From positions 1 to 63,694 of the forward strand of contig JAFVCV010000010.1 in assembly GCA_017478965.1 (NCBI GenBank): DNA of 63,694 nt. Reading direction: 5' to 3'. Position numbers and translations under genes: made by a program. This document shows positions 1 to 63,694 of this stretch, one piece after another (within the stretch, counting starts at the first letter, position 1; each line of letters begins with the position of its first letter). The notes below the pieces were generated by a model, which saw only the letters and a list, made by a program, of their open reading frames with translations, made no database searches and was not told where the DNA came from. Source of the stretch: Ruminococcus sp. (GTDB taxonomy: Bacteria; Bacillota; Clostridia; Oscillospirales; Ruminococcaceae).

Positions 1-341
1 CGAAAGTATGCGGGGGAAGAAAAAAACTGTCAAAGCTCTGTGATAAGAAGGAGCTTTCTGCCCGCAGCCCCCCTCCGGGGGGCTGAACACAAAACCAGGC
101 TAAAACAGCGAAAGTATGCGGGGGAAGAAAAAAACTGTCAAAGCTCTGTGATAAGAAGGAGCTTTCTGCCCGCAGCCCCCCTCCGGGGGGCTGAACACAA
201 AAACAGGCTAAAACAGCGAAAGTATGCGGGGGAAGAAAAAACTGTCAAAGCTCTGTGATAAGAAGGAGCTTTCTGCCCGCAGCCCCCCTCCGGGGGGCTG
301 AACACAAAACCAGGTCAAAACAACAAAAGTATGCGGGGGAA
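1..341. repeat. 108-bp tandem repeat upstream of folC
   Basis: Three head-to-tail units (1-108, 109-216, 217-323) plus the first 18 bp of a fourth (324-341) run directly into the folC start region. The window edge cuts the array, so it may continue to the left. Units are nearly identical: the third has lost one A in its A-run and its tail carries a few substitutions. Each unit holds two inverted repeats, AAAGCTC/GAGCTTT with a 12-nt loop and CAGCCCCCC/GGGGGGCTG with a 3-nt loop. The unit head ATGCGGGGGAA recurs at 331-341, where GGGGGA is the folC ribosome binding site. The array therefore looks like serial duplication of a gene leader. A short reading frame through it (40-258) is a by-product of the repeat. 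Confidence 0.9.
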
Positions 342-347
342 CCATAA

Positions 348-1691
348 ATGTTTGAGTATAGTGATAATAGTGCGCTGGATTATATAATGTCGTTTTCACA
401 TTCCGGAAAGCCTGTGAAGGACCTTTCGAGAATGAAAAAGCTGCTGGCCGCCCTGGGGGACCCGCAGGATAAGCTGAAGTTCATACATATCGCCGGGACC
501 AACGGCAAGGGGTCCATGGCAGAGATGTTCAGTGGGATACTGAAATACGCCGGTGTAACTGCTGGGGTGTTCACCTCGCCCTATATAAGGGAGTATAACG
601 ACAGGATAAGGGTCGGGAGGAAGAATATAGAGGACGATGAGCTGAGGGAGATAACGGAATTTGTCAGGGGCGTGGTCGAAAAGCTGCCGGAGAAGAAGGA
701 CTTCTCACAGTTCGAGATAACAACAGCCATCGCCCTGGAGCATTTTCTCAACCGTGGGTGCGCTGTGGTGGTCTTTGAAACGGGCCTGGGCGGACTGCTT
801 GACTGCACCAACGTCGTCACCACCACTGTGCTGTCCGTTATAGGCTCGGTGGACCTGGACCATACCGCAGTTCTGGGAGATACGGTGGAGGAGATCGCTT
901 ATCAGAAGGCAGGCATAATCAAGCCCGGGGTGCCATGCGCAGTCAACGGCATGAACAGCCCTGAGGTCATAAAGGTCATAAAGGACTATGCCGGAAAGAT
1001 GGGCTCGCCGGTGACTGTTACCGAGCCGGATAAGGTGAAGATAATGAGCGAATTCATCTACGGCACCAAGTTCACTTATAAGGGCGGCGAGTTCCGCACC
1101 GGGATGGGCGGGCGCTATCAGGTGTCCAACGCCATGACGGTCATCGAGGGCGCAAGGCTCATCGCAGGTGAGTTCGGCATAACCGAGGAGGATATCCGCA
1201 CAGGCATAATGAGGGCAGTGCTGCCCTGCCGGACGGAGGTCATATGCAAGGAACCTCTGACGGTCCTGGACGGCGGCCATAACCCCAACGCCATGAAGGC
1301 CCTGGCCAATTTCATAGAGTGCAACGCCGATATACCCGGCGAGATGGGTATGTGTACCGCAATAATCGGTATGTGTACCGATAAGGACATCGCAGAGTCC
1401 GTCAGACATCTTATCCCTAAGACCGGCGGCCACGGCGCCTCCGGCGTCCAGCGGTTCGTGACGGTGGACGGGTTCAGCGAAAGGGCTGAGAACAAGGACA
1501 AGCTGGCTCTGCTGATAAACTCTCTCGGCGGCAATGCGGCCCCCGCAAAGGGCTCCATCGAGGAGGAGATAAGCCGTATGCAGCACCAGAACTCCGACGG
1601 CATGACCCTTATCTGCGGCTCGCTTTTCTTAGCCGCAGAGGTAAAGCAGCTCATCTACCGCTATACTGCTGATAAAATGGGCGACTACTGA
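348..1691 (+). CDS. folC: Folylpolyglutamate synthase / dihydrofolate synthase
   Basis: Mur-ligase-family enzyme that adds glutamate to (dihydro)folates in the cytoplasm using ATP. The P-loop AGTNGKGS lies at residues 49-56, followed by the folate/ATP region TSPYIREYNDRI, the FETGLGGLLDCTN motif and the C-terminal LDGGHNPNAM motif near residue 307. At 447 aa the length is normal. The ATG is preceded by GGGGGA at 335-340, 7 nt upstream, which belongs to the last copy of the upstream tandem repeat. Inside the gene a 13-bp word, GGTATGTGTACCG, occurs at 1347-1359 and again at 1368-1380, producing GMCTAIIGMCTDKD where most relatives have one such segment; this may be a small local duplication. 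A GC-rich hairpin follows the stop. Confidence 0.95.
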   Translation: MFEYSDNSALDYIMSFSHSGKPVKDLSRMKKLLAALGDPQDKLKFIHIAGTNGKGSMAEMFSGILKYAGVTAGVFTSPYIREYNDRIRVGRKNIEDDELREITEFVRGVVEKLPEKKDFSQFEITTAIALEHFLNRGCAVVVFETGLGGLLDCTNVVTTTVLSVIGSVDLDHTAVLGDTVEEIAYQKAGIIKPGVPCAVNGMNSPEVIKVIKDYAGKMGSPVTVTEPDKVKIMSEFIYGTKFTYKGGEFRTGMGGRYQVSNAMTVIEGARLIAGEFGITEEDIRTGIMRAVLPCRTEVICKEPLTVLDGGHNPNAMKALANFIECNADIPGEMGMCTAIIGMCTDKDIAESVRHLIPKTGGHGASGVQRFVTVDGFSERAENKDKLALLINSLGGNAAPAKGSIEEEISRMQHQNSDGMTLICGSLFLAAEVKQLIYRYTADKMGDY

Positions 1692-1696
1692 TCTTT

Positions 1697-1715
1697 CCCC
1701 CGCCGGCGGCGGGGG
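1697..1715 (+). terminator. GC-rich hairpin after folC
   Basis: CCCCCGCC-GGC-GGCGGGGG forms an 8-bp stem with a 3-nt loop, 5 nt after the folC stop. It is followed by ATTATTTA rather than a clean T-run, so termination may be partial and the helicase gene 35 nt downstream may receive read-through. Confidence 0.5.
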
Positions 1716-1749
1716 ATTATTTATATGACCAAAAGAGGAGGGTCCTGGT

Positions 1750-4599
1750 ATGAACGTGCAAGAGCTTCTGACGGCCCTGAGAACGGAGCCGGAAAAAATA
1801 GTGTCCGGCGTCAGGTCTGCCGCTTCGGTAAAGGCGGACAGGCTGGCCTTGGCGGAGGCTGGAACTGAGGAGCTCAAAGACATCTTCTGCGCCCTGATGG
1901 GTATGGAAAGGGCGGGCTTTGAGTTCCGCTACGGGCAGGAGGAGGTCATAAGGGCTGTCCTGCGGGGGCGGGACGTTATGGCGGTAATGCCTACTTCCAC
2001 AGGCAAATCCGTCTGCTATCAGTTCCCGGCGCTGTTTCTGCCGGAGGATGAGAAAATAATAATCATCGAACCGCTGAACGCACTGCTCAAAGACCAGCTG
2101 GAGGAGATGAACAGGCTCACGGACTGTGCAGTGATGATGAAGGAAAAACAGCGCTATAAGCCGGAGCTTAAAAAGAACAGGATCTTCTTCGTTTCGCCGG
2201 AGACTTTTCTTTCGCCAAAATTCGTCAAGTTCATGCGCTCGGTGAAGATCTCCATGCTGGTGGTGGACGAGGCCCACTGTGTCTCTACCTGGGGGACCAG
2301 CTTCCGTGAGGATTATGCAAGGCTGGCCAGGTTCTATATCCAGACCTCCTCAAAGCCCCAGGTCTGCGCCTTTACCGCTACAGCCTCCGCCTTTGTGAAG
2401 GAGGATATCCTTTTCATGCTCAGAATGCAGGGACCCTTCGAGCTTGAAAAGGACGAAAGGCAGTACAGAAAAGAGTCTATCCTCTGGAGGGTCAGGCGCA
2501 TCAAGCCCCGCAGGTATCTTGAAAAGCGGGAGGAGCACCTAGGCTGGCACAGGGAATACGAAAGGCCCGGCGCAGAGCCTGAGGGGGAAGAAAAAATGCT
2601 CATTGCCCAGCGTCTGAGGGACTCCAGGGAAAAGCTTGCCAAAGAGATGGCCGATATCGAGCTTGCCGATAAATTCAGGACCCTCTCTGAGGATATAGAA
2701 GAGGTCTTCGCACCCGCAGAGGGCCGTGAGAACAGGCGCATCATCGTCTACTGCTCCTCAGTGAAGGTCCTGGAAAGGCTCTATGCAAGACTGCTGACAG
2801 GAGCCGGAGATCTGGGGGTCTACAGATACCACGCAAGAATGGACCCGGAGGAGAAGATAAAGAACCAGGAGGGCTTTGGTCAGGAGGGAAAGAGGATAAT
2901 GGTAGCCACCCAGGCCTTTGGCATGGGGATAAATACCAGGGACGTACTGAGGGTCATACATTTTGAGATGCCCAGGGACCTGGAGGGTTATTTCCAGGAG
3001 GCGGGCAGGGCCGGCAGAGACATGGCCCCCGGCGAGACTGCCGACAGTATACTCTACGACTATTTTCCGGATACTTACCGCTTTGGGTATCATGGAGGGG
3101 GCGGCGGAGAGAACGGGGACCCCGGGGATACTGTGGATATCAGCGACGGATTCAGGAACACAGACCTTTACGCCGAGGAGAAAAGATTCAGGAACAAGCT
3201 CTTTGTATACCGGCTGGAAAAAATGAAAGCCTTTATGAGAGCTGAAGGCAGCTCTGAGGACAGGATGAGGGCCATCACCGACTATTTTCTCAACGACAGG
3301 CCCCGCCTGACCGAGGAGGAAACTGCCGCATCGAGGGAGCGCCTTGACGCCTTTCTGACTGTACCCGGCAGCATCTATCTCAATGTCACCAAGCTGGCAA
3401 ATCTTATCAAAAAGGGGGACTTCAAGCCGGGCCGTCCCCAGTCCGTGCGCCTGGGAAGGACCAGGGAGGACAGCAACAGCCTTACCTTCACCGTAGGCAA
3501 AGAAAAGGGCTATAAGCCTGACCTTTATGACCTTTTCATTGCGGACGCAGTTTATACACTGCTGTTTTTCGGTGACAGGGAGATAACGCCGCTGAAGGTC
3601 TACAGGGTGCTGACTGGTCTGAGGACCAGGGAGCCGGAGGAGGAGCAGGAAAAGGACCTCCTGGCCCGCATAAAACGACTCAGGACCCTGCCGATGAGCA
3701 TAAGGGACAGCTCCGGGAAACTGTATAAAGGGAACTTTCTGGAGCTTTCCCCCCAGCAGAGCGCAGGCGGGCAGGTCTTTTTCGAGCCGAAGCTTTCAAA
3801 GGGCGAGATAAAGTATCCGCCCCTTTTCAGATATGCCGACAGCTGCGATGAGTATTTCGCTATCCCGGCGGCATGGCTTTCCCTCAGGGACCCGGAAAAC
3901 GGGAGCTTTCTTGAAGATACACCATCTGCCGTCTGCCTTAAACTTCTTGTAGCCTGGCGCCTTCGCATAATGACCAGGTATCTGAGAGAGGACGAAAAGC
4001 GTCTTGGCAGCAGCGTGATACTTTACCACGGCAGAGATGTGAAAAATCCTGGCCTTGGGGACCTGACGGGCTTAGATACTGCTCAGCTGAGCCAGCTTCT
4101 GAACAGGATACTCTACAGCTATGAGGAGAACAATATCATATTCGGCTACCAGTTCGTAATAAAGCGCAGCTTTGATGAGATGGCCGAAATGCTCAGAACC
4201 GGCATGGCGGCCTACGGAAAGCGGGGATATGCCTGCACAGAGCAGCAGAGCGGGGAGGAACTGGTCTTCACAGCAGAGAAGGACGAAGACCGTTTCAGGT
4301 TCGTCATCGTGAGAAGGCCCCGGTCAGATACAGGCATCAAAAAGCTCATCTTTGACAGCCAGAGCCAGAGCTGGAAGGAGCATAAATACTTCACCGCCGA
4401 TAAATACTTTGGCAGCGCCGTCAAGGAGCTTAACAGCTGGGATCTGCGCTACAGGACAGTAGGGAAGGTCTATCACCGGTACGACCTGTCAGAGAAGACC
4501 GAGTTCAACGACCTGACTTCTATCCTGCCGAAGGAGTGCGTAAGCGACAGCCAGAAACAGCAGTACATTGCCTCAATAGACGGTATTTACGTGGTCTGA
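1750..4599 (+). CDS. RecQ-like superfamily 2 DNA helicase, extended
   Basis: 949-aa helicase. RecQ motifs are clear in the first ~420 residues: motif 0 RYGQEEVIRAV, Walker A MPTSTGKS (about 80-87), DEAH box VVDEAHCVSTWG (near 172), AFTATAS, and motifs V/VI VATQAFGMGIN and QEAGRAGRD. An insertion rich in charged residues lies between the two RecA lobes. The cysteine cluster expected in the RecQ zinc-binding domain is not seen after motif VI, and the last ~450 residues contain no HRDC domain that I can recognise; they may be a lineage-specific nucleic-acid-binding or partner-binding region. A GAGGAGGG ribosome binding site (1735-1742) fixes the start. The gene may be co-transcribed with folC. 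The helicase family is certain, the exact role (recombination, fork repair or defence) is not. Confidence 0.85.
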   Translation: MNVQELLTALRTEPEKIVSGVRSAASVKADRLALAEAGTEELKDIFCALMGMERAGFEFRYGQEEVIRAVLRGRDVMAVMPTSTGKSVCYQFPALFLPEDEKIIIIEPLNALLKDQLEEMNRLTDCAVMMKEKQRYKPELKKNRIFFVSPETFLSPKFVKFMRSVKISMLVVDEAHCVSTWGTSFREDYARLARFYIQTSSKPQVCAFTATASAFVKEDILFMLRMQGPFELEKDERQYRKESILWRVRRIKPRRYLEKREEHLGWHREYERPGAEPEGEEKMLIAQRLRDSREKLAKEMADIELADKFRTLSEDIEEVFAPAEGRENRRIIVYCSSVKVLERLYARLLTGAGDLGVYRYHARMDPEEKIKNQEGFGQEGKRIMVATQAFGMGINTRDVLRVIHFEMPRDLEGYFQEAGRAGRDMAPGETADSILYDYFPDTYRFGYHGGGGGENGDPGDTVDISDGFRNTDLYAEEKRFRNKLFVYRLEKMKAFMRAEGSSEDRMRAITDYFLNDRPRLTEEETAASRERLDAFLTVPGSIYLNVTKLANLIKKGDFKPGRPQSVRLGRTREDSNSLTFTVGKEKGYKPDLYDLFIADAVYTLLFFGDREITPLKVYRVLTGLRTREPEEEQEKDLLARIKRLRTLPMSIRDSSGKLYKGNFLELSPQQSAGGQVFFEPKLSKGEIKYPPLFRYADSCDEYFAIPAAWLSLRDPENGSFLEDTPSAVCLKLLVAWRLRIMTRYLREDEKRLGSSVILYHGRDVKNPGLGDLTGLDTAQLSQLLNRILYSYEENNIIFGYQFVIKRSFDEMAEMLRTGMAAYGKRGYACTEQQSGEELVFTAEKDEDRFRFVIVRRPRSDTGIKKLIFDSQSQSWKEHKYFTADKYFGSAVKELNSWDLRYRTVGKVYHRYDLSEKTEFNDLTSILPKECVSDSQKQQYIASIDGIYVV

Positions 4600-4688
4600 G
4601 GGCCATTCGGGTCAGAAATATCCATGTAATGAAAGCTTCATACGGCCCCACGGTATAGTTATGATTATCTAAAAGGCAGAAAAAGACC

Positions 4689-4749
4689 GCAGGCCGATAA
4701 ACGGCCTGCGATGAAAAAAATTGCCCCGATGCTCTCAGGCACCGGGGCA
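4689..4749 (-). terminator. Double terminator of the VirD4-like operon
   Basis: Two consecutive hairpins. TGCCCCG (4723-4729) pairs with CGGGGCA (4743-4749); read leftward it is followed by AATTTTTTT. CGCAGGCCG (4689-4697) pairs with CGGCCTGCG (4703-4711) and is followed leftward by GTCTTTTT. Together they close the leftward operon and may also stop helicase transcripts coming from the left. Confidence 0.8.
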
Positions 4750-4755
4750 TTCGCT

Positions 4756-6123
4756 TTACTCGCTCCTTTCTAATGTGATGTTTATGCTGCTGCTCTGGGC
4801 CTCGCACCTTGACAGCTCGTCTATGCTTGGCGAGTTCTCGAAGGTCACGCTGTCAGGCTCTATCTTGTCCACTATCCTCGCTTTCTCGCCTCTGGTGATT
4901 ATGAGCATCTTGTCTATTGGCATAGACGCCAGGGTCTCCGGCAGCATACCCGCTCGGTCTGCCAGAAGGTGAAGAGTGGCGGGATCCGAGCAGCCGCCCA
5001 TGTAGAGGATATGGTCCGTGCAGGACAGTATGGTCCCGCACTCAGCCGCACTGTAGCGGGTCTCCAGCTGTGTCATGCTCTGGCAGAGCACGGTCACGCT
5101 TATGAGCCTGCTCCTGAGTACTGCTATCCATCTGGGAAATTCAGGCAGGTAGCAGCTTGCCCCGAAATCGTCCAGGTAGAAGTCCACCGGGACCCTCAGC
5201 TGGCCGCTGGACCTTTTGTCGGCCTCGTTGGTAAGGCAGAGTATCATCTGTGCCACCGCCAGGCTTATCATGCTGTCACGGCTGTGGTCGATGTCTGAGT
5301 TTTGCAGGAACAGGGCTATCTTTCTTTTACCCAGGTCCTCGAAGGCCATGGTCTGCGGCTTTCTCATGAAGTCCCTTAGCTCACTGTTGTCGTAGGCGGC
5401 TATGCTGTTGGAGGCTATGCTGTGGGTGGAGCTGAAGGTCTTGCTGGCCTCAAAGCCCGTCTTCATGGTCCCGTAGCATCTGGCCGTAAGGCTCTCCGGC
5501 GCTTTGTAGGCGTAGTCTTCCAGAAAGCTTATCCTGCCATCCTCGGGGATGCACATTCTCAGCAGGTCCGTGACCGAGGCTAAGTTCTTTTCGTCCTCAT
5601 CAAGGTTGCTGAGCACGAAGTCTATTATGCAGCAGAGCATATTCTGAGCCGACAGCTCCCAGAATGGGTCGTTGCTTTTGAGCGCAGGACACAGGTAATT
5701 TGCGACTGTCATTATGTCAGTCTCGTTGTACTTCACATTGCCCTGCCTGTCTGTCTTTTTGCGTATCTGTCTCAGCGGGTCATAGCCGCAGGTGGACCTC
5801 TCGAAGTTTATCATGTCAAGGCAGTGGACGGTGTAGCCCCTTGCCATAAGGCTTTCCCTGTGCTTGCGGAAAAGCTGCCCCTTGGTGTCGCTGACCACTA
5901 TGGAATGGTTGGCGGCGGTGGCGATGTTGGGGCTGACGAACCCTGAGGTCTTCCCGCAGCCCGGGGATCCGAACACCGACACGTTAGAGTTCATTCTTGT
6001 TTTGAAACCGTCGGTGTTGAAGTAGGTGTTCTTGCCAATGACACGGTAGGCGGCTGTGACCTCCTTTGTGCCCGCCGCTGCGCTGTTCCTGTATCTGCTG
6101 TCAGTATCGTTCATTTTGTTCAT
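4756..6123 (-). CDS. VirD4/TraG-like coupling ATPase
   Basis: 455-aa P-loop ATPase of the type IV coupling protein family, which delivers DNA or protein substrates to conjugation or type IV secretion machines. Walker A GSPGCGKT is at residues 52-59, followed by the family pattern SIVVSDTKGQLFRKH. Walker B is the unusual FYLDDFGASC where the family usually has LDEFA, then RSRLISVTVLCQS and CTDHILYMGG in TraG-like order. There is no N-terminal membrane anchor, so it resembles the short soluble VirD4-like proteins. The ATG at 6123 has AGGAG upstream (6134-6138). It is the last gene of a five-gene leftward operon and lies just before a double terminator. No relaxase or other mating-pair gene is in the window, so a complete conjugative element is not shown. 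Confidence 0.85.
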   Translation of the reverse strand: MNKMNDTDSRYRNSAAAGTKEVTAAYRVIGKNTYFNTDGFKTRMNSNVSVFGSPGCGKTSGFVSPNIATAANHSIVVSDTKGQLFRKHRESLMARGYTVHCLDMINFERSTCGYDPLRQIRKKTDRQGNVKYNETDIMTVANYLCPALKSNDPFWELSAQNMLCCIIDFVLSNLDEDEKNLASVTDLLRMCIPEDGRISFLEDYAYKAPESLTARCYGTMKTGFEASKTFSSTHSIASNSIAAYDNSELRDFMRKPQTMAFEDLGKRKIALFLQNSDIDHSRDSMISLAVAQMILCLTNEADKRSSGQLRVPVDFYLDDFGASCYLPEFPRWIAVLRSRLISVTVLCQSMTQLETRYSAAECGTILSCTDHILYMGGCSDPATLHLLADRAGMLPETLASMPIDKMLIITRGEKARIVDKIEPDSVTFENSPSIDELSRCEAQSSSINITLERSE

Positions 6124-6142
6124 ATCGTCATTTCTCCTTTCA

Positions 6143-6754
6143 TCAGTTGAAGGCGGTCTTCAGACCAAGGTCGCCTATGTTATTTATGATATGTGTGGCA
6201 AAGCCCTTTTTCAGAGCCTCGTCAGCGCTGAGCCAGCTGTCTCCCTCCAGGAGCTTTTCAGCCTCCTCTTCGTTCACCTGGGTGCGTTTCTTCAGCAGCT
6301 CCTTTATGTCGTCGTGCATCATTTGCAGCTGGCCTATCTCTTCTTTCAGTGTGGCCGCCGTCAGCCTTCCGCCTATGCCCGAAAGCGCCGCATCGTGGAC
6401 CATCACCCTGCTGTTTGGGAAAATGTATCTCTTTTCCCCCACGGTGAAGAGCAGTGAGGCCATGCTTGCGCACATACCCAGGCATACCGTGTTCACGGGG
6501 CTGGACATTGCTCCGATGAGGTCTATGACCGCAAATCCGTGGTAGCAGGAACCTCCCGGGCTGGAGAGTATCAGCGTGATGGGGTCGTCCGACAGGCTGT
6601 CAAGGAACATCAGCTTTGAGATAAGGTCACCGGTGCTTTCCTCAGTGACCTCCCCCGTGAAGAAGATGACCCTCTGGTCGGTGAACTGCATATCGCTTGT
6701 GTTAAGGGTCTGATAACCCTTTGAACTTTGCTTGACAAAGTACTGTTCTTTCAT
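6143..6754 (-). CDS. ClpP-like serine protease
   Basis: 203-aa member of the ClpP/crotonase fold. The catalytic triad can be read: Ser97 in MCASMAS, His120 in RVMVHDA and Asp172 in GDSWLS, with the oxyanion-loop motif SSPGGS at 65-70. Positions agree with housekeeping ClpP, but the N-terminal axial-loop region is different and the sequence is divergent, so this is an accessory copy rather than the genome's main ClpP. No Clp ATPase with an IGF loop is nearby. Its position between unknown small genes and a VirD4-like ATPase resembles the ClpP-family proteases carried by phages and mobile elements. A purine-rich sequence (GGATGATGAAAAA) precedes the ATG. Substrate unknown. Confidence 0.85.
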   Translation of the reverse strand: MKEQYFVKQSSKGYQTLNTSDMQFTDQRVIFFTGEVTEESTGDLISKLMFLDSLSDDPITLILSSPGGSCYHGFAVIDLIGAMSSPVNTVCLGMCASMASLLFTVGEKRYIFPNSRVMVHDAALSGIGGRLTAATLKEEIGQLQMMHDDIKELLKKRTQVNEEEAEKLLEGDSWLSADEALKKGFATHIINNIGDLGLKTAFN

Positions 6755-6771
6755 TTTTTCATCATCCTTTC

Positions 6772-7167
6772 TTATTTTTCTTTGATGTAGCTGAGTGTGC
6801 TGAACGGTATCAGCAGCAGGTCTTTAATGACCCTTTCGGAAATAGCGTCCATGGTACTGTAAAGATCACCGGGGATAGTGTCCTCCGCCTTCCGGCAGAA
6901 CAGATAATCTCCGGTGATAAGCACCTCTCCGACGGTTATGTCCTCGTTGTAAACGGCTTTTTTCCCGTCGTGACTGTAGAGCCTCCTGGGACTTATGTGG
7001 TGCAGAAACTCATCCAGGTCTTTCTGAGCCTCTCTCAGTTTCCTGCGGTCCTCATGGCTCCTGCAAAGCCCCTTCAGGGCCTCGAAGTAGGACCTGACGC
7101 TTGCCCTCATCAGTATGCTCTGGGTCGTCCTGGCCCTGTCTGTTGTTACTATCTCTTCAATTCTCAT
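6772..7167 (-). CDS. Uncharacterised accessory protein (131 aa)
   Basis: I do not recognise a family. The protein begins MRIEEIVTT, is predicted soluble and mostly helical, and contains a charged central part (SHEDRRKLREAQKDLDEF). It has no signal peptide or membrane segment. The start overlaps the end of the upstream gene by 11 nt, showing tight coupling, and the ClpP-like gene starts 17 nt further on. The first residues (MRI-) resemble those of its upstream neighbour, a weak hint that the two could be distant paralogues; the rest does not align convincingly by eye. Confidence 0.7.
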   Translation of the reverse strand: MRIEEIVTTDRARTTQSILMRASVRSYFEALKGLCRSHEDRRKLREAQKDLDEFLHHISPRRLYSHDGKKAVYNEDITVGEVLITGDYLFCRKAEDTIPGDLYSTMDAISERVIKDLLLIPFSTLSYIKEK

Positions 7168-7540
7168 TTTTGCTGTCTCCTTTTCGTAAGTCTTTGTATG
7201 TGTCGATGACGAACCCTGAATATATCCTTGACAGGTAGATCATGGTGTTGCGCAGGTTCTCTTTGTCCTGTGGGTCTGGACCGCCGCTGTCTATGTAGTC
7301 CCCGCACCTTGTAAGGTCAAGGCAGATGTCTCCGAAGGTCGAAAGATTTTCCATAAACAGGAAATCCTCGAGCCTTTCCAGGCAGTAGTCCCTGTAGGGC
7401 TGGCCCTTGTGGTCCGGGTCCGTGCTGTACAGCTTGTCCTTGTACATCTTTTTCACCGGCAGTTCCATCATCTCTTTAAACGCCTGTCTTATTATCTCCG
7501 GGTCCTTTACGGATCCATTTCTGAGGTCTTTTATTCTCAT
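7157..7540 (-). CDS. Uncharacterised accessory protein (127 aa)
   Basis: I do not recognise a family. The protein is charged and soluble, begins MRIKDLRNG and carries several acidic/aromatic segments (EDFLFMENLSTF, NTMIYLSRIYSG) suggesting a helical fold. AAAGGATATGATGAAATGAG precedes the start and supplies a ribosome binding site. It is the second gene of the SSB-to-VirD4 operon, separated from the SSB-like gene by about 100 bp that contain a perfect 10-bp-arm palindrome (7590-7610). The only functional clue is the company it keeps. Confidence 0.7.
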   Translation of the reverse strand: MRIKDLRNGSVKDPEIIRQAFKEMMELPVKKMYKDKLYSTDPDHKGQPYRDYCLERLEDFLFMENLSTFGDICLDLTRCGDYIDSGGPDPQDKENLRNTMIYLSRIYSGFVIDTYKDLRKGDSKNEN

Positions 7541-7589
7541 TTCATCATATCCTTTCTTTGCTTAAAACATTTTACTGTTGTCCCCATAG

Positions 7590-7610
7590 CTCCGGCGGGA
7601 CCCGCCGGAG
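7590..7610. other. GC palindrome inside the accessory operon
   Basis: CTCCGGCGGG-A-CCCGCCGGAG, a 10-bp perfect inverted repeat with a 1-nt centre, between the SSB-like gene and the next gene. It lacks a T-run, so it is not a standard terminator; in RNA it could act as a processing or stability hairpin that separates expression of the first gene from the rest. Confidence 0.6.
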
Positions 7611-7644
7611 AGGGAACACTGTATTGAGGTTATCCACAGGCATA

Positions 7645-7983
7645 TCAAAAATACTCTTTTCGTTTGAACGGCGGCTGGTCAGCCGCAGCCGGCTCCGGCT
7701 CAGGAGCCGCCACGCCGATGCTTTCCGCCACCAGGCAGACCTGCCGGACGCCGTCCTTCACATAAGTTTCAAGAGTGCCGCTAAAGCAGATATCCGAGCC
7801 TTTGACGTAGCTCTCCGAGACTGTCTTTGCAGTTTCGCCGAAACACTTCACCGTAAAGTAGTCGGTGAAGCTCTCGTTTCTCGGCACTGCAATGGTGAAA
7901 AGGCTGAAAGCCCCTCCGTTCTTGGTCTTTTTGCTCATGATGTCCGCTGAGATGCGGCCCTTTACTTCTGTCAGACTTATCAT
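7645..7983 (-). CDS. SSB-like OB-fold protein
   Basis: 112-aa single-stranded-DNA-binding-like protein. The SSB pattern can be followed: EVKGRIS, then FSLFTIAVPR, the DYFTVKCFGETAKTVSESYVKG segment and ICFSGTLETYVKDGV. It is shorter than housekeeping SSB (about 150 aa) and its C-terminus reads QPPFKRKEYF instead of the acidic DDxIPF tail that recruits repair partners, so it probably does not use the normal SSB interactome. The ATG at 7983 has AAAGGAGAAAT upstream (7989-7999). It is the first gene of the leftward accessory operon; SSB paralogues are common on conjugative and plasmid elements, which fits the VirD4-like gene downstream. Confidence 0.75.
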   Translation of the reverse strand: MISLTEVKGRISADIMSKKTKNGGAFSLFTIAVPRNESFTDYFTVKCFGETAKTVSESYVKGSDICFSGTLETYVKDGVRQVCLVAESIGVAAPEPEPAAADQPPFKRKEYF

Positions 7984-8093
7984 TTATCATTTCTCCTTTC
8001 GTTGTTTTATGACTTTCTCATTTACTTTACTGTGGCTGCACTGCGGCCATTTCTGTCTGCGGCATCACCACCTCCTTTCCATAAACTACTCAG

Positions 8094-8261
8094 CGGCCGG
8101 CCCCGCCGGCCGTCATCATCTTCTTTTTATTTCATTATACCTATCGGGCGCCGACAGCGTCGGCGCCTTTGCCTGTGTTCAGCATCACTTCATCACAGGC
8201 CGTAAACTTTAACGTTATCGATACCTCCTATCAACATATCAGCGGCCGGCCCCGCCGGCCG
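8094..8261. repeat. Duplicated 19-bp GC palindrome
   Basis: The palindrome CGGCCGGCCCCGCCGGCCG occurs at 8094-8112 and 8243-8261, both preceded by CAG or TCAG. A different palindrome (8147-8167, arms GGCGCCGAC/GTCGGCGCC) lies between them. All have 8-9-bp GC stems and 3-nt centres, the same design as the 7590-7610 hairpin. Confidence 0.85.
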
Positions 8262-8277
8262 AAAGCCACAGACAAAA

Positions 8278-8314
8278 AAATACCTCCCGGATATACCATA
8301 TCCGGGAGGTATTT
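8278..8314 (-). terminator. 17-bp stem, terminator-like on the minus strand
   Basis: A 17-bp perfect inverted repeat (8278-8294 with 8298-8314, 3-nt loop) whose leftward reading ends in a run of seven T. It would stop leftward transcription arriving from the transhydrogenase genes and so insulate the accessory operon. Confidence 0.65.
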
Positions 8315-8602
8315 GATAACGAAACGAAGCCCCGATACCGTCGGGACAGAGTTACACATAATTACATGTATTTTTTAAAATAAGAACGCTGCCGGACGGC
8401 GTATTTTCGGGGAAATACCAGCCTTGCAGCATAATTGTTCTTATATTTAAGGTTGATTTAAGGCAGGGGTGCTATACTTATCTCAGGCTAAAGGAAAGAC
8501 CGCTCCCGCAGCCTGGATACATGATACATCCTTCCTATAACATAATTTTACCTCAAGCACGTCTGCGAAAGCCGGCGTGCTTTCCCCTTTCCCAGCAAAA
8601 AA

Positions 8603-8632
8603 AGAGCCCCGCATGATGCGAGACTGCTTTTT
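8603..8632 (-). terminator. Probable terminator of the transhydrogenase operon
   Basis: Leftward, an imperfect hairpin around CGCATCATGCG is followed by GGCTCTTTTTTTGC. The stem has mismatches, so this is a moderate call. Confidence 0.4.
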
Positions 8633-8767
8633 AAGGAAGTTTAGAAAAAATATATGAAGAAAAAATATGAAGTATCTCAACTGATATGATACATAGTATA
8701 TTCTCCATTTGTGATGGTTTTGTGACAGCTTAAAGGGCAATAAGGGAAATTTAATTTTTATCAAATA

Positions 8768-10201
8768 TCACTCTTCAAACTCACTCACCAGTGAAGCCAC
8801 TGTCTGCTTGGCGTCGCCGTAGATCATCACTGTGTTATCGTTTGTGAACAAGGGATTTTCAACACCTGAAAAACCCGTGCCCTTGCCCCTTTTCAGCACG
8901 AACACCGTTCTTGCCTCGAAGGCGTTGATTATCGGCATACCGTAAAGCGGCGAGCTTTCGTCAGTCAGCGCCGACGGGTTCACGACGTCGTTAGCGCCGA
9001 TGACGATGGCAACGTCGGTATTGGCCATCTGCGGGTTCATCTCGTCGGCAGTTTTCAGCTGCTCATAAGGAACGTTGGCCTCGGCCAGAAGAACGTTCAT
9101 ATGCCCGGGCATACGCCCTGCCACCGGGTGGATGGCAAAGCTCACCTCTGCGCCGTTTGCCTCCAGCTTGTCGCAAAGCTCCTTGACTGCGTGCTGCGCC
9201 TGCGCCACCGCCATGCCGTAGCCCGGGATAAAGACCACTGAGCTTGCGGCTTCAAGAACGAGATAAGCGTCCTCAACTGTCATTGACCTTGGTTCCTTCT
9301 GTTCGCCTGCCGCACCTTTTTTCGCACTGCCCCCGAAGCTGCCGAAAAGCAGGCTGTAAAGGGTCCTGTTCATGGCCTTGCACATTATCAGCGTCAGGAT
9401 AAGTCCCGACGTTCCCACCAGACAGCCCGAGACTACGAGAACGCTGTTAGACATCGCAAGTCCCGCAAAGGCCGCAGCAAGGCCTGAAAATGCGTTCAGC
9501 AGCGAGATTATGACGGGCATATCTCCGCCGCCGATGGAAACCACCATTGTCAGTCCTAAAATGAGATAGGCCGCAGTGACAACAATGATCCCGATTTTTC
9601 CAGCTGAAAGGTCCGCTGCTCCGCCGATGCTCATAGCGTAGATGACCACGCCGGCAAGACCTGTTATGGCAAGTATACCGTTTATTGCGTTTTTGGCAGG
9701 TATGGTGATGTTCTTTTTGAACATCTTTCCGCTGAGCTTTCCCCATGCCACCACCGAGCCTGTGAAAGCAACAGCGCCGATGGCGATGGTCAGCCCCAAG
9801 GCCACGGACGAGAACACATTTATGCTCTTGTCGGTCATATACTGGGTAAGCGCCACCAGCAGGCTCGACAGTCCGCCGAACCCGTTGAACAGCGCCACCA
9901 GCTGCGGCATACCGGTCATCTCCACCTTTCTGGCCCATACCGCACCGATGGCCCCGCCTAAAGCGATAGCTGCCAAAGCCCATATATAGGCGTTTTTCGC
10001 AGGTGCCTCTTTCAGAGTGTCAGTGACCTCCTTTTCAAGCAGCACCGTCACCACAGCGATGAGCATTCCCACCGAGGACATGAGATTGCCCTTTCTTGCA
10101 GTGTCGGCCTTGCCCAAAAGCTTTATGCCCCTGATGAACAGAACGGAAGCAGCCATGTAGAGCACGGTGGTAACAACTGTACTGATATTTTCCCAGTTCA
10201 T
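8768..10201 (-). CDS. pntB: NAD(P) transhydrogenase subunit beta
   Basis: 477-aa membrane subunit of the proton-translocating transhydrogenase, which uses the proton gradient to reduce NADP+ with NADH. About nine hydrophobic segments cover residues 1-280 (domain II). The C-terminal third is the NADP-binding domain III, with VVFIPGYGMAVAQAQHAV, HPVAGRMPGHMNVLLAEA, IGANDVVNP and VLKRGKGTGFSGVENPLF all readable. The start overlaps the pntA2 stop by 4 nt (ATGA type), so the subunits are translationally coupled. The operon order pntA1-pntA2-pntB is the split-alpha arrangement found in many bacteria. It supplies NADPH in an anaerobe that otherwise makes mostly NADH. Confidence 0.96.
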   Translation of the reverse strand: MNWENISTVVTTVLYMAASVLFIRGIKLLGKADTARKGNLMSSVGMLIAVVTVLLEKEVTDTLKEAPAKNAYIWALAAIALGGAIGAVWARKVEMTGMPQLVALFNGFGGLSSLLVALTQYMTDKSINVFSSVALGLTIAIGAVAFTGSVVAWGKLSGKMFKKNITIPAKNAINGILAITGLAGVVIYAMSIGGAADLSAGKIGIIVVTAAYLILGLTMVVSIGGGDMPVIISLLNAFSGLAAAFAGLAMSNSVLVVSGCLVGTSGLILTLIMCKAMNRTLYSLLFGSFGGSAKKGAAGEQKEPRSMTVEDAYLVLEAASSVVFIPGYGMAVAQAQHAVKELCDKLEANGAEVSFAIHPVAGRMPGHMNVLLAEANVPYEQLKTADEMNPQMANTDVAIVIGANDVVNPSALTDESSPLYGMPIINAFEARTVFVLKRGKGTGFSGVENPLFTNDNTVMIYGDAKQTVASLVSEFEE

Positions 10202-10506
10202 TTCTTGCCGTCCTCCTTTTTCTTGAACATCTCAAGCATACGGTCAGTCACCATGTAACCTCCGATAACGTTTATGGCGGCGAGCACGATGGCTATAAAA
10301 CCGCAAATATTGCTCAGCATACCCTCGGTGTGAAGAGCCACTGCGGTGGCTGATACCGCACCGACGATAGTTATGCCTGAAATGGCATTTGTACCCGACA
10401 TCAGCGGAGTGTGGAGCTGAGAGGGTACCTTCGAGCTCAGCTCTACCCCTAAAAAGCCCGCTATTACGAACACAAACACCAGTAATAATATCTCACCGAC
10501 AGCCAT
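10198..10506 (-). CDS. pntA2: NAD(P) transhydrogenase subunit alpha, membrane part
   Basis: 102-aa small hydrophobic subunit corresponding to the C-terminal membrane region of one-piece PntA. Three membrane helices are visible (EILLLVFVFVIAGFLGVEL, then the segment with ISGITIVGAVSATAVAL, then NICGFIAIVLAAINVIGGY), and the protein ends in a short charged tail MFKKKEDGKK. It begins 11 nt after the pntA1 stop, with GGAGGA upstream, and overlaps pntB by 4 nt. It completes the membrane domain with PntB. Confidence 0.94.
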   Translation of the reverse strand: MAVGEILLLVFVFVIAGFLGVELSSKVPSQLHTPLMSGTNAISGITIVGAVSATAVALHTEGMLSNICGFIAIVLAAINVIGGYMVTDRMLEMFKKKEDGKK

Positions 10507-10517
10507 ATCCTTCCTCC

Positions 10518-11639
10518 TTACTTAAATCTCTCGTGTATTATCCTGCCGCCCTGAGTCAGCAGGCAGCCCTTCATTATCTCGTCGTTCAGATCGACCTCAA
10601 GTTCTTTTTTGTCCTTATCGTAAAAATGTGTCAGGAAAGCGGTCATGTTCCCCGAAAACATTTTCGATGCATCGTAGGGGACCTGTCTTTCAAGCAGGTC
10701 GCCGGACATTATGGTGACTCCGTTTTCGGTAACAACGTCCTCGAAAAGCTTGCTGCCCTCCACGTTCCCGCCAGTAGATACGGCCATATCCACAACGACC
10801 GCCCCGGCCTTCATGCGGTTTAGGACGTCCTTGCTGATAAGGCGGGGAGCTTTCCTTCCGAAAACCTTTGCGGTGGTTATGACGATATCCGACCTTTCGC
10901 AGACCTTTGCCTGAGCCTCCTGCTGCTTAGCTATCTGTTCCGGCGTAAGCTCCTTGGCGTAGCCCTGCTCAGTCTGGCTCATCTCACCTAAGTCTATCTT
11001 CACAAAGCTCGCTCCTAAGCTCTTTACCTGTTCTTCGACTACCGGACGGGTGTCAAAGGCGTCTACCCTTGCGCCGAGCCTTTTGGCCGTAGCTATGGCC
11101 TGAAGTCCCGCAACGCCTACGCCGATAACGAAGACCCTGGCCGGATTGATGGTCCCCGACGGGGTCATCATCATCGGCAGTATCTTCGGCAGCTTCGCCG
11201 CCGCATTCACAACCGCACAGTACCCCGCCAGGGAGGTCTGTGAAGACTGAACGTCCATCTTCTGGGCGAGAGTGGTCCGGGGGATCATCTCCAGAGAAAC
11301 TGCCTGAACGCCGGACTTAGCCATTTCACCCAGAAGCTCTTTTTCGTTGAACGGGTCAAGATAGCTCAGATGCAGAGCGCCGGCGGGGATACCGTCAGCG
11401 GAACCGGGGCGCAGGATACGGACTATTATCTCAGCGCCCTCCATGCAGTTTCTCGCCCCGGTCAGGACCCTGGCCCCGGCCTTCTCATAATCGCCGTCGC
11501 TAAAGCCGCTTTTTGTCCCGGCTCCGCTTTCAACGCTTATCTCGTAGCCCATGCCGTTGAGCCTTTTGACGTCGTCGGGTATAAGGGCCACACGAGTCTC
11601 ACGAGGGTCTGTTTCTTTCAAAACAGCAACTTTTTTCAT
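10518..11639 (-). CDS. pntA1: NAD(P) transhydrogenase subunit alpha, NAD-binding part
   Basis: Soluble NAD(H)-binding domain I, about 373 aa, of the alanine dehydrogenase/PNT family. KKVAVLKETDPRETRVAL opens the protein as in the family; RVFVIGVGVAGLQAIATAKRLGA is the Rossmann glycine motif, and FDTRP and VVDMAVSTGGNVEGS follow. A longer reading frame opens at 11678, but the ATG at 11639 matches the family start and has CAGGAGG (11648-11654) about 9 nt upstream, so it is preferred. First gene of the pnt operon; a leftward promoter lies at 11693-11721. Confidence 0.95.
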   Translation of the reverse strand: MKKVAVLKETDPRETRVALIPDDVKRLNGMGYEISVESGAGTKSGFSDGDYEKAGARVLTGARNCMEGAEIIVRILRPGSADGIPAGALHLSYLDPFNEKELLGEMAKSGVQAVSLEMIPRTTLAQKMDVQSSQTSLAGYCAVVNAAAKLPKILPMMMTPSGTINPARVFVIGVGVAGLQAIATAKRLGARVDAFDTRPVVEEQVKSLGASFVKIDLGEMSQTEQGYAKELTPEQIAKQQEAQAKVCERSDIVITTAKVFGRKAPRLISKDVLNRMKAGAVVVDMAVSTGGNVEGSKLFEDVVTENGVTIMSGDLLERQVPYDASKMFSGNMTAFLTHFYDKDKKELEVDLNDEIMKGCLLTQGGRIIHERFK

Positions 11640-11692
11640 ATCATCAAGCCTCCTGAAAAGTCTTGTTAAAGATTTCACGATGTATAAAGGAT

Positions 11693-11721
11693 ATTATAAC
11701 ACAAATTTCCAAAAAAGTAAA
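11693..11721 (-). promoter_or_regulatory. Promoter of the pnt operon
   Basis: On the minus strand TTTACT (11716-11721) and TATAAT (11693-11698) are separated by 17 bp. The predicted RNA start is about 45 nt before the pntA1 ATG. Confidence 0.6.
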
Positions 11722-11937
11722 GGGGAATTTCAAATTACGTCACGGGGCAAAGTTTTTATTGATAAAGTGTATAAATCGTGGCGTGATAGCAAAAGTATTT
11801 ATGTTGATATCAGTCACAGCTCTGCCGGGTCAGGATCTCACTGTATGGATATAGTATATTCAGCTTTCGCAGAATTCTCCACTGTCCGCAGAATGTACGG
11901 CCCTGAAGGGTGATGTCCCCGCTTTTCCCCATCACCC

Positions 11938-11966
11938 TTGACAGCACAGGCATAGTGTAATATAAT
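11938..11966 (+). promoter_or_regulatory. Promoter of uvrB
   Basis: Consensus TTGACA (11938-11943) and TATAAT (11961-11966) with a 17-bp spacer, about 80 nt before the uvrB start. I see no GAAC-N4-GTTC LexA box near it, so SOS control is not supported here. Confidence 0.8.
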
Positions 11967-12050
11967 AGGATAGTAGCATACAGCAGCTCTCCTCCGCAGA
12001 CCGGGGGAGGCTTTCCCTGTGTATCATAAGAAAAGGACGTGTAAAAGCAA

Positions 12051-14018
12051 TTGGATAGTTTCAAGCTCGTTTCGGACTATAAGCTGGCCGGCGACCAGCC
12101 CGAGGCTGTTGACGCACTTGTGAAGGGCGTCGAGAGCGGTATGCGGGAACAGACCCTTATGGGCGTCACCGGCTCCGGCAAGACCTTCACCATGGCAAAC
12201 GTCATCGCCCGCCTTAACAGGCCCACCCTGGTCCTTGCCCATAACAAGATACTTGCCGCCCAGCTTTGCAGTGAGTTCAAGGAATTCTTCCCGGAAAACG
12301 CCGTGGAGTATTTCGTCAGCTATTACGATTATTACCAGCCCGAGGCCTATGTGCCCAGCAAGGACGTTTATATCGAAAAGGACAGCTCCGTCAACGACGA
12401 GATAGACAAGCTGCGCCATTCCGCCACTTCCGCCATTGCAGAGCGCAGGGACGTCATAATCGTGGCCAGTGTTTCCTGCATATATTCTCTGGGCGACCCG
12501 GAGGAGTATAAGTCCATGATGGTATCCGTCCGCCCCGGCATGGAGAAGTCCCGTGACAGGCTCATAGCCGAGCTGGTGGGGATACAGTATGAGCGCAACG
12601 ACGTGAACTTTGTCAGGAACAAGTTCCGTGTCAGGGGAGATGTGGTGGAGATATACCCCGCCAATTCCACCGACACTGCCCTGAGAGTAGAGTTCTTCGG
12701 TGACGAGATCGACCGCATAACTGAGATAAACGTCCTCACCGGGGAGGTCCTTTCAACCCTTAACCATGCGGTGGTATTCCCGGCTTCTCACTATATAGTG
12801 GGAAAGGAGAAGATGAGGGAGGCCATCGAGGAGATAAAGGAGGAACTTGACGAGCGCATAAAGTATTTCAAAGAGCGTGATATGCTCATCGAGGCCCAGA
12901 GGATAGCCCAGCGGACCAGCTACGATATCGAGATGCTGGAGGAGATAGGCTTTTGCAGCGGCATAGAGAATTATTCCAGAGTTCTGGCAAGAAGGCCCAA
13001 GGGGGCTGTGCCTTATACTCTGCTGGACTTTCTGCCGGAAGATTTTCTGCTGATGGTGGACGAGTCCCATGTGTCCCTTCCGCAGGTAAGGGGAATGTTC
13101 GCCGGGGATAGGGCAAGAAAGCAGACCCTGGTGGACTACGGGTTCAGACTGCCCTCGGCTCTCGACAACAGGCCTCTGCAGTTCGACGAATTCTACAGCC
13201 ATATAAACCAGGCCATATTCGTTTCAGCCACCCCCGGGCCTATCGAAAAGGAGAAGTCCGCCCAGATAGTTGAGCAGGTCATAAGGCCCACGGGACTTCT
13301 TGATCCCCTTATCTCTGTCAGGCCCTCGGAGGGACAGATAGAGGATCTTCTCAGTGAAATAAATATCCGCATAGAAAAGGGCCAGCGTGTACTTGTCACC
13401 ACCCTCACCAAGAAGATGGCCGAGGACCTGACGGCTTATCTCAAGAACTTCGGCATCGCTGTAAGGTATATGCACCACGATATTGACACCATCGAGCGAA
13501 TGGAGATAATCAGGGACCTTCGCTTAGGCGAGTTCGATGTGCTGGTGGGCATCAACCTTTTAAGAGAGGGCCTTGACCTGCCGGAGGTCTCCCTTGTGGC
13601 CATACTGGACGCCGACAAGGAGGGATTTTTAAGGTCTGAAAGCTCCCTTATCCAGACTATAGGCCGTGCGGCCAGAAACTCTGAGGGAACGGTGATAATG
13701 TATGCCGACACGGTGACAAAGTCCATGGAGAATGCCATCAGGGAGACTGAGCGAAGAAGGGCTATCCAGGAGAAGTTCAACCACGAACACGGTATAGTAC
13801 CAAGGACCATAGTCAAGGATATCCGTGACGTTATCGAGATATCTACCAAGGAAGAGGTAGAGTACAGCGCAAGACAGAAGAGCAAACTCACAAAGCAGGA
13901 GCAGCAGCAGCTCATCGAAAAGCTGACAAAGGAAATGAAGGAGGCGGCAAAGCTGCTCGAATTTGAACACGCTGCCTTCCTGCGTGACAAGATAGCGGAG
14001 CTGAAGGGCGAGAAATGA
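12051..14018 (+). CDS. uvrB: Excinuclease ABC subunit B
   Basis: 655-aa damage-verifying helicase of nucleotide excision repair, acting with UvrA and UvrC. Near the N-terminus [18 protein letters not shown] and the Walker A GVTGSGKT are clear; [14 protein letters not shown] is the DEAD-like motif, IGRAARN is motif VI, and the last ~35 residues form the UVR domain that contacts UvrC ([20 protein letters not shown]). The start codon is TTG, chosen because the protein then begins exactly as other UvrB proteins do; the Shine-Dalgarno (AAAAGGA, 12031-12037) is weak. The stop overlaps the next gene by 4 nt. uvrA and uvrC are not in the window. Confidence 0.97.
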
Positions 14019-14974
14019 AGGAGTTCAATATCAATAAAAACGACGCCGGCCAGCGGCTGGACAAATTCGTCACCAAGGCCGTGCCGGCGCTGCCAAAGAG
14101 CATGATGTACAAATACATCAGGTCAAAGCGCATAAAGGTAAACGGCAGGCGGGCAGAGATATCCACAAGGCTGGGCGAGGGGGACCGGGTCCAGATGTAT
14201 GTGAACGACGAGTTCTTTGCCGGGAAAGGCGAAAATGAGCTTTCTTTCACCGCTATGCCTAAGGAGATAAGCGTGGTCTATGAGGACGGGAATATCCTGC
14301 TTTGCGACAAGCCCTCGGGCCTGGTGGTCCATGAGGACGACCGTGGCAGCACCGATACCCTTATTGGCCGGGTGCTCCGCTATCTCTATGATAAGGGAGA
14401 ATATGACCCTGCCGGTGAGAACAGCTTCGTGCCCGCTCTCTGCAACCGCATCGACCGCAACACCTCCGGCATAGTCATCTGCGCAAAGAATGCCGAGGCC
14501 CTCAGGGTCCTTAACCAGAAGGTCCGGGACCGTGAGCTTGAAAAGCGTTATCTATGCGTCACCGTGGGAATACCGCAGAAAAAGTCCGCCGAGCTTAAAG
14601 CCTACTGCAAAAAGGACGAGAACGAAAAGCTGGTCACCGTCAGGGACAGGCCCTTTGAGGGAGCACGCACCATGGTGACACGCTTCCGGGTCCTGAAGGA
14701 GAACAGGGAAAAGGATATCGCCTTGCTGGAAGTCGGGCTTGTCACCGGCCGTACCCATCAGATAAGGGCGCACCTTGCTCACATAGGCTGCCCGCTTTTA
14801 GGCGACGGCAAGTACGGCGACGGCCGTGTGAACAGAGCCATGGGCGTAAAGACCCAGGCCTTGTGCTCCCATAAGCTGCGATTTGCCTTTACCACCGACG
14901 CCGGCAGTCTTGCCTACCTTAACGGAAGAGAGTTCACCGCAGAAGACCCCTGGTTCCTGACGCTGTTCAGATAG
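14015..14974 (+). CDS. RluA-family pseudouridine synthase
   Basis: 319-aa RNA-modifying enzyme that isomerises uridine in rRNA or tRNA. An N-terminal S4 RNA-binding domain ([18 protein letters not shown], residues 11-70) is followed by the catalytic domain with [16 protein letters not shown], in which Asp of RIDRNTSG is the nucleophile, and with [20 protein letters not shown]. The RluC/RluD branch is likely but the exact target uridine cannot be told. It is translationally coupled to uvrB through an ATGA overlap and ends at a strong terminator. Confidence 0.93.
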
Positions 14975-14980
14975 AAACAC

Positions 14981-15008
14981 AAAGCCCCCGCCTTTCGGCA
15001 GGGGCTTT
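14981..15008 (+). terminator. Terminator of uvrB/pseudouridine synthase
   Basis: AAAGCCCCCGCC-TTTC-GGCAGGGGCTTT, a near-perfect 12-bp stem followed by ACTATTTATT. Just downstream (15021-15052) a short run of GCTGAGC-like direct repeats of no evident function occurs. Confidence 0.8.
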
Positions 15009-15068
15009 ACTATTTATTGCTGAACGGCTGAGCGGCTGAGCTGCTGAGCAGCTTTACCGGCGCTGCGC

Positions 15069-15938
15069 TCATGCGTCCGGGTTCTCGCTCTTTTTGGCCT
15101 TCTTGGCGTTGGCGCTGATGAGCTTGAAAAGCTTTTCTAAATTCTCGTCATCGGTCACATAGCTGCCGATGTGGGTCATGGTGCTGTTGTAAAGCCCGTG
15201 GAAATCCGAGCCGCCGGTGGCTATCAGACCGTTCTCGGCGCAGAACTCTCTCAGTTCCGCCTGCTGGATAGGCGTTGCGGAATAATGCCCGCACTCTACA
15301 CCGTCCAGCTTACCGGCCTCTGTCAGCTCCTTCATAAGCTCCGTGTTTTTGAACATATGGGGGTGAGCAAGGACAGCCACGCCCTTTGAGCTGTGTATAA
15401 GGTCCAGGACGAAATTCACGTCAGGATATTCCCTGGTGACCAGACATTCCCCCTTTGGGTAGGAGAACAGCTTGTCGTTTACATAGCCGTATATCTCAGT
15501 GGCATAACCGTAGTTGACCAGCGCCCTCATGATGTGCTGCTTGTAGATGCTCTTTGAGCCTTTGGTGTATTTGAGCACTGCCTCCGGCGTGATAGGGTAG
15601 CGCTGACAGACCTTCTCTATCATTTCCTTTGCGCACTCGGTCCTTATCCTGCATGACTTCAGACAGAGACCCTCCAGCCTGTTGGGCTTCTGAGGCGCAT
15701 AGCAGAGTATGTGGACCTTCTCGTCCCTCTTCTTGTCCCAGGCGGAAAGCTCCACCGCAGGGATCATCTTCACTCCGTAGCGTTCGCCAAGTATGGCGGC
15801 CCTGCTGGAAGAAGACAGGGTGTCGTGGTCGGTTATGGCAAGAAAATCAAGGCCCATGCGCTTTGCCTGCACTATGACCTCTTCTATGCCCAGCGAACCG
15901 TCGGAAAGGGTCGTATGACAATGCAGATCTCCGGTCAT
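15069..15938 (-). CDS. PHP-domain phosphoesterase
   Basis: 289-aa metal-dependent phosphoesterase of the PHP family (TrpH/RNase AM type). The N-terminal metal ligands are evident: DLHCHTTLSDG and LAITDHDTLS, followed by PAVELSAW; GVAVLAHPHMF and TGGSDFHG supply the later ligands. Such proteins hydrolyse nucleoside 3',5'-bisphosphates or trim RNA 5' ends; which one applies here cannot be told from sequence. The gene stands alone, with a promoter (16100-16128, minus strand) about 150 nt upstream and an unusually long structured leader. The C-terminus is Lys-rich (AKKAKKSENPDA). Confidence 0.88.
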   Translation of the reverse strand: MTGDLHCHTTLSDGSLGIEEVIVQAKRMGLDFLAITDHDTLSSSSRAAILGERYGVKMIPAVELSAWDKKRDEKVHILCYAPQKPNRLEGLCLKSCRIRTECAKEMIEKVCQRYPITPEAVLKYTKGSKSIYKQHIMRALVNYGYATEIYGYVNDKLFSYPKGECLVTREYPDVNFVLDLIHSSKGVAVLAHPHMFKNTELMKELTEAGKLDGVECGHYSATPIQQAELREFCAENGLIATGGSDFHGLYNSTMTHIGSYVTDDENLEKLFKLISANAKKAKKSENPDA

Positions 15939-15939
15939 T

Positions 15940-16093
15940 CTGGTTTCCTCCCTCTATCAGGTGCGAAATACTTCGCAGAGTTTTTTACGTTTAAGGACAT
16001 AAGGAAATTCTCACGGACCGTTTGCAGCAGCCATAGCCAGGCCGCTGTGAACAGGGGAGTAAGAAAACCTATGCCGTATGTTTTATATCAAGC
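15940..16093 (-). ncRNA. Structured leader, possibly 6S-like RNA
   Basis: From the predicted start at about 16093 to the PHP gene, the leftward transcript can fold as a long interrupted rod: CATAGG (16068-16073) with CCTTATG (15998-16004), TTCTTAC (16059-16065) with GTGAGAA (16008-16014), then an open asymmetric bubble, then an AGCGGCC/GGCTGCT hairpin (16026-16046). Closing stem, central bubble and terminal hairpin in that order is the plan of 6S RNA. A TGCGAA/TTCGCA hairpin lies near 15962-15977. It could equally be a regulatory 5' leader of the PHP gene. Confidence 0.3.
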
Positions 16094-16099
16094 TATAAG

Positions 16100-16128
16100 A
16101 TTATACCATATTTTTTTACCCGTTGCAA
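16100..16128 (-). promoter_or_regulatory. Leftward promoter of leader RNA/PHP gene
   Basis: TTGCAA (16123-16128) and TATAAT (16100-16105) on the minus strand with a 17-bp spacer. Confidence 0.65.
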
Positions 16129-16296
16129 GTATTTTTAATGATTTTACACAATTTTCCTTAATTAAAAGACGTTCTGCACAAACTGTCTTCCACTAATTTG
16201 TATGATACACACAATTTGTTCATGACTCCGTGCCTGTCGAAAAGAGAGTAAAACGTAACTTTTCCCAGAATAACTTCTTATAATTTTCTTAAAAAG

Positions 16297-16325
16297 TTGA
16301 ATTTTCTTGCAGGATATGCTATAAT
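16297..16325 (+). promoter_or_regulatory. Promoter of the ABC exporter operon
   Basis: TTGAAT (16297-16302), 17-bp spacer, TATAAT (16320-16325), about 45 nt before the first ATG. Confidence 0.75.
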
Positions 16326-16377
16326 CTTTTTGTGAGCGGAAAACGCCGCAAAAATATAAAGAACAGGAGACTGAAAA

Positions 16378-16986
16378 ATGAACATCAGGAAGATCAACAG
16401 AGGACTGTTGTTAGGTGCGGTCCTTGTCCTGGGGGTGGCCGGCTATGAGGTCGGGCAAAGGATAAGCTTTAAAAACAGCATACCCGAGATAAAGGACACT
16501 GCCGCAGCCTACATACAGGAGCTTGCCGAAAGCTCCGTGGGAGAGCCGGGGTCGGTGTCCCACAAGGGCAAGGCCGCAGTGGAACACTGCTTTACCAGCT
16601 ATACGGTGCCGGAGGGAGTCTACGGCAATTCCAAAAAAGAGATGATGCAGAATTTAGAATACATCGGGGAACGCTCCGGGCAGATATACAGCGTTGACTG
16701 TCAGGTAAAGGACACCCGTGTGAAAAAGAGCGGACCCAACAGTGCCATGGTAAAGGTCAGCTTTGAGCTGAACGCCGGCTGCACAGGCAGGACCTCTGTA
16801 CTGACCCCCGGCAGCGCCGTCTATATAGATGAGGAGACCGACCATACCTGGGACTATTCCACCAGCTGTGAGACGGAGATGCTGATGGTGGAAAAGGAAG
16901 GGGACTGGAAGATAGCCTACGCCAACACCTATTACTATCTTTCCTCCAGCACGGTAGCTGAGGGCGAAGGGGAGGTGCAGGGCTGA
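16378..16986 (+). CDS. Membrane-anchored protein of an ABC exporter operon
   Basis: 202-aa protein of unknown family. Residues 10-27 (LLLGAVLVLGVAGYEVGQ) form one hydrophobic segment, probably an uncleaved signal anchor, leaving an extracytoplasmic domain of about 170 residues rich in Ser/Thr and beta-type sequence, ending in an acidic tail. The domain (VKVSFELNAG, EGDWKIAYANTYYY) has the look of an NTF2-like or DUF4829-type fold, but I cannot assign it. AGGAG precedes the ATG. The stop codon shares one base with the start of the ABC ATPase, so it is part of that operon and probably works with the exporter, perhaps as a sensor or accessory component. Confidence 0.8.
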   Translation: MNIRKINRGLLLGAVLVLGVAGYEVGQRISFKNSIPEIKDTAAAYIQELAESSVGEPGSVSHKGKAAVEHCFTSYTVPEGVYGNSKKEMMQNLEYIGERSGQIYSVDCQVKDTRVKKSGPNSAMVKVSFELNAGCTGRTSVLTPGSAVYIDEETDHTWDYSTSCETEMLMVEKEGDWKIAYANTYYYLSSSTVAEGEGEVQG

Positions 16987-17939
16987 TGGAAAGACAGGCA
17001 GTTCTATCTGTAAAAGGACTTAAAAAGTCCATGGGCAGGAAGGAGATACTTCACGGCATAGATATGGAGTGCTTCGGCGGAGAGGTATTCGGATTTTTAG
17101 GACCTAACGGCGCAGGCAAGACCACCACCATAAAAATAGCCGTTGGACTTCTGAGCCTTGAAACCGGTGAGGTAAAGATATGCGGCCACGATATCGCCAA
17201 GGACTTCGAGGAGGCCATGGCCTGTGTGGGGGGCATAGTTGAAAATCCGGAGATGTATAAATACATGACCGGCCGGGACAACCTGAAACAGTATGCACGC
17301 ATGAGGGGCATAACGGACCCGTCGGTCATCGACGAGGCCGTGGCTGCGGTCAAGCTCACTAACCGCATAGATGAAAAGGTCAGCAAGTATTCTCTCGGCA
17401 TGAGACAGAGACTGGGCGTGGCCCAGGCCCTTATGCACAAGCCTAGGCTGCTCATACTTGACGAGCCGACCAACGGCCTTGACCCCCAGGGCATCAAGGA
17501 GCTGAGAGACATACTCAAGCACCTTGCCCATGAGAACGGCGCCTGCGTGGTGGTATCCTCTCATCTCATGAGCGAGATGGAGCTGATGTGCGACCGGATC
17601 GGCATAATCGCCAAGGGCAGCATGATAGGCACCTACAGCATGAATGAGATAAAGAACCGTTCCGCCGGAGACCTGGAGGAGCATATCCTTGAGGTCAGCG
17701 ATCCTGTGGCAGCGGCAGCGGTCTGCGGCCTTTCACCCGACAGAGTGACCATCGGAGAGGGCGTACTCACCGTCCGCCTTGAAAAGGACGGGGGCAAAGC
17801 ACCGGTGGCAAGGCTCAACAGGACCCTGATCGAAAACGGCATAGACCTTTACTCCGTCCGCCCGAAGGAAACACAGAGCCTTGAAGATGTTTTCATAGAG
17901 CTTACAGAGGAAGAGAAGGGGGACGGTCAGATTGAATAA
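16986..17939 (+). CDS. ABC transporter ATP-binding protein (BcrA-type)
   Basis: 317-aa ATPase of the CcmA/BcrA class of ABC-2 exporters. Walker A is GPNGAGKTT (39-47), the ABC signature is YSLGMRQRLGVAQAL, Walker B is LLILDEPTNGLDP, and VVVSSHLMSEME contains the switch His. The C-terminal ~90 residues are the extra domain usual in bacitracin/lantibiotic-type or drug exporters (QSLEDVFIELT). Overlaps by one base with the upstream gene and by 8 nt with the permease gene. Substrate unknown; peptide antibiotic self-protection or lipid export are the common roles. Confidence 0.93.
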   Translation: MERQAVLSVKGLKKSMGRKEILHGIDMECFGGEVFGFLGPNGAGKTTTIKIAVGLLSLETGEVKICGHDIAKDFEEAMACVGGIVENPEMYKYMTGRDNLKQYARMRGITDPSVIDEAVAAVKLTNRIDEKVSKYSLGMRQRLGVAQALMHKPRLLILDEPTNGLDPQGIKELRDILKHLAHENGACVVVSSHLMSEMELMCDRIGIIAKGSMIGTYSMNEIKNRSAGDLEEHILEVSDPVAAAAVCGLSPDRVTIGEGVLTVRLEKDGGKAPVARLNRTLIENGIDLYSVRPKETQSLEDVFIELTEEEKGDGQIE

Positions 17940-19245
17940 GACGAGCTTTTTTACCCTGGTGAAAAACGAATACATAAAGATAGCCAAGAAACGCTCCACC
18001 AAGATAATAATGGTGCTTTTCGTGCTGATGCTCATAGCGATGCCGGGGTTTTTCAAGGTAATAAATTTGATGGAAATGTCTGAAAACGAACAGTATTCCA
18101 TGTCCGTTTCCGGTTCAGATCAGCTTACATATATGATAAGCGATCTGGACTCTGAGGACGTGTCTTATGCAGAGCTGAAAAAGGAGCTGTTCAAGTATCT
18201 TATAGATGAGGACGTAAGCTGGCAGGACTGGCGGCTCAATGCGGCGCAGGATATATATGAGAGCGACGACAAGCAGAAGATACTGACTGTGTCCATCTTC
18301 TGCCGCACCGGTGACTGGCGGGGCTACTACAGATATGCCGCTGACCATACGGATATGGAGGGCCTCAAGTGGGGCTATGAGTATATGCTCGCCCATGAGA
18401 TAACCGTTATGGACTACAGCGACCCCACCATCAGGGCGTTGGAGAGCGTCGTACAGGCAAAGAACTCTTTGCAGTTCGGTGAAGACGAGAAGGATAAGGC
18501 CGAAGAACAGATAGGCCTTTACCAGCTTGAAAACGGCACCGGCAATACCCGGGGCAAGGAGTCCTTATACGCTCTGGATCTCAGCAGCGGCAGCCTGGGT
18601 TTCTGGGATATCTATATGCTGACTCCGAAGCTCATCATGGCGGCTGGGATAGTCATGATAATCGTTGCAGGGGGCATAGTTGCCTCAGAGTTCGGCCAGG
18701 GGACCATAAAATTCCTGCTGATAAACCCTGTAAAAAGATGGAAGATACTTATGGCCAAGTACTTCACCGTTCTGAGCATGGGCCTTGGAATGGCGGTCTT
18801 TATGGAGCTTTTCACCGTGTTATCAGTGGGGGCGATGTTCGGCTTTGATCTTGATGTGCCTTACCTTACCTACAGCGGCGGGGCCGTCCATGAACTGAAT
18901 TCTTTTGTATTCGTCACAAGGGCTTACCTGCTTTCATTTGTGCAACTGGTGGTGACTGCGACCCTGGCCTTCTGCCTTTCCTCTCTGGTCCGCAGCAGTG
19001 CTCTGGCTATCGGCGTTTCTCTGGGAACATTGTTTATCGGCTCCAACGCTTCCGCTATCCTAGGCCAGCTGGGCGTTGACTGGGCAAGGTTCCTGGTGTT
19101 CTCCAATACGGACCTTCTGACCATCAGCCAGGGAGGGTCGGTCTTCCCTGAACACACACTGTTTTTCGCTCTGTGCGTCATAGCAGCCCATATGACCGTC
19201 TTTATCCTCACCGCCTACGACGCCTTTACCCGCCGTTCTGTTTAG
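17932..19245 (+). CDS. ABC-2 type transporter permease
   Basis: 437-aa membrane partner of the preceding ATPase. The first helix (IIMVLFVLMLIAMPGFFKVI) is followed by a ~170-residue extracytoplasmic loop rich in acidic residues, then five more helices, including IMAAGIVMIIVAGGIVASEF and AIGVSLGTLFIGSNASAIL. EFGQGTIKFLLINPVKRWKI is the conserved ABC-2 cytoplasmic motif. The start is TTG at 17932, inside the end of the ATPase gene, with GGGGGACGG upstream. The large loop is typical of exporters handling peptides or lipids. Confidence 0.9.
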   Translation: MNKTSFFTLVKNEYIKIAKKRSTKIIMVLFVLMLIAMPGFFKVINLMEMSENEQYSMSVSGSDQLTYMISDLDSEDVSYAELKKELFKYLIDEDVSWQDWRLNAAQDIYESDDKQKILTVSIFCRTGDWRGYYRYAADHTDMEGLKWGYEYMLAHEITVMDYSDPTIRALESVVQAKNSLQFGEDEKDKAEEQIGLYQLENGTGNTRGKESLYALDLSSGSLGFWDIYMLTPKLIMAAGIVMIIVAGGIVASEFGQGTIKFLLINPVKRWKILMAKYFTVLSMGLGMAVFMELFTVLSVGAMFGFDLDVPYLTYSGGAVHELNSFVFVTRAYLLSFVQLVVTATLAFCLSSLVRSSALAIGVSLGTLFIGSNASAILGQLGVDWARFLVFSNTDLLTISQGGSVFPEHTLFFALCVIAAHMTVFILTAYDAFTRRSV

Positions 19246-19259
19246 GCAGGAAAAAGCAT

Positions 19260-19288
19260 TTGACAAACGGGGCCGTTCCTGCTATACT
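19260..19288 (+). promoter_or_regulatory. Promoter of the LRR lipoprotein gene
   Basis: Consensus TTGACA (19260-19265), 17-bp spacer, TATACT (19283-19288); about 45 nt before the ATG. Confidence 0.85.
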
Positions 19289-19336
19289 ATATATGGTGAT
19301 ATGTATTTTCTGACCCATTGATGTGGAGGAGATAGA

Positions 19337-22015
19337 ATGAAAAGAAAGCTTGCGGCAGCGGCGGCGCTGATGATGGCAGTGACCATGAGTTTCAGCTCGT
19401 GCAGCGAGAAGGATAAAAAAAATAACAGCAGTATAGCTGAGAATATCGGCGGAGGGGACATGACCACCACCGAGGAGGAGGAGACTGTTGTCAGAAAGCC
19501 TCTGACGTCTCTGGATAAGAGCAGCCCCATACCGGAGTATTTCGGTGTGCCTGCACCCTCGCAGGAATTAGACCTTGCCAGACAGCGCCTTAACATCGGC
19601 CTGCCTGAGGGAGTGACCGCAGAGGAGCAGGAGGACAGGATAACCGTTACCGGCAAGGGCTTTGAGCTGGAGTTTTTCCCTGTTAGGACAGGGGAAGACA
19701 GCGGCTTTGAGGAAAGCACTGATTTTGGCGGCAATGCCGCTTATAGGGATACTGACAGCGCCGATACTACCGTTCTGGGCTACAGCGCAAAGGTGAAGGC
19801 CGCAAATGTGAATGAAGAGTATATCGACCCGGGTAAGGGCGTCATACCCGAGGCGGACATATATGTTGATTACGGCGAGACACCTGTGGGCAAATGGGGA
19901 GGACTCTGGATAAGGCTCACATCTGACGATCCTGACGCAGACACTAATATCTATAATCTGCTCTCGAATGACCAGGTAAGGGCTGTCCTTGGCAGCTTTG
20001 AGATAGTCTCCAACGGCGGCAGCGTTGCTGCGGCCAGCGGCGGCGTGTCCGCACAGTTCCCGGATAACTGGGACGTTGAGGGCGTTGGCAGCAGCTCTGT
20101 GTTAAGGGCCCATATCGACGAAAAAGACATGACCGGCACCCTGACTGTTTCCACGGTAAAGACCACCAATATCCAGACCTATGTCATGGCCGCATCTGAC
20201 ATAGAGCAGACCGAGCTTATCTCCAGGATATTCAGCGACAAGGAATATATAGGCTATGTGAAAAAGGCCGTTGTGGATACCAGGGAAGTTGAGGAAGAGG
20301 TGGACGACAGCAGCGCTGAGGATACTGACAGCAGCTCCCTTTCTGAGGAAACTGAGGAAAGCGGCGACTCTTCCCGGACCGAAGGCAAAAAGACCGTTAA
20401 GAAAACTGTGGAGACCTGCGAGTATATCGTGGACCTTTACGGCGTTTTCAGCGATGACCGCTGCGTGAACGTGAGCTACTGCCTGAAAGGCAAGAGCTAC
20501 GAGGAGGCCTTAGCTTTCCTTGACAGCCAGACCTTTACTGGCATAATGGATTCTCTCAGCGCAGACCCCGCAGGCTATGTGGAGACTGCAAGAAAGAACG
20601 ACGAGAGCGGATTTGAGTGCAGCCCCGGCGGCGTTATCACTGCCTATACCGGCAAGGAGACTAAGCTCACCGTTCCGGAAAGCGTGGGCAGCGTGCCTGT
20701 GGTGGCCATCGGTCCCAGAGCATTTGCGGATAATAACGACCTGACCTCGGTGGAGCTGCCTTCATCGGTGGCCTCCATTGATACAGATGCTTTCTACGGC
20801 TGCACTAACCTTGCCTCCATACGGTTCGGCGACGGGCTGATGTATATAGGTCCCATGGCTTTCGAGGGCTGCTCGTCTCTCAAAGACGTGAAGCTCCCCT
20901 CATCAGTCTGCTGTCTCAGCGCCGGGGCGTTCAGAAATGCCGGCACAGGCAGCTTTACCGCAGAAGGCCCGCTGACTCTTGACAGCAGGACCTTTGCCGA
21001 TTCAGGGTTCAGCTCCATCGAGATAGCTCCATACAGTGATGTTTCAGCCCCCTACGCTCTGGCTTATGCAGGCGCTTCCGCTATCACCATAGGCGCAGGC
21101 GCTACGGAGCTTGGCGAGGGCGGACTCAGCGGCTGCACGGCCCTTGAAACTGTTGTGCTGCCAAGGTCACTGAAAAAGCTGGGCTATTTCACCTTCGGCA
21201 ACGACGTCTCATTGAGAAGGCTCATGCTGCCTGAGGGCATAGAAGTCATTCCGGCGGACTGCTTCTCCGGGGCATCTCCCGATGTCCTTATCCTTCCGAG
21301 GAGCGTAAAGACCATCGAGGCCGGAGCCATCACCGGCGCTAATTATGTAGTCCTCCAGAACATGAAGGCTGACCTGGCCGACAGGGCCATCACTACGGAC
21401 AATCTGTATCTGAAGGGCGTTTACAACAAGAAAGGCGTACCCAAGAATTTTGAGGAGCAGAGGATCCACGACCATGTGTTCCTTGCTATGGACGCTACGA
21501 TAAAGGAAAGCGACAATTTCGACAAGTATCTTGACGAGATAGGCTTTGGCACGATCTCATGGATAGGCTCGGACCCCGCATTCATTCCCGAAGACAGCAG
21601 GGATTTCCAGGTAGGCGACAATAAGGACCTTATCGGCTACAGCGGGCTGTCAAATGAAATGTATATCCCCTTCAATATCTACGACGGCGAGTACGGCGCA
21701 CCTATCTACAGAGTGGCTGCGGAGGCTTTCGAGAACAGCAGCCTGACTGCTGTCTATATCCATTCAAATATCGACAACCTGCCTTCCAGAGTCTTCGGCG
21801 GCAGCAAGGACCTGAAAGACATCTGGTTCAGCGGCGCAGTCACCAGGCTCAGCGAGGAGTTCTTTGCAGATGACTGTCTGGCAGGTCTGCCTGACGATAT
21901 CACCGTCCATATCCCTGAGAGGCTGCCTGATGAGGATAAGGAATATGTTGAAAAGCTCCTGGTGAAGAAAGGACTTCCCAAGAGCGCTGACTTCGACTAC
22001 TATACTCTTGACTGA
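19337..22015 (+). CDS. BspA-type leucine-rich-repeat lipoprotein
   Basis: 892-aa surface protein. A signal peptide ends in the lipobox FSSC, giving a lipid-anchored Cys at residue 23. Residues 25-430 are a Ser/Asp/Glu-rich region with two similar beta-rich segments and an acidic linker near 315-350. From about residue 440 the protein shows LRR_5 (BspA/Treponema pallidum) repeats of the form VVAIGPRAFADNNDLTSVEL, FYGCTNLASIRFGDG and FEGCSSLKDVKLPSS, with a further block near the C-terminus. Such domains bind host proteins, glycans or other bacteria. GGAGGAGA (19325-19332) is the ribosome binding site. Transcribed alone or with the deformylase 24 nt downstream. Confidence 0.88.
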   Translation: MKRKLAAAAALMMAVTMSFSSCSEKDKKNNSSIAENIGGGDMTTTEEEETVVRKPLTSLDKSSPIPEYFGVPAPSQELDLARQRLNIGLPEGVTAEEQEDRITVTGKGFELEFFPVRTGEDSGFEESTDFGGNAAYRDTDSADTTVLGYSAKVKAANVNEEYIDPGKGVIPEADIYVDYGETPVGKWGGLWIRLTSDDPDADTNIYNLLSNDQVRAVLGSFEIVSNGGSVAAASGGVSAQFPDNWDVEGVGSSSVLRAHIDEKDMTGTLTVSTVKTTNIQTYVMAASDIEQTELISRIFSDKEYIGYVKKAVVDTREVEEEVDDSSAEDTDSSSLSEETEESGDSSRTEGKKTVKKTVETCEYIVDLYGVFSDDRCVNVSYCLKGKSYEEALAFLDSQTFTGIMDSLSADPAGYVETARKNDESGFECSPGGVITAYTGKETKLTVPESVGSVPVVAIGPRAFADNNDLTSVELPSSVASIDTDAFYGCTNLASIRFGDGLMYIGPMAFEGCSSLKDVKLPSSVCCLSAGAFRNAGTGSFTAEGPLTLDSRTFADSGFSSIEIAPYSDVSAPYALAYAGASAITIGAGATELGEGGLSGCTALETVVLPRSLKKLGYFTFGNDVSLRRLMLPEGIEVIPADCFSGASPDVLILPRSVKTIEAGAITGANYVVLQNMKADLADRAITTDNLYLKGVYNKKGVPKNFEEQRIHDHVFLAMDATIKESDNFDKYLDEIGFGTISWIGSDPAFIPEDSRDFQVGDNKDLIGYSGLSNEMYIPFNIYDGEYGAPIYRVAAEAFENSSLTAVYIHSNIDNLPSRVFGGSKDLKDIWFSGAVTRLSEEFFADDCLAGLPDDITVHIPERLPDEDKEYVEKLLVKKGLPKSADFDYYTLD

Positions 22016-22039
22016 GACGGGGAAGGCGAGATAGCTCAG

Positions 22040-22450
22040 ATGGTAAGAGAGATAGTCACAGATACGGAGTTTTTAAAGAAAAAGTCCCAGCCGGCAGGTA
22101 AGAAGGATACTGAGATAATAGCTGACCTCAAAGACACCCTGAAAGCCAACCGGGACCGCTGCGTGGGAATGGCGGCTAATATGATAGGCTTTTCAAAGCG
22201 CATCATCATCTTCGATTCAGGCCTTGGCCAGATCGTGATGCTAAACCCCGTCATTGTAAAGAGGTCTGGGCGGTATGAGACTGAGGAGGGCTGTCTGTCC
22301 CTGTCAGGAGTGAGAAAGACTTTCCGTTATGAGAACATCACAGTCAGATACTGCAGCGAGGACTTCACTGAAAAGACTGCCAGCTATTCTGGCTTTGTCG
22401 CACAGGTGATCCAGCACGAGTGCGATCACCTGGACGGTAAACTCATCTGA
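22040..22450 (+). CDS. Divergent peptide deformylase
   Basis: 136-aa metalloenzyme related to peptide deformylase, which removes formyl from new proteins. Motif 2 EGCLS (83-87, with Cys85) and motif 3 QHECDH (125-130, His126, Glu127, His130) supply the metal site and catalytic Glu. Motif 1 reads GMAANMIG where canonical enzymes have GxGLAAxQ: the Gln that stabilises the transition state is replaced by Met. The C-terminal helix is also shorter than in housekeeping PDF (about 150-170 aa). A second canonical def gene elsewhere in the genome is therefore likely. The Shine-Dalgarno is weak (GGGGAAGG, 22019-22026). Confidence 0.85.
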   Translation: MVREIVTDTEFLKKKSQPAGKKDTEIIADLKDTLKANRDRCVGMAANMIGFSKRIIIFDSGLGQIVMLNPVIVKRSGRYETEEGCLSLSGVRKTFRYENITVRYCSEDFTEKTASYSGFVAQVIQHECDHLDGKLI

Positions 22451-22457
22451 AATATAT

Positions 22458-22498
22458 ACACCCTCTGCGAAAAAGGATATCCGCAGAGGGTGTTTTTG
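22458..22498. terminator. Bidirectional terminator between def-like and deaminase genes
   Basis: ACACCCTCTGCG and CGCAGAGGGTGT form a 12-bp perfect stem with a 12-nt loop; TTTTTGTTTT follows on the plus strand. It lies between two convergent genes and can serve both. Confidence 0.9.
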
Positions 22499-22504
22499 TT
22501 TTAG

Positions 22505-23785
22505 TTATTCTGACTTCATCTCGGTGATGATGTCGTTGGCCCTGGCGTAAACGACCTCGGGACTTTCGCCTATGCGGAATTCTCCGTCCTTGTAAAGCAC
22601 TCTTCCGGCGCAGACCGTCATCTTCACATTCTCCTTGGAGCCGGAGAAAACGATGTTCTTGCCTATGTTGTTCAGGGGCTGCATATTGGGGCGGTTTATG
22701 TCTATGACGACCATATCTGCCTGCTTGCCTACGGCCAGCACGTCACAGTCCTCAAGGCCCATAGCCCTGGCTCCCCCAACGGTGGCGGCTTCGATCACCT
22801 TTTCCGCCGGGCAGGCCGAAGCGTCCCCAAGGAGTATCTTCTGCAATCCGGTCATAAGAAACATCTCCCTGAACATGTCAAGGCAGTTGTTGCTGGCCGG
22901 TCCGTCAGTACCGAGTGCCACATTTATGCCCCTGTTCATCATCTTCACCACCGGCGCTATGCCGCTGGCAAGCTTGACATTCGACCCCGGACAGTGAACG
23001 GCATAGACACTGCGCTTTTTAAAGATCTCAATGTCCTCATCGCTCATGTGGACACAGTGGAACCCGGCGCCGCCGTAGCTGAATATGCCCATGCTGTCAA
23101 AAAGCGCCGTCGGCGTCAGCCCGTATTTCTCCACACATTCCCTTACTTCCTTTGCAGTCTCGGAATTGTGCATAGCCACAGGGGCCTTGTATTTTTCGGC
23201 CAGTCTGCCGATAGCCTCCATCAGCTCTTTCTCTGCGGTGTATTCGGCGTGAAAGCCCAGCATAAAGCTTATGAGAGGGTGAAGGCCGTTGTATTTCAGA
23301 TACCGCTCCTCCAGCACCTTGGCATTTTCCTTACCGCCGCTTACCGCCCCGCAGAGCACGCTGCGAAAGCCGCTTTCCGTGCAGGCCTTCACGTAGCTGT
23401 CAAGCTCGAAATACATATCAAAAGCCGCCGTGCAGCCGGAGGAAAGATATTCCATTATCGCCAGCTTTGTCAGCCAGTAGACCCTTTCGCCGTTGAGCTT
23501 TGCCTCCATGGGGAAGACCTGTTTGAAGAGCCAGTCCTGCAAAGGCATATCGTCCGCATAGGACCTGAGGAAAGTCATGGCGGAATGGGTGTGGGCGTTC
23601 TTGAAGGAGGGCATGAGGATATTGCCCTTGAGGTCGTAGTCGGAATCGAACCTTACGGCCTGCAGCTCCTGCGCCGTAGGCTGCCCGATGTAGACTATCT
23701 TGTCGCCGTCTGTCCATACCTCACAGTATTCAGTTTCTATGCCCTTTGTCATTGTCAGTACCTTGGCGTTATGGTAACGTATCAT
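22505..23785 (-). CDS. mtaD: Amidohydrolase, MTA/SAH deaminase type
   Basis: 426-aa cytosolic amidohydrolase of the SsnA/MtaD group, deaminating 5'-methylthioadenosine or S-adenosylhomocysteine (or a related purine) to the inosine form. Metal ligands are visible: HTH at 65-67 in KNAHTHSAM, a later His in MLGFHAEYT, HCVHMSDEDI, and Asp in LGTDGPASNN. The C-terminal beta segment (GKQADMVVIDINRPNMQPL) is typical. It is the last gene of the plsX-rnc-proB block, 39 nt after proB. The substrate is inferred from family pattern only; guanine-type or other deaminases are possible. Confidence 0.85.
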   Translation of the reverse strand: MIRYHNAKVLTMTKGIETEYCEVWTDGDKIVYIGQPTAQELQAVRFDSDYDLKGNILMPSFKNAHTHSAMTFLRSYADDMPLQDWLFKQVFPMEAKLNGERVYWLTKLAIMEYLSSGCTAAFDMYFELDSYVKACTESGFRSVLCGAVSGGKENAKVLEERYLKYNGLHPLISFMLGFHAEYTAEKELMEAIGRLAEKYKAPVAMHNSETAKEVRECVEKYGLTPTALFDSMGIFSYGGAGFHCVHMSDEDIEIFKKRSVYAVHCPGSNVKLASGIAPVVKMMNRGINVALGTDGPASNNCLDMFREMFLMTGLQKILLGDASACPAEKVIEAATVGGARAMGLEDCDVLAVGKQADMVVIDINRPNMQPLNNIGKNIVFSGSKENVKMTVCAGRVLYKDGEFRIGESPEVVYARANDIITEMKSE

Positions 23786-23824
23786 TTTCCTTCGCTCCGT
23801 TTCTGTACAGGTATTTCCCGGCCC

Positions 23825-24622
23825 CTATCCGTTCACCTTTGCCTTGAACCTGGTGCCAAGGGCGGCTGTCTCAAAGAGCCAGTAGAGGTTGTCGGGGTTC
23901 TTTCCGTTGAGTATTATCATGTCGATGCCGTTATTTACAGCTATCTCGGCGGCATTTATCTTGGTTATCATTCCCCCGGTGCCCAGATGGGTGCCGGCGC
24001 CGCCGGCCAGCTTTCTGATGTTGTCGTCTATCTCCTCCACCACGGGTATGAGCTGAGCGTCCGGGTCCAGCCTGGGGTCGCTGTCATAAAGCCCGTCGAT
24101 ATCCGACATGATTATGAGCAGGTCAGCCTTTGCTATCGAGGCCACGGTGGCCGCCAGAGAATCGTTCTCACCCACCTCCAGCTCCAGCTCGTCGATGGCA
24201 ACGGTGTCGTTCTCGTTGACTATAGGTATCACCCCAAGGCTTATGACCCTCTCCAGAGCATTCTGCACATTCTTTCGCCTGTCCTCCAGCAGCACGAACT
24301 TGGTCAGCAGGAACTGCGCAACATTCAGGCTGTATTCTGCGAACAGCTTGTCGTAAAGATACATCAGCTCACACTGCCCCACTGCGGCGCAGGCCTGTTT
24401 GGTAGGGGTGTCCCTGGGCTTTTCCATAAACCCCATCTTCGCCATTCCCAGTCCGATGGAGCCGCTGGAGACCAGTATTATCTCATGACCGGCGTTCTGA
24501 AGGTCAGCCAGGTTCTTGACCAGTCCCTCCACACGCCTGATGTTCAGCCTGCCGGTCCTGTGAGTCAGGGTAGAGGTCCCCACCTTGACCACAACTCTTT
24601 TCTTATCTTTCAAATATGACAT
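23825..24622 (-). CDS. proB: Glutamate 5-kinase (without PUA domain)
   Basis: 265-aa amino-acid kinase that phosphorylates glutamate in the first step of proline synthesis. KRVVVKVGTSTLTHRTGRL, LVSSGSIGLGM, VNENDTVAIDE, GENDSLAATVA and DIDGLYDSDPRLDPDA match ProB. The C-terminal PUA domain of the ~365-aa enzymes is absent, as in some other bacteria. proA is not adjacent, which is unusual; it must lie elsewhere if proline is made by this route. The gene lies 37 nt downstream of rnc, on the same strand. Confidence 0.94.
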   Translation of the reverse strand: MSYLKDKKRVVVKVGTSTLTHRTGRLNIRRVEGLVKNLADLQNAGHEIILVSSGSIGLGMAKMGFMEKPRDTPTKQACAAVGQCELMYLYDKLFAEYSLNVAQFLLTKFVLLEDRRKNVQNALERVISLGVIPIVNENDTVAIDELELEVGENDSLAATVASIAKADLLIIMSDIDGLYDSDPRLDPDAQLIPVVEEIDDNIRKLAGGAGTHLGTGGMITKINAAEIAVNNGIDMIILNGKNPDNLYWLFETAALGTRFKAKVNG

Positions 24623-24659
24623 TTTTGATCCGCCTTACTAGTTATTCTTTCCGGCCCTC

Positions 24660-25358
24660 TCAGACCGTGTAGCCCATAAGCGAAAGGGCCTCCTTAGCCG
24701 CATTCTGCTCTGCATTCTTCTTGGACCTTCCCACGCCCTCACCGATGACGTTGCTGTTGAGCTTTACCTGCACAGTGAAACGCTTATCGTGGTCAGGGCC
24801 TTCCTCGCTTTTGAGAAAGTACTCCACCTTCTCCTCAGGGTTCTTCTGGATTATCTCCTGCAGCACAGTTTTGTAGTCGTGGAAGGTCACGGTATGCTCA
24901 GGGCTGATGTCCTTTGGCAGGAAGTTCATTATGTGCCTTCTTGCGCACTCTATGCCGCCGTCAAGGTAAATGGCGGCTATGACTGCCTCCATGGCGTCTG
25001 ACACTATTGAGGCCCGCTCTCTTCCCCCGGTGAGCTCTTCGCCCTTGCCGAGAAAGATATGCTTCCCCAGATCAAGTTTTTTTGAGAACTCGAACAGCGC
25101 CTTTTCGCAGACCAGCGAGGCTCTGAGCTTTGTCAGCTCCCCCTCCGGCAGGTGCTTGAAGTGCTCGAAGATATAGTCCGACACCACTATCGACAGCACA
25201 GAATCTCCCAGGAATTCAAGCCTTTCGTTGCTGTTGCGGGTCTTCTTGTTCTCGTTTGCGAAGGAGCTGTGAGAAAGGGCTTCGTAAAGCAGCCTCTCAT
25301 TCTTGAAGGTATACCCTATCTTTTCCTGGAACTCCTTCAGATTTCTGCTCTCGTCCAT
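24660..25358 (-). CDS. rnc: Ribonuclease III
   Basis: 232-aa double-strand-specific endoribonuclease for rRNA and mRNA processing. The signature NERLEFLGDS is at residues 44-53, with the metal-binding DAMEAVIAAIYLDGG further on; the C-terminal double-stranded-RNA-binding domain (KTVLQEIIQK ... EGVGRSKKNAEQNAAKEAL) is complete. One base separates its start from the plsX stop. In most Firmicutes acpP lies between plsX and rnc; here it does not. Confidence 0.96.
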   Translation of the reverse strand: MDESRNLKEFQEKIGYTFKNERLLYEALSHSSFANENKKTRNSNERLEFLGDSVLSIVVSDYIFEHFKHLPEGELTKLRASLVCEKALFEFSKKLDLGKHIFLGKGEELTGGRERASIVSDAMEAVIAAIYLDGGIECARRHIMNFLPKDISPEHTVTFHDYKTVLQEIIQKNPEEKVEYFLKSEEGPDHDKRFTVQVKLNSNVIGEGVGRSKKNAEQNAAKEALSLMGYTV

Positions 25359-25359
25359 C

Positions 25360-26370
25360 TCAATGCACCTTTTCCTGGGTCTTCATCTGCTCTAAGGCAG
25401 CGGTGATGGTGTCTATGACCTTAGTCTCCGTGAAGAGCTTGGCCTGTCTCACCGCATTGTAGAAGGCCTTTGCGTCAGAACTGCCGTGAGCCTTGATGAC
25501 CGGCTTTGCCGTACCTAAAAGCGGCGCTCCGCCGTACTCCGAGTAGTCCACCTTTTTCTTGAAATCATTTATGTCCTTCATCACCATCAGCGCTGCGACC
25601 TTGGACTTGGCGCTGCTTTTGAAGATGGCCTTCAGCTCGCCTGAGAAGAATTTCCCCATACCTTCATAGAGCTTCAGCATCAGGTTCCCGCAGAAACCGT
25701 CCGCCACGCATACGTCACAGTCCCCCAAGGGCAGCTGCCTGGCCTCGATGTTCCCCACGAAGTTCACAGGAGCGCTTTTGAGCAGCTGATAAGTCTCCTG
25801 CTCAAGCTCTCTGCCCTTTGACTCTTCTGCGCCGATGTTCGCCAAAGCCACTCTCGGCTCCTTGACATTAAGTATCTTGTTCATGTATACCGAACCCATT
25901 ATGCCGAACTGCACCAGCATCTCAGGCCGGCAGACTGCATTTGCTCCGCTGTCTAAAAGCATCGTCGGCGCACCTGCCGTAGGCAGCACCGTGGCCAGAG
26001 CAGGCCTTTTTATCCCCTTTATCCTCTTGACGACAGAGGTGGCGCCCACTACCAGCGCACCCGTAGACCCGGCGGAAACGAAAGCGTCCCCTTCGCCGTC
26101 ATAGAGCATCCTCATCCCCACAGCCATGGAGCAGTCCTTCTTGCTCTTTATGACCTCCGTAGGCTCCTCACAGATCTCTATGACCGTGGGAGCGTGTTTT
26201 ATTTTCAGTCCTCCGATATCAAGTCCGTTGTCCTTTGCACACTTTCTGATCTTCTCCTCATCGCCTACCAGGGTGATCTCCACCCCGAAGTCTCTCGCTG
26301 CGTCAACAGCACCCTTGATGACCTCCAGAGGGGCGTTGTCGCCGCCGAATGCGTCCATTACAATGTTCAT
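25360..26370 (-). CDS. plsX: Phosphate acyltransferase PlsX
   Basis: 336-aa enzyme converting acyl-ACP to acyl-phosphate for phospholipid synthesis. The protein starts with MDAFGGDNAP and shows SKKDCSMAVGMRML, SAGSTGALVVGAT and YGGAPLLGTAKPVIKAHGSS, all family hallmarks. GGAGG precedes the ATG. It leads the plsX-rnc-proB-mtaD block. No rpmF, fapR or acpP neighbour is present. Confidence 0.96.
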   Translation of the reverse strand: MNIVMDAFGGDNAPLEVIKGAVDAARDFGVEITLVGDEEKIRKCAKDNGLDIGGLKIKHAPTVIEICEEPTEVIKSKKDCSMAVGMRMLYDGEGDAFVSAGSTGALVVGATSVVKRIKGIKRPALATVLPTAGAPTMLLDSGANAVCRPEMLVQFGIMGSVYMNKILNVKEPRVALANIGAEESKGRELEQETYQLLKSAPVNFVGNIEARQLPLGDCDVCVADGFCGNLMLKLYEGMGKFFSGELKAIFKSSAKSKVAALMVMKDINDFKKKVDYSEYGGAPLLGTAKPVIKAHGSSDAKAFYNAVRQAKLFTETKVIDTITAALEQMKTQEKVH

Positions 26371-26482
26371 TTTTCAAACCTCCGTATTATGATCCCGGCC
26401 TATGGTCCGTCAGCTGTAAGAGGTAGGAAACCTGGGATATGCCAAGTTCCCTTCCTCCTGCGGCTGACCGCAGGGGGAAAAC

Positions 26483-27244
26483 TCACTGTATACCGTTGCC
26501 GTCTGCGCTCTGCGCATAGTCGAGGACCTCTTTAGGCACAGATACCTCACCGATATTCGTCCTCAGCTCGGCAGTCACCAGCTTGTGATCGTCGGTGCTG
26601 ATGGATATAAGGTCCCCGCTGCCGCCGTCATAGGTGTAGACTATGGTGTGAAGAACGCCTCCCTCTTCAATAGAAAAGCTCTCTTCCACCGTGCCGTCCG
26701 CATATTCCTCGCTGCTGATAAAATCAAGCTGTGCCGGGTGCTGGAGCATCACACGCTTTACCAGCTCCCCGGCGCCTTCCTCAGACTCAAAAGAGCCCTC
26801 TCCGGCAAGGTCCACGGTGCCGTCCTCGTTCTTTGCATACCACGTCCCGCCGATAAGATATCTTCTGTCCCAGTAGATATCTACAGTCTCAAATACCGCA
26901 CTGTCTTCGCAGACCTGAGTTATATATCTGCCTATGTTTTCCATGCCCTCGTTGTTGTCCGTGCGGTATATGTCCATCGTCACCGCAAAGTCACGCTGCA
27001 TCAACAGGTCCACGAACTCCGCCGTCAGGCTGTCCTCATAGTTTGTTATCTCCTCAGGCTCTTGCGTCTCTTCCGGCGCCTCAGTCTCCTCCGGTCCCTC
27101 CTGCGAAGAGTCCCTGTCCTTGAAGTAGGCGCCGCCCACCTCATTGACAGTGCTTGTAACGGTCTCAGAGCTTTCTTCGGCCGTCCCGCAGCCTGTGAGC
27201 ATCAGCACAGCCAGCAGAGCTGCGGCTGTAAAAAGCTTTTTCAT
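26483..27244 (-). CDS. Secreted lipoprotein of unknown function
   Basis: 253-aa protein with a signal peptide and lipobox LTGC (Cys19), then an acidic Glu/Thr-rich linker (residues 45-68) and a ~185-residue extracytoplasmic domain with beta-strand character (RRYLIGGTWYAKNEDGTVDL, GVLHTIVYTYDGGSGDLISI). It resembles the many single-domain lipoproteins of Ruminococcus of no known function; I cannot assign a family. A hairpin (CCTGCGG/CCGCAGG, 26450-26478) lies just beyond the stop. The symporter gene is 28 nt upstream on the same strand, so both may be co-transcribed from the promoter at 28923-28951. Confidence 0.8.
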   Translation of the reverse strand: MKKLFTAAALLAVLMLTGCGTAEESSETVTSTVNEVGGAYFKDRDSSQEGPEETEAPEETQEPEEITNYEDSLTAEFVDLLMQRDFAVTMDIYRTDNNEGMENIGRYITQVCEDSAVFETVDIYWDRRYLIGGTWYAKNEDGTVDLAGEGSFESEEGAGELVKRVMLQHPAQLDFISSEEYADGTVEESFSIEEGGVLHTIVYTYDGGSGDLISISTDDHKLVTAELRTNIGEVSVPKEVLDYAQSADGNGIQ

Positions 27245-27272
27245 CCATGTCTCCTTATACGGTCCTGAAAGC

Positions 27273-28865
27273 TCAGCTCTTGTTTACAGAGCCTGCCACC
27301 TCATCGAACTCGTCGGTTATTTCCTTATCCGGCGCCTTAGTTGCCAGTGAAACGCATACCATCACTGCCTGTGCCACCACAAAGGCCGGCAGCAGCTCAT
27401 AGATAGCGAACGGTCCGCCCAGCTTGCTGATGATGAAATGCCATACGAACACCACCACGCCGCCGCTGACCATTCCGGCAATGGCGCCGTATTTGTTGGA
27501 CCTCTTCCAGAACAGTGCGCACAGCATCACCGGCCCGAAGGTCGCACCGAACCCGGCCCAGGCGAAGGAAACTACCTTGAAGATAGAGCTGTCAGGGTCC
27601 CAGGCGATGATAACTGCAAGAACAGCAATGACGACCAGTACCAGCCTTGCAAAGAGCATTTTCTTCCTGTCACTGAGTTTCAGCCCGAACACGCTTCCCA
27701 GGAGGTTCTCCGACATGGAGGACGAGGCCGCCAGCAGCTGCGAGTCTGCGGTGGACATCGTGCAGGCAAGTATGCCTGAGAATATCAGTCCGGCGAATAC
27801 CGCCATGATAACTCCTGACTGGCTCATCTTGTCCGCCATATGTATGACCGTTCTCTCGCTCTGGTCGCTGGTGGTGAAGAAGTCCAGCACACCCTCATGG
27901 GAGAGAGCGTTTCCGATAAAGCCTATGAACATAGCCACCACCATGGAGATAATGACCCAAACCGAGGCTATCCTTCTGGAGGTCTTTACCTTGTCCTTAT
28001 CCCTTATAGCCATAAATCTCAGAAGGATATGGGGCATACCGAAGTAGCCGAGACCCCAGGCTAAGGTGGAGATCACGGAAAGAAAGCCAAAGTCTGAAAG
28101 CTCTCCCGTGCCGGTGTTTATGGTCTGCGTCAGAGACATATACTGCGGGATACTGTTAGCGTTGTCGATAACGTGATCAATGCCCCCGGCAGCGCTTATA
28201 CCGTAGCATACCAGCACTATGAGCGACACCGTCATGACGATGGACTGTATAAGGTCCGTAAAGCTGGCTGCCAGGAAACCGCCTATGCTGGTGTAAAGGA
28301 TTATCACCACAGCGCTGATCATCATGGCCGCATGGTAGTCTACATCGAAAAGCGAGTTGAAAAGCTTCCCGCAGGCAGCAAAGCCGGAGCCTGTGTAGGG
28401 AATGAAGAATATCAGTATTATGACCGCAGAGATGCCCATGATGAGCTTTTCGTCCTTGTATCTGCGGGCGAAGAAATCCGGCACGGTGATAGCGCCTATC
28501 TTCTGCGAATAGACCCTCAGTCTCTTGGCTACGAACAGCCAGTTGAGGTAGGTCCCTATGAAAAGTCCGATTATGGTCCAGCTCACTTCAGCAGAGCCGC
28601 AGAGATAAGCCAGGCCCGGCAAACCCATTATCAGATAACTGCTCATGTCCGACGCCTCTGCGCTCATGGCAGTGACGATAGGGCCGAGCTTTCTTCCGCC
28701 TAAATAGAAATCGCCAACATCGTCAGTCTTTTTTGAACTCAGAATACCGACTGCCACCATCATCACCAGATAACCGATTATTGTCAGCAGTATGACAACA
28801 GTTCCCGTTCCCAAATAAACAACCCCTTTTAGCACATTCTGTGCGCTTTGTATTTCGTGCTGCAT
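27273..28865 (-). CDS. putP: Sodium/solute symporter, PutP type
   Basis: Sodium:solute symporter family protein with about 13 membrane helices, closest by eye to sodium/proline symporters: LTIIGYLVMMVAVGILSSKK, DFYLGGRKLGPIVTAMSAEASDMSSYLIMGLPG, GAITVPDFFARRY and the FIPYTGSGFAACGKLF segment. The frame is open from 28931, but a consensus promoter (-10 at 28923-28928) overlaps that start, so translation must begin downstream. The ATG at 28865 has only AAGG; a TTG at 28814 has AAAGGGG 8 nt upstream and would start just before helix 1, so it is a serious alternative. The C-terminus is an acidic cytoplasmic tail. Confidence 0.9.
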   Translation of the reverse strand: MQHEIQSAQNVLKGVVYLGTGTVVILLTIIGYLVMMVAVGILSSKKTDDVGDFYLGGRKLGPIVTAMSAEASDMSSYLIMGLPGLAYLCGSAEVSWTIIGLFIGTYLNWLFVAKRLRVYSQKIGAITVPDFFARRYKDEKLIMGISAVIILIFFIPYTGSGFAACGKLFNSLFDVDYHAAMMISAVVIILYTSIGGFLAASFTDLIQSIVMTVSLIVLVCYGISAAGGIDHVIDNANSIPQYMSLTQTINTGTGELSDFGFLSVISTLAWGLGYFGMPHILLRFMAIRDKDKVKTSRRIASVWVIISMVVAMFIGFIGNALSHEGVLDFFTTSDQSERTVIHMADKMSQSGVIMAVFAGLIFSGILACTMSTADSQLLAASSSMSENLLGSVFGLKLSDRKKMLFARLVLVVIAVLAVIIAWDPDSSIFKVVSFAWAGFGATFGPVMLCALFWKRSNKYGAIAGMVSGGVVVFVWHFIISKLGGPFAIYELLPAFVVAQAVMVCVSLATKAPDKEITDEFDEVAGSVNKS

Positions 28866-28922
28866 CAGACGGCCTTGAATTCTTTTCGCCCGCCGTTCAT
28901 TATAAAGAGCATACACACATTT

Positions 28923-28951
28923 ATTATACAACAGTTTTCGCCGTTCGTCAA
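28923..28951 (-). promoter_or_regulatory. Promoter of the symporter gene
   Basis: Minus strand TTGACG (28946-28951), 17-bp spacer, TATAAT (28923-28928). Confidence 0.8.
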
Positions 28952-29006
28952 TAGAAAATGTTCAATTTTTCCCGGTCTTTACTGCGTGCAGCCCTATAGC
29001 TGAGGT

Positions 29007-29042
29007 GAAAAAACTTCCCTGCGCCGACGGCGAAGGGAAGTT
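29007..29042 (-). terminator. Terminator of the SPFH/TPM operon
   Basis: AACTTCCCT (29012-29020) pairs with AGGGAAGTT (29034-29042) with additional CGCC/GGCG pairing inside; leftward it is followed by a T-run. Confidence 0.85.
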
Positions 29043-29052
29043 ACATTTTTTG

Positions 29053-29877
29053 TCAGAATTTTCCGCCCCCGCCGCCGTGGCTGATGCCTGAGGAGCCGGT
29101 ATGGGAACCGCCCCCGCCGCTGCCGCTGCTGCGTTCGATATAGGTCCTCGAAACGTCCCTGTAAAGGAACTGGTCCCTGTTTGCGGTTATCATAAAGCTG
29201 CCCTGCTTTATGTAGTCGTTGGCGTTGGCCTGCATCTTGACCGTTGTCAGCTGGCTCTTCTGCTTTGAGCAGTAGATGAGTCCCGACAGCAGTCCTACCA
29301 CCGCAGCTGCAACTACCCAGCCGATGCCGGGGTACCTGGACTTTTTGTCCATACTCTCAACGGTGTCTGCGAACTTGTTGAAGGCCCCGTTGAAGTCACT
29401 GCTTTTCAGATAGGGGAGAATGGCATTCTGAAGCTTGCTGAGCCTGCCCTTCTTGTTCATGAACCCTATCATTTTGCCGGTGGTGGATATGTGGTAATCA
29501 CGGTTGCCCGCCTCACCGTCCGTGACCATCAGGCAAATGCCGCCTTCGCTGTCCTTGACGTTGAAGCCGTTGTAATCGTAATAGTCGTCCGTGAATGCCT
29601 CTGCGCTGATGTAATCCTCCAGATCAGGTGTGGAGACTACTACCACATCGACCCCCAGTTTTTCACTGAGCGAGTCCAGCCTGTCAAGCAGGGCCTCCTC
29701 CTCAGAGTCCGTCAGGAAATCAGCAGCGTCAACAACTCTCGGTTTGAGCTGTTCGTCCGGCAGCACGTGTGCCGGTATAAGGCTCTCCGCCCCCGCAGCA
29801 ACGGCGCTCACAGCCATTACCGCAGCCGCCGAAAGGGCGGTCAGTATGCTCTTGAACGTGATCTTCATACTCCTCAC
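29053..29877 (-). CDS. TPM-domain membrane protein (YdjH/YgcG-like)
   Basis: 274-aa protein: signal peptide to about residue 30, a TPM (YgcG) phosphatase-like domain at about 45-180 (VVDAADFLTDSEEEALLDRL, GVDVVVVSTPDLEDY, GGICLMVTDGEAGNRDYHIS), one membrane helix (IGWVVAAAVVGLLSGLIYC), then a cytoplasmic stretch and a Gly/Ser/His-rich end (GGGGSHTGSSGISHGGGGG) typical of this family. The start overlaps the stop of the zinc-ribbon gene by 4 nt. Gene neighbours match the Bacillus ydjGHI set, in which a TPM protein accompanies an SPFH protein. Role is probably in membrane protein or membrane-stress quality control. Confidence 0.88.
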   Translation of the reverse strand: MRSMKITFKSILTALSAAAVMAVSAVAAGAESLIPAHVLPDEQLKPRVVDAADFLTDSEEEALLDRLDSLSEKLGVDVVVVSTPDLEDYISAEAFTDDYYDYNGFNVKDSEGGICLMVTDGEAGNRDYHISTTGKMIGFMNKKGRLSKLQNAILPYLKSSDFNGAFNKFADTVESMDKKSRYPGIGWVVAAAVVGLLSGLIYCSKQKSQLTTVKMQANANDYIKQGSFMITANRDQFLYRDVSRTYIERSSGSGGGGSHTGSSGISHGGGGGKF

Positions 29878-30953
29878 CCCCTGCCGAACAGCCAGCCTAA
29901 GCCGTAAACTATCACAGCCGCTATGGCGAACACCTTCAGGAAGGCATTGCGGTAAAGGGTCTTATCGCAGGGCAGGTTCCCCACGAACTTGCCGGTCTGC
30001 CCGTTCATGCCGAACAGGTAGTTCTGCCCGTTCCAGCTGGTGGTCAGCACCCAGACCGGATATAGGGCATACTTAGCCTTGGCGTTCTGGAGCCTGATGT
30101 TGGAACCCTCGCTGGTAACGCTGTCATAACCTGTCACCGTGCTCCTGAACTGCTCATCTATGCTTTTGCGGACCCTGGTGTTGGCCCTTTCCATAGTCTG
30201 GTCAGAGGTCACATCGTACTTGTCGGCCAGATAGCCTGCCAGATATGCGGTCTGGAAAGGCACCGCCTCTGCAAAGTTGAAAGGCTCTATGGACTCCATC
30301 AGATCGTCCGGCATCTTGCTGGAGCCGTCGATGGATACATTCTCAAATCTTATCCTGCCCTCACGGTAAACATGGAAATGCTCAGTCTCAGTGACTCTGT
30401 AGTTGCCCTCGGTGTGGCTGTGTCTCCTGGTGGCCCTGTATCTCGCACCGCCCTCAGCGTCCGAATCAAAGAGCCAGAAAGGCACGTAGACCCCCTTGAC
30501 CTCGTCGATATGGTTGTCGTCCTTGAAAACTCTCGGCAGGAACTTCTTGTTCAGAAGATGGTCCCGCAGACCTTTCTTTGCGGCCTCCTTGTCAAGCTTG
30601 AAGGGTATGACGTACTCCGGTCTCATGGCGCCGCTGAACTGTCCCGACATCACTACCGGGTTGTCGCAGTACGGACAGTGGGTAGCACCCGTAGTCTCGT
30701 CAGCGATTATCTCGCCGCCGCAGCTCTGACAGGTATAGACCCTCATGCCGTCAGTCTCTCCCGGCCGCCAGGTGTCCTGCTGGGTCTCCCAGTTCATATC
30801 ATCGTTGCCGTCGGTCTCAACGTCCTGATAGTACTGCTGCAAAGCGCTTATCTCGAACTCTGTCTCACAGTATGGACATTTGAGCTTCTGCGCATAGGCG
30901 TTGAACTCTATGGCACCCGCACAGCAGGGGCATTTATATTCCTGAAGTGCCAT
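29874..30953 (-). CDS. Zinc-ribbon membrane protein (YdjG-like)
   Basis: 359-aa protein with two N-terminal zinc ribbons, CPCC...CPYC (residues 9-28) and CQSC...CPYC (74-95), then a large domain containing YVIPFKLDKEAAKKGLRDHL and VYVPFWLFDSDAEG, and a single C-terminal membrane helix (VFAIAAVIVYGLGWLFG). This matches the YdjG-type family that automated annotation often mislabels as a PriA helicase; it has no helicase motif. The protein is probably tail-anchored with its ribbons in the cytoplasm. It lies between the SPFH and TPM genes and is coupled to the latter by an ATGA overlap. Confidence 0.85.
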   Translation of the reverse strand: MALQEYKCPCCAGAIEFNAYAQKLKCPYCETEFEISALQQYYQDVETDGNDDMNWETQQDTWRPGETDGMRVYTCQSCGGEIIADETTGATHCPYCDNPVVMSGQFSGAMRPEYVIPFKLDKEAAKKGLRDHLLNKKFLPRVFKDDNHIDEVKGVYVPFWLFDSDAEGGARYRATRRHSHTEGNYRVTETEHFHVYREGRIRFENVSIDGSSKMPDDLMESIEPFNFAEAVPFQTAYLAGYLADKYDVTSDQTMERANTRVRKSIDEQFRSTVTGYDSVTSEGSNIRLQNAKAKYALYPVWVLTTSWNGQNYLFGMNGQTGKFVGNLPCDKTLYRNAFLKVFAIAAVIVYGLGWLFGRG

Positions 30954-31144
30954 TTGTGGTATTCTCCTTTCAGGTATTATCAGCTATCGCATCCGGTCAT
31001 ACACAAGTGTTTCCCCTGCCTGCGGCAAGGGAAACACACGCAGTATCATCATCTGCTATAAGAGATAGCTTTGGTATACTTTTTCCATAATACGGCAATT
31101 GCAGAGGTACGGACCTCTGCAATCGCTTTAATAACAGGTTTATA

Positions 31145-32524
31145 TCACTGTGCGTCGTTATCGTCGAAGATGTCGCCGCACTCAGGGCAGAACTTCGGCG
31201 GGTGAGCAGGGTCCTCAGGCACCCAGCCGCACTTGTCGCACTTATAGACCTTTGCGCCGGCAGGCTTGGGCTTGCCGCAGTTCTGGCAGAACTTGCCCTG
31301 GTTCACAGTGCCGCAGTCACAGGTCCAGCCGTTTGCTGCCTGAGGCTCCGGCTTTGGTTTGCCGCAGTTCTGGCAGAACTTGCTGGTGTTGGAGGTGCCG
31401 CACTCGCAGGTCCAGGAATTAGCGGGAGCCTGAGGCTGTGCGGGCTGCTGAGGTGCAGCTGCCTGCTGCTGGGCCGCCATATTGAACAGGTTCTGTGCGT
31501 TCATCCCGCCGGCAGCCTGTGCCATATTAACGCCCATAAAGCCGGTCATAGCTCCGCCGGAGTTGGTGGCAGCGCCCTTCATAGCGTCCATCTGAGCTCC
31601 TACCATACCGCCGGCAGCCATACCGGGGTTGGAATACATAGCGGCTCTCTGACCCTCCATGGCCAGCTGCGAAGCCTGCATCTGCATACCTCTGAGCAGC
31701 TCCTGATACTCCTTGGGAACGCTGAGATTTTTTATGGCGATGTCAATGATCTCTATACCGTTGAGCCTTGTCCATTTCTCTTCCAGGACCTTGTTTATCT
31801 CGTCCTTGATCTCTCTGTTCTTGGTGGGCAGCTGGTTAGGCCTTACCTCCAGAGCGGATATAGCGCCCAGAGCGGGAGCAAGAGCGTCGATGAAGTCAGC
31901 CTTCAGAGTAGGCGCAAGGGTCTCCTTGCGGTACTCGTCCTTGACGTTTGCACAAACGTTGGTGTAGAACAGCAGAGGGTCAACTATCTGGAAGGTATAC
32001 ATACCGCTGCACATTACCTCGATATCAACGTCAAAGCCCACTCTGGAGTCAACTACCCTGAAAGGTACCCTGTCGGGTGTGCCGAACATATTGTTTCTTA
32101 TGTAAACGGTGTTGATGTAGTAAACTCTCTGGTCAACGCCGGCGTCTCCGCCGTAACCGATACGGCCGCCGATCTGCTGGAAGGTCTTTTTCAGTCTTGT
32201 GAAGAACTTGTCATTGGATCCTTCGCAGGCGAAGATGGTGGGAGAAAGCTCCGAGAAGAATGTGAACTTGCCCGGCTCAGCCACAACGTCAACTATCTTG
32301 CCGTTCTCAACTACCAGCGCACACTGACCGTCAGCCACAGCGATACCTGAACCGCTGGTGATAACATTGTCGTTGCCCTTGGTGTTGGACGACCTTGAAG
32401 AGGTCTGCTTTTTGCCCCTTACCATAAGAACGTCGTCACCCAGAGCATCGCAGTAGAAATACTCCTTCCATGAATCGGCAAGCACGCCCGATGCCGAGCT
32501 GAATATGCCCTTTAAAATACCCAT
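31145..32524 (-). CDS. SPFH-domain protein with three C-terminal zinc ribbons (YdjI-like)
   Basis: 459-aa cytoplasmic SPFH/virion-core-type protein. Residues 1-300 form the SPFH domain (DALGDDVLMVRG, VVAEPGKFTFFSEL, VDIEVMCSGMYTFQIVDPL, GIEIIDIAIKNLSVP), followed by an Ala/Gln/Met-rich helical stretch, a Gln/Ala/Pro linker and three zinc ribbons (CECG/CQNC, CDCG/CQNC, CDKC/CPEC). The order matches B. subtilis YdjI, part of a SigW-controlled ydjFGHI operon linked to envelope stress. A PspA homologue, present there, is not seen here. GGAGGAAA precedes the start. Downstream (30954-31144) two hairpins (31006-31036 and 31100-31119) may tune expression of the distal genes. Confidence 0.9.
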   Translation of the reverse strand: MGILKGIFSSASGVLADSWKEYFYCDALGDDVLMVRGKKQTSSRSSNTKGNDNVITSGSGIAVADGQCALVVENGKIVDVVAEPGKFTFFSELSPTIFACEGSNDKFFTRLKKTFQQIGGRIGYGGDAGVDQRVYYINTVYIRNNMFGTPDRVPFRVVDSRVGFDVDIEVMCSGMYTFQIVDPLLFYTNVCANVKDEYRKETLAPTLKADFIDALAPALGAISALEVRPNQLPTKNREIKDEINKVLEEKWTRLNGIEIIDIAIKNLSVPKEYQELLRGMQMQASQLAMEGQRAAMYSNPGMAAGGMVGAQMDAMKGAATNSGGAMTGFMGVNMAQAAGGMNAQNLFNMAAQQQAAAPQQPAQPQAPANSWTCECGTSNTSKFCQNCGKPKPEPQAANGWTCDCGTVNQGKFCQNCGKPKPAGAKVYKCDKCGWVPEDPAHPPKFCPECGDIFDDNDAQ

Positions 32525-32563
32525 GATGTTTTCCTCCTTTTAATTACTCAGATAAGATATGCC

Positions 32564-32884
32564 CTAGTTCCCGGGGCCGTTCTGTCCGCCCTGGTTTTTC
32601 TCATAGGGCTTATAGCCCTTGTTTGAATACGGGTTCTTGTTCGGCCTTGAAGGCGGCTCCGGCTGGCTCGCTGCATCGACGGCCCAGAATACCAGTGCCG
32701 TGGCGGCCACGATGACCAGAAGGTAAATGACGGTCAGCGTCCAGAAAGGCCATATAGGGAACCCTTCTACCTTGTAGTGCAGGATGAGCAGCACTATCGC
32801 AGCCACTATCCACCCGCCGTTCAGGAAAAGATTATAGATGACCGACCTGAAAAACGAGCTGCGTCTGCGGAAAAACCTTCTCAT
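32564..32884 (-). CDS. Small two-helix membrane protein
   Basis: 106-aa protein starting MRRFFRRRSSFFRS, with two membrane helices (WIVAAIVLLILHYKV and WTLTVIYLLVIVAATALVFW) and a Pro/Asn/Gln-rich C-terminal tail. The reading frame opens at 32947, but that point sits next to the promoter; the ATG at 32884 has GGGAGGA (32891-32897) and an Arg-rich cytoplasmic start, so it is preferred. First gene of the SPFH operon; it may anchor or regulate the complex. No family recognised. Confidence 0.8.
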   Translation of the reverse strand: MRRFFRRRSSFFRSVIYNLFLNGGWIVAAIVLLILHYKVEGFPIWPFWTLTVIYLLVIVAATALVFWAVDAASQPEPPSRPNKNPYSNKGYKPYEKNQGGQNGPGN

Positions 32885-32956
32885 AAGCTGTCCTCCCAAA
32901 CTGTGTCTTACAGACCCTGACGCCCTGAAGCAAACAGAACGCCGCATTACTTGTTC

Positions 32957-32985
32957 ATTATAGCATAGATTTTAAAAAATTGCAA
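32957..32985 (-). promoter_or_regulatory. Promoter of the SPFH/TPM operon
   Basis: Minus strand TTGCAA (32980-32985), 17-bp spacer, TATAAT (32957-32962). It looks like a housekeeping-sigma promoter rather than an ECF (AAC/CGT) one. Confidence 0.75.
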
Positions 32986-33047
32986 TAGATTAAGTGATTT
33001 TTATTAAATTTTTACCAAAAACACATCTTGATAATGTCTTAAATGTC

Positions 33048-33082
33048 AAAAAAAGGCACCCTTTGCATAGAGCAAAGAGTGC
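33048..33082 (-). terminator. Terminator of tRNA-Leu(UAA)
   Basis: GCACCCTTTGC (33056-33066) with GCAAAGAGTGC (33072-33082), followed leftward by seven T. Confidence 0.88.
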
Positions 33083-33098
33083 AGAAATGTTTACTGAA

Positions 33099-33183
33099 TG
33101 CCGCTGACCGGGGTCGAACCGGTACGGATTTTTGGTCCGAGGGATTTTAAGTCCCTTGTGTCTGCCTATTCCACCACAGCGGC
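33099..33183 (-). tRNA. tRNA-Leu (anticodon UAA)
   Basis: 85 nt including the discriminator A. Acceptor arms GCCGCTG/CAGCGGC; anticodon stem AGGGA/TCCCT around loop CTTAAAA, giving anticodon TAA; long variable arm TCGGACCAAAAATCCGTA as expected for class II tRNA-Leu; T-loop GGTTCGACC. CCA is not encoded. Confidence 0.95.
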
Positions 33184-33244
33184 GCAGGTAATGTTTTACC
33201 GCCATAATATTATATCATGATTCTGCCCGCCTGTCAAGAGAAAA

Positions 33245-33288
33245 AACAAAAAAACACCGCCTGCGGACAAATGTCCCTCCGCAGGCGG
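33245..33288 (-). terminator. Terminator of the GH5 gene
   Basis: CCGCCTGCGGA pairs with TCCGCAGGCGG (11-bp stem, 10-nt loop), then leftward TGTTTTTTTGTTTTTT. Confidence 0.9.
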
Positions 33289-33303
33289 CGCCTGAGCTGT
33301 CCG

Positions 33304-34539
33304 TTATTTCTTCCCCAGAGGAAAGATCTCATCTTCGTGGGCTTCCAGCATGGCCCTGATGGTCGGCTCGATGTCCTTCCACAGGCCGCAGCCGTCGTCA
33401 GAACCACTGGACTTCCAGGCGAAAACGCCCCTGAAGCCGTTCTGATAAGCCTCCTCATAGGCACCTGTCAGTCCTTCGTCACCGTACTTGGGGTCCGCTG
33501 CCGGCATCTCGCCTATTACCGAGGGCCTGTCATCGGTAAGTCCGAAACCGCCGGGGGTGTGCTCGTAGATGACTCCCCAGTTAGGTATCATCCAGGCATA
33601 CCAGTGAGTGGACCAGAAGTCTACATAGGCCTTGTCCTTGTCATACTTCTCCCAGTCGATGTCAAGGCCCTGCAAAGCCTCGTCAGAAATGACATTCTTT
33701 ACCTGAGAGTCGGAATTGTACTTTATCATTCCCATTCCCACCGTGACGAGCACGTCAGAATTTGCGTGGATAGCCGAGCAGGCCTTGGCATAGTACTTCT
33801 GAGGTCCGTCCCATTTCAGCTTACCGCAGCTGTCCTCCTCGATAATCCAGTCCGGTTCGTTGCAAAGGTCGATGCTCCAGAGATAGTCACAGGCGTCATA
33901 GCGCTTTACCAGAGGGATTATGTAGTTGTCGATGTACTGGTCCGTCTTCTCATCAGACTGTATCAGCTCCCTCCAGGCCTTGTAGTTCTGGTTGGTGTCC
34001 TTGTAATGGTCAAAGGACTGAACTGTCGCCATTATGTATATGTTGTAGCTCTCCGCCAGGAAGAACAGATCGTCCAGGTCCTCCCAGTGGGCAGTTGTTG
34101 CCCCTGTGAAGGTGCCGTCAGGGGATATCTCCATCCCCACATCGCCGTTGCAGCATATCCATATCCTTGATGCGTTCACACCCGCATCGTGGAGTTTCGC
34201 AAAATGGTCCTGCCAGAACTCAAAATTAAAGCCGCCGCCGAAATCGTTCCACTTGTCCCAGGGGGTGTTGACTCCGTTGAACCAGATCTCCTTTCCCCCT
34301 GCCATGAATTTGTCGCCCTCAACAGTCACCTTTGCAGTGCCGTCGCAGGCGGTGGTGAATTCTTTTAGACCTTCTCCGCCGCTTTCATTGCCGCCCTCAG
34401 CGGCCCCGCTCTCTGCGGACTGAGCCGGCTTGCTTTCAGAGGTGCTGCTGCTTGCGCCGCTGCTCTTGCCGCAGCCGCACATGGCCGCCGCCATCATTAT
34501 CGCCGCAGCCGCTGCGGCAGAGATCTTCGTTATCTTCAT
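33304..34539 (-). CDS. Glycoside hydrolase family 5-like lipoprotein
   Basis: 411-aa secreted beta-glycanase-type enzyme. A signal peptide with lipobox MCGC anchors it to the membrane; a Ser/Ala/Glu linker follows. The catalytic domain has IWFNGVNTPW near its start, the acid/base Glu in DLCNEPDW and the likely nucleophile Glu in SVIGEMPA, with GVFAWKSSGSDDG near the end, as in GH5 cellulases/mannanases of clan GH-A. The frame is open to 34599, but that position is the -10 box, so the ATG at 34539 (GGAAAGGG upstream) is the start. It supports a fibre-degrading lifestyle; cellulose, mannan or another beta-glucan cannot be distinguished by eye. Confidence 0.88.
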   Translation of the reverse strand: MKITKISAAAAAAIMMAAAMCGCGKSSGASSSTSESKPAQSAESGAAEGGNESGGEGLKEFTTACDGTAKVTVEGDKFMAGGKEIWFNGVNTPWDKWNDFGGGFNFEFWQDHFAKLHDAGVNASRIWICCNGDVGMEISPDGTFTGATTAHWEDLDDLFFLAESYNIYIMATVQSFDHYKDTNQNYKAWRELIQSDEKTDQYIDNYIIPLVKRYDACDYLWSIDLCNEPDWIIEEDSCGKLKWDGPQKYYAKACSAIHANSDVLVTVGMGMIKYNSDSQVKNVISDEALQGLDIDWEKYDKDKAYVDFWSTHWYAWMIPNWGVIYEHTPGGFGLTDDRPSVIGEMPAADPKYGDEGLTGAYEEAYQNGFRGVFAWKSSGSDDGCGLWKDIEPTIRAMLEAHEDEIFPLGKK

Positions 34540-34598
34540 ATTATTACCCTTTCCTTTTCCCTTGACTTTACCCGCCCGACAGGCGTACCTATGGGTCA

Positions 34599-34627
34599 AT
34601 TATATCACAGCCGCCCCCAAAAGTAAA
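34599..34627 (-). promoter_or_regulatory. Promoter of the GH5 gene
   Basis: Minus strand TTTACT (34622-34627), 17-bp spacer, TATAAT (34599-34604). Confidence 0.7.
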
Positions 34628-34785
34628 GTCCTGCGGGCTTTGTTAACAGAAAATTCCCAGAAAACGTTTTCCCGCCCAGGGTCCCCCGCAAGGCCGAAAA
34701 AACCCGGGAACCGGCTTCAGGCTGACATTGCCCGACACTTGCCGGTAAATGGCAAAAAATTGTCTCACGATGTCCCTCTGACCTG

Positions 34786-34814
34786 TTGACATGGGTGGAA
34801 GAATGTGCTATATT
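34786..34814 (+). promoter_or_regulatory. Promoter of the DUF2997-AAA-DUF1257 operon
   Basis: Consensus TTGACA (34786-34791), 17-bp spacer, TATATT (34809-34814). RNA should start near 34821, about 30 nt before the first ATG. One strong constitutive-looking promoter appears to serve all five genes. Confidence 0.85.
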
Positions 34815-34852
34815 TATATATAATGTGAAAAATTTTTTAAGGAGTGTTTTCT

Positions 34853-35056
34853 ATGGCTAAACTGAAGATCCGCATATATCCTGACGGTACGATAAAGGCC
34901 GAGACTATAGGGGTCAAGGGGAAGGAATGTACCAAGTATATCCCCATCATTGAGCAGCTGACCAATGCTGTCACCGATGATTCCGAGTTCACAAAGGATT
35001 TCTATAACAACGAGCAGGACCTGGTCAATGAGGACGTTCAGGAGGTCAAGCTTTAA
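34853..35056 (+). CDS. DUF2997 family small protein
   Basis: 67-aa protein whose first half, KLKIRIYPDGTIKAETIGVKGKEC, split as a beta hairpin with the conserved G-KGK-C signature, matches DUF2997. The second half extends the usual short family with an acidic helix (DDSEFTKDFYNNEQDLVNEDV). AAGGAG (34839-34844) places the start at the ATG at 34853. The stop shares one base with the next start. DUF2997 genes commonly sit beside DUF1257/Ycf35 and Ycf46-like ATPase genes, as here. Molecular role unknown; the conserved Cys could be a modification or metal-binding site. Confidence 0.8.
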   Translation: MAKLKIRIYPDGTIKAETIGVKGKECTKYIPIIEQLTNAVTDDSEFTKDFYNNEQDLVNEDVQEVKL

Positions 35057-35928
35057 TGGCGAATATGTACAACAAGAGCGCCGGGTGGAGGTTCGCCAAT
35101 TCTCTGATGTTCATATTTTTCCTCTTCCCATGGTGCTTTCCGTGGCCGTTCATAATCATGGCCGGCAAGACCCAGAACAAGAAGTACAGAAGGCTTGGCT
35201 ATGTCTACTTCTTCTTGGGCACAGCGACACTTATAAGCTGGTTCGCCCTTGTCACAGTGGAGACTGACTCTCCGGAATTAAGGGAGACGTGGGCTGTTCT
35301 GGTCTGGATCCTGGCTATCCTTATCCATATCTTTGCCATGGCCCAGGCGGTCATTCTCCACAACTCGTATCTTACCGAGCTGGCAGATATCGAGAGCGGC
35401 GGGAACTATAACAACATGAATGACAGGGGCCTGGGCATTTACGGACAGCAGGCCACGGGGAACGGCTATGTGCCTCCCGCACAGGGACCGTATCCGGGCC
35501 AGTATCAGAGCATTCAGCCCGTCCGGCAGAATATGGGCGCTCCTGTGACACAGGGCGTAAGGCAGAACGTCCCCGTCCAGCCAAAGGCAGCGCTCAGCAA
35601 GGCCCCTGCTTTTCCGGCAGGGAACGCCATGGGGAGAGGAGCCGCCGGTGCGGCAGTCTACCAGGGCCCGAAGCTCAATATCAATACCGCCTCTGAGGAA
35701 GAGCTGGCGGCTCTTCCGGGACTGAATATCATCGACGCCAAGAAGGCCGGTGAGTACAGGAACTATCATGGGGATTTCAACAGTGTGGAGCAGTTCATCT
35801 CTCTGCTCAACCTCAAACCCCATATCGCCGCACCCCTCTTTGATATCCTGTACTGCACGCCCTCTGCCCCCGGTCAGGCGCCCGGCGCTGCCGCTCCTAA
35901 CCCCGGCAGAAGAAAGATCGACCTCTGA
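35056..35928 (+). CDS. Membrane protein with C-terminal helix-hairpin-helix
   Basis: 290-aa protein. Three hydrophobic segments occupy residues 15-115 (FIFFLFPWCFPWPFIIMAG, YVYFFLGTATLISWFALVTV, VLVWILAILIHIFAMAQAVI). A Gln/Pro/Gly-rich linker of about 95 residues follows, then a ComEA-like helix-hairpin-helix unit (LNINTASEEELAALPGLNI, then AKKAGEYRNYHGDFNSVEQF) and an Ala/Pro tail. In ComEA-type proteins this unit binds DNA, but in membrane proteins of this kind it may bind protein. One-base overlaps with both neighbours show tight coupling, so the protein probably tethers the operon's system to the membrane. Confidence 0.82.
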   Translation: MANMYNKSAGWRFANSLMFIFFLFPWCFPWPFIIMAGKTQNKKYRRLGYVYFFLGTATLISWFALVTVETDSPELRETWAVLVWILAILIHIFAMAQAVILHNSYLTELADIESGGNYNNMNDRGLGIYGQQATGNGYVPPAQGPYPGQYQSIQPVRQNMGAPVTQGVRQNVPVQPKAALSKAPAFPAGNAMGRGAAGAAVYQGPKLNINTASEEELAALPGLNIIDAKKAGEYRNYHGDFNSVEQFISLLNLKPHIAAPLFDILYCTPSAPGQAPGAAAPNPGRRKIDL

Positions 35929-36539
35929 TGAGGGTACACCGGCTTCTGGAGCATACCCGGGCGGAAGGACCCGGCGTAAGGCTCTGTATATGGGTACAGG
36001 GCTGCCGGCGGCACTGCGAGGGGTGCTTTGCGGCCGATACCTGGGATCCGGACGGCGGCTGTGAAATGACCGTCGGGGAGATAACGCAGCGCATAAGAAA
36101 GGTCAGGGACAGTATCGACGGGATCACATTCCTTGGGGGCGAACCGTTCGAGCAGGCCGGAGAGGCCGCAGAGGTCTGTGCCGCAGCAAGGGGATATGGG
36201 CTGAGCGTGATAGTCTTCACCGGCGGGACCTATGAGAGCCTTGAACAGGAGTACGGCAGCGGCGCCAGGGCCTTGCTCGATAATACGGACCTTCTCATCG
36301 ACGGGCAGTTCGCTGTGGAAAAGAGAGATCTTTCCCGCCCCCTGGTGGGGTCGCTGAACCAGCGTTTCATTTTTCTTACCGACCGTATAGGCATGGAGAA
36401 GATAGAAAGCTATAAAAACCGTTTCGAGGTCAGGATAAGCCCTGAGGGCACTGTGACCGTCAACGGCATGGGTGATCTGGAGGAGCTGAAAAGGCGGCTC
36501 ATAGCCGGCGGAAACGATGAAAATGATATCAGGTACTGA
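35928..36539 (+). CDS. NrdG-like radical SAM activating protein
   Basis: 203-aa 4Fe-4S radical SAM protein. The cluster motif is C26-x3-C30-x2-C33 (WVQGCRRHCEGCF), followed by TFLGGEPFEQ (SAM-binding GGEP motif) and VIVFTGGTYESLEQEY, as in activases of the NrdG type. No glycyl-radical enzyme (NrdD or PFL) is adjacent; instead it is locked into an operon with an AAA+ ATPase, DUF2997 and DUF1257. That suggests the activity is directed at one of those proteins, for example a radical-based modification of the small DUF2997 protein, but this is inference. One-base overlap with the upstream gene. Confidence 0.85.
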   Translation: MRVHRLLEHTRAEGPGVRLCIWVQGCRRHCEGCFAADTWDPDGGCEMTVGEITQRIRKVRDSIDGITFLGGEPFEQAGEAAEVCAAARGYGLSVIVFTGGTYESLEQEYGSGARALLDNTDLLIDGQFAVEKRDLSRPLVGSLNQRFIFLTDRIGMEKIESYKNRFEVRISPEGTVTVNGMGDLEELKRRLIAGGNDENDIRY

Positions 36540-36570
36540 AAGGTGCCGTTGCTGAAAGGAAGAATGCAAG

Positions 36571-38214
36571 ATGGAAAACGAGACTATGAAGTTCATACAT
36601 GACTTCGCTGATCTGATAAACGCAGGTTTTGCCTGCCTGTATATTGATTCCTACGAAGAGGACAGGGTCATGCAGCAGATAAATGTGGCCGCCTCAAACC
36701 CTGATTTTGTAAAGGTCAGCAGAAAGGTCTACACCTGGGCCCAGACCACCGGGCTGGTAGGTCCGGACAAGATCGTTCCCAACACTCAGGAGGCCGTCAA
36801 GGCCCTGGATTTCATCGAGAAGAACAGCGAGAACGGCATTTTCGTTCTGAAGGACTTCCATATCTACTTCGGCGGTGACAGGGGAACAAGGCCTGACTAC
36901 GGCCTGATAAGGAAGATAAGGGACATTATCCCCGTCATGAAGGCGAACCGCAAGTCCATAGTCTTCCTTTCGCCCAAGCTGGTCATTCCCTGTGAGCTGG
37001 AGAAGGAGATATCCATACTTGACTTTGATCTTCCCACCGAGCAGGAGATAGAAGCCACCCTGGATAACCTTATGTTAGGACTCAGCCCCGACAAGATAAA
37101 GCTCACACAGGCTGAGAAAAAACAGCTGGTCGCTGCTGCCCTGGGTCTTACTCTTCAGGAAGCTGAAAATGCGTTCAGCCGTGCCATCGTCAAGAACAAG
37201 GGCCTTGATACCGGGGCCATCAACGTGGTCCATGACGAAAAGAACCAGACCGTCAAGAAGACCGGGGTGCTGGAATTCGTCAGGTCGGATCTGAGCATAG
37301 ACGATATAGGCGGACTGGAGAATATGAAGAAATGGCTCCTGCGCCGCAACAATACCTGGTCCGAAAGGGCAAAGCATTACGACCTGCCGGCCCCCAAGGG
37401 CGTCCTCATCACCGGCGTGCCGGGCTGCGGAAAGTCACTGACCGCCAAGGCCATGAGCGCCATCTGGCATCTGCCTTTGCTGAAGCTGGATATGGGAAAG
37501 ATATTCGACGGCCTTGTGGGAAGCTCTGAGGAGAATATGAGAAAGGCCCTTGATACCGCCGAGGCCGTTGCGCCCTGCATACTCTGGGTGGACGAGATAG
37601 AGAAGGGCTTCTCCGGCGCCCGTGGCGGCGGGGGAGACTCAGGCACGACTTCCAGAGTTTTCGGCACATTCCTTACATGGATGCAGGAGAAGACCAAGGC
37701 TGTCTTTGTCATCGCCACCGCCAACGATATCAGCGCACTTCCGCCGGAGCTTCTGAGAAAGGGCCGTTTCGACGAGATATTCTTTACGGACCTGCCTACA
37801 AAGAAGGAGAGGGAGAAGATATTCGAGCTGCATATCAACAAGCGTATCAGGAATTCCGATATAATCCACGATATCAAGGTCGATGATGCTCTGCTCTCGA
37901 CCCTGGCCGATATGTCAAAGGGCTATGTGGGCGCTGAGATAGAGCAGATAGTCATTTCCGCACTCTATGAGGCCTTCTATAACCAGAGGGGACTTATGGC
38001 CGAGGACCTGGTGAAGGCGATCAAAGCCACCGTTCCCCTTTCCGCTACCCAGAAGGAGCAGATACTGGCTCTCAGGAGCTGGGCGCAGGAGAGGGCAGTA
38101 CTTGCCACCTCTCCGGAAGACAGGGAGACTGTTATGTACGACGACGGCACCTCAGGCGACGATACGGATTTCAGGGAAAGACAGGGCGGCCGTATCCTGG
38201 ACTTCGACCTGTGA
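36571..38214 (+). CDS. Ycf46-like AAA+ ATPase
   Basis: 547-aa ATPase. The N-terminal ~230 residues are the conserved Ycf46-type domain, itself shaped like a degenerate P-loop/ATPase domain ([43 protein letters not shown]). The AAA+ module follows: [15 protein letters not shown], Walker A GVPGCGKS, Walker [12 protein letters not shown], sensor 1 [10 protein letters not shown], arginine finger region [11 protein letters not shown], and the lid [16 protein letters not shown]. In chloroplasts and cyanobacteria Ycf46 has been linked to photosynthetic control; in non-photosynthetic Clostridia that role cannot hold. A ring-forming unfoldase/remodeller is expected. AAGGAAG precedes the ATG. Confidence 0.92.
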
Positions 38215-38251
38215 TCCTGGGGCCTTACAGCAAACGAAAGGAGCTTTCTTT

Positions 38252-38746
38252 ATGTCACTGATACTTTCACTTACCTCCGCCGTTGTGCTCATAGGCGCAT
38301 CGGTGACTTCCCTGGCGTCGCTGACGGCTATAGAGACAGCAGGGGAGAAGACCAGGGGGGCAGGACCCCTCCAGCCTCAGATACAGCTGACCACCTTAAA
38401 GACCGTGTTCGTTGACAAGGACCTGCTCATCGAGACTTTGCAGGCTCACGGCAGCTGTGTCAGCAATATCAACGTAGTTTCTGAGAACGAGATAATAGTC
38501 ATGACCGAGTGCGGTCCGCTGAGATATGTCCGCCCTGACAATACCCAGGCCTTCGATTTGGAGCTTGGCCGGGTGGAGGACCCGCAGAAACTCATCCAGC
38601 AGCTGAAGTCCTTCGAGGAGGAATACGGCCGCAATGTGCAGACCTACACCTACGATCACATCAAGGAGAACCTGTCCGGGAATATGAAGATAGAGGAGGA
38701 AGAGGTCCTGGAGGACGACTCTCTCCTGCTGACTATCGACATCTGA
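38252..38746 (+). CDS. DUF1257 (Ycf35-like) protein
   Basis: 164-aa protein. After a short N-terminal hydrophobic segment (LILSLTSAVVLIGASVTSLASL) comes a DUF1257-like domain: KTVFVDKDLLIETLQAHG, YVRPDNTQAFDLELGRVEDP and the helix-strand end EEYGRNVQTYTYDHIKEN. The initial hydrophobic segment is not found in typical Ycf35, so this copy may be membrane-attached, matching the membrane protein earlier in the operon. The ATG at 38252 has AAAGGAG (38237-38243); an upstream opening at 38102 overlaps the ATPase gene and is rejected. Last gene before a strong terminator. Confidence 0.8.
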   Translation: MSLILSLTSAVVLIGASVTSLASLTAIETAGEKTRGAGPLQPQIQLTTLKTVFVDKDLLIETLQAHGSCVSNINVVSENEIIVMTECGPLRYVRPDNTQAFDLELGRVEDPQKLIQQLKSFEEEYGRNVQTYTYDHIKENLSGNMKIEEEEVLEDDSLLLTIDI

Positions 38747-38756
38747 CAGCACATAT

Positions 38757-38796
38757 GAAAATGGCCTTTCCTCAAAGGGGGAAAGGCCATTTTTTC
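38757..38796. terminator. Terminator of the DUF1257 operon, shared with the opposing gene
   Basis: AAAATGGCCTTTC pairs with GAAAGGCCATTTT (13-bp stem), TTTTTT following on the plus strand; it overlaps the end of the convergent ligase gene. Confidence 0.9.
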
Positions 38797-40690
38797 ATAC
38801 CTTCTTTTTTTCCGATACTGCCGACCAGGCCGCTCCGAACAGCACCCAGAACACCGGGCTCACACAGGGATAGCTGTCGTTTGAGATACCCACAGCCATG
38901 AAGGCTATGACCGAAACATAAAGCCCCAGCCGCAGGTGCAGGCTCCCGTCCTTCACAGGACAGAGCACACAGCTTCTGAAGCCCCTCACCAGGAATATCC
39001 CCAGCAGGATAAGCACCGCACACAGCGACAGGACCCCCGAATCCGCAGCGATGCCAAGATACCAGCTGTGGGGCTTGTTAACTACCATGGCCGGGGTCTT
39101 GTAGACCTCCAGCAGGCTCACAAGATCGTACTGCGGGAAGACCGTGACGAAGTTGCCGCTGCCGACGCCGATGAAAAGACACTTGTCGATGAATGACAGC
39201 GTGCTCCCCCAGATGAACCCACGGCCTGTGGCCATGTTCAGCCTGGTGCGGAAAAATTCCGGTCCGCTGTAGGAATTGATCTTCTCCATCGTGTAGCTGC
39301 CGTGGACGAAGGGCCGGAACCTCCCCCCGCTTACGTCAAAGATGAGCTTTGCCTTGTAGCCAAGCTCGCAGTAGAGCCTGTCGCTCACACTGAGCTTAAA
39401 GCTCAGGTTTTTCAGCCCCGGTTCTTTGAAGAAGGTGTAACCGTCTTTTTCGTAAGTCTCCAGCTCCCTGCCGGAAACGTCGAAATAGCTCACCTCCGTC
39501 AGCCCCGTGCCGTCATCCTCCGCCCGGACCCTTACGGTGCTGCCGGCATGGTCCGTCATGATTAGCTCGTTTTTCTCCGCCCTGACGTCGGCTAAAACAA
39601 AGTGGTCCCGGCTGAGTTTTTCCAGCCTTTCCTCTCGGGTGAGCTTTTCTGAGCCGCCGTTCTCCAGTACCGTCCGGACCCTGTCTCTCACGGCTCCGTC
39701 GCTAAGAGCAGCCCCCAGGCCGATAACTGCCGCAGCTGCGATGACGCCGAAGGCCGCCGCAGCCTTTTTCCTGTTCACAAGGCCCCTTGCTATGTAAATG
39801 ATATAGACGACAGCGAGCATTGCCCCGCCGCCGATGACAGAATAAAGTCCCCCGGAGGAGTTTGATAGGACCGCCCCGCAGGCAATGAGCGCCGCCGCAA
39901 AAAGTCCCATCAGCTTTGGCCCTATCTCTTTGCAGCCCAGAGCCCCCGCCGCAGTCACCGGGAACATCAGAGCGCAGAACCCCCCGAAATAGTTCGAGTT
40001 GAAGAAGGTTATGTGAACGTTGCTGCTGGTGCTGTGAAGGCTCCTTGCCGCAGCAAGATGCTCGCTGTCCGACATCAGCCTTGCCATCAGCTCAGTCTCC
40101 TGCAGCGGATAGCCAAAGAATTCCATCACTCCCCAGAACCCGGCGAACAGACTGAGTATCAGTACCGCATAGGTCAGCAGGTCCCGGCTATTTTGCTTGG
40201 TAAAGAAATTCACCGCCGCCAGAAACAGCATCAGGTAAGCCGTAACACCCAGCAGCCCCTCATACTGCTTTAACATTCCCAGCAGCACCGCTTCCTTGTG
40301 CTTTGCTGCCAGGCCTGATATGATGAGAAGTACCCAGTAGATCCCGCAAAGGATCAGCGCCGGACGGTTGCTTTTTTCCAGCAGAGGGATGCGCCCCCTG
40401 CTTTTTCCGGTCAGCACCTCCGCTAAGATCAGCGCCGATACTGTCAGTCCGCAGACTATGCAGGCTATCTCCTTATAGTAAAGGAACCAGTCCGTTATAT
40501 ACCCCGATGAAGAGGAAAAGTATTTCGCTGTAAGCTCTGTCAGAGGCTCCTCGTGGTATCTGCTTATAAACGGCAGACAGATCATGAATATGCAGAGCAC
40601 CGCCGCTCCGGCTCCTCTTATTATTTTTGGGACGTCTGCCCGCTTTCTTATTTTTTTCTCCGCCGCCCCGGCCTTAGTCTCTGTTTCCAC
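38795..40690 (-). CDS. O-antigen ligase/polymerase-like membrane protein
   Basis: 631-aa polytopic protein with about 10-12 helices and one large extracytoplasmic domain (about residues 335-505). The Wzy/WaaL pattern is in the C-terminal part: GRGFIWGSTLSFIDKCLFIG then VVNKPHSWYLGIAADSGVLSL, where the conserved His of KPHS(W)YL is essential in ligases. Gram-positive relatives attach or polymerise cell-surface glycans or teichuronic-like polymers. The start is GTG at 40690 with AGGAG 14 nt away, a long spacing, so the start is uncertain by a few codons. Flanked by its own promoter (40728-40756) and a terminator; no glycan cluster is adjacent. Confidence 0.85.
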   Translation of the reverse strand: METETKAGAAEKKIRKRADVPKIIRGAGAAVLCIFMICLPFISRYHEEPLTELTAKYFSSSSGYITDWFLYYKEIACIVCGLTVSALILAEVLTGKSRGRIPLLEKSNRPALILCGIYWVLLIISGLAAKHKEAVLLGMLKQYEGLLGVTAYLMLFLAAVNFFTKQNSRDLLTYAVLILSLFAGFWGVMEFFGYPLQETELMARLMSDSEHLAAARSLHSTSSNVHITFFNSNYFGGFCALMFPVTAAGALGCKEIGPKLMGLFAAALIACGAVLSNSSGGLYSVIGGGAMLAVVYIIYIARGLVNRKKAAAAFGVIAAAAVIGLGAALSDGAVRDRVRTVLENGGSEKLTREERLEKLSRDHFVLADVRAEKNELIMTDHAGSTVRVRAEDDGTGLTEVSYFDVSGRELETYEKDGYTFFKEPGLKNLSFKLSVSDRLYCELGYKAKLIFDVSGGRFRPFVHGSYTMEKINSYSGPEFFRTRLNMATGRGFIWGSTLSFIDKCLFIGVGSGNFVTVFPQYDLVSLLEVYKTPAMVVNKPHSWYLGIAADSGVLSLCAVLILLGIFLVRGFRSCVLCPVKDGSLHLRLGLYVSVIAFMAVGISNDSYPCVSPVFWVLFGAAWSAVSEKKKV

Positions 40691-40727
40691 AGGAAAAGTC
40701 CACTCTCCTTTTTTTGCAGTTACCTCT

Positions 40728-40756
40728 ATGATAGCACATATTTTTCAAAACCTCAA
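40728..40756 (-). promoter_or_regulatory. Promoter of the ligase-like gene
   Basis: Minus strand TTGAGG (40751-40756), 17-bp spacer, TATCAT (40728-40733). Confidence 0.65.
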
Positions 40757-40792
40757 CTGTCTGGGGAGAATTTCAACTATTTGAACAAAAAA

Positions 40793-40829
40793 TAAGAAAA
40801 ACGTTCCCCCGCACCCGGCGGAGGAACGC
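40793..40829 (-). terminator. Terminator of the GH25 gene
   Basis: GCGTTCC-TCCG...CGGGGGAACG stem, leftward T-rich tail TTTTTCTTATTTTTT. Confidence 0.8.
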
Positions 40830-40839
40830 ACTCAAAAAA

Positions 40840-41718
40840 TTATTTCCTGACACCCAGCTCCCGGCCCAGCCTCTTGATAAAGCCACCGCCGGCAATGCCG
40901 TTCTCAGCATATCCCCAGTCACCCAGCAGCGCATTGACCGCTTTCTCAGTCCCGGAGCCGAAACCGTCGTTGTTGTCAACGCTCTGAGCTGTCAGGCCCT
41001 CCTGCTTCGCAAGTATCAGCAGCTGCTTCAAAGCCAGTACGCCCTCAGACCTGTCGCCTTTTTTAAATCCGTTGCTGTCAAGAGTGCTTTTGCCGCCCTT
41101 AAAGCCGTTCAGTCCCTTTTCCCGCATTATGGCCGGATAGTCCTTGTAAGCGTAATCCAGGTCCACATCGCCGCTCACTCCGCTGACACTGCCATGTGAG
41201 CTGTACTGCCACATACCGTAGGTCCCGCTGTAGGGCGGTCTTGCCACGTCAAAGGCCGCTACCCATACATCATATCTGCGCTTGCACTGGGCCGGTACCT
41301 TGTTCTCAAGGAAATTTGCATAGCTGTAGATGGCTGCATAATAGCCCCTGTCCTCCAGGTAAGAGCAGAAAGCGTCGCACATCTGACCGATGAGCGTTGA
41401 GGAAAGCTTGCTCTGGCTGCTGTCCTCAATGTCAAAACACAGCGGGTACTCAAAGCTTCGGTCCCCCACAGCCTTCAGGAACACCTTTGCCTCCTCCTTT
41501 GCCTGGGCCGCACTCAGGGCGTAGGAATACCAGTAGGCTACGACCCCAAGGCCTGCCGCCCTGGCCTTTTCGTAGTTTGCGTCGAAGTATTTGTCCTTCT
41601 GGCTGATATACATACCGTATCCGGCATTTATGATGACGAAGTCGTACCCCGCCGCCCGGACCTTCTCAAAGTCCACATCGCCCTGCCATCTGCTGACGTC
41701 GATACCTTTTACTGCCAT
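40840..41718 (-). CDS. GH25 lysozyme-family protein with C-terminal PG-binding-like domain
   Basis: 292-aa muramidase that cuts the beta-1,4 bond between MurNAc and GlcNAc. GIDVSRWQGDVDFEKVRAAG opens the GH25 barrel, the catalytic Asp/Glu pair is in LCFDIEDSS, and GMWQYSSHGSVSGVSGDVDLDYAY closes it. After residue ~210 a second domain (FKKGDRSEGVLALKQLLILA ... DGFGSGTEKAVNALLG) resembles a PG_binding_1 unit that anchors to peptidoglycan. There is no signal peptide, as in endolysins, yet no phage genes are nearby. Its promoter carries two LexA-box-like palindromes, so it may be released by SOS-induced lysis or be a remnant lysis gene. The second GH25 in the window, at 62.5 kb, has LysM instead. 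Confidence 0.92.
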   Translation of the reverse strand: MAVKGIDVSRWQGDVDFEKVRAAGYDFVIINAGYGMYISQKDKYFDANYEKARAAGLGVVAYWYSYALSAAQAKEEAKVFLKAVGDRSFEYPLCFDIEDSSQSKLSSTLIGQMCDAFCSYLEDRGYYAAIYSYANFLENKVPAQCKRRYDVWVAAFDVARPPYSGTYGMWQYSSHGSVSGVSGDVDLDYAYKDYPAIMREKGLNGFKGGKSTLDSNGFKKGDRSEGVLALKQLLILAKQEGLTAQSVDNNDGFGSGTEKAVNALLGDWGYAENGIAGGGFIKRLGRELGVRK

Positions 41719-41811
41719 TTTCGTTCCTTCTCCTTTCTTGCTGACCCGGACATTATATACTATTCTCTGCCGGACTCAGCTGTGAACAAAACGTCCCGGG
41801 GAGAGAGAATA

Positions 41812-41861
41812 AAACGTTTGTTCTAAAGGAGAATTATAGCACATATGTTCTAAGTTGTCAA
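41812..41861 (-). promoter_or_regulatory. SOS-like promoter of the GH25 gene
   Basis: Minus strand TTGACA (41856-41861), 17-bp spacer, TATAAT (41833-41838). The spacer contains GAACATATGTGC (41839-41850), one base from the Firmicutes LexA consensus GAACATATGTTC. A second site, GAACAAACGTTT (41812-41823), fits GAAC-N4-GTTY and lies at the predicted RNA start. Binding at either would block transcription. An imperfect inverted partner GAACAAAACGT occurs at 41783. Confidence 0.65.
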
Positions 41862-41927
41862 CCCCTGCCCCCATTTTTTGTATATCTGCACTGACAGTAA
41901 GACAACAGCTTGTGCAAAATAGCATAG

Positions 41928-41963
41928 AAATATCCCCGGCACGTAAAGTGAGGGGATATTTTT
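41928..41963 (+). terminator. Isolated terminator-like hairpin
   Basis: AAATATCCCC with GGGGATATT, then TTTTT on the plus strand. No rightward gene ends here, so it may stop antisense transcription, or terminate a small RNA from the 41760-41930 region. The remaining intergenic DNA to 42076 holds nothing I can identify. Confidence 0.6.
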
Positions 41964-42076
41964 GGTGGACCGCTTTTAGCACCCTGAGGAGCGCCAATAT
42001 GCAACTTTGGTGCCGCAGTCTCGAAGACCTATCCGCTGCATCGAACCGACAACAGGCGGAAATGACCCGTCAGTCC

Positions 42077-43468
42077 TCAGGACTTTTTGCGGCCTTCGGG
42101 GCCTATGTCCATCTTTACTATGGCGCCCTGATAGCCGATCCGGCGTTCGGAGTTGGGGGAACTGTACATCTCTAAGGCTATGACATCGAACCTGTCTTTC
42201 TCGGACGAGTAAACTATCTCACCGAAACAAAGCGTGTAGCTGCGGTCGTTGGCCGAAGTGTCCGCCGCAGGTATCTCGATGACCTGCTGACCGTTGCGTA
42301 TCCTCACAAAAACACCGTATCTGTTGAATGAACCGGTGCCGTTCTCCAAAGCTGAGTAACTGCTCACAGCCACCGAGGCTATGTCAGGGTGCCACTTTAT
42401 CTCGATGTGTTCAAGCTCTCCGGGAGCCTTAACATCACCGCAGTGATGCACCGCACCCTCCGGGGTGGTCAGCAGCTCATCTGAATTGGCTGCCCCTATG
42501 TAGATGAGCTTTCCGCTGCGGTAACGGACCAGCGCCTTCAGATCGTAGTCCTTGCCCTTGGCAGTCCAGCCGTTCTCTACGATTATCGGCGCACTTCCCG
42601 CCTTGCTGAGACTGACTTTCTGTCCCTTTTTCAGCGATATCTTCTCAGGCTGCTGAACGGGCGGCCTGGTCTGAACAGAAGGCTGGGGGCTTTGCTGAAC
42701 AGGCTTGACAGAGCCGCCCTGAACAGGTCCCGCCTTGGCCGTGCCGCTGAAATCACTGACGCTGGTGGGCTTTAAAACAAAGCCGCCGCTGCCCTGAGGG
42801 ACCTGTGCCGGAGTGGGCTGTGAGAACGGACTGCTCACCGGGGCGGGCTGAGAGGGCGGCTGCTGTAAAGGTTTGGGTGCCGGAGCCGCCGGCTGAGTAT
42901 AGACGGGCTGAACGGGTGCTGCCGCCGGCTGCTGTGCCGGGGAGACCTCTTCACCGCCGAAATACCTCAGCAGGTCCCCAAGACCGCCGTTAAAGCCGCT
43001 TCCCACTGCCGCATAGCGCCAGATGCCGTCCTTGCGGTAGATCTCTGCCGTGATGATGGCAGTCTCCTTCTTGAAATCCGCCCCGGTAAGGGTCATGCTG
43101 AGTACAGGCACGCCGTTCTGCCGCACCTCAAAGCTGTGGCTGCCTATCATCGCCATGGTCCCGGCCCCGTCAATGGTGGCGGTGAAGACCAGTTTGTTTA
43201 TTGTCTCAGGCAGCTTGTCCAGGCGGATATTGAAATTTATCCCCCCCGGCGCCTGAGAGTAGATGACCTCAGCCATAGGCGAATTCTTCTGGTTGTAAAA
43301 GACCATGTATCTGTCATCGGAAAGCCTGCCCTGTCCGTCCAGACCGAAACAGGAAAAATCATATACCCCGCTGCCCTGTATGGACATCGTAACGTCAAAG
43401 CTGCCGCTGATATTCAGGAAATCGCCCAGCTTCCCCCTCATGCCACGCTGTAATTTCACCTTTACCAC
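42077..43468 (-). CDS. Protein with two TerD domains
   Basis: 463-aa protein. Residues 1-165 form one TerD domain (VTMSIQGSGVYDFSCFGLD, RLSDDRYMVFYNQKNSP, ITAEIYRKDGIWRYAAVGSGFNGGL). A ~115-residue Pro/Gln-rich linker follows, then a second TerD domain from about 275 (LKKGQKVSLSKAG, NGWTAKGKDYDLKALV, ALENGTGSFNRYGVFVRI, YTLCFGEIVY). TerD proteins bind calcium and act in tellurite/phage/stress resistance assemblies with TerC, TerB or Ter-associated enzymes, none of which is nearby. The linked pair in one chain may bridge two partners. Standing alone, its physiological role is open. Confidence 0.87.
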   Translation of the reverse strand: MVKVKLQRGMRGKLGDFLNISGSFDVTMSIQGSGVYDFSCFGLDGQGRLSDDRYMVFYNQKNSPMAEVIYSQAPGGINFNIRLDKLPETINKLVFTATIDGAGTMAMIGSHSFEVRQNGVPVLSMTLTGADFKKETAIITAEIYRKDGIWRYAAVGSGFNGGLGDLLRYFGGEEVSPAQQPAAAPVQPVYTQPAAPAPKPLQQPPSQPAPVSSPFSQPTPAQVPQGSGGFVLKPTSVSDFSGTAKAGPVQGGSVKPVQQSPQPSVQTRPPVQQPEKISLKKGQKVSLSKAGSAPIIVENGWTAKGKDYDLKALVRYRSGKLIYIGAANSDELLTTPEGAVHHCGDVKAPGELEHIEIKWHPDIASVAVSSYSALENGTGSFNRYGVFVRIRNGQQVIEIPAADTSANDRSYTLCFGEIVYSSEKDRFDVIALEMYSSPNSERRIGYQGAIVKMDIGPEGRKKS

Positions 43469-43610
43469 TCCTTTGATATCTCGCCGCCTTCCGGGGCTTT
43501 CTGCTTTTAATTATACAACGCTCCGCCCCTTATGTCAACAGCTGAAAGCGAATAGGATAAGCCCTTTTGAGCATATCATCTATACATAACCTATGAAAGG
43601 CGGTATCACT

Positions 43611-44297
43611 ATGATCTTTACACTCCTTGAACTTCTGGCAGGCCTGCCGCTGTTCTTCGCCCTGCACTTCGATGGCAGGACTGTTTTTCCGCCGCCCCTG
43701 AGCGCCGCAAAAGAACGTGAGGCTTTCCGGCAGATGAGAGAGGGCAGCAGTCAGGCCAGAGAACTCCTCATCACCCATAATCTGAGGCTGGTGGCCCATA
43801 TCATCAAGAAATATTACTCTGCCGCCGCCGATGAGGACGACCTTATCTCCATCGGCACAGTGGGGCTGATAAAGGCTGTCAATACCTTCGACTATACCAA
43901 AGGCCCCCGCTTTGCCTCCTATGGCAGCAGGTGCGTGGAAAATGAGATACTTATGCACTTTCGCAGCCTTAAAAAAACTGCCTCCGATATTTCCTTTGAA
44001 GAACCCATTGAGGCCGATAAGGACGGCAACAGCCTGTCTTTGGCCGACCTGCTCTCCGACGGCATGGACGTGGGGGACAGTGTGGAGCTGGCGATGGAGA
44101 TAGCAGAACTGAGAAAAAAGCTCCTTACCGAACTTGATGAGCGCCAGCGGCAGATAGTCATTCTCCGATACGGACTTAACGGCTGCCGTCCCCTGACCCA
44201 GCGGGAGGTAGCCGCCCGGCTGGGCATATCCCGCTCCTATGTCTCCAGAATAGAAAAAGCGGCCCTTACCGCCCTCTCCCGGGAACAGGATTTGTGA
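43611..44297 (+). CDS. sigK: RNA polymerase sigma factor, SigK type
   Basis: 228-aa sigma-70 factor. It starts with a hydrophobic pro-sequence-like stretch (FTLLELLAGLPLFFALHF) followed by FPPPLS, as in pro-sigma-K; region 2 reads LITHNLRLVAHIIKKYY, DLISIGTVGLIKAVNTF and SRCVENEILMHFRSLKKT; region 4 reads ELDERQRQIVILRYGL and REVAARLGISRSYVSRIEKAAL. The frame starts at 43593, but the ATG at 43611 has GAAAGGCGG upstream and is preferred. The gene is intact, not split by a skin element. It implies sporulation capability or its remains; SigK normally acts late in the mother cell. Confidence 0.9.
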   Translation: MIFTLLELLAGLPLFFALHFDGRTVFPPPLSAAKEREAFRQMREGSSQARELLITHNLRLVAHIIKKYYSAAADEDDLISIGTVGLIKAVNTFDYTKGPRFASYGSRCVENEILMHFRSLKKTASDISFEEPIEADKDGNSLSLADLLSDGMDVGDSVELAMEIAELRKKLLTELDERQRQIVILRYGLNGCRPLTQREVAARLGISRSYVSRIEKAALTALSREQDL

Positions 44298-44350
44298 AAA
44301 GTGCCTAAACCAAAAGGCTTTCGGGACGTGAAAATTCAATGGGGTGCGAA

Positions 44351-44412
44351 TAGAAATCAGGGTCAGTTTCTGCTATAATAGTATCGGAAAGAGCAAGGGC
44401 TTTTTCCGATAC
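44351..44412 (+). promoter_or_regulatory. panT promoter and leader hairpin
   Basis: TAGAAA (44351-44356) with 17-bp spacer to TATAAT (44374-44379). Immediately at the predicted RNA start, GTATCGGAAA (44381-44390) pairs with TTTCCGATAC (44403-44412), a 10-bp stem with 12-nt loop. The leader then runs 68 nt to the panT ATG. The poor -35 suggests activation or regulation; the hairpin could act in mRNA stability or as an operator. Confidence 0.5.
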
Positions 44413-44480
44413 TCGCAATTGTATTGTATCCGCCGCAGTGCTCCTGCAATGACGGAATAATAACAAGGAGGAAACTGAAT

Positions 44481-45092
44481 ATGAAAAACAAGATCTCGAC
44501 AAAGGACCTGGTGCTGATGGGCGTTATCACAGCTGTGCTGTTCGTGATGGCCTATACCCCTCTGGGGTATCTCAATGTGGGTGCAGTCGCCATTACTTTC
44601 AACACCATACCTGTCGCAGTGGCGGCCATGGCTGTGGGACCTGTGGGCGGCGCAGTCGCCGGCGGAGTTTTCGGCCTTACCAGCTATCTCCAGGCGGCGC
44701 AGCTGATAAATATCAGCCCTTTGCTGACTGTGGTGTTATGCTTTGTACCGAGGATAGCTGACGGACTTATCTGCGGCTTTGCGGCAAGGTATATGATGAA
44801 GGCCGGGGTAAAGCCTGCCATAAGCGGCGGCGTTACGGGCTTTCTGGCAGCCTGCCTGAACACTCTTTTCTTCCTGCCGGCCCTGGTGCTGCTCTTCGGC
44901 AGCACGGAATATATACAGGGCATAAGAGAGACTATCGCTCCCGGCAAGGGCGTGTTCATGTTCCTGGTGGCTTTCGCCGGCGTGAACGCAGTGGTAGAGT
45001 GGATAGCCGTAACGGCAGCGACCAGCGCCATAGGCACAGCGCTCAGTTCTGCCAGACTTATCGGTGTTTCAAAGAAAAAAGCCGAGGCTTGA
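44481..45092 (+). CDS. panT: ECF transporter substrate-binding component, probably pantothenate (PanT)
   Basis: 203-aa membrane protein with six helices, the size and layout of ECF S-components: KDLVLMGVITAVLFVMAYTPLGYLNVG opens it, and AVAAMAVGPVGGAVAGGVFG and a small-residue helix face for EcfT are visible. The ATG has AAGGAGG (44465-44471). The pantothenate assignment rests mostly on the adjacent pantothenate kinase gene 64 nt downstream. The shared energising module (EcfAA'T) is not in the window. A hairpin GGGCAGGG/TCCCTGCCC (45101-45125) lies between the two genes. Confidence 0.82.
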   Translation: MKNKISTKDLVLMGVITAVLFVMAYTPLGYLNVGAVAITFNTIPVAVAAMAVGPVGGAVAGGVFGLTSYLQAAQLINISPLLTVVLCFVPRIADGLICGFAARYMMKAGVKPAISGGVTGFLAACLNTLFFLPALVLLFGSTEYIQGIRETIAPGKGVFMFLVAFAGVNAVVEWIAVTAATSAIGTALSSARLIGVSKKKAEA

Positions 45093-45156
45093 AAAAAAAG
45101 GGCAGGGGGGTATCCTCCCTGCCCTGGATCTGTTTGAGAAAATGGGAGGTACGGCA

Positions 45157-45921
45157 ATGATACTGGCTGTCGATATAGGCAACACAAACATCGTCCTTGG
45201 CTGTATAGAGGGCGAGACTATAGTTTTCAGAGAGAGGATATACACCAACCAGCTGGCTACCGACCTTGAATATGCGGCCAATTTCAAGACTGCCACGGAT
45301 ATGCACGGGGTGAGTCTGGAGAGCATCGACGGGGCCGTCATCTCCTCGGTCGTCCCCACCATCACAGCGGTCTGCGCTGCTGCGGTAAAAAAGCTCACAG
45401 GAGTCAGGCCCATGATAGTCGGCCCGGGAATAAAGACAGGACTTAGCATCGTTATTGACAATCCCGCCCAGCTGGGGTCAGACCTGGTGGTGGACGCAGT
45501 GGCAGGCATAAGCGAGTACCCGGCGCCGATGATAATAATCGACATGGGCACCGCCACGACTCTGTCTGTGATAGACAAGGACAAGCGCTATATAGGCGGC
45601 CAGATAATGACAGGCATGGCAGTTTCCGCCGACGCCCTGGTCTCCCGGACCGCACAGCTGCCAAAGGTGGCATTTGAAAAGCCCAGGAAGGTCATCGGCA
45701 CCAACACGGTCGACTGCATAAAGAGCGGCATGATGTATTCCGGCGCCTGCGCCCTTGACGGCATGATCGAGCGCATAGAGGAGGAGCTGGGCGAAAAATG
45801 CACCGTCATCGCCACCGGCGGTCTGGCCGGCTCAGTAGTCCCCCTGTGCAAAAGGGACATTATCCTTGACGACGATCTTCTTATAAAGGGACTTATGAAG
45901 ATCTACTATAAAAACAAGTGA
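45157..45921 (+). CDS. coaX: Type III pantothenate kinase
   Basis: 254-aa enzyme that phosphorylates pantothenate in the first step of coenzyme A synthesis; type III kinases are not inhibited by CoA and use a monovalent cation. ILAVDIGNTNIVLG is the N-terminal phosphate-binding loop, GPGIKTGLSI and DNPAQLGSDLVVDAVAG follow, and IIDMGTATTLSVID and TGGLAGSVVP complete the ASKHA fold. Frame is open from 45064, but the ATG at 45157 has GGGAGGT (45144-45150) and matches the family start. Forms a vitamin salvage pair with panT. Confidence 0.95.
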   Translation: MILAVDIGNTNIVLGCIEGETIVFRERIYTNQLATDLEYAANFKTATDMHGVSLESIDGAVISSVVPTITAVCAAAVKKLTGVRPMIVGPGIKTGLSIVIDNPAQLGSDLVVDAVAGISEYPAPMIIIDMGTATTLSVIDKDKRYIGGQIMTGMAVSADALVSRTAQLPKVAFEKPRKVIGTNTVDCIKSGMMYSGACALDGMIERIEEELGEKCTVIATGGLAGSVVPLCKRDIILDDDLLIKGLMKIYYKNK

Positions 45922-45934
45922 ACATCAGGTAAAA

Positions 45935-45972
45935 AACGACAGCCCTGTTCCAAAACGGAACAGGGCTGTTTT
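45935..45972. terminator. Bidirectional terminator between coaX and addA
   Basis: ACAGCCCTGTTCC with GGAACAGGGCTGT (13-bp stem), T-run on the plus side and AAAAAA on the left giving Ts leftward; placed between convergent genes. Confidence 0.92.
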
Positions 45973-48900
45973 CTATACGTCGATATGGTAAACGTAAGCG
46001 TCAACGTCCTCTATGCTGACGTTTTTCAGCTCAGAGACCGCCCGGCGGTAGGCCGTGAGCTGGCTTGCATATTTGCGGTCAAGGTCAGTGCCTTCGGCAT
46101 TAGTCTTGTAGTCGATGACGTGCCATTGTTCACCCTCCCGGTAGAGCAGGTCGATAAGCCCGTAGGTAATGGCCTCGCTGTTCTTTAAGCAGAAAGGCAT
46201 CTCACAGTGTAAGCAGAAAGGCATCTCACAGTGTATCTCGTCAGCGTGGGAAAGGATGTGCCTTATCAGCTCAGGCTGACGGCCCCCTGCCTGAGGATAG
46301 CCCTCACCCATGACACGCCTTGCCGTCTCGCAGAGCATCTCTTCAGCCTGCTCGCAAGCTTTCGGGTCAAGGCCATTGTTGTATTCGCCCGCTATCTGAC
46401 GGGCAAGGTCTTCGATGTTTTTCGCCGCCCTGAGCTTTGAGAGGACCAGTATCTCCATGAGCCTGTGTATCATGGTACCCTTCAGGTCCGCTGGGATAAG
46501 CCCGAAATGCTTTGCAGACTGTGAAGGCTCTGTGACAGGCTGGGGGTCAAGGTTGGCTTCGTCACTTGGCTTGTCGCCTTCCATGTCCACCGGTCCCACC
46601 CTTTTCAGATCGCTTGGCCTTGCCAGAGCATAGGCGGGCTTTTTCTTCTCAGGCAGACCTGCGAGCTTTGAATTTTTCTCAACTTCCTGATAAAGAGCCA
46701 TGACCCCCTTGTCAGGAGCGGGAAAATGCCTGATGTTAGAGGCGGAAACGGCAGTATCTACCTTCAGTGTCGGAAGAGTGTCCTTTTTAGACTTCATGGA
46801 AAGGGTCCTCCAGTATCTGGTGAGCCTTTTGTGCAGATCGTTGTCCTCTGATCTCCACTTCTTGTCGTCGCTGACTATCAGCACACACATTGCCCTGGTG
46901 GCGGCAACATAGAGCAGGCGCTTTCTCTCGTCGATAAGGTTGCGCTCCTCGGCCTCCCTACGGTCCTGATAGTCCCGGCACTTTATCTGCTTTTTGTCCA
47001 TGGCCGGTCCGCTCCTGTCACGGTGAGAGAACTCGAAATAATAATGCTCGGCCTTTGCCCCCGGCTTCCTGATGACCGACTGATCTGCGCTGACGTTCTG
47101 CGCAGCCGGCGATGCAAGAATGACGATGGGGCTTTCGAGTCCCTTGACCTTGTGCAGGTTTGCGATGTGGACGCAGTCGGCGTCCTCCTGAAGTATCAGA
47201 CAGCGCTCCTTGGAGTTGTACCTGTCCGTCAGCCCGTTAAGGAGGTCTGCGGCGTCTTTCAGGGAAACTATACTGCCGTTGTGCTCCCCATCTCTCAAAA
47301 GCTCCAGAGCATAGCTGAAATACTGCATATCACTGTCTCCGGTCCTTGCGAATATCCTCAGCTTGCCGGCGGTGTAGCTGAAAGCTGCCGATGGCGTCAT
47401 GCCATAAGTCTCAAGTATGAGCTTTTTCAGTATCCCGCAGGCGCTTCTGATGTCCTTGGTGCTGTCGCTGAAACGCTGGTCAAGCTCCGGCGAGTAAAGG
47501 TCAAGGATCATGCGCTTTACATAGCCCATATCCTTGCCCTCCTCGGGAGCCTTATGCTCTGCCCGGGCCTTTTCCAGGGACGCAGGGTCTCTGCCCATCT
47601 CGGTCAGGTGTCTGGGTGAAATGCCGAAATAGCGCCCGGTCAGTGCGCCGTAGACCGCCGCTCCGTCCCTGGGGTACGCCATGGCTGTAAGTATCTTCAC
47701 AAGCTCGGTCAGTGCCATGCTCTCGGTAAAATCGCAGGCGCCCTCCACCCTTGCCGGCACCCCTGCTGCGGCCAGGACCCGCTTGTAGCCGGCAGTCTCC
47801 ATCTTCCAGGGAGTTATTATCATGATGTCGCTGTATCTTACGGTCCTGGGCGGCTTTTCCGGCTCCGGCTGGATAAGCAGGCCGGGGTTCCCCACCAGGT
47901 AGGTCACAGCGTCCCTGACGTATGCCATATCGCTCTTGCCTTCAAAGGGCAGCAGGAAAGCGCCGTCAAGGACCTCACTGCCATCAGGTGCGGCAGCAGG
48001 GCTCAGCAGCTCATCTTCGATGACGGGTATGGGCGTAAAGGCCGCCTGCTTTGTTCCGCCCTCAGGGTCCGGGGCCATGATCCACGAGAAGGTGTCATTG
48101 AACCATCTGCACATTTTAGGAGTCGAGCGGAAGTTGAAGGTCAGCTCCTCCACCGTTCCCACTTCGCCCTTGAAAAGGCTCCTCACCATGGCGAAGGTCC
48201 CCACGTCGGCCCCTTTGAATGAATAGATAGCCTGCTTCGGGTCCCCGACGATGAACATTGAACCGGGTCTCGGCACGCATTTTTCCCATTCCGGCACAGC
48301 GTTCTCCGCCGCAGAAAGGTAGAAGAATATCTCCGCCTGCAAGGGGTCCGTGTCCTGGAACTCGTCGATAAGATAGTAGCTGTGGCGGTCACAGATGTAT
48401 TTTATCAGTCTGCACCTCTGCTCAGGCTCCGGACGTGATGCGTCCCTTTTTAGCATATCCCTCAGATAGAACAGATAGTCAAAATACCGCAGCTCGCCCC
48501 TTTCCAGCAGTCTTTCGCTCATCTCTTCGCAGACCGTGGCGGCCAGCTCCATGGCCGTGAAAAACTGCTCGCTGCATAGCCTGTTGTAAAGATAGCTCCT
48601 GTCCTTGAACTCAAAGCTGTATGAAACGCTCCCTCTGAAATTGACGGTCCTGAAAAGCTCGCAGACCTTCTGGGGCAGTCCCACTGCCGCCGGGTCGGCG
48701 TTCAGCCTTATCCCGTCCAGTCTTCCCAAAGCGCTGATAAGCTCCCGCAGCCTGTCAAAGATATAGGTCCCGCCCTGAGACTGCGCCGCCGGGTCGGTGA
48801 AGACTGCGGCGCTCTGACTGCATGAATAGAGCATCCTGCGGTATTTATTGCTCCCGTCGTCATAGATAAGCTTTGGATTTTTTTTGAAGAAGGCGTACAT

Positions 48901-49548
48901 GGTCTGGGCCATCTTCATGCTCTTATAAAGCTCTGTCTGTAAGGCTGCCGGGTCCGAGGGGGACTTCCTTACCACCCTGTGGTCACGGCTCTCCAGCATC
49001 GTTCTCATGGCGGCGGTGAACAGCTCTGCCGGGCTGCCAACTGTCTTGCAGTATCTGTTTGCAAGACCCTGTGCCTTAGGTCCGTATTCGCCTCTTAGTA
49101 TGTTTGAGAACTCCCTGGCGATAATGCCGCCAAGTTCGCTGTCCTCCACCACTCTGGAGCGTGAGTTTATCCTGGCCTCTGTGGGGTGCTCGTTCATGAC
49201 CATGTTGCAGAAGGCGTCGATGGTCCCCATAAAGCACAGGTCGATATCAGCCAGAGCCTTCCGGCAGCGCTCCCTGTCCTTATCCTCCGCTCCGGGGTCG
49301 TCCACGCACTCAGCCAGCCTTTCCTGGAACCGCTTGTAGAACTCGTTGGCGGCGGCCTTTGTAAAGGTTATGGCGCTTATCTTGCTTACCTGTGTGCCGT
49401 TTATGACCATGTTGAACATTCTTTCCACCAAAGCGGTGGTCTTGCCTGAACCGGCGGCTGCCTCAACGAAAAAGCTCCTGTCGGTCATCTTTGTTATCCT
49501 GTCCCTGACCTCCTGGTCAGGTGGCGTCGCTATGGGTCTCATGCTCAC
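45973..49548 (-). CDS. addA: AddA helicase-nuclease
   Basis: 1191-aa UvrD-type helicase with C-terminal nuclease, subunit of the Gram-positive RecBCD counterpart that processes double-strand ends. EAAAGSGKTTALVERM is Walker A (about 31-46), AITFTKAAANEF is motif Ia, YYLIDEFQDTDPLQ is Walker B, VGDPKQAIYSFKGADV is motif III, VKGLESPIVIL is motif V and RLLYVAATRA is motif VI; near the end GLIDLLYREGEQWHVIDYKTN gives the nuclease GhiD and DYK motifs. A perfect 24-bp tandem duplication (46187-46234) inserts a second HCEMPFCL just before the nuclease core, unusual for the family. It starts by a 4-nt overlap with addB. Confidence 0.95.
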   Translation of the reverse strand: MSMRPIATPPDQEVRDRITKMTDRSFFVEAAAGSGKTTALVERMFNMVINGTQVSKISAITFTKAAANEFYKRFQERLAECVDDPGAEDKDRERCRKALADIDLCFMGTIDAFCNMVMNEHPTEARINSRSRVVEDSELGGIIAREFSNILRGEYGPKAQGLANRYCKTVGSPAELFTAAMRTMLESRDHRVVRKSPSDPAALQTELYKSMKMAQTMYAFFKKNPKLIYDDGSNKYRRMLYSCSQSAAVFTDPAAQSQGGTYIFDRLRELISALGRLDGIRLNADPAAVGLPQKVCELFRTVNFRGSVSYSFEFKDRSYLYNRLCSEQFFTAMELAATVCEEMSERLLERGELRYFDYLFYLRDMLKRDASRPEPEQRCRLIKYICDRHSYYLIDEFQDTDPLQAEIFFYLSAAENAVPEWEKCVPRPGSMFIVGDPKQAIYSFKGADVGTFAMVRSLFKGEVGTVEELTFNFRSTPKMCRWFNDTFSWIMAPDPEGGTKQAAFTPIPVIEDELLSPAAAPDGSEVLDGAFLLPFEGKSDMAYVRDAVTYLVGNPGLLIQPEPEKPPRTVRYSDIMIITPWKMETAGYKRVLAAAGVPARVEGACDFTESMALTELVKILTAMAYPRDGAAVYGALTGRYFGISPRHLTEMGRDPASLEKARAEHKAPEEGKDMGYVKRMILDLYSPELDQRFSDSTKDIRSACGILKKLILETYGMTPSAAFSYTAGKLRIFARTGDSDMQYFSYALELLRDGEHNGSIVSLKDAADLLNGLTDRYNSKERCLILQEDADCVHIANLHKVKGLESPIVILASPAAQNVSADQSVIRKPGAKAEHYYFEFSHRDRSGPAMDKKQIKCRDYQDRREAEERNLIDERKRLLYVAATRAMCVLIVSDDKKWRSEDNDLHKRLTRYWRTLSMKSKKDTLPTLKVDTAVSASNIRHFPAPDKGVMALYQEVEKNSKLAGLPEKKKPAYALARPSDLKRVGPVDMEGDKPSDEANLDPQPVTEPSQSAKHFGLIPADLKGTMIHRLMEILVLSKLRAAKNIEDLARQIAGEYNNGLDPKACEQAEEMLCETARRVMGEGYPQAGGRQPELIRHILSHADEIHCEMPFCLHCEMPFCLKNSEAITYGLIDLLYREGEQWHVIDYKTNAEGTDLDRKYASQLTAYRRAVSELKNVSIEDVDAYVYHIDV
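46187..46234. repeat. 24-bp tandem duplication within addA
   Basis: Two perfect copies (46187-46210, 46211-46234) of a 24-bp unit starting AAGCAGAAAGGCATCTCACA. It keeps the frame and duplicates eight residues (EMPFCLHC) upstream of the nuclease motifs. Perfect identity indicates a recent event or a slippage-prone spot. Confidence 0.95.
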
Positions 49549-52184
49549 TTACCTGCCTTTTCACATATCTTGCTCAGCTTGCAGTACCTGCAATTGTCGC
49601 CGTATTTTTCCGGTCTTATGGCCGGGTTGTACTGTAGGTAGATCTCGTCAGCCCTGGGAAAAAGTCCCTGTTTCATACAGTCTGCGAACTGCTCCAGTAT
49701 CTTGTTGAGCGCCTCTTCGTCGTAGTCTAAGCTGACCGTCTGTCCTATCCTGATATACCTGAACTCGCATCTTTTCACCTTCAGGCCCTGAGGGGCGTTT
49801 TTGTCCTCGTTGGTCCCGTGCTCGGTGAGATAGGCGTATAGCATGGTCTGGATAAAGGTCTTGGGCCTGTCCGGATCGTGCTTGACGGTCCTGCCGGACT
49901 TGAAATCCCCGATGACACAGTCGCCTTTAACTGTCTCTATCCTGTCCGGCCGGCCGTAAAGCCTTACTCCGCAGGGGTGCTTTGCGTGGTAGCTGCCCTC
50001 CGCCGAGATGATCTTAGTCCCGGGCCTAACGTCCATGCCATAGGCCACTTCTGCAACTCTGAGAAATTCCGACCTTTCCTGTGCCGCCAGTGACGGTGCC
50101 AGGGGAGACTTCCTTACCATGGCGCCGTCAAACAGCTCTCCCGCCTTTTTCAGGAAGGTGTTCTTGTCCATAGTCAGTCCGGACCCGGCCAGAAGCTCCA
50201 TGGCGCTGTGGATAAGGATGCCGAACTCGTCCGCACCTATGGCCTGGAAAGGCCGTTCGTCCTCAGGCTCTTTTATCCCCAGGATCCTTGTGAGCATGAA
50301 CCGTTTCGGACAGTAGAAGAACTCCTCTATCTCCGAGGGGGAGTACTCCCTGTCGTCCAGACAGTTGACCCCCATGGCCTCCGTGGGCTTAACAAAGCCC
50401 CTGAACGGTCCGGCTATTATCTCGCCGTTAAGAAAGCTCCGCCCTATGAGCCTGTCGGCCTCCAGCTCATCGGAAAAATATCCGCATTCCTCCATAGCGG
50501 CCTCCAGCTCCTCGACCCCGGCCTTGCCCTCAGGGTCTATAAGGCTGCGGTAAAGCGGCAGCATCACCGAGGACATATTGGCCTTTTTCAGCTCTGCGGT
50601 GTCAAGATAGGAGTAGGAGAGCATGAGCCTTCCCCCCAGGGCTGCTGAAAGCTCCGCTAGATCTTTCACGCTGCTGATGGCCTTAGCGATCTTGTTTGAA
50701 GAAGTGGGCGCAAAGTCTCCTGCCCCGAAACCTTCATAGTCGCAGTCCAGCACCAGTGGGTCCTCCGAGGGCCGCCCCGGAAAGGTGTTTGCGTCCAGTC
50801 CCACGATGAAAAGATGGTCCCTCAGGGAGAACGCCGCCTTTTCGACGGAAGTGATGTGAAGAGCGCCGGCGGTGCGGTTCTCAGGGCAGACGCTGCGGGT
50901 CATCAGCTCCGGTATCAGCTCATGTATCCTGTCCTTTCCCATAGCTTCGCCGTAAGCCCGTAAAGCCCCTGCCGCCGCAGTGCAGGCCCCCTTGTCCAGG
51001 CGGCCCAGGTCATTGTGATGTACGGTGCAGAAGTTCTCCAGCATATATACAAGCCCTTTGCCGAACTCCTCAAAAACAGCTCCGGCGGCTTTTATACAGT
51101 CTCCCTCTCCGGCTTTAGCAATAAGCTCCCTGGTCCTGGCCGCATCGCAGTTCAGCCTCAGCTCTCCTGCGGTGCGGGCTATGTCTTTGAGAATGCCTTC
51201 GGTCCTTCTGACCTGCCCCTTGTCGTTTTTGAAAACGCCTGCCGTTTCGATGACCTCCCATAGCTTGTCCCGGTCAAAGGCTCTGCTCAGCAAAAGCTCC
51301 TCCAGTGCGGCGGCACCGTTGAAGCCTGTGGTCTGCCAGCGGTGGAAGAGCCTAAGAAACTCCGCCGTGTAGGTGCAGCTCATCGGCACTCCGCAGCCGA
51401 AGGTCATGGGTATGCCGAACCTTATGGAAAGCTCCATGAAAAGCTGCGAATAAAGCTCCGGATCCGCTGCGGCCACCGTGCAGTTGTCCAGGCTCATTTC
51501 CTTATCCGAAAGTATCTTAGTGATGACGTTTTTGACCTCGTTGGAGGCTCCGTAGGCCCTTGTGACCGAGCTGCCTGCCTTTGCCCTGGTCCTTTTGCCG
51601 GCCCTGAAAAGCTCCTTCAGGCTCAGTTCCCCAGCCGCCTTACCACCCAGCCTTTCGGCCAGAGCAAGCTCCACAGGGGAGGGCATGAACTCCTTGAGAA
51701 TGACTATCTCAGTGTCCTCCAGCGGCTCACACTCAGATATGGCCTTTCTTATGAGCATGACGTCGTCAATGCCTCCCACCTGGGTACAGGCCTTTATGTA
51801 CATATCATAGGCTATGCAAAGTGCAGAGTTCTTCTCCCTGAAGATCCCGCCCTCCAGTATCCTGTGCAGCTCGCTGCTCTCGTCTCCGGTGATAAGAGAG
51901 CGCATTGACTTCAGCGCCGCCCCAAGCCTGTTCACGTCGTTGTATTCGTGAGAGAAAAAATTTGTTATCTTCTCGTTGGCCTCGATAATGTCCATCAGCA
52001 GCGAGGTCCTGTCCTGAGCGGTCAGCAGCTTCTGTGTTATGACTGTTCCGCTGCATATCAGCCCGTGCCGTGCAAGCTCCGTACCGTTCATCACCCTCAG
52101 GGCGCTGCTGTCGGCCCCGTGCCAGGACAGGGTCCTGAGCAGCTCCGCCTCACTGACATCAGAGATAAGTAGGATAGTTTCCAT
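49545..52184 (-). CDS. addB: AddB-like helicase/nuclease subunit
   Basis: 879-aa partner of AddA. The N-terminal part resembles inactivated helicase lobes: a good Walker A is not visible. The C-terminal nuclease is complete: YSPSEIEEFFYCPKRFML (first iron-sulphur Cys), GILIHSAMELLAGS, RLYGRPDRIE, VIGDFKSGRT and the last CRYCKLSKICEKA, giving the C-x2-C-x5-C of the 4Fe-4S nuclease domain. It is shorter than B. subtilis AddB (about 1166 aa). Overlaps addA by 4 nt, in the usual addB-addA order. The gene borders the divergent guaA promoter region. Confidence 0.9.
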   Translation of the reverse strand: METILLISDVSEAELLRTLSWHGADSSALRVMNGTELARHGLICSGTVITQKLLTAQDRTSLLMDIIEANEKITNFFSHEYNDVNRLGAALKSMRSLITGDESSELHRILEGGIFREKNSALCIAYDMYIKACTQVGGIDDVMLIRKAISECEPLEDTEIVILKEFMPSPVELALAERLGGKAAGELSLKELFRAGKRTRAKAGSSVTRAYGASNEVKNVITKILSDKEMSLDNCTVAAADPELYSQLFMELSIRFGIPMTFGCGVPMSCTYTAEFLRLFHRWQTTGFNGAAALEELLLSRAFDRDKLWEVIETAGVFKNDKGQVRRTEGILKDIARTAGELRLNCDAARTRELIAKAGEGDCIKAAGAVFEEFGKGLVYMLENFCTVHHNDLGRLDKGACTAAAGALRAYGEAMGKDRIHELIPELMTRSVCPENRTAGALHITSVEKAAFSLRDHLFIVGLDANTFPGRPSEDPLVLDCDYEGFGAGDFAPTSSNKIAKAISSVKDLAELSAALGGRLMLSYSYLDTAELKKANMSSVMLPLYRSLIDPEGKAGVEELEAAMEECGYFSDELEADRLIGRSFLNGEIIAGPFRGFVKPTEAMGVNCLDDREYSPSEIEEFFYCPKRFMLTRILGIKEPEDERPFQAIGADEFGILIHSAMELLAGSGLTMDKNTFLKKAGELFDGAMVRKSPLAPSLAAQERSEFLRVAEVAYGMDVRPGTKIISAEGSYHAKHPCGVRLYGRPDRIETVKGDCVIGDFKSGRTVKHDPDRPKTFIQTMLYAYLTEHGTNEDKNAPQGLKVKRCEFRYIRIGQTVSLDYDEEALNKILEQFADCMKQGLFPRADEIYLQYNPAIRPEKYGDNCRYCKLSKICEKAGK

Positions 52185-52321
52185 AAGTCTTGTCCTTTCC
52201 GTCCACTGTAATGATATATGTCAATGATAACACATTTTCAGCGTTTTGTAAAGAATTTATCATCATTTTCACCGGGACTTTATTCCCCATGACAAAGCCA
52301 GAAAATTTAACAATATCCCCC

Positions 52322-52350
52322 TTGAAAACAAGGAAGGGTTGTGTTATAAT
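52322..52350 (+). promoter_or_regulatory. Promoter of guaA
   Basis: TTGAAA (52322-52327), 17-bp spacer, TATAAT (52345-52350). The RNA start near 52357 leaves a ~30-nt leader, too short for a purine riboswitch. Confidence 0.8.
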
Positions 52351-52387
52351 TTCAGAGTATTATCATCATGAAAGCGAGGTCGCAAGA

Positions 52388-53941
52388 ATGAGCAATGAAC
52401 TTGTGCTTGTGCTGGATTTCGGCGGACAGTATAATCAGCTCATCGCCAGACGTGTGCGTGAGTGCAGCGTCTACTGCGAGATAAAGAGCTATAAGACCCC
52501 TATTGAAGAGATAAGGGCTCTCAGACCCGCCGGCATAATCTTCACAGGGGGACCCAACAGCGTCTATGACATGAGTTCCCCCCATATCTCAAAGGAGATA
52601 TTTGATATTGGCGTTCCGATACTTGGCATATGTTACGGCTGCCAGCTGATGGCCTATACCCTTGGGGGAAAGGTGGAGAGCTGCGAGAAAAGCGAATACG
52701 GGAAGATAGAGGTGGAGAGCCTTGGGAAAAGCAAGCTCTTCGATAATGTACCTGAGAAGAGCGTTGTGTGGATGAGCCATACAGACTTTGTCAGCGCCGT
52801 CCCCGAGGGCTTTGCCGTTACCGCCCGCTCTCAGGACTGTCCCAGCGCTGCCTTTGAGTGTGAGGAAAAAGGGCTCTACGCCGTGCAGTTCCACCCGGAG
52901 GTCACCCACAGCGAGTATGGCAGGACCATACTGAGAAATTTCCTTTATAATGTCTGCGGGTGCAAGGGCCTGTGGGTGATGGATGATTTCATAGAAAAGA
53001 CCGTAGCTAGGCTCAGAGAGAAGATAGGGGACAAGAAGGTGGTCCTGGGCCTTTCCGGCGGCGTGGACTCCTCTGTCGCTGCGGGACTTCTCAGCCGTGC
53101 CGTGGGCAGACAGCTCACCTGCGTCTTCGTTGACCAGGGTCTGATGAGAAAGGACGAGGGGGACTTTGTGGAGCAGACTTTCACAAAGCTCTTCGATATG
53201 AATTTCGTAAGGGTCAACTGTCAGAAACAGTTTTTAGAAAAGCTCAGGGGAGTCACCGATCCGGAGCAGAAAAGGAAAATAATCGGCACCGAGTTCTATA
53301 AGGTCTTCTGGGATAAGGTGAGGGAAGAGGCCGACGGCGGCTTTTTCGCACAGGGGACCATCTATCCCGACAGGATAGAGAGCGGCCGTGGCAACGAGGC
53401 CGGACAGGGCAGCACCGCCGTCATAAAGACCCATCATAATATGGTGAAGAAGCCCGACGACATCAAGTTTGACGGGACCATAGAACCTCTGGCGGACCTG
53501 TTCAAGGACGAGGTAAGACAGGTGGGCGAAAAGCTGGGGATCCCCCACGAGCTTGTATGGAGACAGCCTTTCCCCGGGCCGGGTCTGGGCGTAAGGATAA
53601 TAGGGGAGATCACCGAAGAGAAGATAAAGATATTGCAGGAGGCCGACGCAGTTTTCCGTGACGAGATAAAGAAGAGCGGCGCAGAGGAGCAGCTCAAGCA
53701 GTTTTTTGCAGTGCTGCCCGATGTAAAAACGGTGGGCGTTATGGGCGATCATAGGACCTACGATCACCTGATAGCCCTGAGAGCCGTGACCACCGACGAC
53801 TTCATGACCGCAGACTGGGCCAGGATACCCTACGAAGTCCTCGCCAGAGTGTCGAACCGCCTGACCAACGAGGTAGAGCACGTCAACAGAGTAGTATACG
53901 ATATAACCTCAAAACCCCCGGGAACGGTGGAGTGGGAATAA
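52388..53941 (+). CDS. guaA: GMP synthase (glutamine-hydrolysing)
   Basis: 517-aa enzyme that converts XMP to GMP. The glutaminase domain (1-190) shows [18 protein letters not shown], the nucleophile Cys in ILGICYGCQ and the His/Glu in [13 protein letters not shown]. The ATP-pyrophosphatase P-loop is [16 protein letters not shown], and the C-terminal dimerisation domain ends [15 protein letters not shown] exactly as in the family. Frame is open back to 52190, but the start at 52388 is fixed by homology and by GCGAGG upstream. It marks the left conserved boundary of the phage-derived element. Confidence 0.97.
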
Positions 53942-54003
53942 TAAACTGCTGTTGAGGGTCAAGCGATTTTTTAAAAATGTTTTGCCCCCTAAATCCAAAA
54001 AAT

Positions 54004-54045
54004 AATAAACCTTTGAAGCGAAAAACTTCAAGGGTTTATTTTTTT
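54004..54045 (+). terminator. Terminator of guaA
   Basis: AATAAACCTTTGAAG with CTTCAAGGGTTTATT and a following run of T. A second T-rich stretch precedes it. Confidence 0.88.
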
Positions 54046-54354
54046 GCGCATAGCCCGCAAACCTCGTAAATACGCCGTTTCTATGTAAATAAAATTAGAG
54101 TTTTATTTACTTTTCTGAAAAAAAGTTCCCCTAAATGGAGGGTTTACAGAGGGCAAGAAATTTTTAAAAAATGGGTTTGCCACTTGACAACTGCCCGAAA
54201 AATAGGGCATAAACACGTCAAAAATCGTTATCAAACTGTTATCATGGCAACGGTTTGGCAACATTTTTCGATTATCGGCAACAGTATAAAAAATAATTGT
54301 CTGAAAAGATAAGAGCTATCTGATTCGAGTTAGAATCGGATAGCTCTTTTTGTT
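54046..54354 (+). other. AT-rich non-coding stretch with terminator hairpin
   Basis: No gene can be supported. A TTGACA (54184-54189) is present without a good -10. The strong hairpin AAGAGCTATC...GATAGCTCTT with inner GATTC/GAATC pairing (54311-54348) is followed by TTTTTG rightward, so a short rightward RNA of about 100-150 nt is possible; the same hairpin also ends the leftward frame that stops at 54355. The GC content falls well below that of neighbouring genes, marking foreign DNA. Confidence 0.45.
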
Positions 54355-54666
54355 TTACTTTGGAAACTTACATACTTGTTCACATATTAACCACGGTTTA
54401 TCACTTTCCATTATTTGATAAAAACCATCGTAACTAATTTCCATAGGAATCACTTTATTCGCCAAAAATACGCCCATATTCGGATACTCTCTGATGATTT
54501 TACTGGTATTGTCGAATTGGAGAATGGCAGGATCATATATCATTTCACTATCGTTAGGTAAATTTATGTGCCTGATGATCTCTTCTCTGAATGCAGGTAC
54601 ATTGTAAGCACCAATCAAATAATCGTATTCCCTTTTTACAAAAGTGTTCCTGCGATAGATCAGGAT
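54355..54666 (-). pseudogene. Remnant of an unknown gene
   Basis: A leftward frame open from 54666 to 54355 encodes about 103 residues (including FVKREYDYLIGAYNVPAF and NMGVFLANKVIPMEISY) but has no ATG and no ribosome binding site at its beginning; the only possible start codon is TTG at 54618, which would begin in mid-domain. I read it as the 3' end of a truncated gene. AT-rich composition differs from the surrounding chromosome. Family not recognised; sequences of this kind occur in toxin or reverse-fragment contexts, but I cannot be specific. Confidence 0.4.
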
Positions 54667-54797
54667 TTACTTTCCATACTTTAATGGCATTTTATTTGTA
54701 AATTTTAATGTTCAGTTAAGACCCCGCCCCGCATTATCGCCCAAACTAACGTATCTACGCACTCTAAGTCCCCTGACTGTTTCATATATCCGTTCGG

Positions 54798-54821
54798 TTG
54801 TACGAATTATTGTACGAACTA
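54798..54821. repeat. 12-bp tandem repeat at the integrase end of the element
   Basis: TTGTACGAATTA followed directly by TTGTACGAACTA, overlapping the integrase stop codon. A similar arrangement of two 12-mers occurs at the other end of the element (63462-63485). Candidate arm-type binding sites of the integrase. Confidence 0.55.
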
Positions 54822-55943
54822 CTCGACTTTTTTCAGCGCTGTCATCGCATTTCTCAGCGTACCGATGTCCTTGTGTATGTACACGTTCGCTGTGGTCTGG
54901 TAGTTTGCATGGCCGATGATCTTCTGCAGCTCGTCAGGCCGCATACCCGCTTCGGCTGAAAGGCTAGCAAAAGTGTGGCGGGTGCTGTGAGGAGTCAGGT
55001 GTCTGGGCTCGTTCATGTCCACAAGCCCCAGCTCGATAAGCGGCCCATAGAACACGTCCTCCCGGAACCTCGCACTTGTCATCTCAAACAGACGCCCGCC
55101 TTCCGACTCCGCTATCCACCCCTCCACAAAGCTCCTGATGAGCGGAATATTCGGCGGGAACGGCACCACTCGCCCACGGCCCGCCTCAGTCTTTTCGCCG
55201 CCGGTGATGTACCCCTCGTCAAGGTGGACATCGCTGACCCGGAGCTTCACCACCTCACCGATCCGGAACCCCATGTAGATCATGAACAGCACCGCCTGTA
55301 CCCGCCGGTCGTCTGTATGCTCCCAGAGAGTCTGGATCTCTTCGGCGGAGAAGATGCGCTTTTCCTTTTTTTCAAATTTCGGGATCTTGATGAACTCAGC
55401 GTAGTTTTTGTCGATGACATCGTTTTCCAGGGCGAACCTGCTGAGCAGGATCGCAAGTACCTTGAGGGTGCCGGCGGCAGACTTAGACCTGGCACCGTCA
55501 ACTATCTGCTGAAAGTCTACCGTCCGCAGGTCAGCCATTTTCCGACCATACAGCGGAGCGAATTTTTTGAACATGGAGGTATAAAGGTTGACCGCCGACT
55601 CCGAGACCGTTCTGTAGTGCGATCTTGACCACAGCCTGTAGATGTCCCCGAGGGTGGCATTGTAGAGCTCAGGCCGGCCGTTTATCATGTAGTCCTCCAA
55701 GGCCTTCTGAGCGCTGAGCAGGTCCGGGAATGAGCCGATGTACACCCTCCCGGCCCCGTTAGATGTCCCGGGCGCCCGGACAGTGTAGGGGTTCTTCCTG
55801 CACCGGGGGTCCTTGCTGATCGTACCCGAGCCGGCGGCCCTTTTGTGGGTCCTTGGCCGCTTGCCGGCCACTTGCTTTTTTCCGCAAAAACAACAAAAAA
55901 CGCTGCCATCGGGGATAACAGCGCTGCATTTTTTGCATTGCAT
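54819..55943 (-). CDS. int: Tyrosine site-specific recombinase (phage integrase)
   Basis: 374-aa integrase. It begins with a zinc ribbon (CKKC ... CCFC, residues 3-20), then a basic segment and an AP2-like arm-binding domain (NPYTVRAPG ... GRVYIGSFPDLLSAQKALED), the SAM-like core-binding domain (SAVNLYTSMFKKFAPLYGRK), and a catalytic domain with Arg in MGFRIGEVVKL, HSTRHTFASL, GHANYQTTANVYIH and Tyr nucleophile in the VYIH segment. All catalytic residues are present, so it should be active. AAGGAG precedes the ATG. It sits at the left edge of the element in the usual inward-reading position. No excisionase gene is recognised. Confidence 0.93.
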   Translation of the reverse strand: MQCKKCSAVIPDGSVFCCFCGKKQVAGKRPRTHKRAAGSGTISKDPRCRKNPYTVRAPGTSNGAGRVYIGSFPDLLSAQKALEDYMINGRPELYNATLGDIYRLWSRSHYRTVSESAVNLYTSMFKKFAPLYGRKMADLRTVDFQQIVDGARSKSAAGTLKVLAILLSRFALENDVIDKNYAEFIKIPKFEKKEKRIFSAEEIQTLWEHTDDRRVQAVLFMIYMGFRIGEVVKLRVSDVHLDEGYITGGEKTEAGRGRVVPFPPNIPLIRSFVEGWIAESEGGRLFEMTSARFREDVFYGPLIELGLVDMNEPRHLTPHSTRHTFASLSAEAGMRPDELQKIIGHANYQTTANVYIHKDIGTLRNAMTALKKVE

Positions 55944-55968
55944 AGTATCACTCCTTCAGATCTTTGCA

Positions 55969-55999
55969 CCGTCCTGCCTGCAAAGGCGTGGCAGGACGG
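55969..55999. other. Hairpin between integrase gene and small RNA promoter
   Basis: CCGTCCTGCC (55969-55978) and GGCAGGACGG (55990-55999), a 10-bp perfect stem with an 11-nt loop, just upstream of the integrase start. It could serve as integrase mRNA leader structure or a protein-binding site. Confidence 0.55.
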
Positions 56000-56008
56000 C
56001 GGTATAAC

Positions 56009-56037
56009 TTGACTTTTCGGGAAAACTATGCTATACT
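56009..56037 (+). promoter_or_regulatory. Promoter of the small RNA
   Basis: TTGACT (56009-56014), 17-bp spacer, TATACT (56032-56037). No protein gene lies downstream on this strand before a terminator. Confidence 0.8.
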
Positions 56038-56043
56038 ATACGT

Positions 56044-56112
56044 GCTAGGTTATGAGTATATCATAGCTCCTGCGTCCTCTGAGTGTTGCCGCACTCAGGG
56101 GGCGCTTTTTTA
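56044..56112 (+). ncRNA. Candidate phage-encoded small RNA
   Basis: A consensus promoter followed ~30 nt later by a strong Rho-independent terminator defines a transcript of about 70 nt with no room for a normal gene. The terminator is a 14-bp stem GCGTCCTCTGAGTG (56072-56085) with CACTCAGGGGGCGC (56092-56105), then TTTTTTATTTT. The unpaired 5' part (about 56044-56071) is CGTGCTAGGTTATGAGTATATCATAGCTCC-like, partly repetitive (GAGTATATCATAGCTC imperfect palindrome). It lies between two leftward genes (integrase and exonuclease) and is transcribed against them, so it may regulate either lysogeny or a host target. Confidence 0.6.
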
Positions 56113-56170
56113 TTTTCTCCCCGGGGAGACTAGAGCATATCCAGCACTGTGATGCTCAGCTCGCCGCCAA

Positions 56171-57280
56171 CTATCTTTGATTTATGTATTGTATCTCCGA
56201 TATTACCCTTATATCTTGCCCCTGCCTTTGCAGCTCTTTAGCATATTTGAACTTTTGCCCATAGTGCCTAAAACTCCAGTCGGGTGACAGGCAGCTGCCT
56301 ACTATAAGATAATTCGTTTTTTTAGTAACATTCTTTGATACCTTAGCACCCTGCCTCTCCAGTTCAAGGGTGATCTCAGCGGGAGAACCACACTTGAACT
56401 CACCCGTGAGCACGATATTTTTATTTGAAAGGTCGATTGGCGCCCCATTTTCTTGAAACAATGGCATACAGCAGGCTTCGATCCTACCGACTGCATTCTC
56501 TAGTTCTGCCCTGGGCTTGAAGAGCTCTGCTATTTCGTACACGGGGTAATCTTCAATGCAGTCGGGGTTGCTTTTAAGCCAGGCCCTGACTTTTTTAGTG
56601 TCGCTCTGCGTAAGCTCACCCTTGCTTGCTATGCCGACCAACAAATCATCAAGCTTGCGCAGCCGTTCTGTCTTTTCATTGATAGCTTCGGGAAAGCGCC
56701 TTATATCTTTAGGCGGGCTCACGTTAACGGGTGCGGGCTTGTATTTCGATCTGAGTTTCTCATAAATCGCCTGTGTGGCCTCGCAGTCTGAAAGAGCCCG
56801 GTGAGCTTTTTTGTTTTTGACCTTGAAGTGCTTGCAGACAGTTTCAAGCTTGTGGTCCTTGAGTGCGGGAAGGGCCTGCCTTGACATTTCAAGAGTGTCG
56901 ATAAGCTTGTTTTCAAAGGGGTATTGCAGCCTGGCGCAGGCCACAGCCAAGAACTGACTGTCAAAGTCTATTATGTTATGCCCGACAAGCCAAAAGTCGC
57001 CGATAAAGTTCAGCAATTCAGGCAAAACACAGTTTATGCTCGGAGCGTTTTCAAGGTCTGCCATAGTAATGCCCGTAAGCTCGGTAGTTTTTTGCGGCAG
57101 GCTCTTCGGGGGCTTTACCAGCTTATCAAACCTGTCAACTATAACAGAACCAACTACTTTTACAGCACCGATCTCAATTATATCGGCCTTGTTAGGGCTT
57201 AGGCCAGTGGTTTCAAGGTCGATGACAACATAATCCTCCCCTGCGGCCTTTCTTCCGAATAATCTGCTCAGAAGACCCAT
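56171..57280 (-). CDS. DEDDh exonuclease with BRCT domain
   Basis: 369-aa protein. An N-terminal DnaQ/Pol III epsilon-type 3'-5' exonuclease (residues 15-180) shows VVIDLETTGL (Asp21, Glu23), VGHNIIDFDSQFL and HRALSDCEATQAIYE. A central linker of ~90 residues with helices follows, and the C-terminus (about 284-369) is a BRCT domain (NIVLTGEFKCGSPAEITLEL, KTNYLIVGSCLSP). The same combination occurs in Firmicutes proteins of the DinG/epsilon type. Lying between the integrase and the repressor, on the lysogenic strand, it occupies the place where temperate phages carry accessory lysogeny genes. A repair or anti-phage role is inference. Confidence 0.85.
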   Translation of the reverse strand: MGLLSRLFGRKAAGEDYVVIDLETTGLSPNKADIIEIGAVKVVGSVIVDRFDKLVKPPKSLPQKTTELTGITMADLENAPSINCVLPELLNFIGDFWLVGHNIIDFDSQFLAVACARLQYPFENKLIDTLEMSRQALPALKDHKLETVCKHFKVKNKKAHRALSDCEATQAIYEKLRSKYKPAPVNVSPPKDIRRFPEAINEKTERLRKLDDLLVGIASKGELTQSDTKKVRAWLKSNPDCIEDYPVYEIAELFKPRAELENAVGRIEACCMPLFQENGAPIDLSNKNIVLTGEFKCGSPAEITLELERQGAKVSKNVTKKTNYLIVGSCLSPDWSFRHYGQKFKYAKELQRQGQDIRVISEIQYINQR

Positions 57281-57300
57281 AATCTACACCCCCTACGTTC

Positions 57301-58002
57301 TTATACCGCCTTGATAACGTTCTGGACCAGACCGACTATCCTGACTTCCGCAAGCTTTGCTCCTTCGATGGTACGTGGCGGATATTCTGGGTTTATAGAT
57401 ATGAGAGTAAGCCTGTTTTCTTCGTATTCTACACGTTTTACGACCGCTTCATCACCAATCATTACCACAGCTATCCTTCCGTTGTCAACGCTGTCCTGTT
57501 TGCGCACAACGATCTTGTCACCATTGCAGATGATGGGATACATACTCATTCCCTCGACCTCTATTATTATCGTTGCATCAACATCGTAATCGTTGCTGAT
57601 GAACAGCGGCATATACCCAATGATATCGCTGTTGGCATAGGCCCCAAATCCGGCAGCCACGCTGCCGAAGATAGGTATCATGTGGATCTTATCCGCCGGG
57701 GGGAAGCTGGCGTTTGCGTCAAGTTCGTCAACTGTTCTATCCGGATCGTTTTCATACCAGTCCGTTCTTTCACGGAAGTTACCCATTATGTCAGTTTTTA
57801 GTATGAGCCACTCTGGGTTGACATTTAGTTGCTTTGCCATAGCGTGTATAACAGGCAGCTTGATCTTTGCGATCTTTCCGGTTTCGTACCTCTGAATGGT
57901 TGATTTGTTGAGCCAGAGAAGGTTGCCAAGATCCTCCTGCGTCATGCCGAGCTCTTCACGCCTTTGCTTAATTCTTTTTCCTATTTCAATATTTCTCTCC
58001 AC
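57301..58002 (-). CDS. CI/LexA-type phage repressor (XRE + S24)
   Basis: 233-aa lysogeny repressor. HTH: GKRIKQRREELGMTQEDLGNLL, residues 8-60. The S24 peptidase domain contains the self-cleavage Ala-Gly (VAAGFG), the catalytic Ser in EVEGMSMYP and Lys in DEAVVKRVEY, so SOS-dependent self-cleavage through RecA is expected. Frame opens at GTG 58011, but the GTG at 58002 has GTAGGTG better placed; both give the same domain. The gene is divergent from the cro-like gene. Palindromes TTGCA-N3-TGCAA lie in between, one overlapping its own -35, suggesting autorepression. Confidence 0.92.
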   Translation of the reverse strand: MERNIEIGKRIKQRREELGMTQEDLGNLLWLNKSTIQRYETGKIAKIKLPVIHAMAKQLNVNPEWLILKTDIMGNFRERTDWYENDPDRTVDELDANASFPPADKIHMIPIFGSVAAGFGAYANSDIIGYMPLFISNDYDVDATIIIEVEGMSMYPIICNGDKIVVRKQDSVDNGRIAVVMIGDEAVVKRVEYEENRLTLISINPEYPPRTIEGAKLAEVRIVGLVQNVIKAV

Positions 58003-58028
58003 TATAATCACCTACTTTCTTTAGAAGT

Positions 58029-58057
58029 ATTATATCACAAATAATTGCAAAATGCAA
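58029..58057 (-). promoter_or_regulatory. Repressor promoter with operator
   Basis: Minus strand TTGCAT (58052-58057), 17-bp spacer, TATAAT (58029-58034). The -35 is inside operator TTGCAAAATGCAA (58045-58057). Confidence 0.7.
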
Positions 58058-58085
58058 TAGCTATTTTCAAAAAAAATAAAAAAAG

Positions 58086-58153
58086 TTGCGAAATGCTATT
58101 GACAAATCATAAATGATGTGCTATATTATGATGTAGAAAGTTGCATAATGCAA
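58086..58153 (+). promoter_or_regulatory. Rightward early promoter with flanking operators
   Basis: TTGACA (58099-58104), 17-bp spacer, TATATT (58122-58127). The half-conserved operator TTGCGAAATGCTA (58086-58098) abuts the -35, and the perfect TTGCATAATGCAA (58141-58153) lies about 12 bp past the RNA start. A fourth copy, TTGCAAAACGCAA (58386-58398), occurs right after the cro-like stop. Consensus TTGCR-WAA-YGCAA. Confidence 0.8.
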
Positions 58154-58177
58154 CAAAAAGAAAGGCGGGTGACTAAT

Positions 58178-58384
58178 ATGGTCAATACGAATAGGATCAA
58201 AGGCAGAATGAAAGAGCTGGAAATTACTCAGGCTGAAGTTGCAAGGTGTCTCGATATAGCCCAACCTACGGCCAATCAGAAGATCAATAATGTCCGGCCA
58301 TTCGACCTTGATGAGGCCGAAAAACTTGCACAGCTGCTTAGGATCGAACCTGGCGAATTTGGCCTGTATTTTTTTGCTCAGTAA
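58178..58384 (+). CDS. Cro-like small HTH regulator
   Basis: 68-aa XRE-type DNA-binding protein: NRIKGRMKELEITQAEVARC, then the recognition helix QPTANQKINNVRPFDL. The frame is open from 58118, but the ATG at 58178 has GGCGGGTG upstream and begins the domain correctly. First gene rightward of the divergent switch, so likely the lytic antagonist of the repressor, binding the same TTGCA-N3-TGCAA sites. Operator copies lie both before and directly after the gene. Confidence 0.87.
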   Translation: MVNTNRIKGRMKELEITQAEVARCLDIAQPTANQKINNVRPFDLDEAEKLAQLLRIEPGEFGLYFFAQ

Positions 58385-58425
58385 GTTGCAAAACGCAACC
58401 GAGGGCTAGAAAGGAGGAAACCCGA

Positions 58426-58590
58426 ATGAAAATGAAGAACTACATCGTAACACTCGGTGACTCGTGGGGCTCTATCAGAGTATACCGCATCTGTACTGCT
58501 ACACGGGCAGAGGCTTGCCATTTGGGGATCGAAAAAGCAAAAGCGGAAGAGTACGGCGACTGGTATGTTTCTTCTTGTAGGGAGGTGTGA
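58426..58590 (+). CDS. Small phage protein (54 aa)
   Basis: Begins MKMKNYIVTLGDSWGSIRVY and ends WYVSSCREV; soluble, one predicted alpha/beta unit, no family recognised. AAGGAGG (58411-58417) 8 nt before the ATG gives strong translational support, and the stop is 4 nt before the next start. It fits the pattern of short early phage genes; the segment ATRAEACHLGIEKAKAEEYG is like the amphipathic helix found in small phage helix-strand proteins of unknown role. Confidence 0.8.
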   Translation: MKMKNYIVTLGDSWGSIRVYRICTATRAEACHLGIEKAKAEEYGDWYVSSCREV

Positions 58591-58594
58591 AGCT

Positions 58595-58792
58595 ATGATG
58601 AAAGTCATCACTGTTAATCAGGCCTGCCGGATACTGGCTGAACACGGCCACAAGGTGACGCCGACCCACCTTGGTGCCGGTCTCCAGCAAGGGGTCTACC
58701 CCTTCGGCGTGGCCATTAAAATGACCCATTGGGTATACGAGATCTATGATGTCCTGCTGATGAAATGGATAGCAGAGAGGGAGGAGCCATGA
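58595..58792 (+). CDS. Small phage protein, possible DNA-binding (65 aa)
   Basis: Begins MMKVITVNQACRILAEHG and continues KVTPTHLGAGLQQGVYPFGV; the opening resembles the winged-helix/helix-turn-helix start (VNQACRILAEHG ... THLGAGLQQG) of excisionase- or MerR-like phage proteins that contact DNA. An excisionase role would fit, since no other xis is present, but this is only a shape resemblance. GGGAGGT (58580-58586) is its ribosome binding site. The next gene overlaps it by 4 nt. Confidence 0.78.
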   Translation: MMKVITVNQACRILAEHGHKVTPTHLGAGLQQGVYPFGVAIKMTHWVYEIYDVLLMKWIAEREEP

Positions 58793-59034
58793 AAAGACTG
58801 AGTTCAACGACCCTCGCCTGCATAGCGGGGACCAAATTTACCACGGAATGGCTGGCCTGCATTTTCATTGGCGGAGCTGTGGGGGCGGTGATTTTTTTCT
58901 ACGCACTGCTGGACCTGGCCCTGCTCATCGCCACTGCGCAGCTAGTACAAAACGAGCAGGCCCGGACCGAGCGTCAGCGGGCGATCAAAGAAGAGGCCAT
59001 CGAGACAAACCGCAGGAATACTTTGGGGGGCTGA
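58789..59034 (+). CDS. Small membrane protein of the phage element (81 aa)
   Basis: Has one or two hydrophobic helices (WLACIFIGGAVGAVIFFYALLDLALLIATAQLV region) and then a charged, helical, probably coiled tail (NEQARTERQRAIKEEAIETN). It starts in an ATGA overlap with the preceding gene and has GGGAGGAG upstream. It is like small hydrophobic phage proteins (holin-like or superinfection-exclusion), but the endolysin is 3.5 kb away, so a holin role is uncertain. Confidence 0.75.
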   Translation: MKRLSSTTLACIAGTKFTTEWLACIFIGGAVGAVIFFYALLDLALLIATAQLVQNEQARTERQRAIKEEAIETNRRNTLGG

Positions 59035-59436
59035 CGAAGTACAAATGGACACATTGCTGTTAATATTGGTCGTCGGCGGCCTGGCGGGCCTGCCGGGCCT
59101 GACGGGTCAGCTTACGGCGCCGGGGGATAATTATTTTAAATGGGGGCCTTGCCCCCATACCCCCACGGCCCAAAACTTTTGCGCCCTCTTGGGGCGGCGC
59201 TCCCGTTTGTCGCTCTGCCCCAAGAGGGCGCAAAAGCATTTGGGCCTGTCTGCCGGACCTGACGGGCGAGCAGATAAGCCAGAAACAAAACCAGTAAACC
59301 AAACCAGGCGCTGCGTTGGGGCAGAGAGAGCGCTGGGAGCAAAGCGACCAGAGCGAACGCCGCCCCAACGTTATAAAGCAGCGCCGGGGGGCTTGGGGGG
59401 CTGCGCCCCCCATTTAGAATAGAAAGGAGGGAAAGT
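59035..59436. repeat. Nested long inverted repeats (non-coding)
   Basis: 400 bp with several strong palindromes: GGGGGC-CTT-GCCCCC (59142-59156); GGCCCAAA (59168-59175) plus TTTTGCGCCCTCTTGGGGC (59177-59195) pairing with GCCCCAAGAGGGCGCAAAA (59217-59235) plus TTTGGGCC (59239-59246); GGCGCTG (59307-59313) and CGTTGGGGC (59314-59322) with GCCCCAACG (59362-59370) and CAGCGCC (59379-59385); and GGGGGGC/GCCCCCC (59395-59411). A frame of 125 codons runs through it (59045-59422) but without ribosome binding site; its protein is Pro/Gly/Arg-rich and depends on the repeats. I regard it as structured DNA/RNA or a decayed repeat insertion. Confidence 0.75.
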
Positions 59437-62112
59437 ATGAGCGAATTAAATATTGACAAACTCAGTATTGAAATAAATTCTTCTGCGGAGCAGGCGGCAT
59501 CAGGTATCGACAAGTTGATCGACCGTCTGAACAATCTTTCAAACGCTGTTCAGAACTGCAAGGGATTGACAAGGCTAAATAATCAACTCTCGAAAATAAA
59601 CGCCACTATAAGCACTATGACAGGTATGGCAAACCTTGAAAGGCTGATCACCGCCCTTGAAAAGCTGTCTAATCTGAAAGCGCCTAATATCACCAAGACT
59701 GTCAATGCCATCAATAAACTGACCGCAGCTATGCAGAATGCAGGGACTATCAGCGGTACTGACCAGCTGGCGGCAAATGTGCAGGCAGTTTCTGATGCTC
59801 TCAAGCCTATGGAGAACATGGGAAAGAACAATATGGCGGGTTTTCTTAAAAGCCTGCAAAAGATACCTGAGGTAACGGCCAGCCTTAACAGTCAGACCAT
59901 AGCAGAATTCGCCGCTAGGGTAAGAGAACTCACCAGCGCTCTTGAGCCTCTGCTTGACGCAGTATCACAGAACCAGGCCGGACTTGCCGCTCTTAACGGC
60001 GTCATGCAGCAGGCGGTAACTCATAACGGCAATCTTGCCGCAAGTAATGCCGTGACTATCCGAACATACACTTCGATATCGAAGGCATTGAAAAGTTTCA
60101 GAGTAAGGCTCCTTGCAGGGATATACGTTGTGAGAAGACTTGCGAACGTTATGTCGGACTGGCTGAAAGAGTCTAACGAATATGTTGAAAACCTGAACCT
60201 TTTCACGGTAACTATGGGCAAAGCCTCGAAAGCGGCTTTTGGATACGCTCAGACTGTCCATGATGCTCTTGGCATAGACGTCAGCGAATGGATAAGAAAT
60301 CAGGGCGTTTTCAAGCAGATCACCTCCGGTTTCGGAGTGGTCACTGAAAAAGCCGACCTGATGAGCAAGAACCTGACACAGATAGGCTACGACATCAGTT
60401 CATTCTTTAACATAGGAACAGAAGATGCTATGCAGAAGGTACAGAGCGGTATTGCAGGCGAACTTGAACCTCTGAGAAGGCTCGGATATGCTCTCGATAA
60501 GGCTACTTTGCAGCAGATAGCCTATGACAACGGTATTACCCAGAATATCAACACCATGACGCAGGCCCAGAAATCTCAGCTCAGATATATCGCTATCCTT
60601 CAGCAGAGTTCCAATGTCATGGGTGACATGGCCAGGACAGTAGTCACCCCGGCGAATGCTATGCGTATCCTGAAACAGCAGATCACTCAGCTGCACAGGG
60701 CGCTCGGAAACATCATCAGCGTATTTGCCACTAAGTTCATACCCTATGTGCAGGCGGCGATAAGGATATTGACAGAGCTTGCAGACAAACTGGCAGAGAA
60801 GTGGGGTTTCAGGCTGCCGGAGATAGACTATTCTTCCTTGGGCGACGGCATATCGGGACTTTCTGATGAAGCTGACGAAGCAGCGGAGAGCGTTCACGAC
60901 CTGGCAGAGGAAATATTCGGCCTTGCAGGGTTCGATGAGATAACTATACTGCCTTTCAAGGAGGACAGCTCCGGCTCAGGTACAGACGAATTAGGAAACC
61001 AGTTCGACCTTGGTATAGATCTGCCGGAGTATGATTTTTTGAAGGGGCTGGACACCAGTTCAGATGACATATATGAACGAATGAAGACGAAGGTCGATGA
61101 CCTTATCGAAGCTTTCACTCTGCTCAATAAGATAAGAGATGATTTCAAATATTTCAAGGATACAGGGGACTGGTATCCGCTGCTTACAGACCTTAATAAA
61201 TTTGTTGAAAAGACCTTCGGCAAGAAGTGGACAAGTATCTGGAACGATATAGGCGAAGCGATGTATGACGGCATCAATGACGGCGATTGGTATCCTCTTC
61301 TGGTCGCATCTGACGATCTTGTGAGATATCTGTTCGGCAGTCCATGGACAGATTTCTGGGAAAGTGTAGGAGAAAAGATGAACCAAGGCATAAAGGATGG
61401 CAATTGGTATCCTTTGTTAAAGTCTGCGGAAAATGGCGTCACTGTTCTGTTTGGCAAGCAGTGGACACAGAAATGGGAAACTGTAGGCAGGCAGATGTAC
61501 AAAGGCATACATGAAGGCGACTGGTATCCGTTTTTAAAAACTACAGAAGGAATGGTGTCCTTACTTTTCGGCTCTAGGTGGAAGACTTTCTGGGAGAGCG
61601 CCGGGGCAGGTATGTATGAGGCCTTTGAAAACCATAACTTTTACGGGCTGTTAGAAGAGTGGGAACAGTCGGTCCGTGCCTTGTTCGGCAGCCCATGGAC
61701 AGATTTCTGGGAGGGCGTAGGAGAGAGTATCTACAATGCTCTGCACCCCGGCGAAACAGACTACAGCATCTCGGTATCAAGCAGCGGAAAGACCCATGGG
61801 AATGCGACAGGCCGCTTCGCAGAAGGCGGATATCCTCAGAAATACCAGCTATTCATGGCCCGTGAAAACGGCATACCTGAAATGGTGGGCAGGATAGGCA
61901 GTCAGACTGCTGTGGCTAACAACGATCAGATAACCGCAGCTATAGCTTATGCCGTAAAGGCTGCTATCCTTGAAACAGGGCTGAACAGCAGAAACAACAA
62001 CGGCGAGGGCGGCGATATCAACGTTTATGTGGGGGGCAAAAAGTTCACAGACGTTATAATAGACGGCATCAATGACCGCACAGAAAAAAATGGCAAGTCG
62101 CCGCTCAGATAG
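59437..62112 (+). CDS. Phage tail tape-measure-like protein with internal 38-residue repeats
   Basis: 891-aa protein. The first ~160 residues are helical heptad-like (SEQAASGIDKLIDRLNNLS, LSKINATISTMTG), as in tape-measure proteins; around 215-400 comes the TMP core (RRLANVMSDWLKESNEYVENL, FGYAQTVHDALGIDVSEW, TQIGYDISSFFNIGTEDAM, ELEPLRRLGYALDKATLQ). From about residue 575 to 770 five copies of a ~38-residue unit appear: GDWYPLL ... LFGSPWTDFWESVGEKM ... GI-DG, spaced 38, 38, 39 and 41 residues. AAGGAGGG (59423-59430) precedes the ATG. Tape-measure genes normally lie amid ~20 structural genes, which are absent. Confidence 0.85.
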   Translation: MSELNIDKLSIEINSSAEQAASGIDKLIDRLNNLSNAVQNCKGLTRLNNQLSKINATISTMTGMANLERLITALEKLSNLKAPNITKTVNAINKLTAAMQNAGTISGTDQLAANVQAVSDALKPMENMGKNNMAGFLKSLQKIPEVTASLNSQTIAEFAARVRELTSALEPLLDAVSQNQAGLAALNGVMQQAVTHNGNLAASNAVTIRTYTSISKALKSFRVRLLAGIYVVRRLANVMSDWLKESNEYVENLNLFTVTMGKASKAAFGYAQTVHDALGIDVSEWIRNQGVFKQITSGFGVVTEKADLMSKNLTQIGYDISSFFNIGTEDAMQKVQSGIAGELEPLRRLGYALDKATLQQIAYDNGITQNINTMTQAQKSQLRYIAILQQSSNVMGDMARTVVTPANAMRILKQQITQLHRALGNIISVFATKFIPYVQAAIRILTELADKLAEKWGFRLPEIDYSSLGDGISGLSDEADEAAESVHDLAEEIFGLAGFDEITILPFKEDSSGSGTDELGNQFDLGIDLPEYDFLKGLDTSSDDIYERMKTKVDDLIEAFTLLNKIRDDFKYFKDTGDWYPLLTDLNKFVEKTFGKKWTSIWNDIGEAMYDGINDGDWYPLLVASDDLVRYLFGSPWTDFWESVGEKMNQGIKDGNWYPLLKSAENGVTVLFGKQWTQKWETVGRQMYKGIHEGDWYPFLKTTEGMVSLLFGSRWKTFWESAGAGMYEAFENHNFYGLLEEWEQSVRALFGSPWTDFWEGVGESIYNALHPGETDYSISVSSSGKTHGNATGRFAEGGYPQKYQLFMARENGIPEMVGRIGSQTAVANNDQITAAIAYAVKAAILETGLNSRNNNGEGGDINVYVGGKKFTDVIIDGINDRTEKNGKSPLR

Positions 62113-62123
62113 GGGGAGAAAAG

Positions 62124-62492
62124 ATGAAAGCTGAACTTTTATACTTTGACGGCGTGGAAATGCCTACTCCCTACTATTGCAGCTATGGCAACGAGAAGAT
62201 ATGGTCCAAGAATACAGGCCGTGGGTCTAACGGTCTGCTGGTGGGCGATATCGTTACTATCAAGAAAAAACTCATACTCAAGTGGCGGGGCCTTTCTCCT
62301 TCCGAGGTGGCTCTGCTAAACGAGTACATTACTAACATCAACAGACCGTTTTTCAATGTAAGTCTCCTTGACGAGACTTATAGATGGCAAAGCTACACGA
62401 TGTATGCGGGAACACCTGCATATGAAAGCTATAGCTGGAACGAAAAGTTCAAGTTCTGCAAAGAGATGAATGTCGATCTGATAGAACAGTGA
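62124..62492 (+). CDS. Small phage tail-type protein (DUF6711-like)
   Basis: 122-aa protein: ELLYFDGVEMPTPYYCSYGN, KKKLILKWRGLSPSEVALLN, DETYRWQSYTMYAG. Proteins of this shape lie directly downstream of tape-measure genes in Clostridia phages and are taken to be tail or distal-tail components. It starts 11 nt after the tape-measure stop, with GGGGGAG upstream. Function is inferred from location and general resemblance only. Confidence 0.72.
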   Translation: MKAELLYFDGVEMPTPYYCSYGNEKIWSKNTGRGSNGLLVGDIVTIKKKLILKWRGLSPSEVALLNEYITNINRPFFNVSLLDETYRWQSYTMYAGTPAYESYSWNEKFKFCKEMNVDLIEQ

Positions 62493-62530
62493 TCTATCAT
62501 AACAATATTTAGTATACAAGGAGGATCGAA

Positions 62531-63334
62531 ATGAAAGGAATCGACGTAAGTATGTGGCAGGGCGATATCGATTTCGCCAAGGTAAAGGGCGCCGGAGTTG
62601 AGTTTGTAATGATCCGGGCCAACAACTGGAATGGCGGTGACGTAAAGGACCCGTATTTTGAGCGCAACTACGCCGCCGCAAAGGCTGCGGGCCTTGCTGT
62701 CGGGGCCTACTACTACACCTGGCAGACCACTGTGAGCGGCGCGGCGGGCGATGCGATGAAGTGCCTGAATTACCTCAAGGGCAAGACCTTTGAGATGCCT
62801 ATTTACTACGATATGGAGTGGTACAAGGCCTTTGCCACGGGGCGGGCTAACGTGTCTGCTATGTGTACCAAATTCTGTACAGAACTTGAAAACGCGGGGT
62901 ACTTCGCGGGCATATACATCAGCCGCAGCCCCGCCCAAAGCTACCTGACAAGCGAGTGCGCTAACCGTTTCACCCTGTGGCTTGCCGAGTACGGCAGCAG
63001 GCTGAACTGGGGCGGGAATTACGGCATATGGCAGTACACCGACAAGGGCCGTGTCAGCGGCGTATCGGGGTATGTGGACATGGACATCTGCTATGTAGAT
63101 TATCCCTCCATCATCAAAAACGGCGGTTTCAACGGCTTCGGAGCGGCCCCGCAGGCTCCTGCAAAGCCGCAGGAAAGCAAGACCACGACCTACTACTACA
63201 CCGTGCGCAAGGGCGACACCCTGAGCGCCATAGCGGCGATGTTCGGGACGACCTATCAGAAGATCGCCGCAGATAACGGGATAAGAAATCCAAATCTTAT
63301 CTACGGGGGACAGAAATTGAAGATAGTGAAGTAA
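62531..63334 (+). CDS. GH25 endolysin with LysM domain
   Basis: 267-aa lysozyme (muramidase). GH25 domain 1-205: [20 protein letters not shown], the catalytic Asp and Glu in [22 protein letters not shown] and [21 protein letters not shown] Pro/Ala/Gln linker leads to a C-terminal LysM motif ([20 protein letters not shown], then [13 protein letters not shown]) that binds peptidoglycan. No signal peptide, as expected for a holin-dependent endolysin. AAGGAGG precedes the start. Related to but distinct from the GH25 at 40.8 kb. A good terminator follows. Confidence 0.95.
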
Positions 63335-63344
63335 ATACGTGAAT

Positions 63345-63378
63345 AAACTCCCCGCTGAGCGTGTCAGCGGGGAGTTTT
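63345..63378 (+). terminator. Terminator of the endolysin gene
   Basis: AAACTCCCCGCTGA with TCAGCGGGGAGTTT, 14-bp perfect stem, then TTTT. Confidence 0.9.
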
Positions 63379-63461
63379 GGCATTATAGCACATAAACGGC
63401 AGAAAAAGCTATTCGCACAGATTTTCTTGACTGGTTAGAGGAATACCGAAAAGAAAACAAT

Positions 63462-63485
63462 TTGTCGTAGTAGTTGTCGTAGTAA
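63462..63485. repeat. 12-bp tandem repeat at the right end of the element
   Basis: TTGTCGTAGTAG followed directly by TTGTCGTAGTAA. It mirrors the pair TTGTACGAATTA/TTGTACGAACTA at 54798-54821 (TTGT at each start, 12-bp period). Right before it a 24-codon frame ending in a stop (63401-63470) reads DFLDWLEEYRKENNLS, a possible tail of a lost gene. Candidate integrase arm sites or att-proximal sequence. Confidence 0.5.
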
Positions 63486-63506
63486 AAAATCACCATAAAT
63501 ATTTGA

Positions 63507-63544
63507 CAAAAATCAAACCCCGCAAATATCGCATTTACGGGGTT
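63507..63544 (-). terminator. Terminator of tRNA-Leu(GAG)
   Basis: AACCCCGCAAAT (63516-63527) pairs with ATTTACGGGGTT (63533-63544) with a 5-nt loop; leftward it is followed by TTTGATTTTTG. Confidence 0.8.
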
Positions 63545-63553
63545 CTTGTTGTA

Positions 63554-63634
63554 TGCGGCAAACGGGACTTGAACCCGTACGTCAAGGACACACGCCCCTC
63601 AAACGTGCCTGTCTGCCAGTTCCAGCACTGCCGC
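63554..63634 (-). tRNA. tRNA-Leu (anticodon GAG)
   Basis: 81 nt including the discriminator A. Acceptor arms GCGGCAG/TTGCCGC (one G-T pair); anticodon stem CACGT/GCGTG around loop TTGAGGG, so anticodon GAG; variable arm TGTCCTTGACGT-like; T-loop GGTTCAAGTCC. CCA is not encoded. Its 3' end faces the phage element, the usual orientation for tRNA-targeted integration, although a duplicated 3' end was not found on the left. Confidence 0.93.
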
Positions 63635-63694
63635 ATTCTTGCTTTTTTTATGAGGGTAACACTGAATCCATTCACTCAGCTTTATTATTATATC

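Follow-up and report, generated by a model that had tools for sequence, protein, structure and literature searches.

The pairing of a AAA+ ATPase and a radical SAM enzyme with a membrane protein and two proteins of the DUF2997 and DUF1257 types, all in one gene cluster of a Ruminococcus species, raises the question of what these five proteins could accomplish together. A search of the literature on DUF1257 and DUF2997 yielded no described function, although the two families are spread across cyanobacteria, gut bacteria, plasmids and phages. Here, the question is approached through the sequence of a stretch of 63,694 nucleotides, referred to as the window, and through comparison of the locus with its relatives in genomes, plasmids and phages.

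Organization and recurrence of the five-gene operon

A sigma-70-type promoter (TTGACA-17-TATATT with a TG extension; 34786..34814, + strand) agreeing with the consensus at 11 of 12 positions precedes the cluster; since the region contains 6 promoter-like sites versus 2.6 in shuffles, this best-scoring promoter alone is relied on. The five genes, all on the + strand, code for a 67-residue DUF2997 protein (34853..35056), a membrane protein with a C-terminal helix-hairpin-helix (HHH) domain (35056..35928; HHH_3, 46.5 bits), an NrdG-like radical SAM enzyme (35928..36539), a AAA+ ATPase (36571..38214) and a 164-residue DUF1257-like protein (38252..38746). One-base overlaps join the first three genes, and the remaining intergenic gaps measure 31 and 37 bases. 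Downstream, between convergent genes, lies an intrinsic terminator hairpin (38754..38799, +; -27.2 kcal/mol with z -7.3, equalled by 0 of 200 shuffles), which is not among the sites listed by a simple terminator scan. The near-consensus promoter, the co-directional genes and the strong hairpin confirm the operon and uphold the earlier note's proposal of one co-expressed unit.

All five families were found together in 43 of 80 genomic loci seeded with the AAA+ protein (the AAA label required 200 bits), in 12 different gene orders and on one strand in every case; seeding with DUF2997 instead gave 0 of 8 other loci with the full set. With this recurrence among AAA-seeded loci, the five-gene set is not a chance cluster. 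The earlier note had reserved that verdict for a radical SAM gene best matched to NrdG, with nrdD elsewhere and the families rarely together; the 43 loci go against it, as do, described below, a score under the NrdG cut-off and two large NrdDs that have other NrdGs beside them. The families also recur outside photosynthesis, as that note had supposed, in Clostridia, Gastranaerophilales, Bacilli, Actinomycetes and Bacteroidota.

The AAA+ protein (Pfam AAA, PF00004, 100.8 bits) has an N-terminal half without a P-loop and a complete AAA domain in its C-terminal half. Among full-length relatives a Walker A motif occurs in the second half of 166/166 and in the first 180 residues of 0/166, and residues G285, K288, D341, E342, N385, R396 and R399 are invariant columns; with its Walker A and B motifs and the expected sensor and arginine positions, the protein belongs, as judged from its sequence, to the AAA+ (Pfam AAA) family. 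The fifth protein had no match at E<=1 in a direct Pfam search, DUF1257 (PF06868) included, and is named DUF1257-like because 28 of the 79 sequences in its homologue alignment, that of the window included (84 other candidates), match DUF1257; its predicted structure has a mean pLDDT of 82.7. One ORF fuses DUF1257 and DUF2997, with both domains recognised by Pfam. A hydrophobic N-terminal segment, present in the window's DUF1257-like protein, occurs in 40 of 49 DUF1257 proteins whose loci also contain HHH and radical SAM genes versus 7 of 30 whose loci contain neither. Together with the hydrophobic N-terminal segments of the HHH proteins, this crude hydropathy over the families is consistent with the idea, already voiced in the earlier note, of two partners probably attached to the membrane.

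The radical SAM protein and its relation to DUF2997

The third protein scores 116.9 bits against Fer4_12 and 29.3 bits against Radical_SAM (cut-off 29.5). Its CX3CX2C cluster motif and GGEP motif support its assignment to the radical SAM superfamily; both are invariant in 53 aligned proteins, that of the window included, drawn from 58, and a pattern search found each in 66 of 68. The best NCBIfam match is NrdG (TIGR02491), with which it shares CX3CX2C, at 104.4-104.9 bits against a curated cut-off of 126.1. It also differs from NrdG in its neighbours, which are AAA, DUF1257 and DUF2997 genes. The genome encodes two other NrdGs (182.4 and 142.3 bits), each adjoining an NrdD, and the two large NrdD matches (on C5 and C44) lie beside these, away from the operon. 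The possibility that the protein is the cell's NrdG is thereby ruled out.

What, then, might this enzyme modify? The earlier note proposed that it acts on DUF2997, which the AAA+ ring would deliver, and in that model C-terminal tags, discussed below, would be secondary. The DUF2997 protein scores well above the PF11211 gathering cut-off (54.5 versus 24.1 bits), and across 75 aligned sequences including that of the window (86 other candidates), the cysteine of its GxxGxxC motif (Cys26) is invariant (75/75) and G12 and G23 are nearly so, which speaks for the model. Moreover, part of the C-terminus of the radical SAM protein looks similar to DUF2997 (19 columns in hhalign, probability 63, P 6.9e-5; E 0.007 and 0.023 by blastp against the DUF2997 of the window), although this likeness is short and may be convergent. 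The cysteine, however, is kept in 52/52 DUF2997s with a radical SAM gene in the stretch covered and equally in 23/23 where none was seen there, and is therefore not specific to the radical SAM version. The motif thus does not bear out the proposed modification, and the model as a whole appears unlikely, if still the strongest of the alternatives considered here.

A C-terminal peptide shared by the AAA+ and HHH proteins

The otherwise unrelated AAA+ and HHH proteins share a C-terminal peptide, R-x-[ILV]-[DE]-[hydrophobic]-COOH, which is described here for the first time. In the window it takes the form RRKIDL-COOH in the HHH protein (35908..35925, +) and GGRxLDF plus two residues in the AAA+ protein (38185..38211, +). 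The peptide is absent from the earlier note, whose model its presence alters. In a recount comprising the window and 80 genomic loci, the strict tag ended 51 of 66 HHH and 36 of 80 AAA proteins and none of the radical SAM (0/52), DUF1257 (0/59) or DUF2997 (0/59) proteins. Counted over all loci, it terminated 9 of the 17,321 remaining ORFs. A looser last residue raised these figures to 63/66 and 47/80, with 14 of the 17,321 other ORFs. (The "genome" group of a first count had also taken in L001, which duplicates the locus of the window, as well as the short loci, plasmids and two phages of L002-L015; the recount leaves out all of these.)

The counts of tag pairs, hydropathy, the -5 residue, Walker A, the radical SAM motif patterns and tail conservation exclude L001-L009. 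Arginine occupies position -5 in 46 of 51 AAA and 61 of 64 HHH proteins. Mean conservation over the last six residues amounts to 2.7 bits in AAA and 2.6 in HHH proteins versus 1.0 and 0.7 over residues -9 to -28, so that in both the tag closes a poorly conserved stretch. When the tails of AAA proteins were compared with those of their neighbours, 36 of 1567 pairs were similar at p<0.003 (4.7 expected), 28 of them involving HHH proteins and 8 others. Among individual loci, L022 carries seven tandem tagged HHH paralogues, and in L050 an Mrr-type nuclease bears the tag. In its looser form the tag was present on the AAA protein in 41 of the 48 loci that have both HHH and radical SAM genes versus 4 of the 22 that have neither. 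Of 6 loci in which radical SAM occurs without HHH, 0 had a tagged AAA protein, and of 68 viral loci lacking both genes, 4 did.

Similar peptides are not confined to these operons. Among plasmids, those of the IncC and cyanobacterial types that were examined have the AAA-DUF1257-DUF2997 core but no tag in common, and some phages with this core share tails other than R-x-[ILV]-[DE]-[hydrophobic]. Two large phages that carry the core have many unrelated proteins terminating in peptides of a similar kind. In one record (G454, 209 kb), seven proteins end in KR[IV]VE[LV], with 0 control matches, although three of the seven genes were known before the pattern was written; apart from the tail they show no convincing similarity (best E 0.19). 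In the other (G456), nine ORFs are tagged. These two are the only ones of nine phage records searched in which tails are clearly present away from the core genes.

A candidate docking machine and its alternatives

The shared peptide looks like a docking label. From these patterns we infer a receptor for the tag, a substrate for the radical SAM enzyme and a cellular role. A single adaptor built of DUF1257 and DUF2997 would bind the tag as a docking signal, and the AAA protein's own tag would occupy, or bridge to, the same adaptor site; the ring would therefore collect tagged partners and, using ATP, remodel or release them. The partner in this operon would be the HHH protein, which together with the DUF1257 anchor would seat the machine at the membrane, and some component, with DUF2997 Cys26 as one candidate, would be matured by the radical SAM enzyme. 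On balance, we lean slightly towards this picture, in which the operon encodes a membrane-attached form of a widespread AAA+ machine, a C-terminal tag lets the partners dock, and DUF1257 and DUF2997 serve as the adaptor.

The logic, in which core component and effectors have one adaptor element in common, recalls the effector-associated domains (EADs), which occur once on a core component and again on the effectors, and the MoxR-vWA ternary systems with FtsH-type AAA+ proteins, whose first AAA domain is inactive and second active and some of which include radical SAM proteins (Kaur et al. 2020, eLife 52696). The operon resembles these in its two-part AAA+ protein with a P-loop-less first half, its radical SAM enzyme and its shared element. 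Unlike EADs, this element is a six-residue C-terminal peptide rather than a folded domain of which core and effector each have a copy: without their last ten residues, the AAA and HHH proteins gave no match to each other at E<=1. Neither MoxR nor vWA occurs among the five proteins, and the available part of that account makes no mention of DUF1257, DUF2997 or the HHH protein. In cyanobacteria, ycf35 (DUF1257) adjoins DUF2997 in a DUF2997-ycf35-fed7 cluster, and Ycf46 (slr0374), of which the AAA protein of the window is a candidate relative, belongs to a stress-responsive operon and was reported, when inactivated, to lower EcaB carbonic anhydrase activity (PMC7496141, PMC4284462). This cluster likewise unites DUF1257 and DUF2997 but, as far as these sources go, has a ferredoxin and no radical SAM gene, and neither an HHH partner nor a tag is described for it. 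The AAA protein also matches IetA models of the IetAS system over the AAA part only, and no subtilase IetS is present among the five.

Short peptides at the extreme C-terminus that are read by a receptor or AAA+ machine are familiar from ssrA, PTS1 (SKL) and the SSB tail. The tag shares their position at the very C-terminus; unlike them, it is encoded in each gene, common to machine and partners, and variable between lineages. AAA+ proteins commonly engage C-terminal peptides, which, with the catalytic residues kept in the second AAA domain, would also suit a tag that the ring recognises as a degron or as a handle for unfolding, and by which it extracts or unfolds the tagged proteins. We regard this as improbable: the AAA protein is itself tagged, Pfam detected no protease domain among the five proteins, and FtsH models fit the ATPase part only. 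A defence system against phages or plasmids, in which tagged effectors can be swapped, seems no less improbable. It would accord with a patchy spread (of 29 genomes from the genus, 1 has DUF2997), with the presence of AAA homologues in 713 records of plasmids and 60 of phages, with the tagged Mrr-type nuclease and with a few strong defence matches, e.g. MzaA and a DRT reverse transcriptase, among 86 neighbours (out of 133 genes listed for 30 selected loci, with <=5 genes each). However, 15 of the 18 PADLOC families matched among these neighbours are single-member and several are generic, the commonest neighbour Pfam families are transporters and other general genes, and the five proteins themselves match PADLOC only via generic AAA and radical SAM models. 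Least probable of all is that the tags of the AAA and HHH proteins are themselves the substrate of the radical SAM enzyme. Although the AAA tag co-occurs with the enzyme, it is missing in the 6 loci where radical SAM lacks HHH. In addition, five phage records in which tag-like tails occur (the records of L174, L120, L121, L123 and L106, which may be fragments) yielded no radical SAM match when searched in full with a five-sequence model.

To return to the docking machine, it is enticing to speculate more broadly, and more tentatively, on a protein-sorting code of bacteria and phages, in which an AAA+-DUF1257-DUF2997 machine may read a lineage-specific C-terminal peptide that marks unrelated proteins, the motor among them, as one assembly. 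Mark and reader would co-evolve between lineages, and the five-gene operon would be a membrane-bound version with a radical SAM enzyme. The shared, lineage-specific tag offers a direct handle on the machine, since it predicts the proteins that act with it, also in phages, most of whose genes have no known function. If true, effectors could be added cheaply to a molecular machine, a peptide replacing an adaptor domain.

The operon and its wider system

The five-gene unit at 34786..38746 was borne out as the earlier note had described it, with the genes in the places assigned to them, a promoter matching 11/12 consensus positions upstream of the DUF2997 gene, one-base overlaps among the first three genes, and a terminator hairpin 3' of the last gene that, at -27.2 kcal/mol, beats 200/200 shuffles and is absent from the output of a simple terminator scan. 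Pfam matches among the encoded proteins comprise DUF2997, HHH_3, AAA and, in the radical SAM protein, a 4Fe-4S domain accompanied by a radical SAM match at the borderline. Pfam does not recognise the fifth protein directly, and 28 of its 79 aligned homologues match DUF1257. Among 166 full-length AAA relatives, the P-loop lies in the second half in all 166 and in the first 180 residues in none, and we judge the first half of the AAA+ protein to be a probable degenerate AAA domain. The radical SAM protein keeps the cluster motif and a GGEP motif. It is not the cell's NrdG: it scores below the NrdG cut-off, and the genome carries two NrdGs above the cut-off elsewhere, each adjoining a large NrdD. 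Its C-terminus resembles the start of DUF2997 over 19 columns (P 6.9e-5; window pair E 0.007 and 0.023), which is a weak lead. Apart from the operon, 54819-63334 of the window carries, by eye, an integrase-like gene, a LexA-like repressor and a tape-measure-like protein, suggesting a prophage region.

Recurrence was assessed in the best 80 genomic loci from a public genome collection and the best 80 viral loci, both seeded with the AAA alignment, with the five families called by iterated HMMs in the neighbourhoods. All five occur together in 43/80 of these AAA-seeded, best-matching genomic loci, a recurrence beyond chance, in 12 gene orders and on a single strand in every one; a further 9/80 carry only AAA, DUF1257 and DUF2997 (the triad), and 14/80 only AAA. 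Judged by record names, the hosts include Clostridia, Gastranaerophilales, Bacilli, Actinomycetes, Bacteroidota, Planctomycetes, and Armatimonadota. Among the 80 viral loci, one has all five families, 15 the triad, 8 the triad with radical SAM, and 47 only AAA within the stretch read. When DUF2997 served as the seed, it was present in 8/398 genomes of the phylum (7 above cut-off), in 2/61 genomes among relatives (the window's own and one further), and in 1/29 within the genus. The eight DUF2997-seeded loci besides the window include five with AAA within the stretch, one of them also with radical SAM, and all five families together in none (0/8, two stretches being shortened by contig ends). 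The five-gene version is therefore a single branch within a broader AAA-DUF2997 system. In about 23 to 33 of the 80 viral loci (e.g. L099, L104, L107), AAA lies beside the same replication- or recombination-like genes, with functions assigned by eye. On a Treponema succinifaciens plasmid (L012, 2624-9593), a radical SAM-AAA pair is flanked by contractile-injection hub- and spike-like genes, one annotated as baseplate protein V.

A C-terminal peptide shared by motor and partner

The window's HHH protein has the C-terminus GRRKIDL, and its AAA protein GGRILDFDL. Across the window and the 80 genomic loci, the strict form of this tag, R-x-[ILVF]-[DE]-[FLI] at the C-terminus, closes 51/66 complete HHH proteins and 36/80 AAA proteins, and a looser form 63/66 and 47/80, respectively; the strict motif is found on none of the radical SAM (0/52), DUF1257 (0/59) and DUF2997 (0/59) proteins. 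The remaining 17,321 ORFs across all loci give a background of 9 strict and 14 looser matches. The 53 loci with complete AAA and complete HHH proteins divide into 43 with both tagged, 10 with one, and none with neither; the window counts among the 10, and its AAA tag is two residues longer. Where AAA, HHH and radical SAM genes are all present, arginine occupies position -5 in 46/51 AAA and 61/64 HHH proteins, and residues -9 to -28 average 1.0 and 0.7 bits. Once the last ten residues are removed, the AAA and HHH proteins of the window give no match to each other at E<=1. At L022:2302-7344, seven tandem HHH paralogues all end in the motif. AAA is tagged in 4/22 loci lacking both HHH and radical SAM, and in 4/68 viral loci of this kind; viral AAA proteins overall carry the strict motif in 5/78. 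Beside the core genes at L050:5015-8549 stand a tagged 926-aa protein, TPR-like by eye, and a tagged membrane Mrr-type nuclease (Pfam).

Tags in some phages, no shared tail in two plasmids

Some phage loci carry common tails of their own, SRA[AS]xLEL or SRAATLDL on three proteins (L128) and EFxDIE[LI] on two (L147). In a 209-kb phage record (G454), whose AAA ends in TRVVES, a whole-record search with a pattern drawn up when three of the tails were already known returned these and four new ones, every one of the seven forward matches being KR[IV]VE[LV]-stop at the end of an open frame, with 0 matches on the other strand and 0 for the control. The tagged set comprises vWA-like and SWIM-like proteins (both by eye), YpsA/SLOG, DUF3150, a Cys-rich protein and two small proteins, which without their last ten residues form weak pairs only (E 0.19 to 0.97). 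A looser pattern applied to the 341-kb record G456 matched 18 times, vs 14 for a control counted without regard to ORF ends, and the counts alone do not stand out. Eight of the 18 lie at the ends of open frames 76 to 310 residues long, giving tails R-x-[IL]-E-[LI], one of them Lys/Pro-repeat-like, and a WGR protein brings the tagged ORFs to nine. Elsewhere, G455 has a gene-like end at 0/13 pattern places, apart from a WGR-like protein; G458 (10 places vs 10 control) yields a SWIM-like protein and an ORF of 228 residues, possibly not a real gene, with the C-terminus RRSMDI; G460, G464 and G461 show tails only on genes already seen at the locus; and G457 and G465 have no tail matches. Tagged genes away from the core are thus clear in 2/9 phage records. 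Ten viral loci (L100, L103, L106, L109, L123, L129, L130, L150, L156, L159) share a gene family whose L123 member, identified from its tail, matches DUF3150 (Pfam).

A whole-record search with a five-sequence model found no radical SAM match in 8/10 phage records, some of which may be fragments; since five of these eight have tag-like tails, the tag seems independent of the radical SAM enzyme. A mycobacteriophage AAA ends in KVRVLDL, with no partner among 12 genes read. The triad is also present on an IncC plasmid of E. coli (L234, 8860-11448: AAA, a DUF1257-like gene, DUF2997) and on a Geminocystis plasmid (L235), in each case with no tail in common among the genes read, and the tag therefore belongs to only part of the family. 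The L235 triad (3112-9619) sits in a defence-like setting, amid an ATPase-RloB pair, a zeta-toxin-like gene and a DUF4007 gene (annotation). AAA homologues occur in 713 plasmid records, 593 of them typed conjugative.

Proposed docking and its candidate reader

DUF1257 and DUF2997 are fused in an ORF found in two genomes (L215:7468-8136 and L216:7391-8059), both domains being recognised by Pfam in the L215 copy; the two ORFs are identical and their host genomes belong to different families, suggestive of a recent transfer. L213 and L220 hold what look by eye to be further fusions, and at L220 the AAA ends in GRNIEF, a zinc-ribbon membrane protein in SRTIDL, and the fusion in NNIDL. The DUF1257 structure model is confident over the folded part and matches generic folds only. 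The hydrophobic DUF1257 N-terminus that the earlier note had reported recurs in 40/49 proteins where the locus also has HHH and radical SAM, in 7/30 where it has neither, and in 1/12 where it has radical SAM alone, consistent with a membrane-bound variant.

As the earlier note had held, no function for the combined system was found in the open-licence literature, seen mostly at listing level, nor, within the same scope, any report of the tag; that literature also yielded nothing on Ycf46 together with radical SAM, or on DUF3150. Ycf46 has been linked to a stress operon and to an effect on the carbonic anhydrase EcaB (PMC7496141), findings that, as far as the available part of that source goes, do not settle the role of the machine; defence, protein quality control and envelope functions are all candidates for it. 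There is a likeness to the adaptor scheme of conflict systems, in which, in the part of the account available, the core bears one copy and the effectors bear further ones. Such systems likewise include a radical SAM enzyme and an AAA+ protein whose first domain is inactive; they also have MoxR and vWA partners, whereas none is among the window's five genes (eLife 52696).

The boldest reading is a protein-sorting code, in which an AAA+-DUF1257-DUF2997 machine would read a lineage-specific C-terminal peptide on unrelated proteins; we consider it rather unlikely, its odds being lowered slightly by the finding that tagged genes outside the core are clear in just two of the nine phage records. For a peptide that is kept at the end of a variable tail, on motor and partner alike, and that differs between lineages, the best interpretation is a docking element recognised by a common reader. 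That reader would be DUF1257-DUF2997, the likeliest candidate since the pair is conserved through the triad, naturally fused, and itself untagged in all 59 proteins counted for each of the two families.
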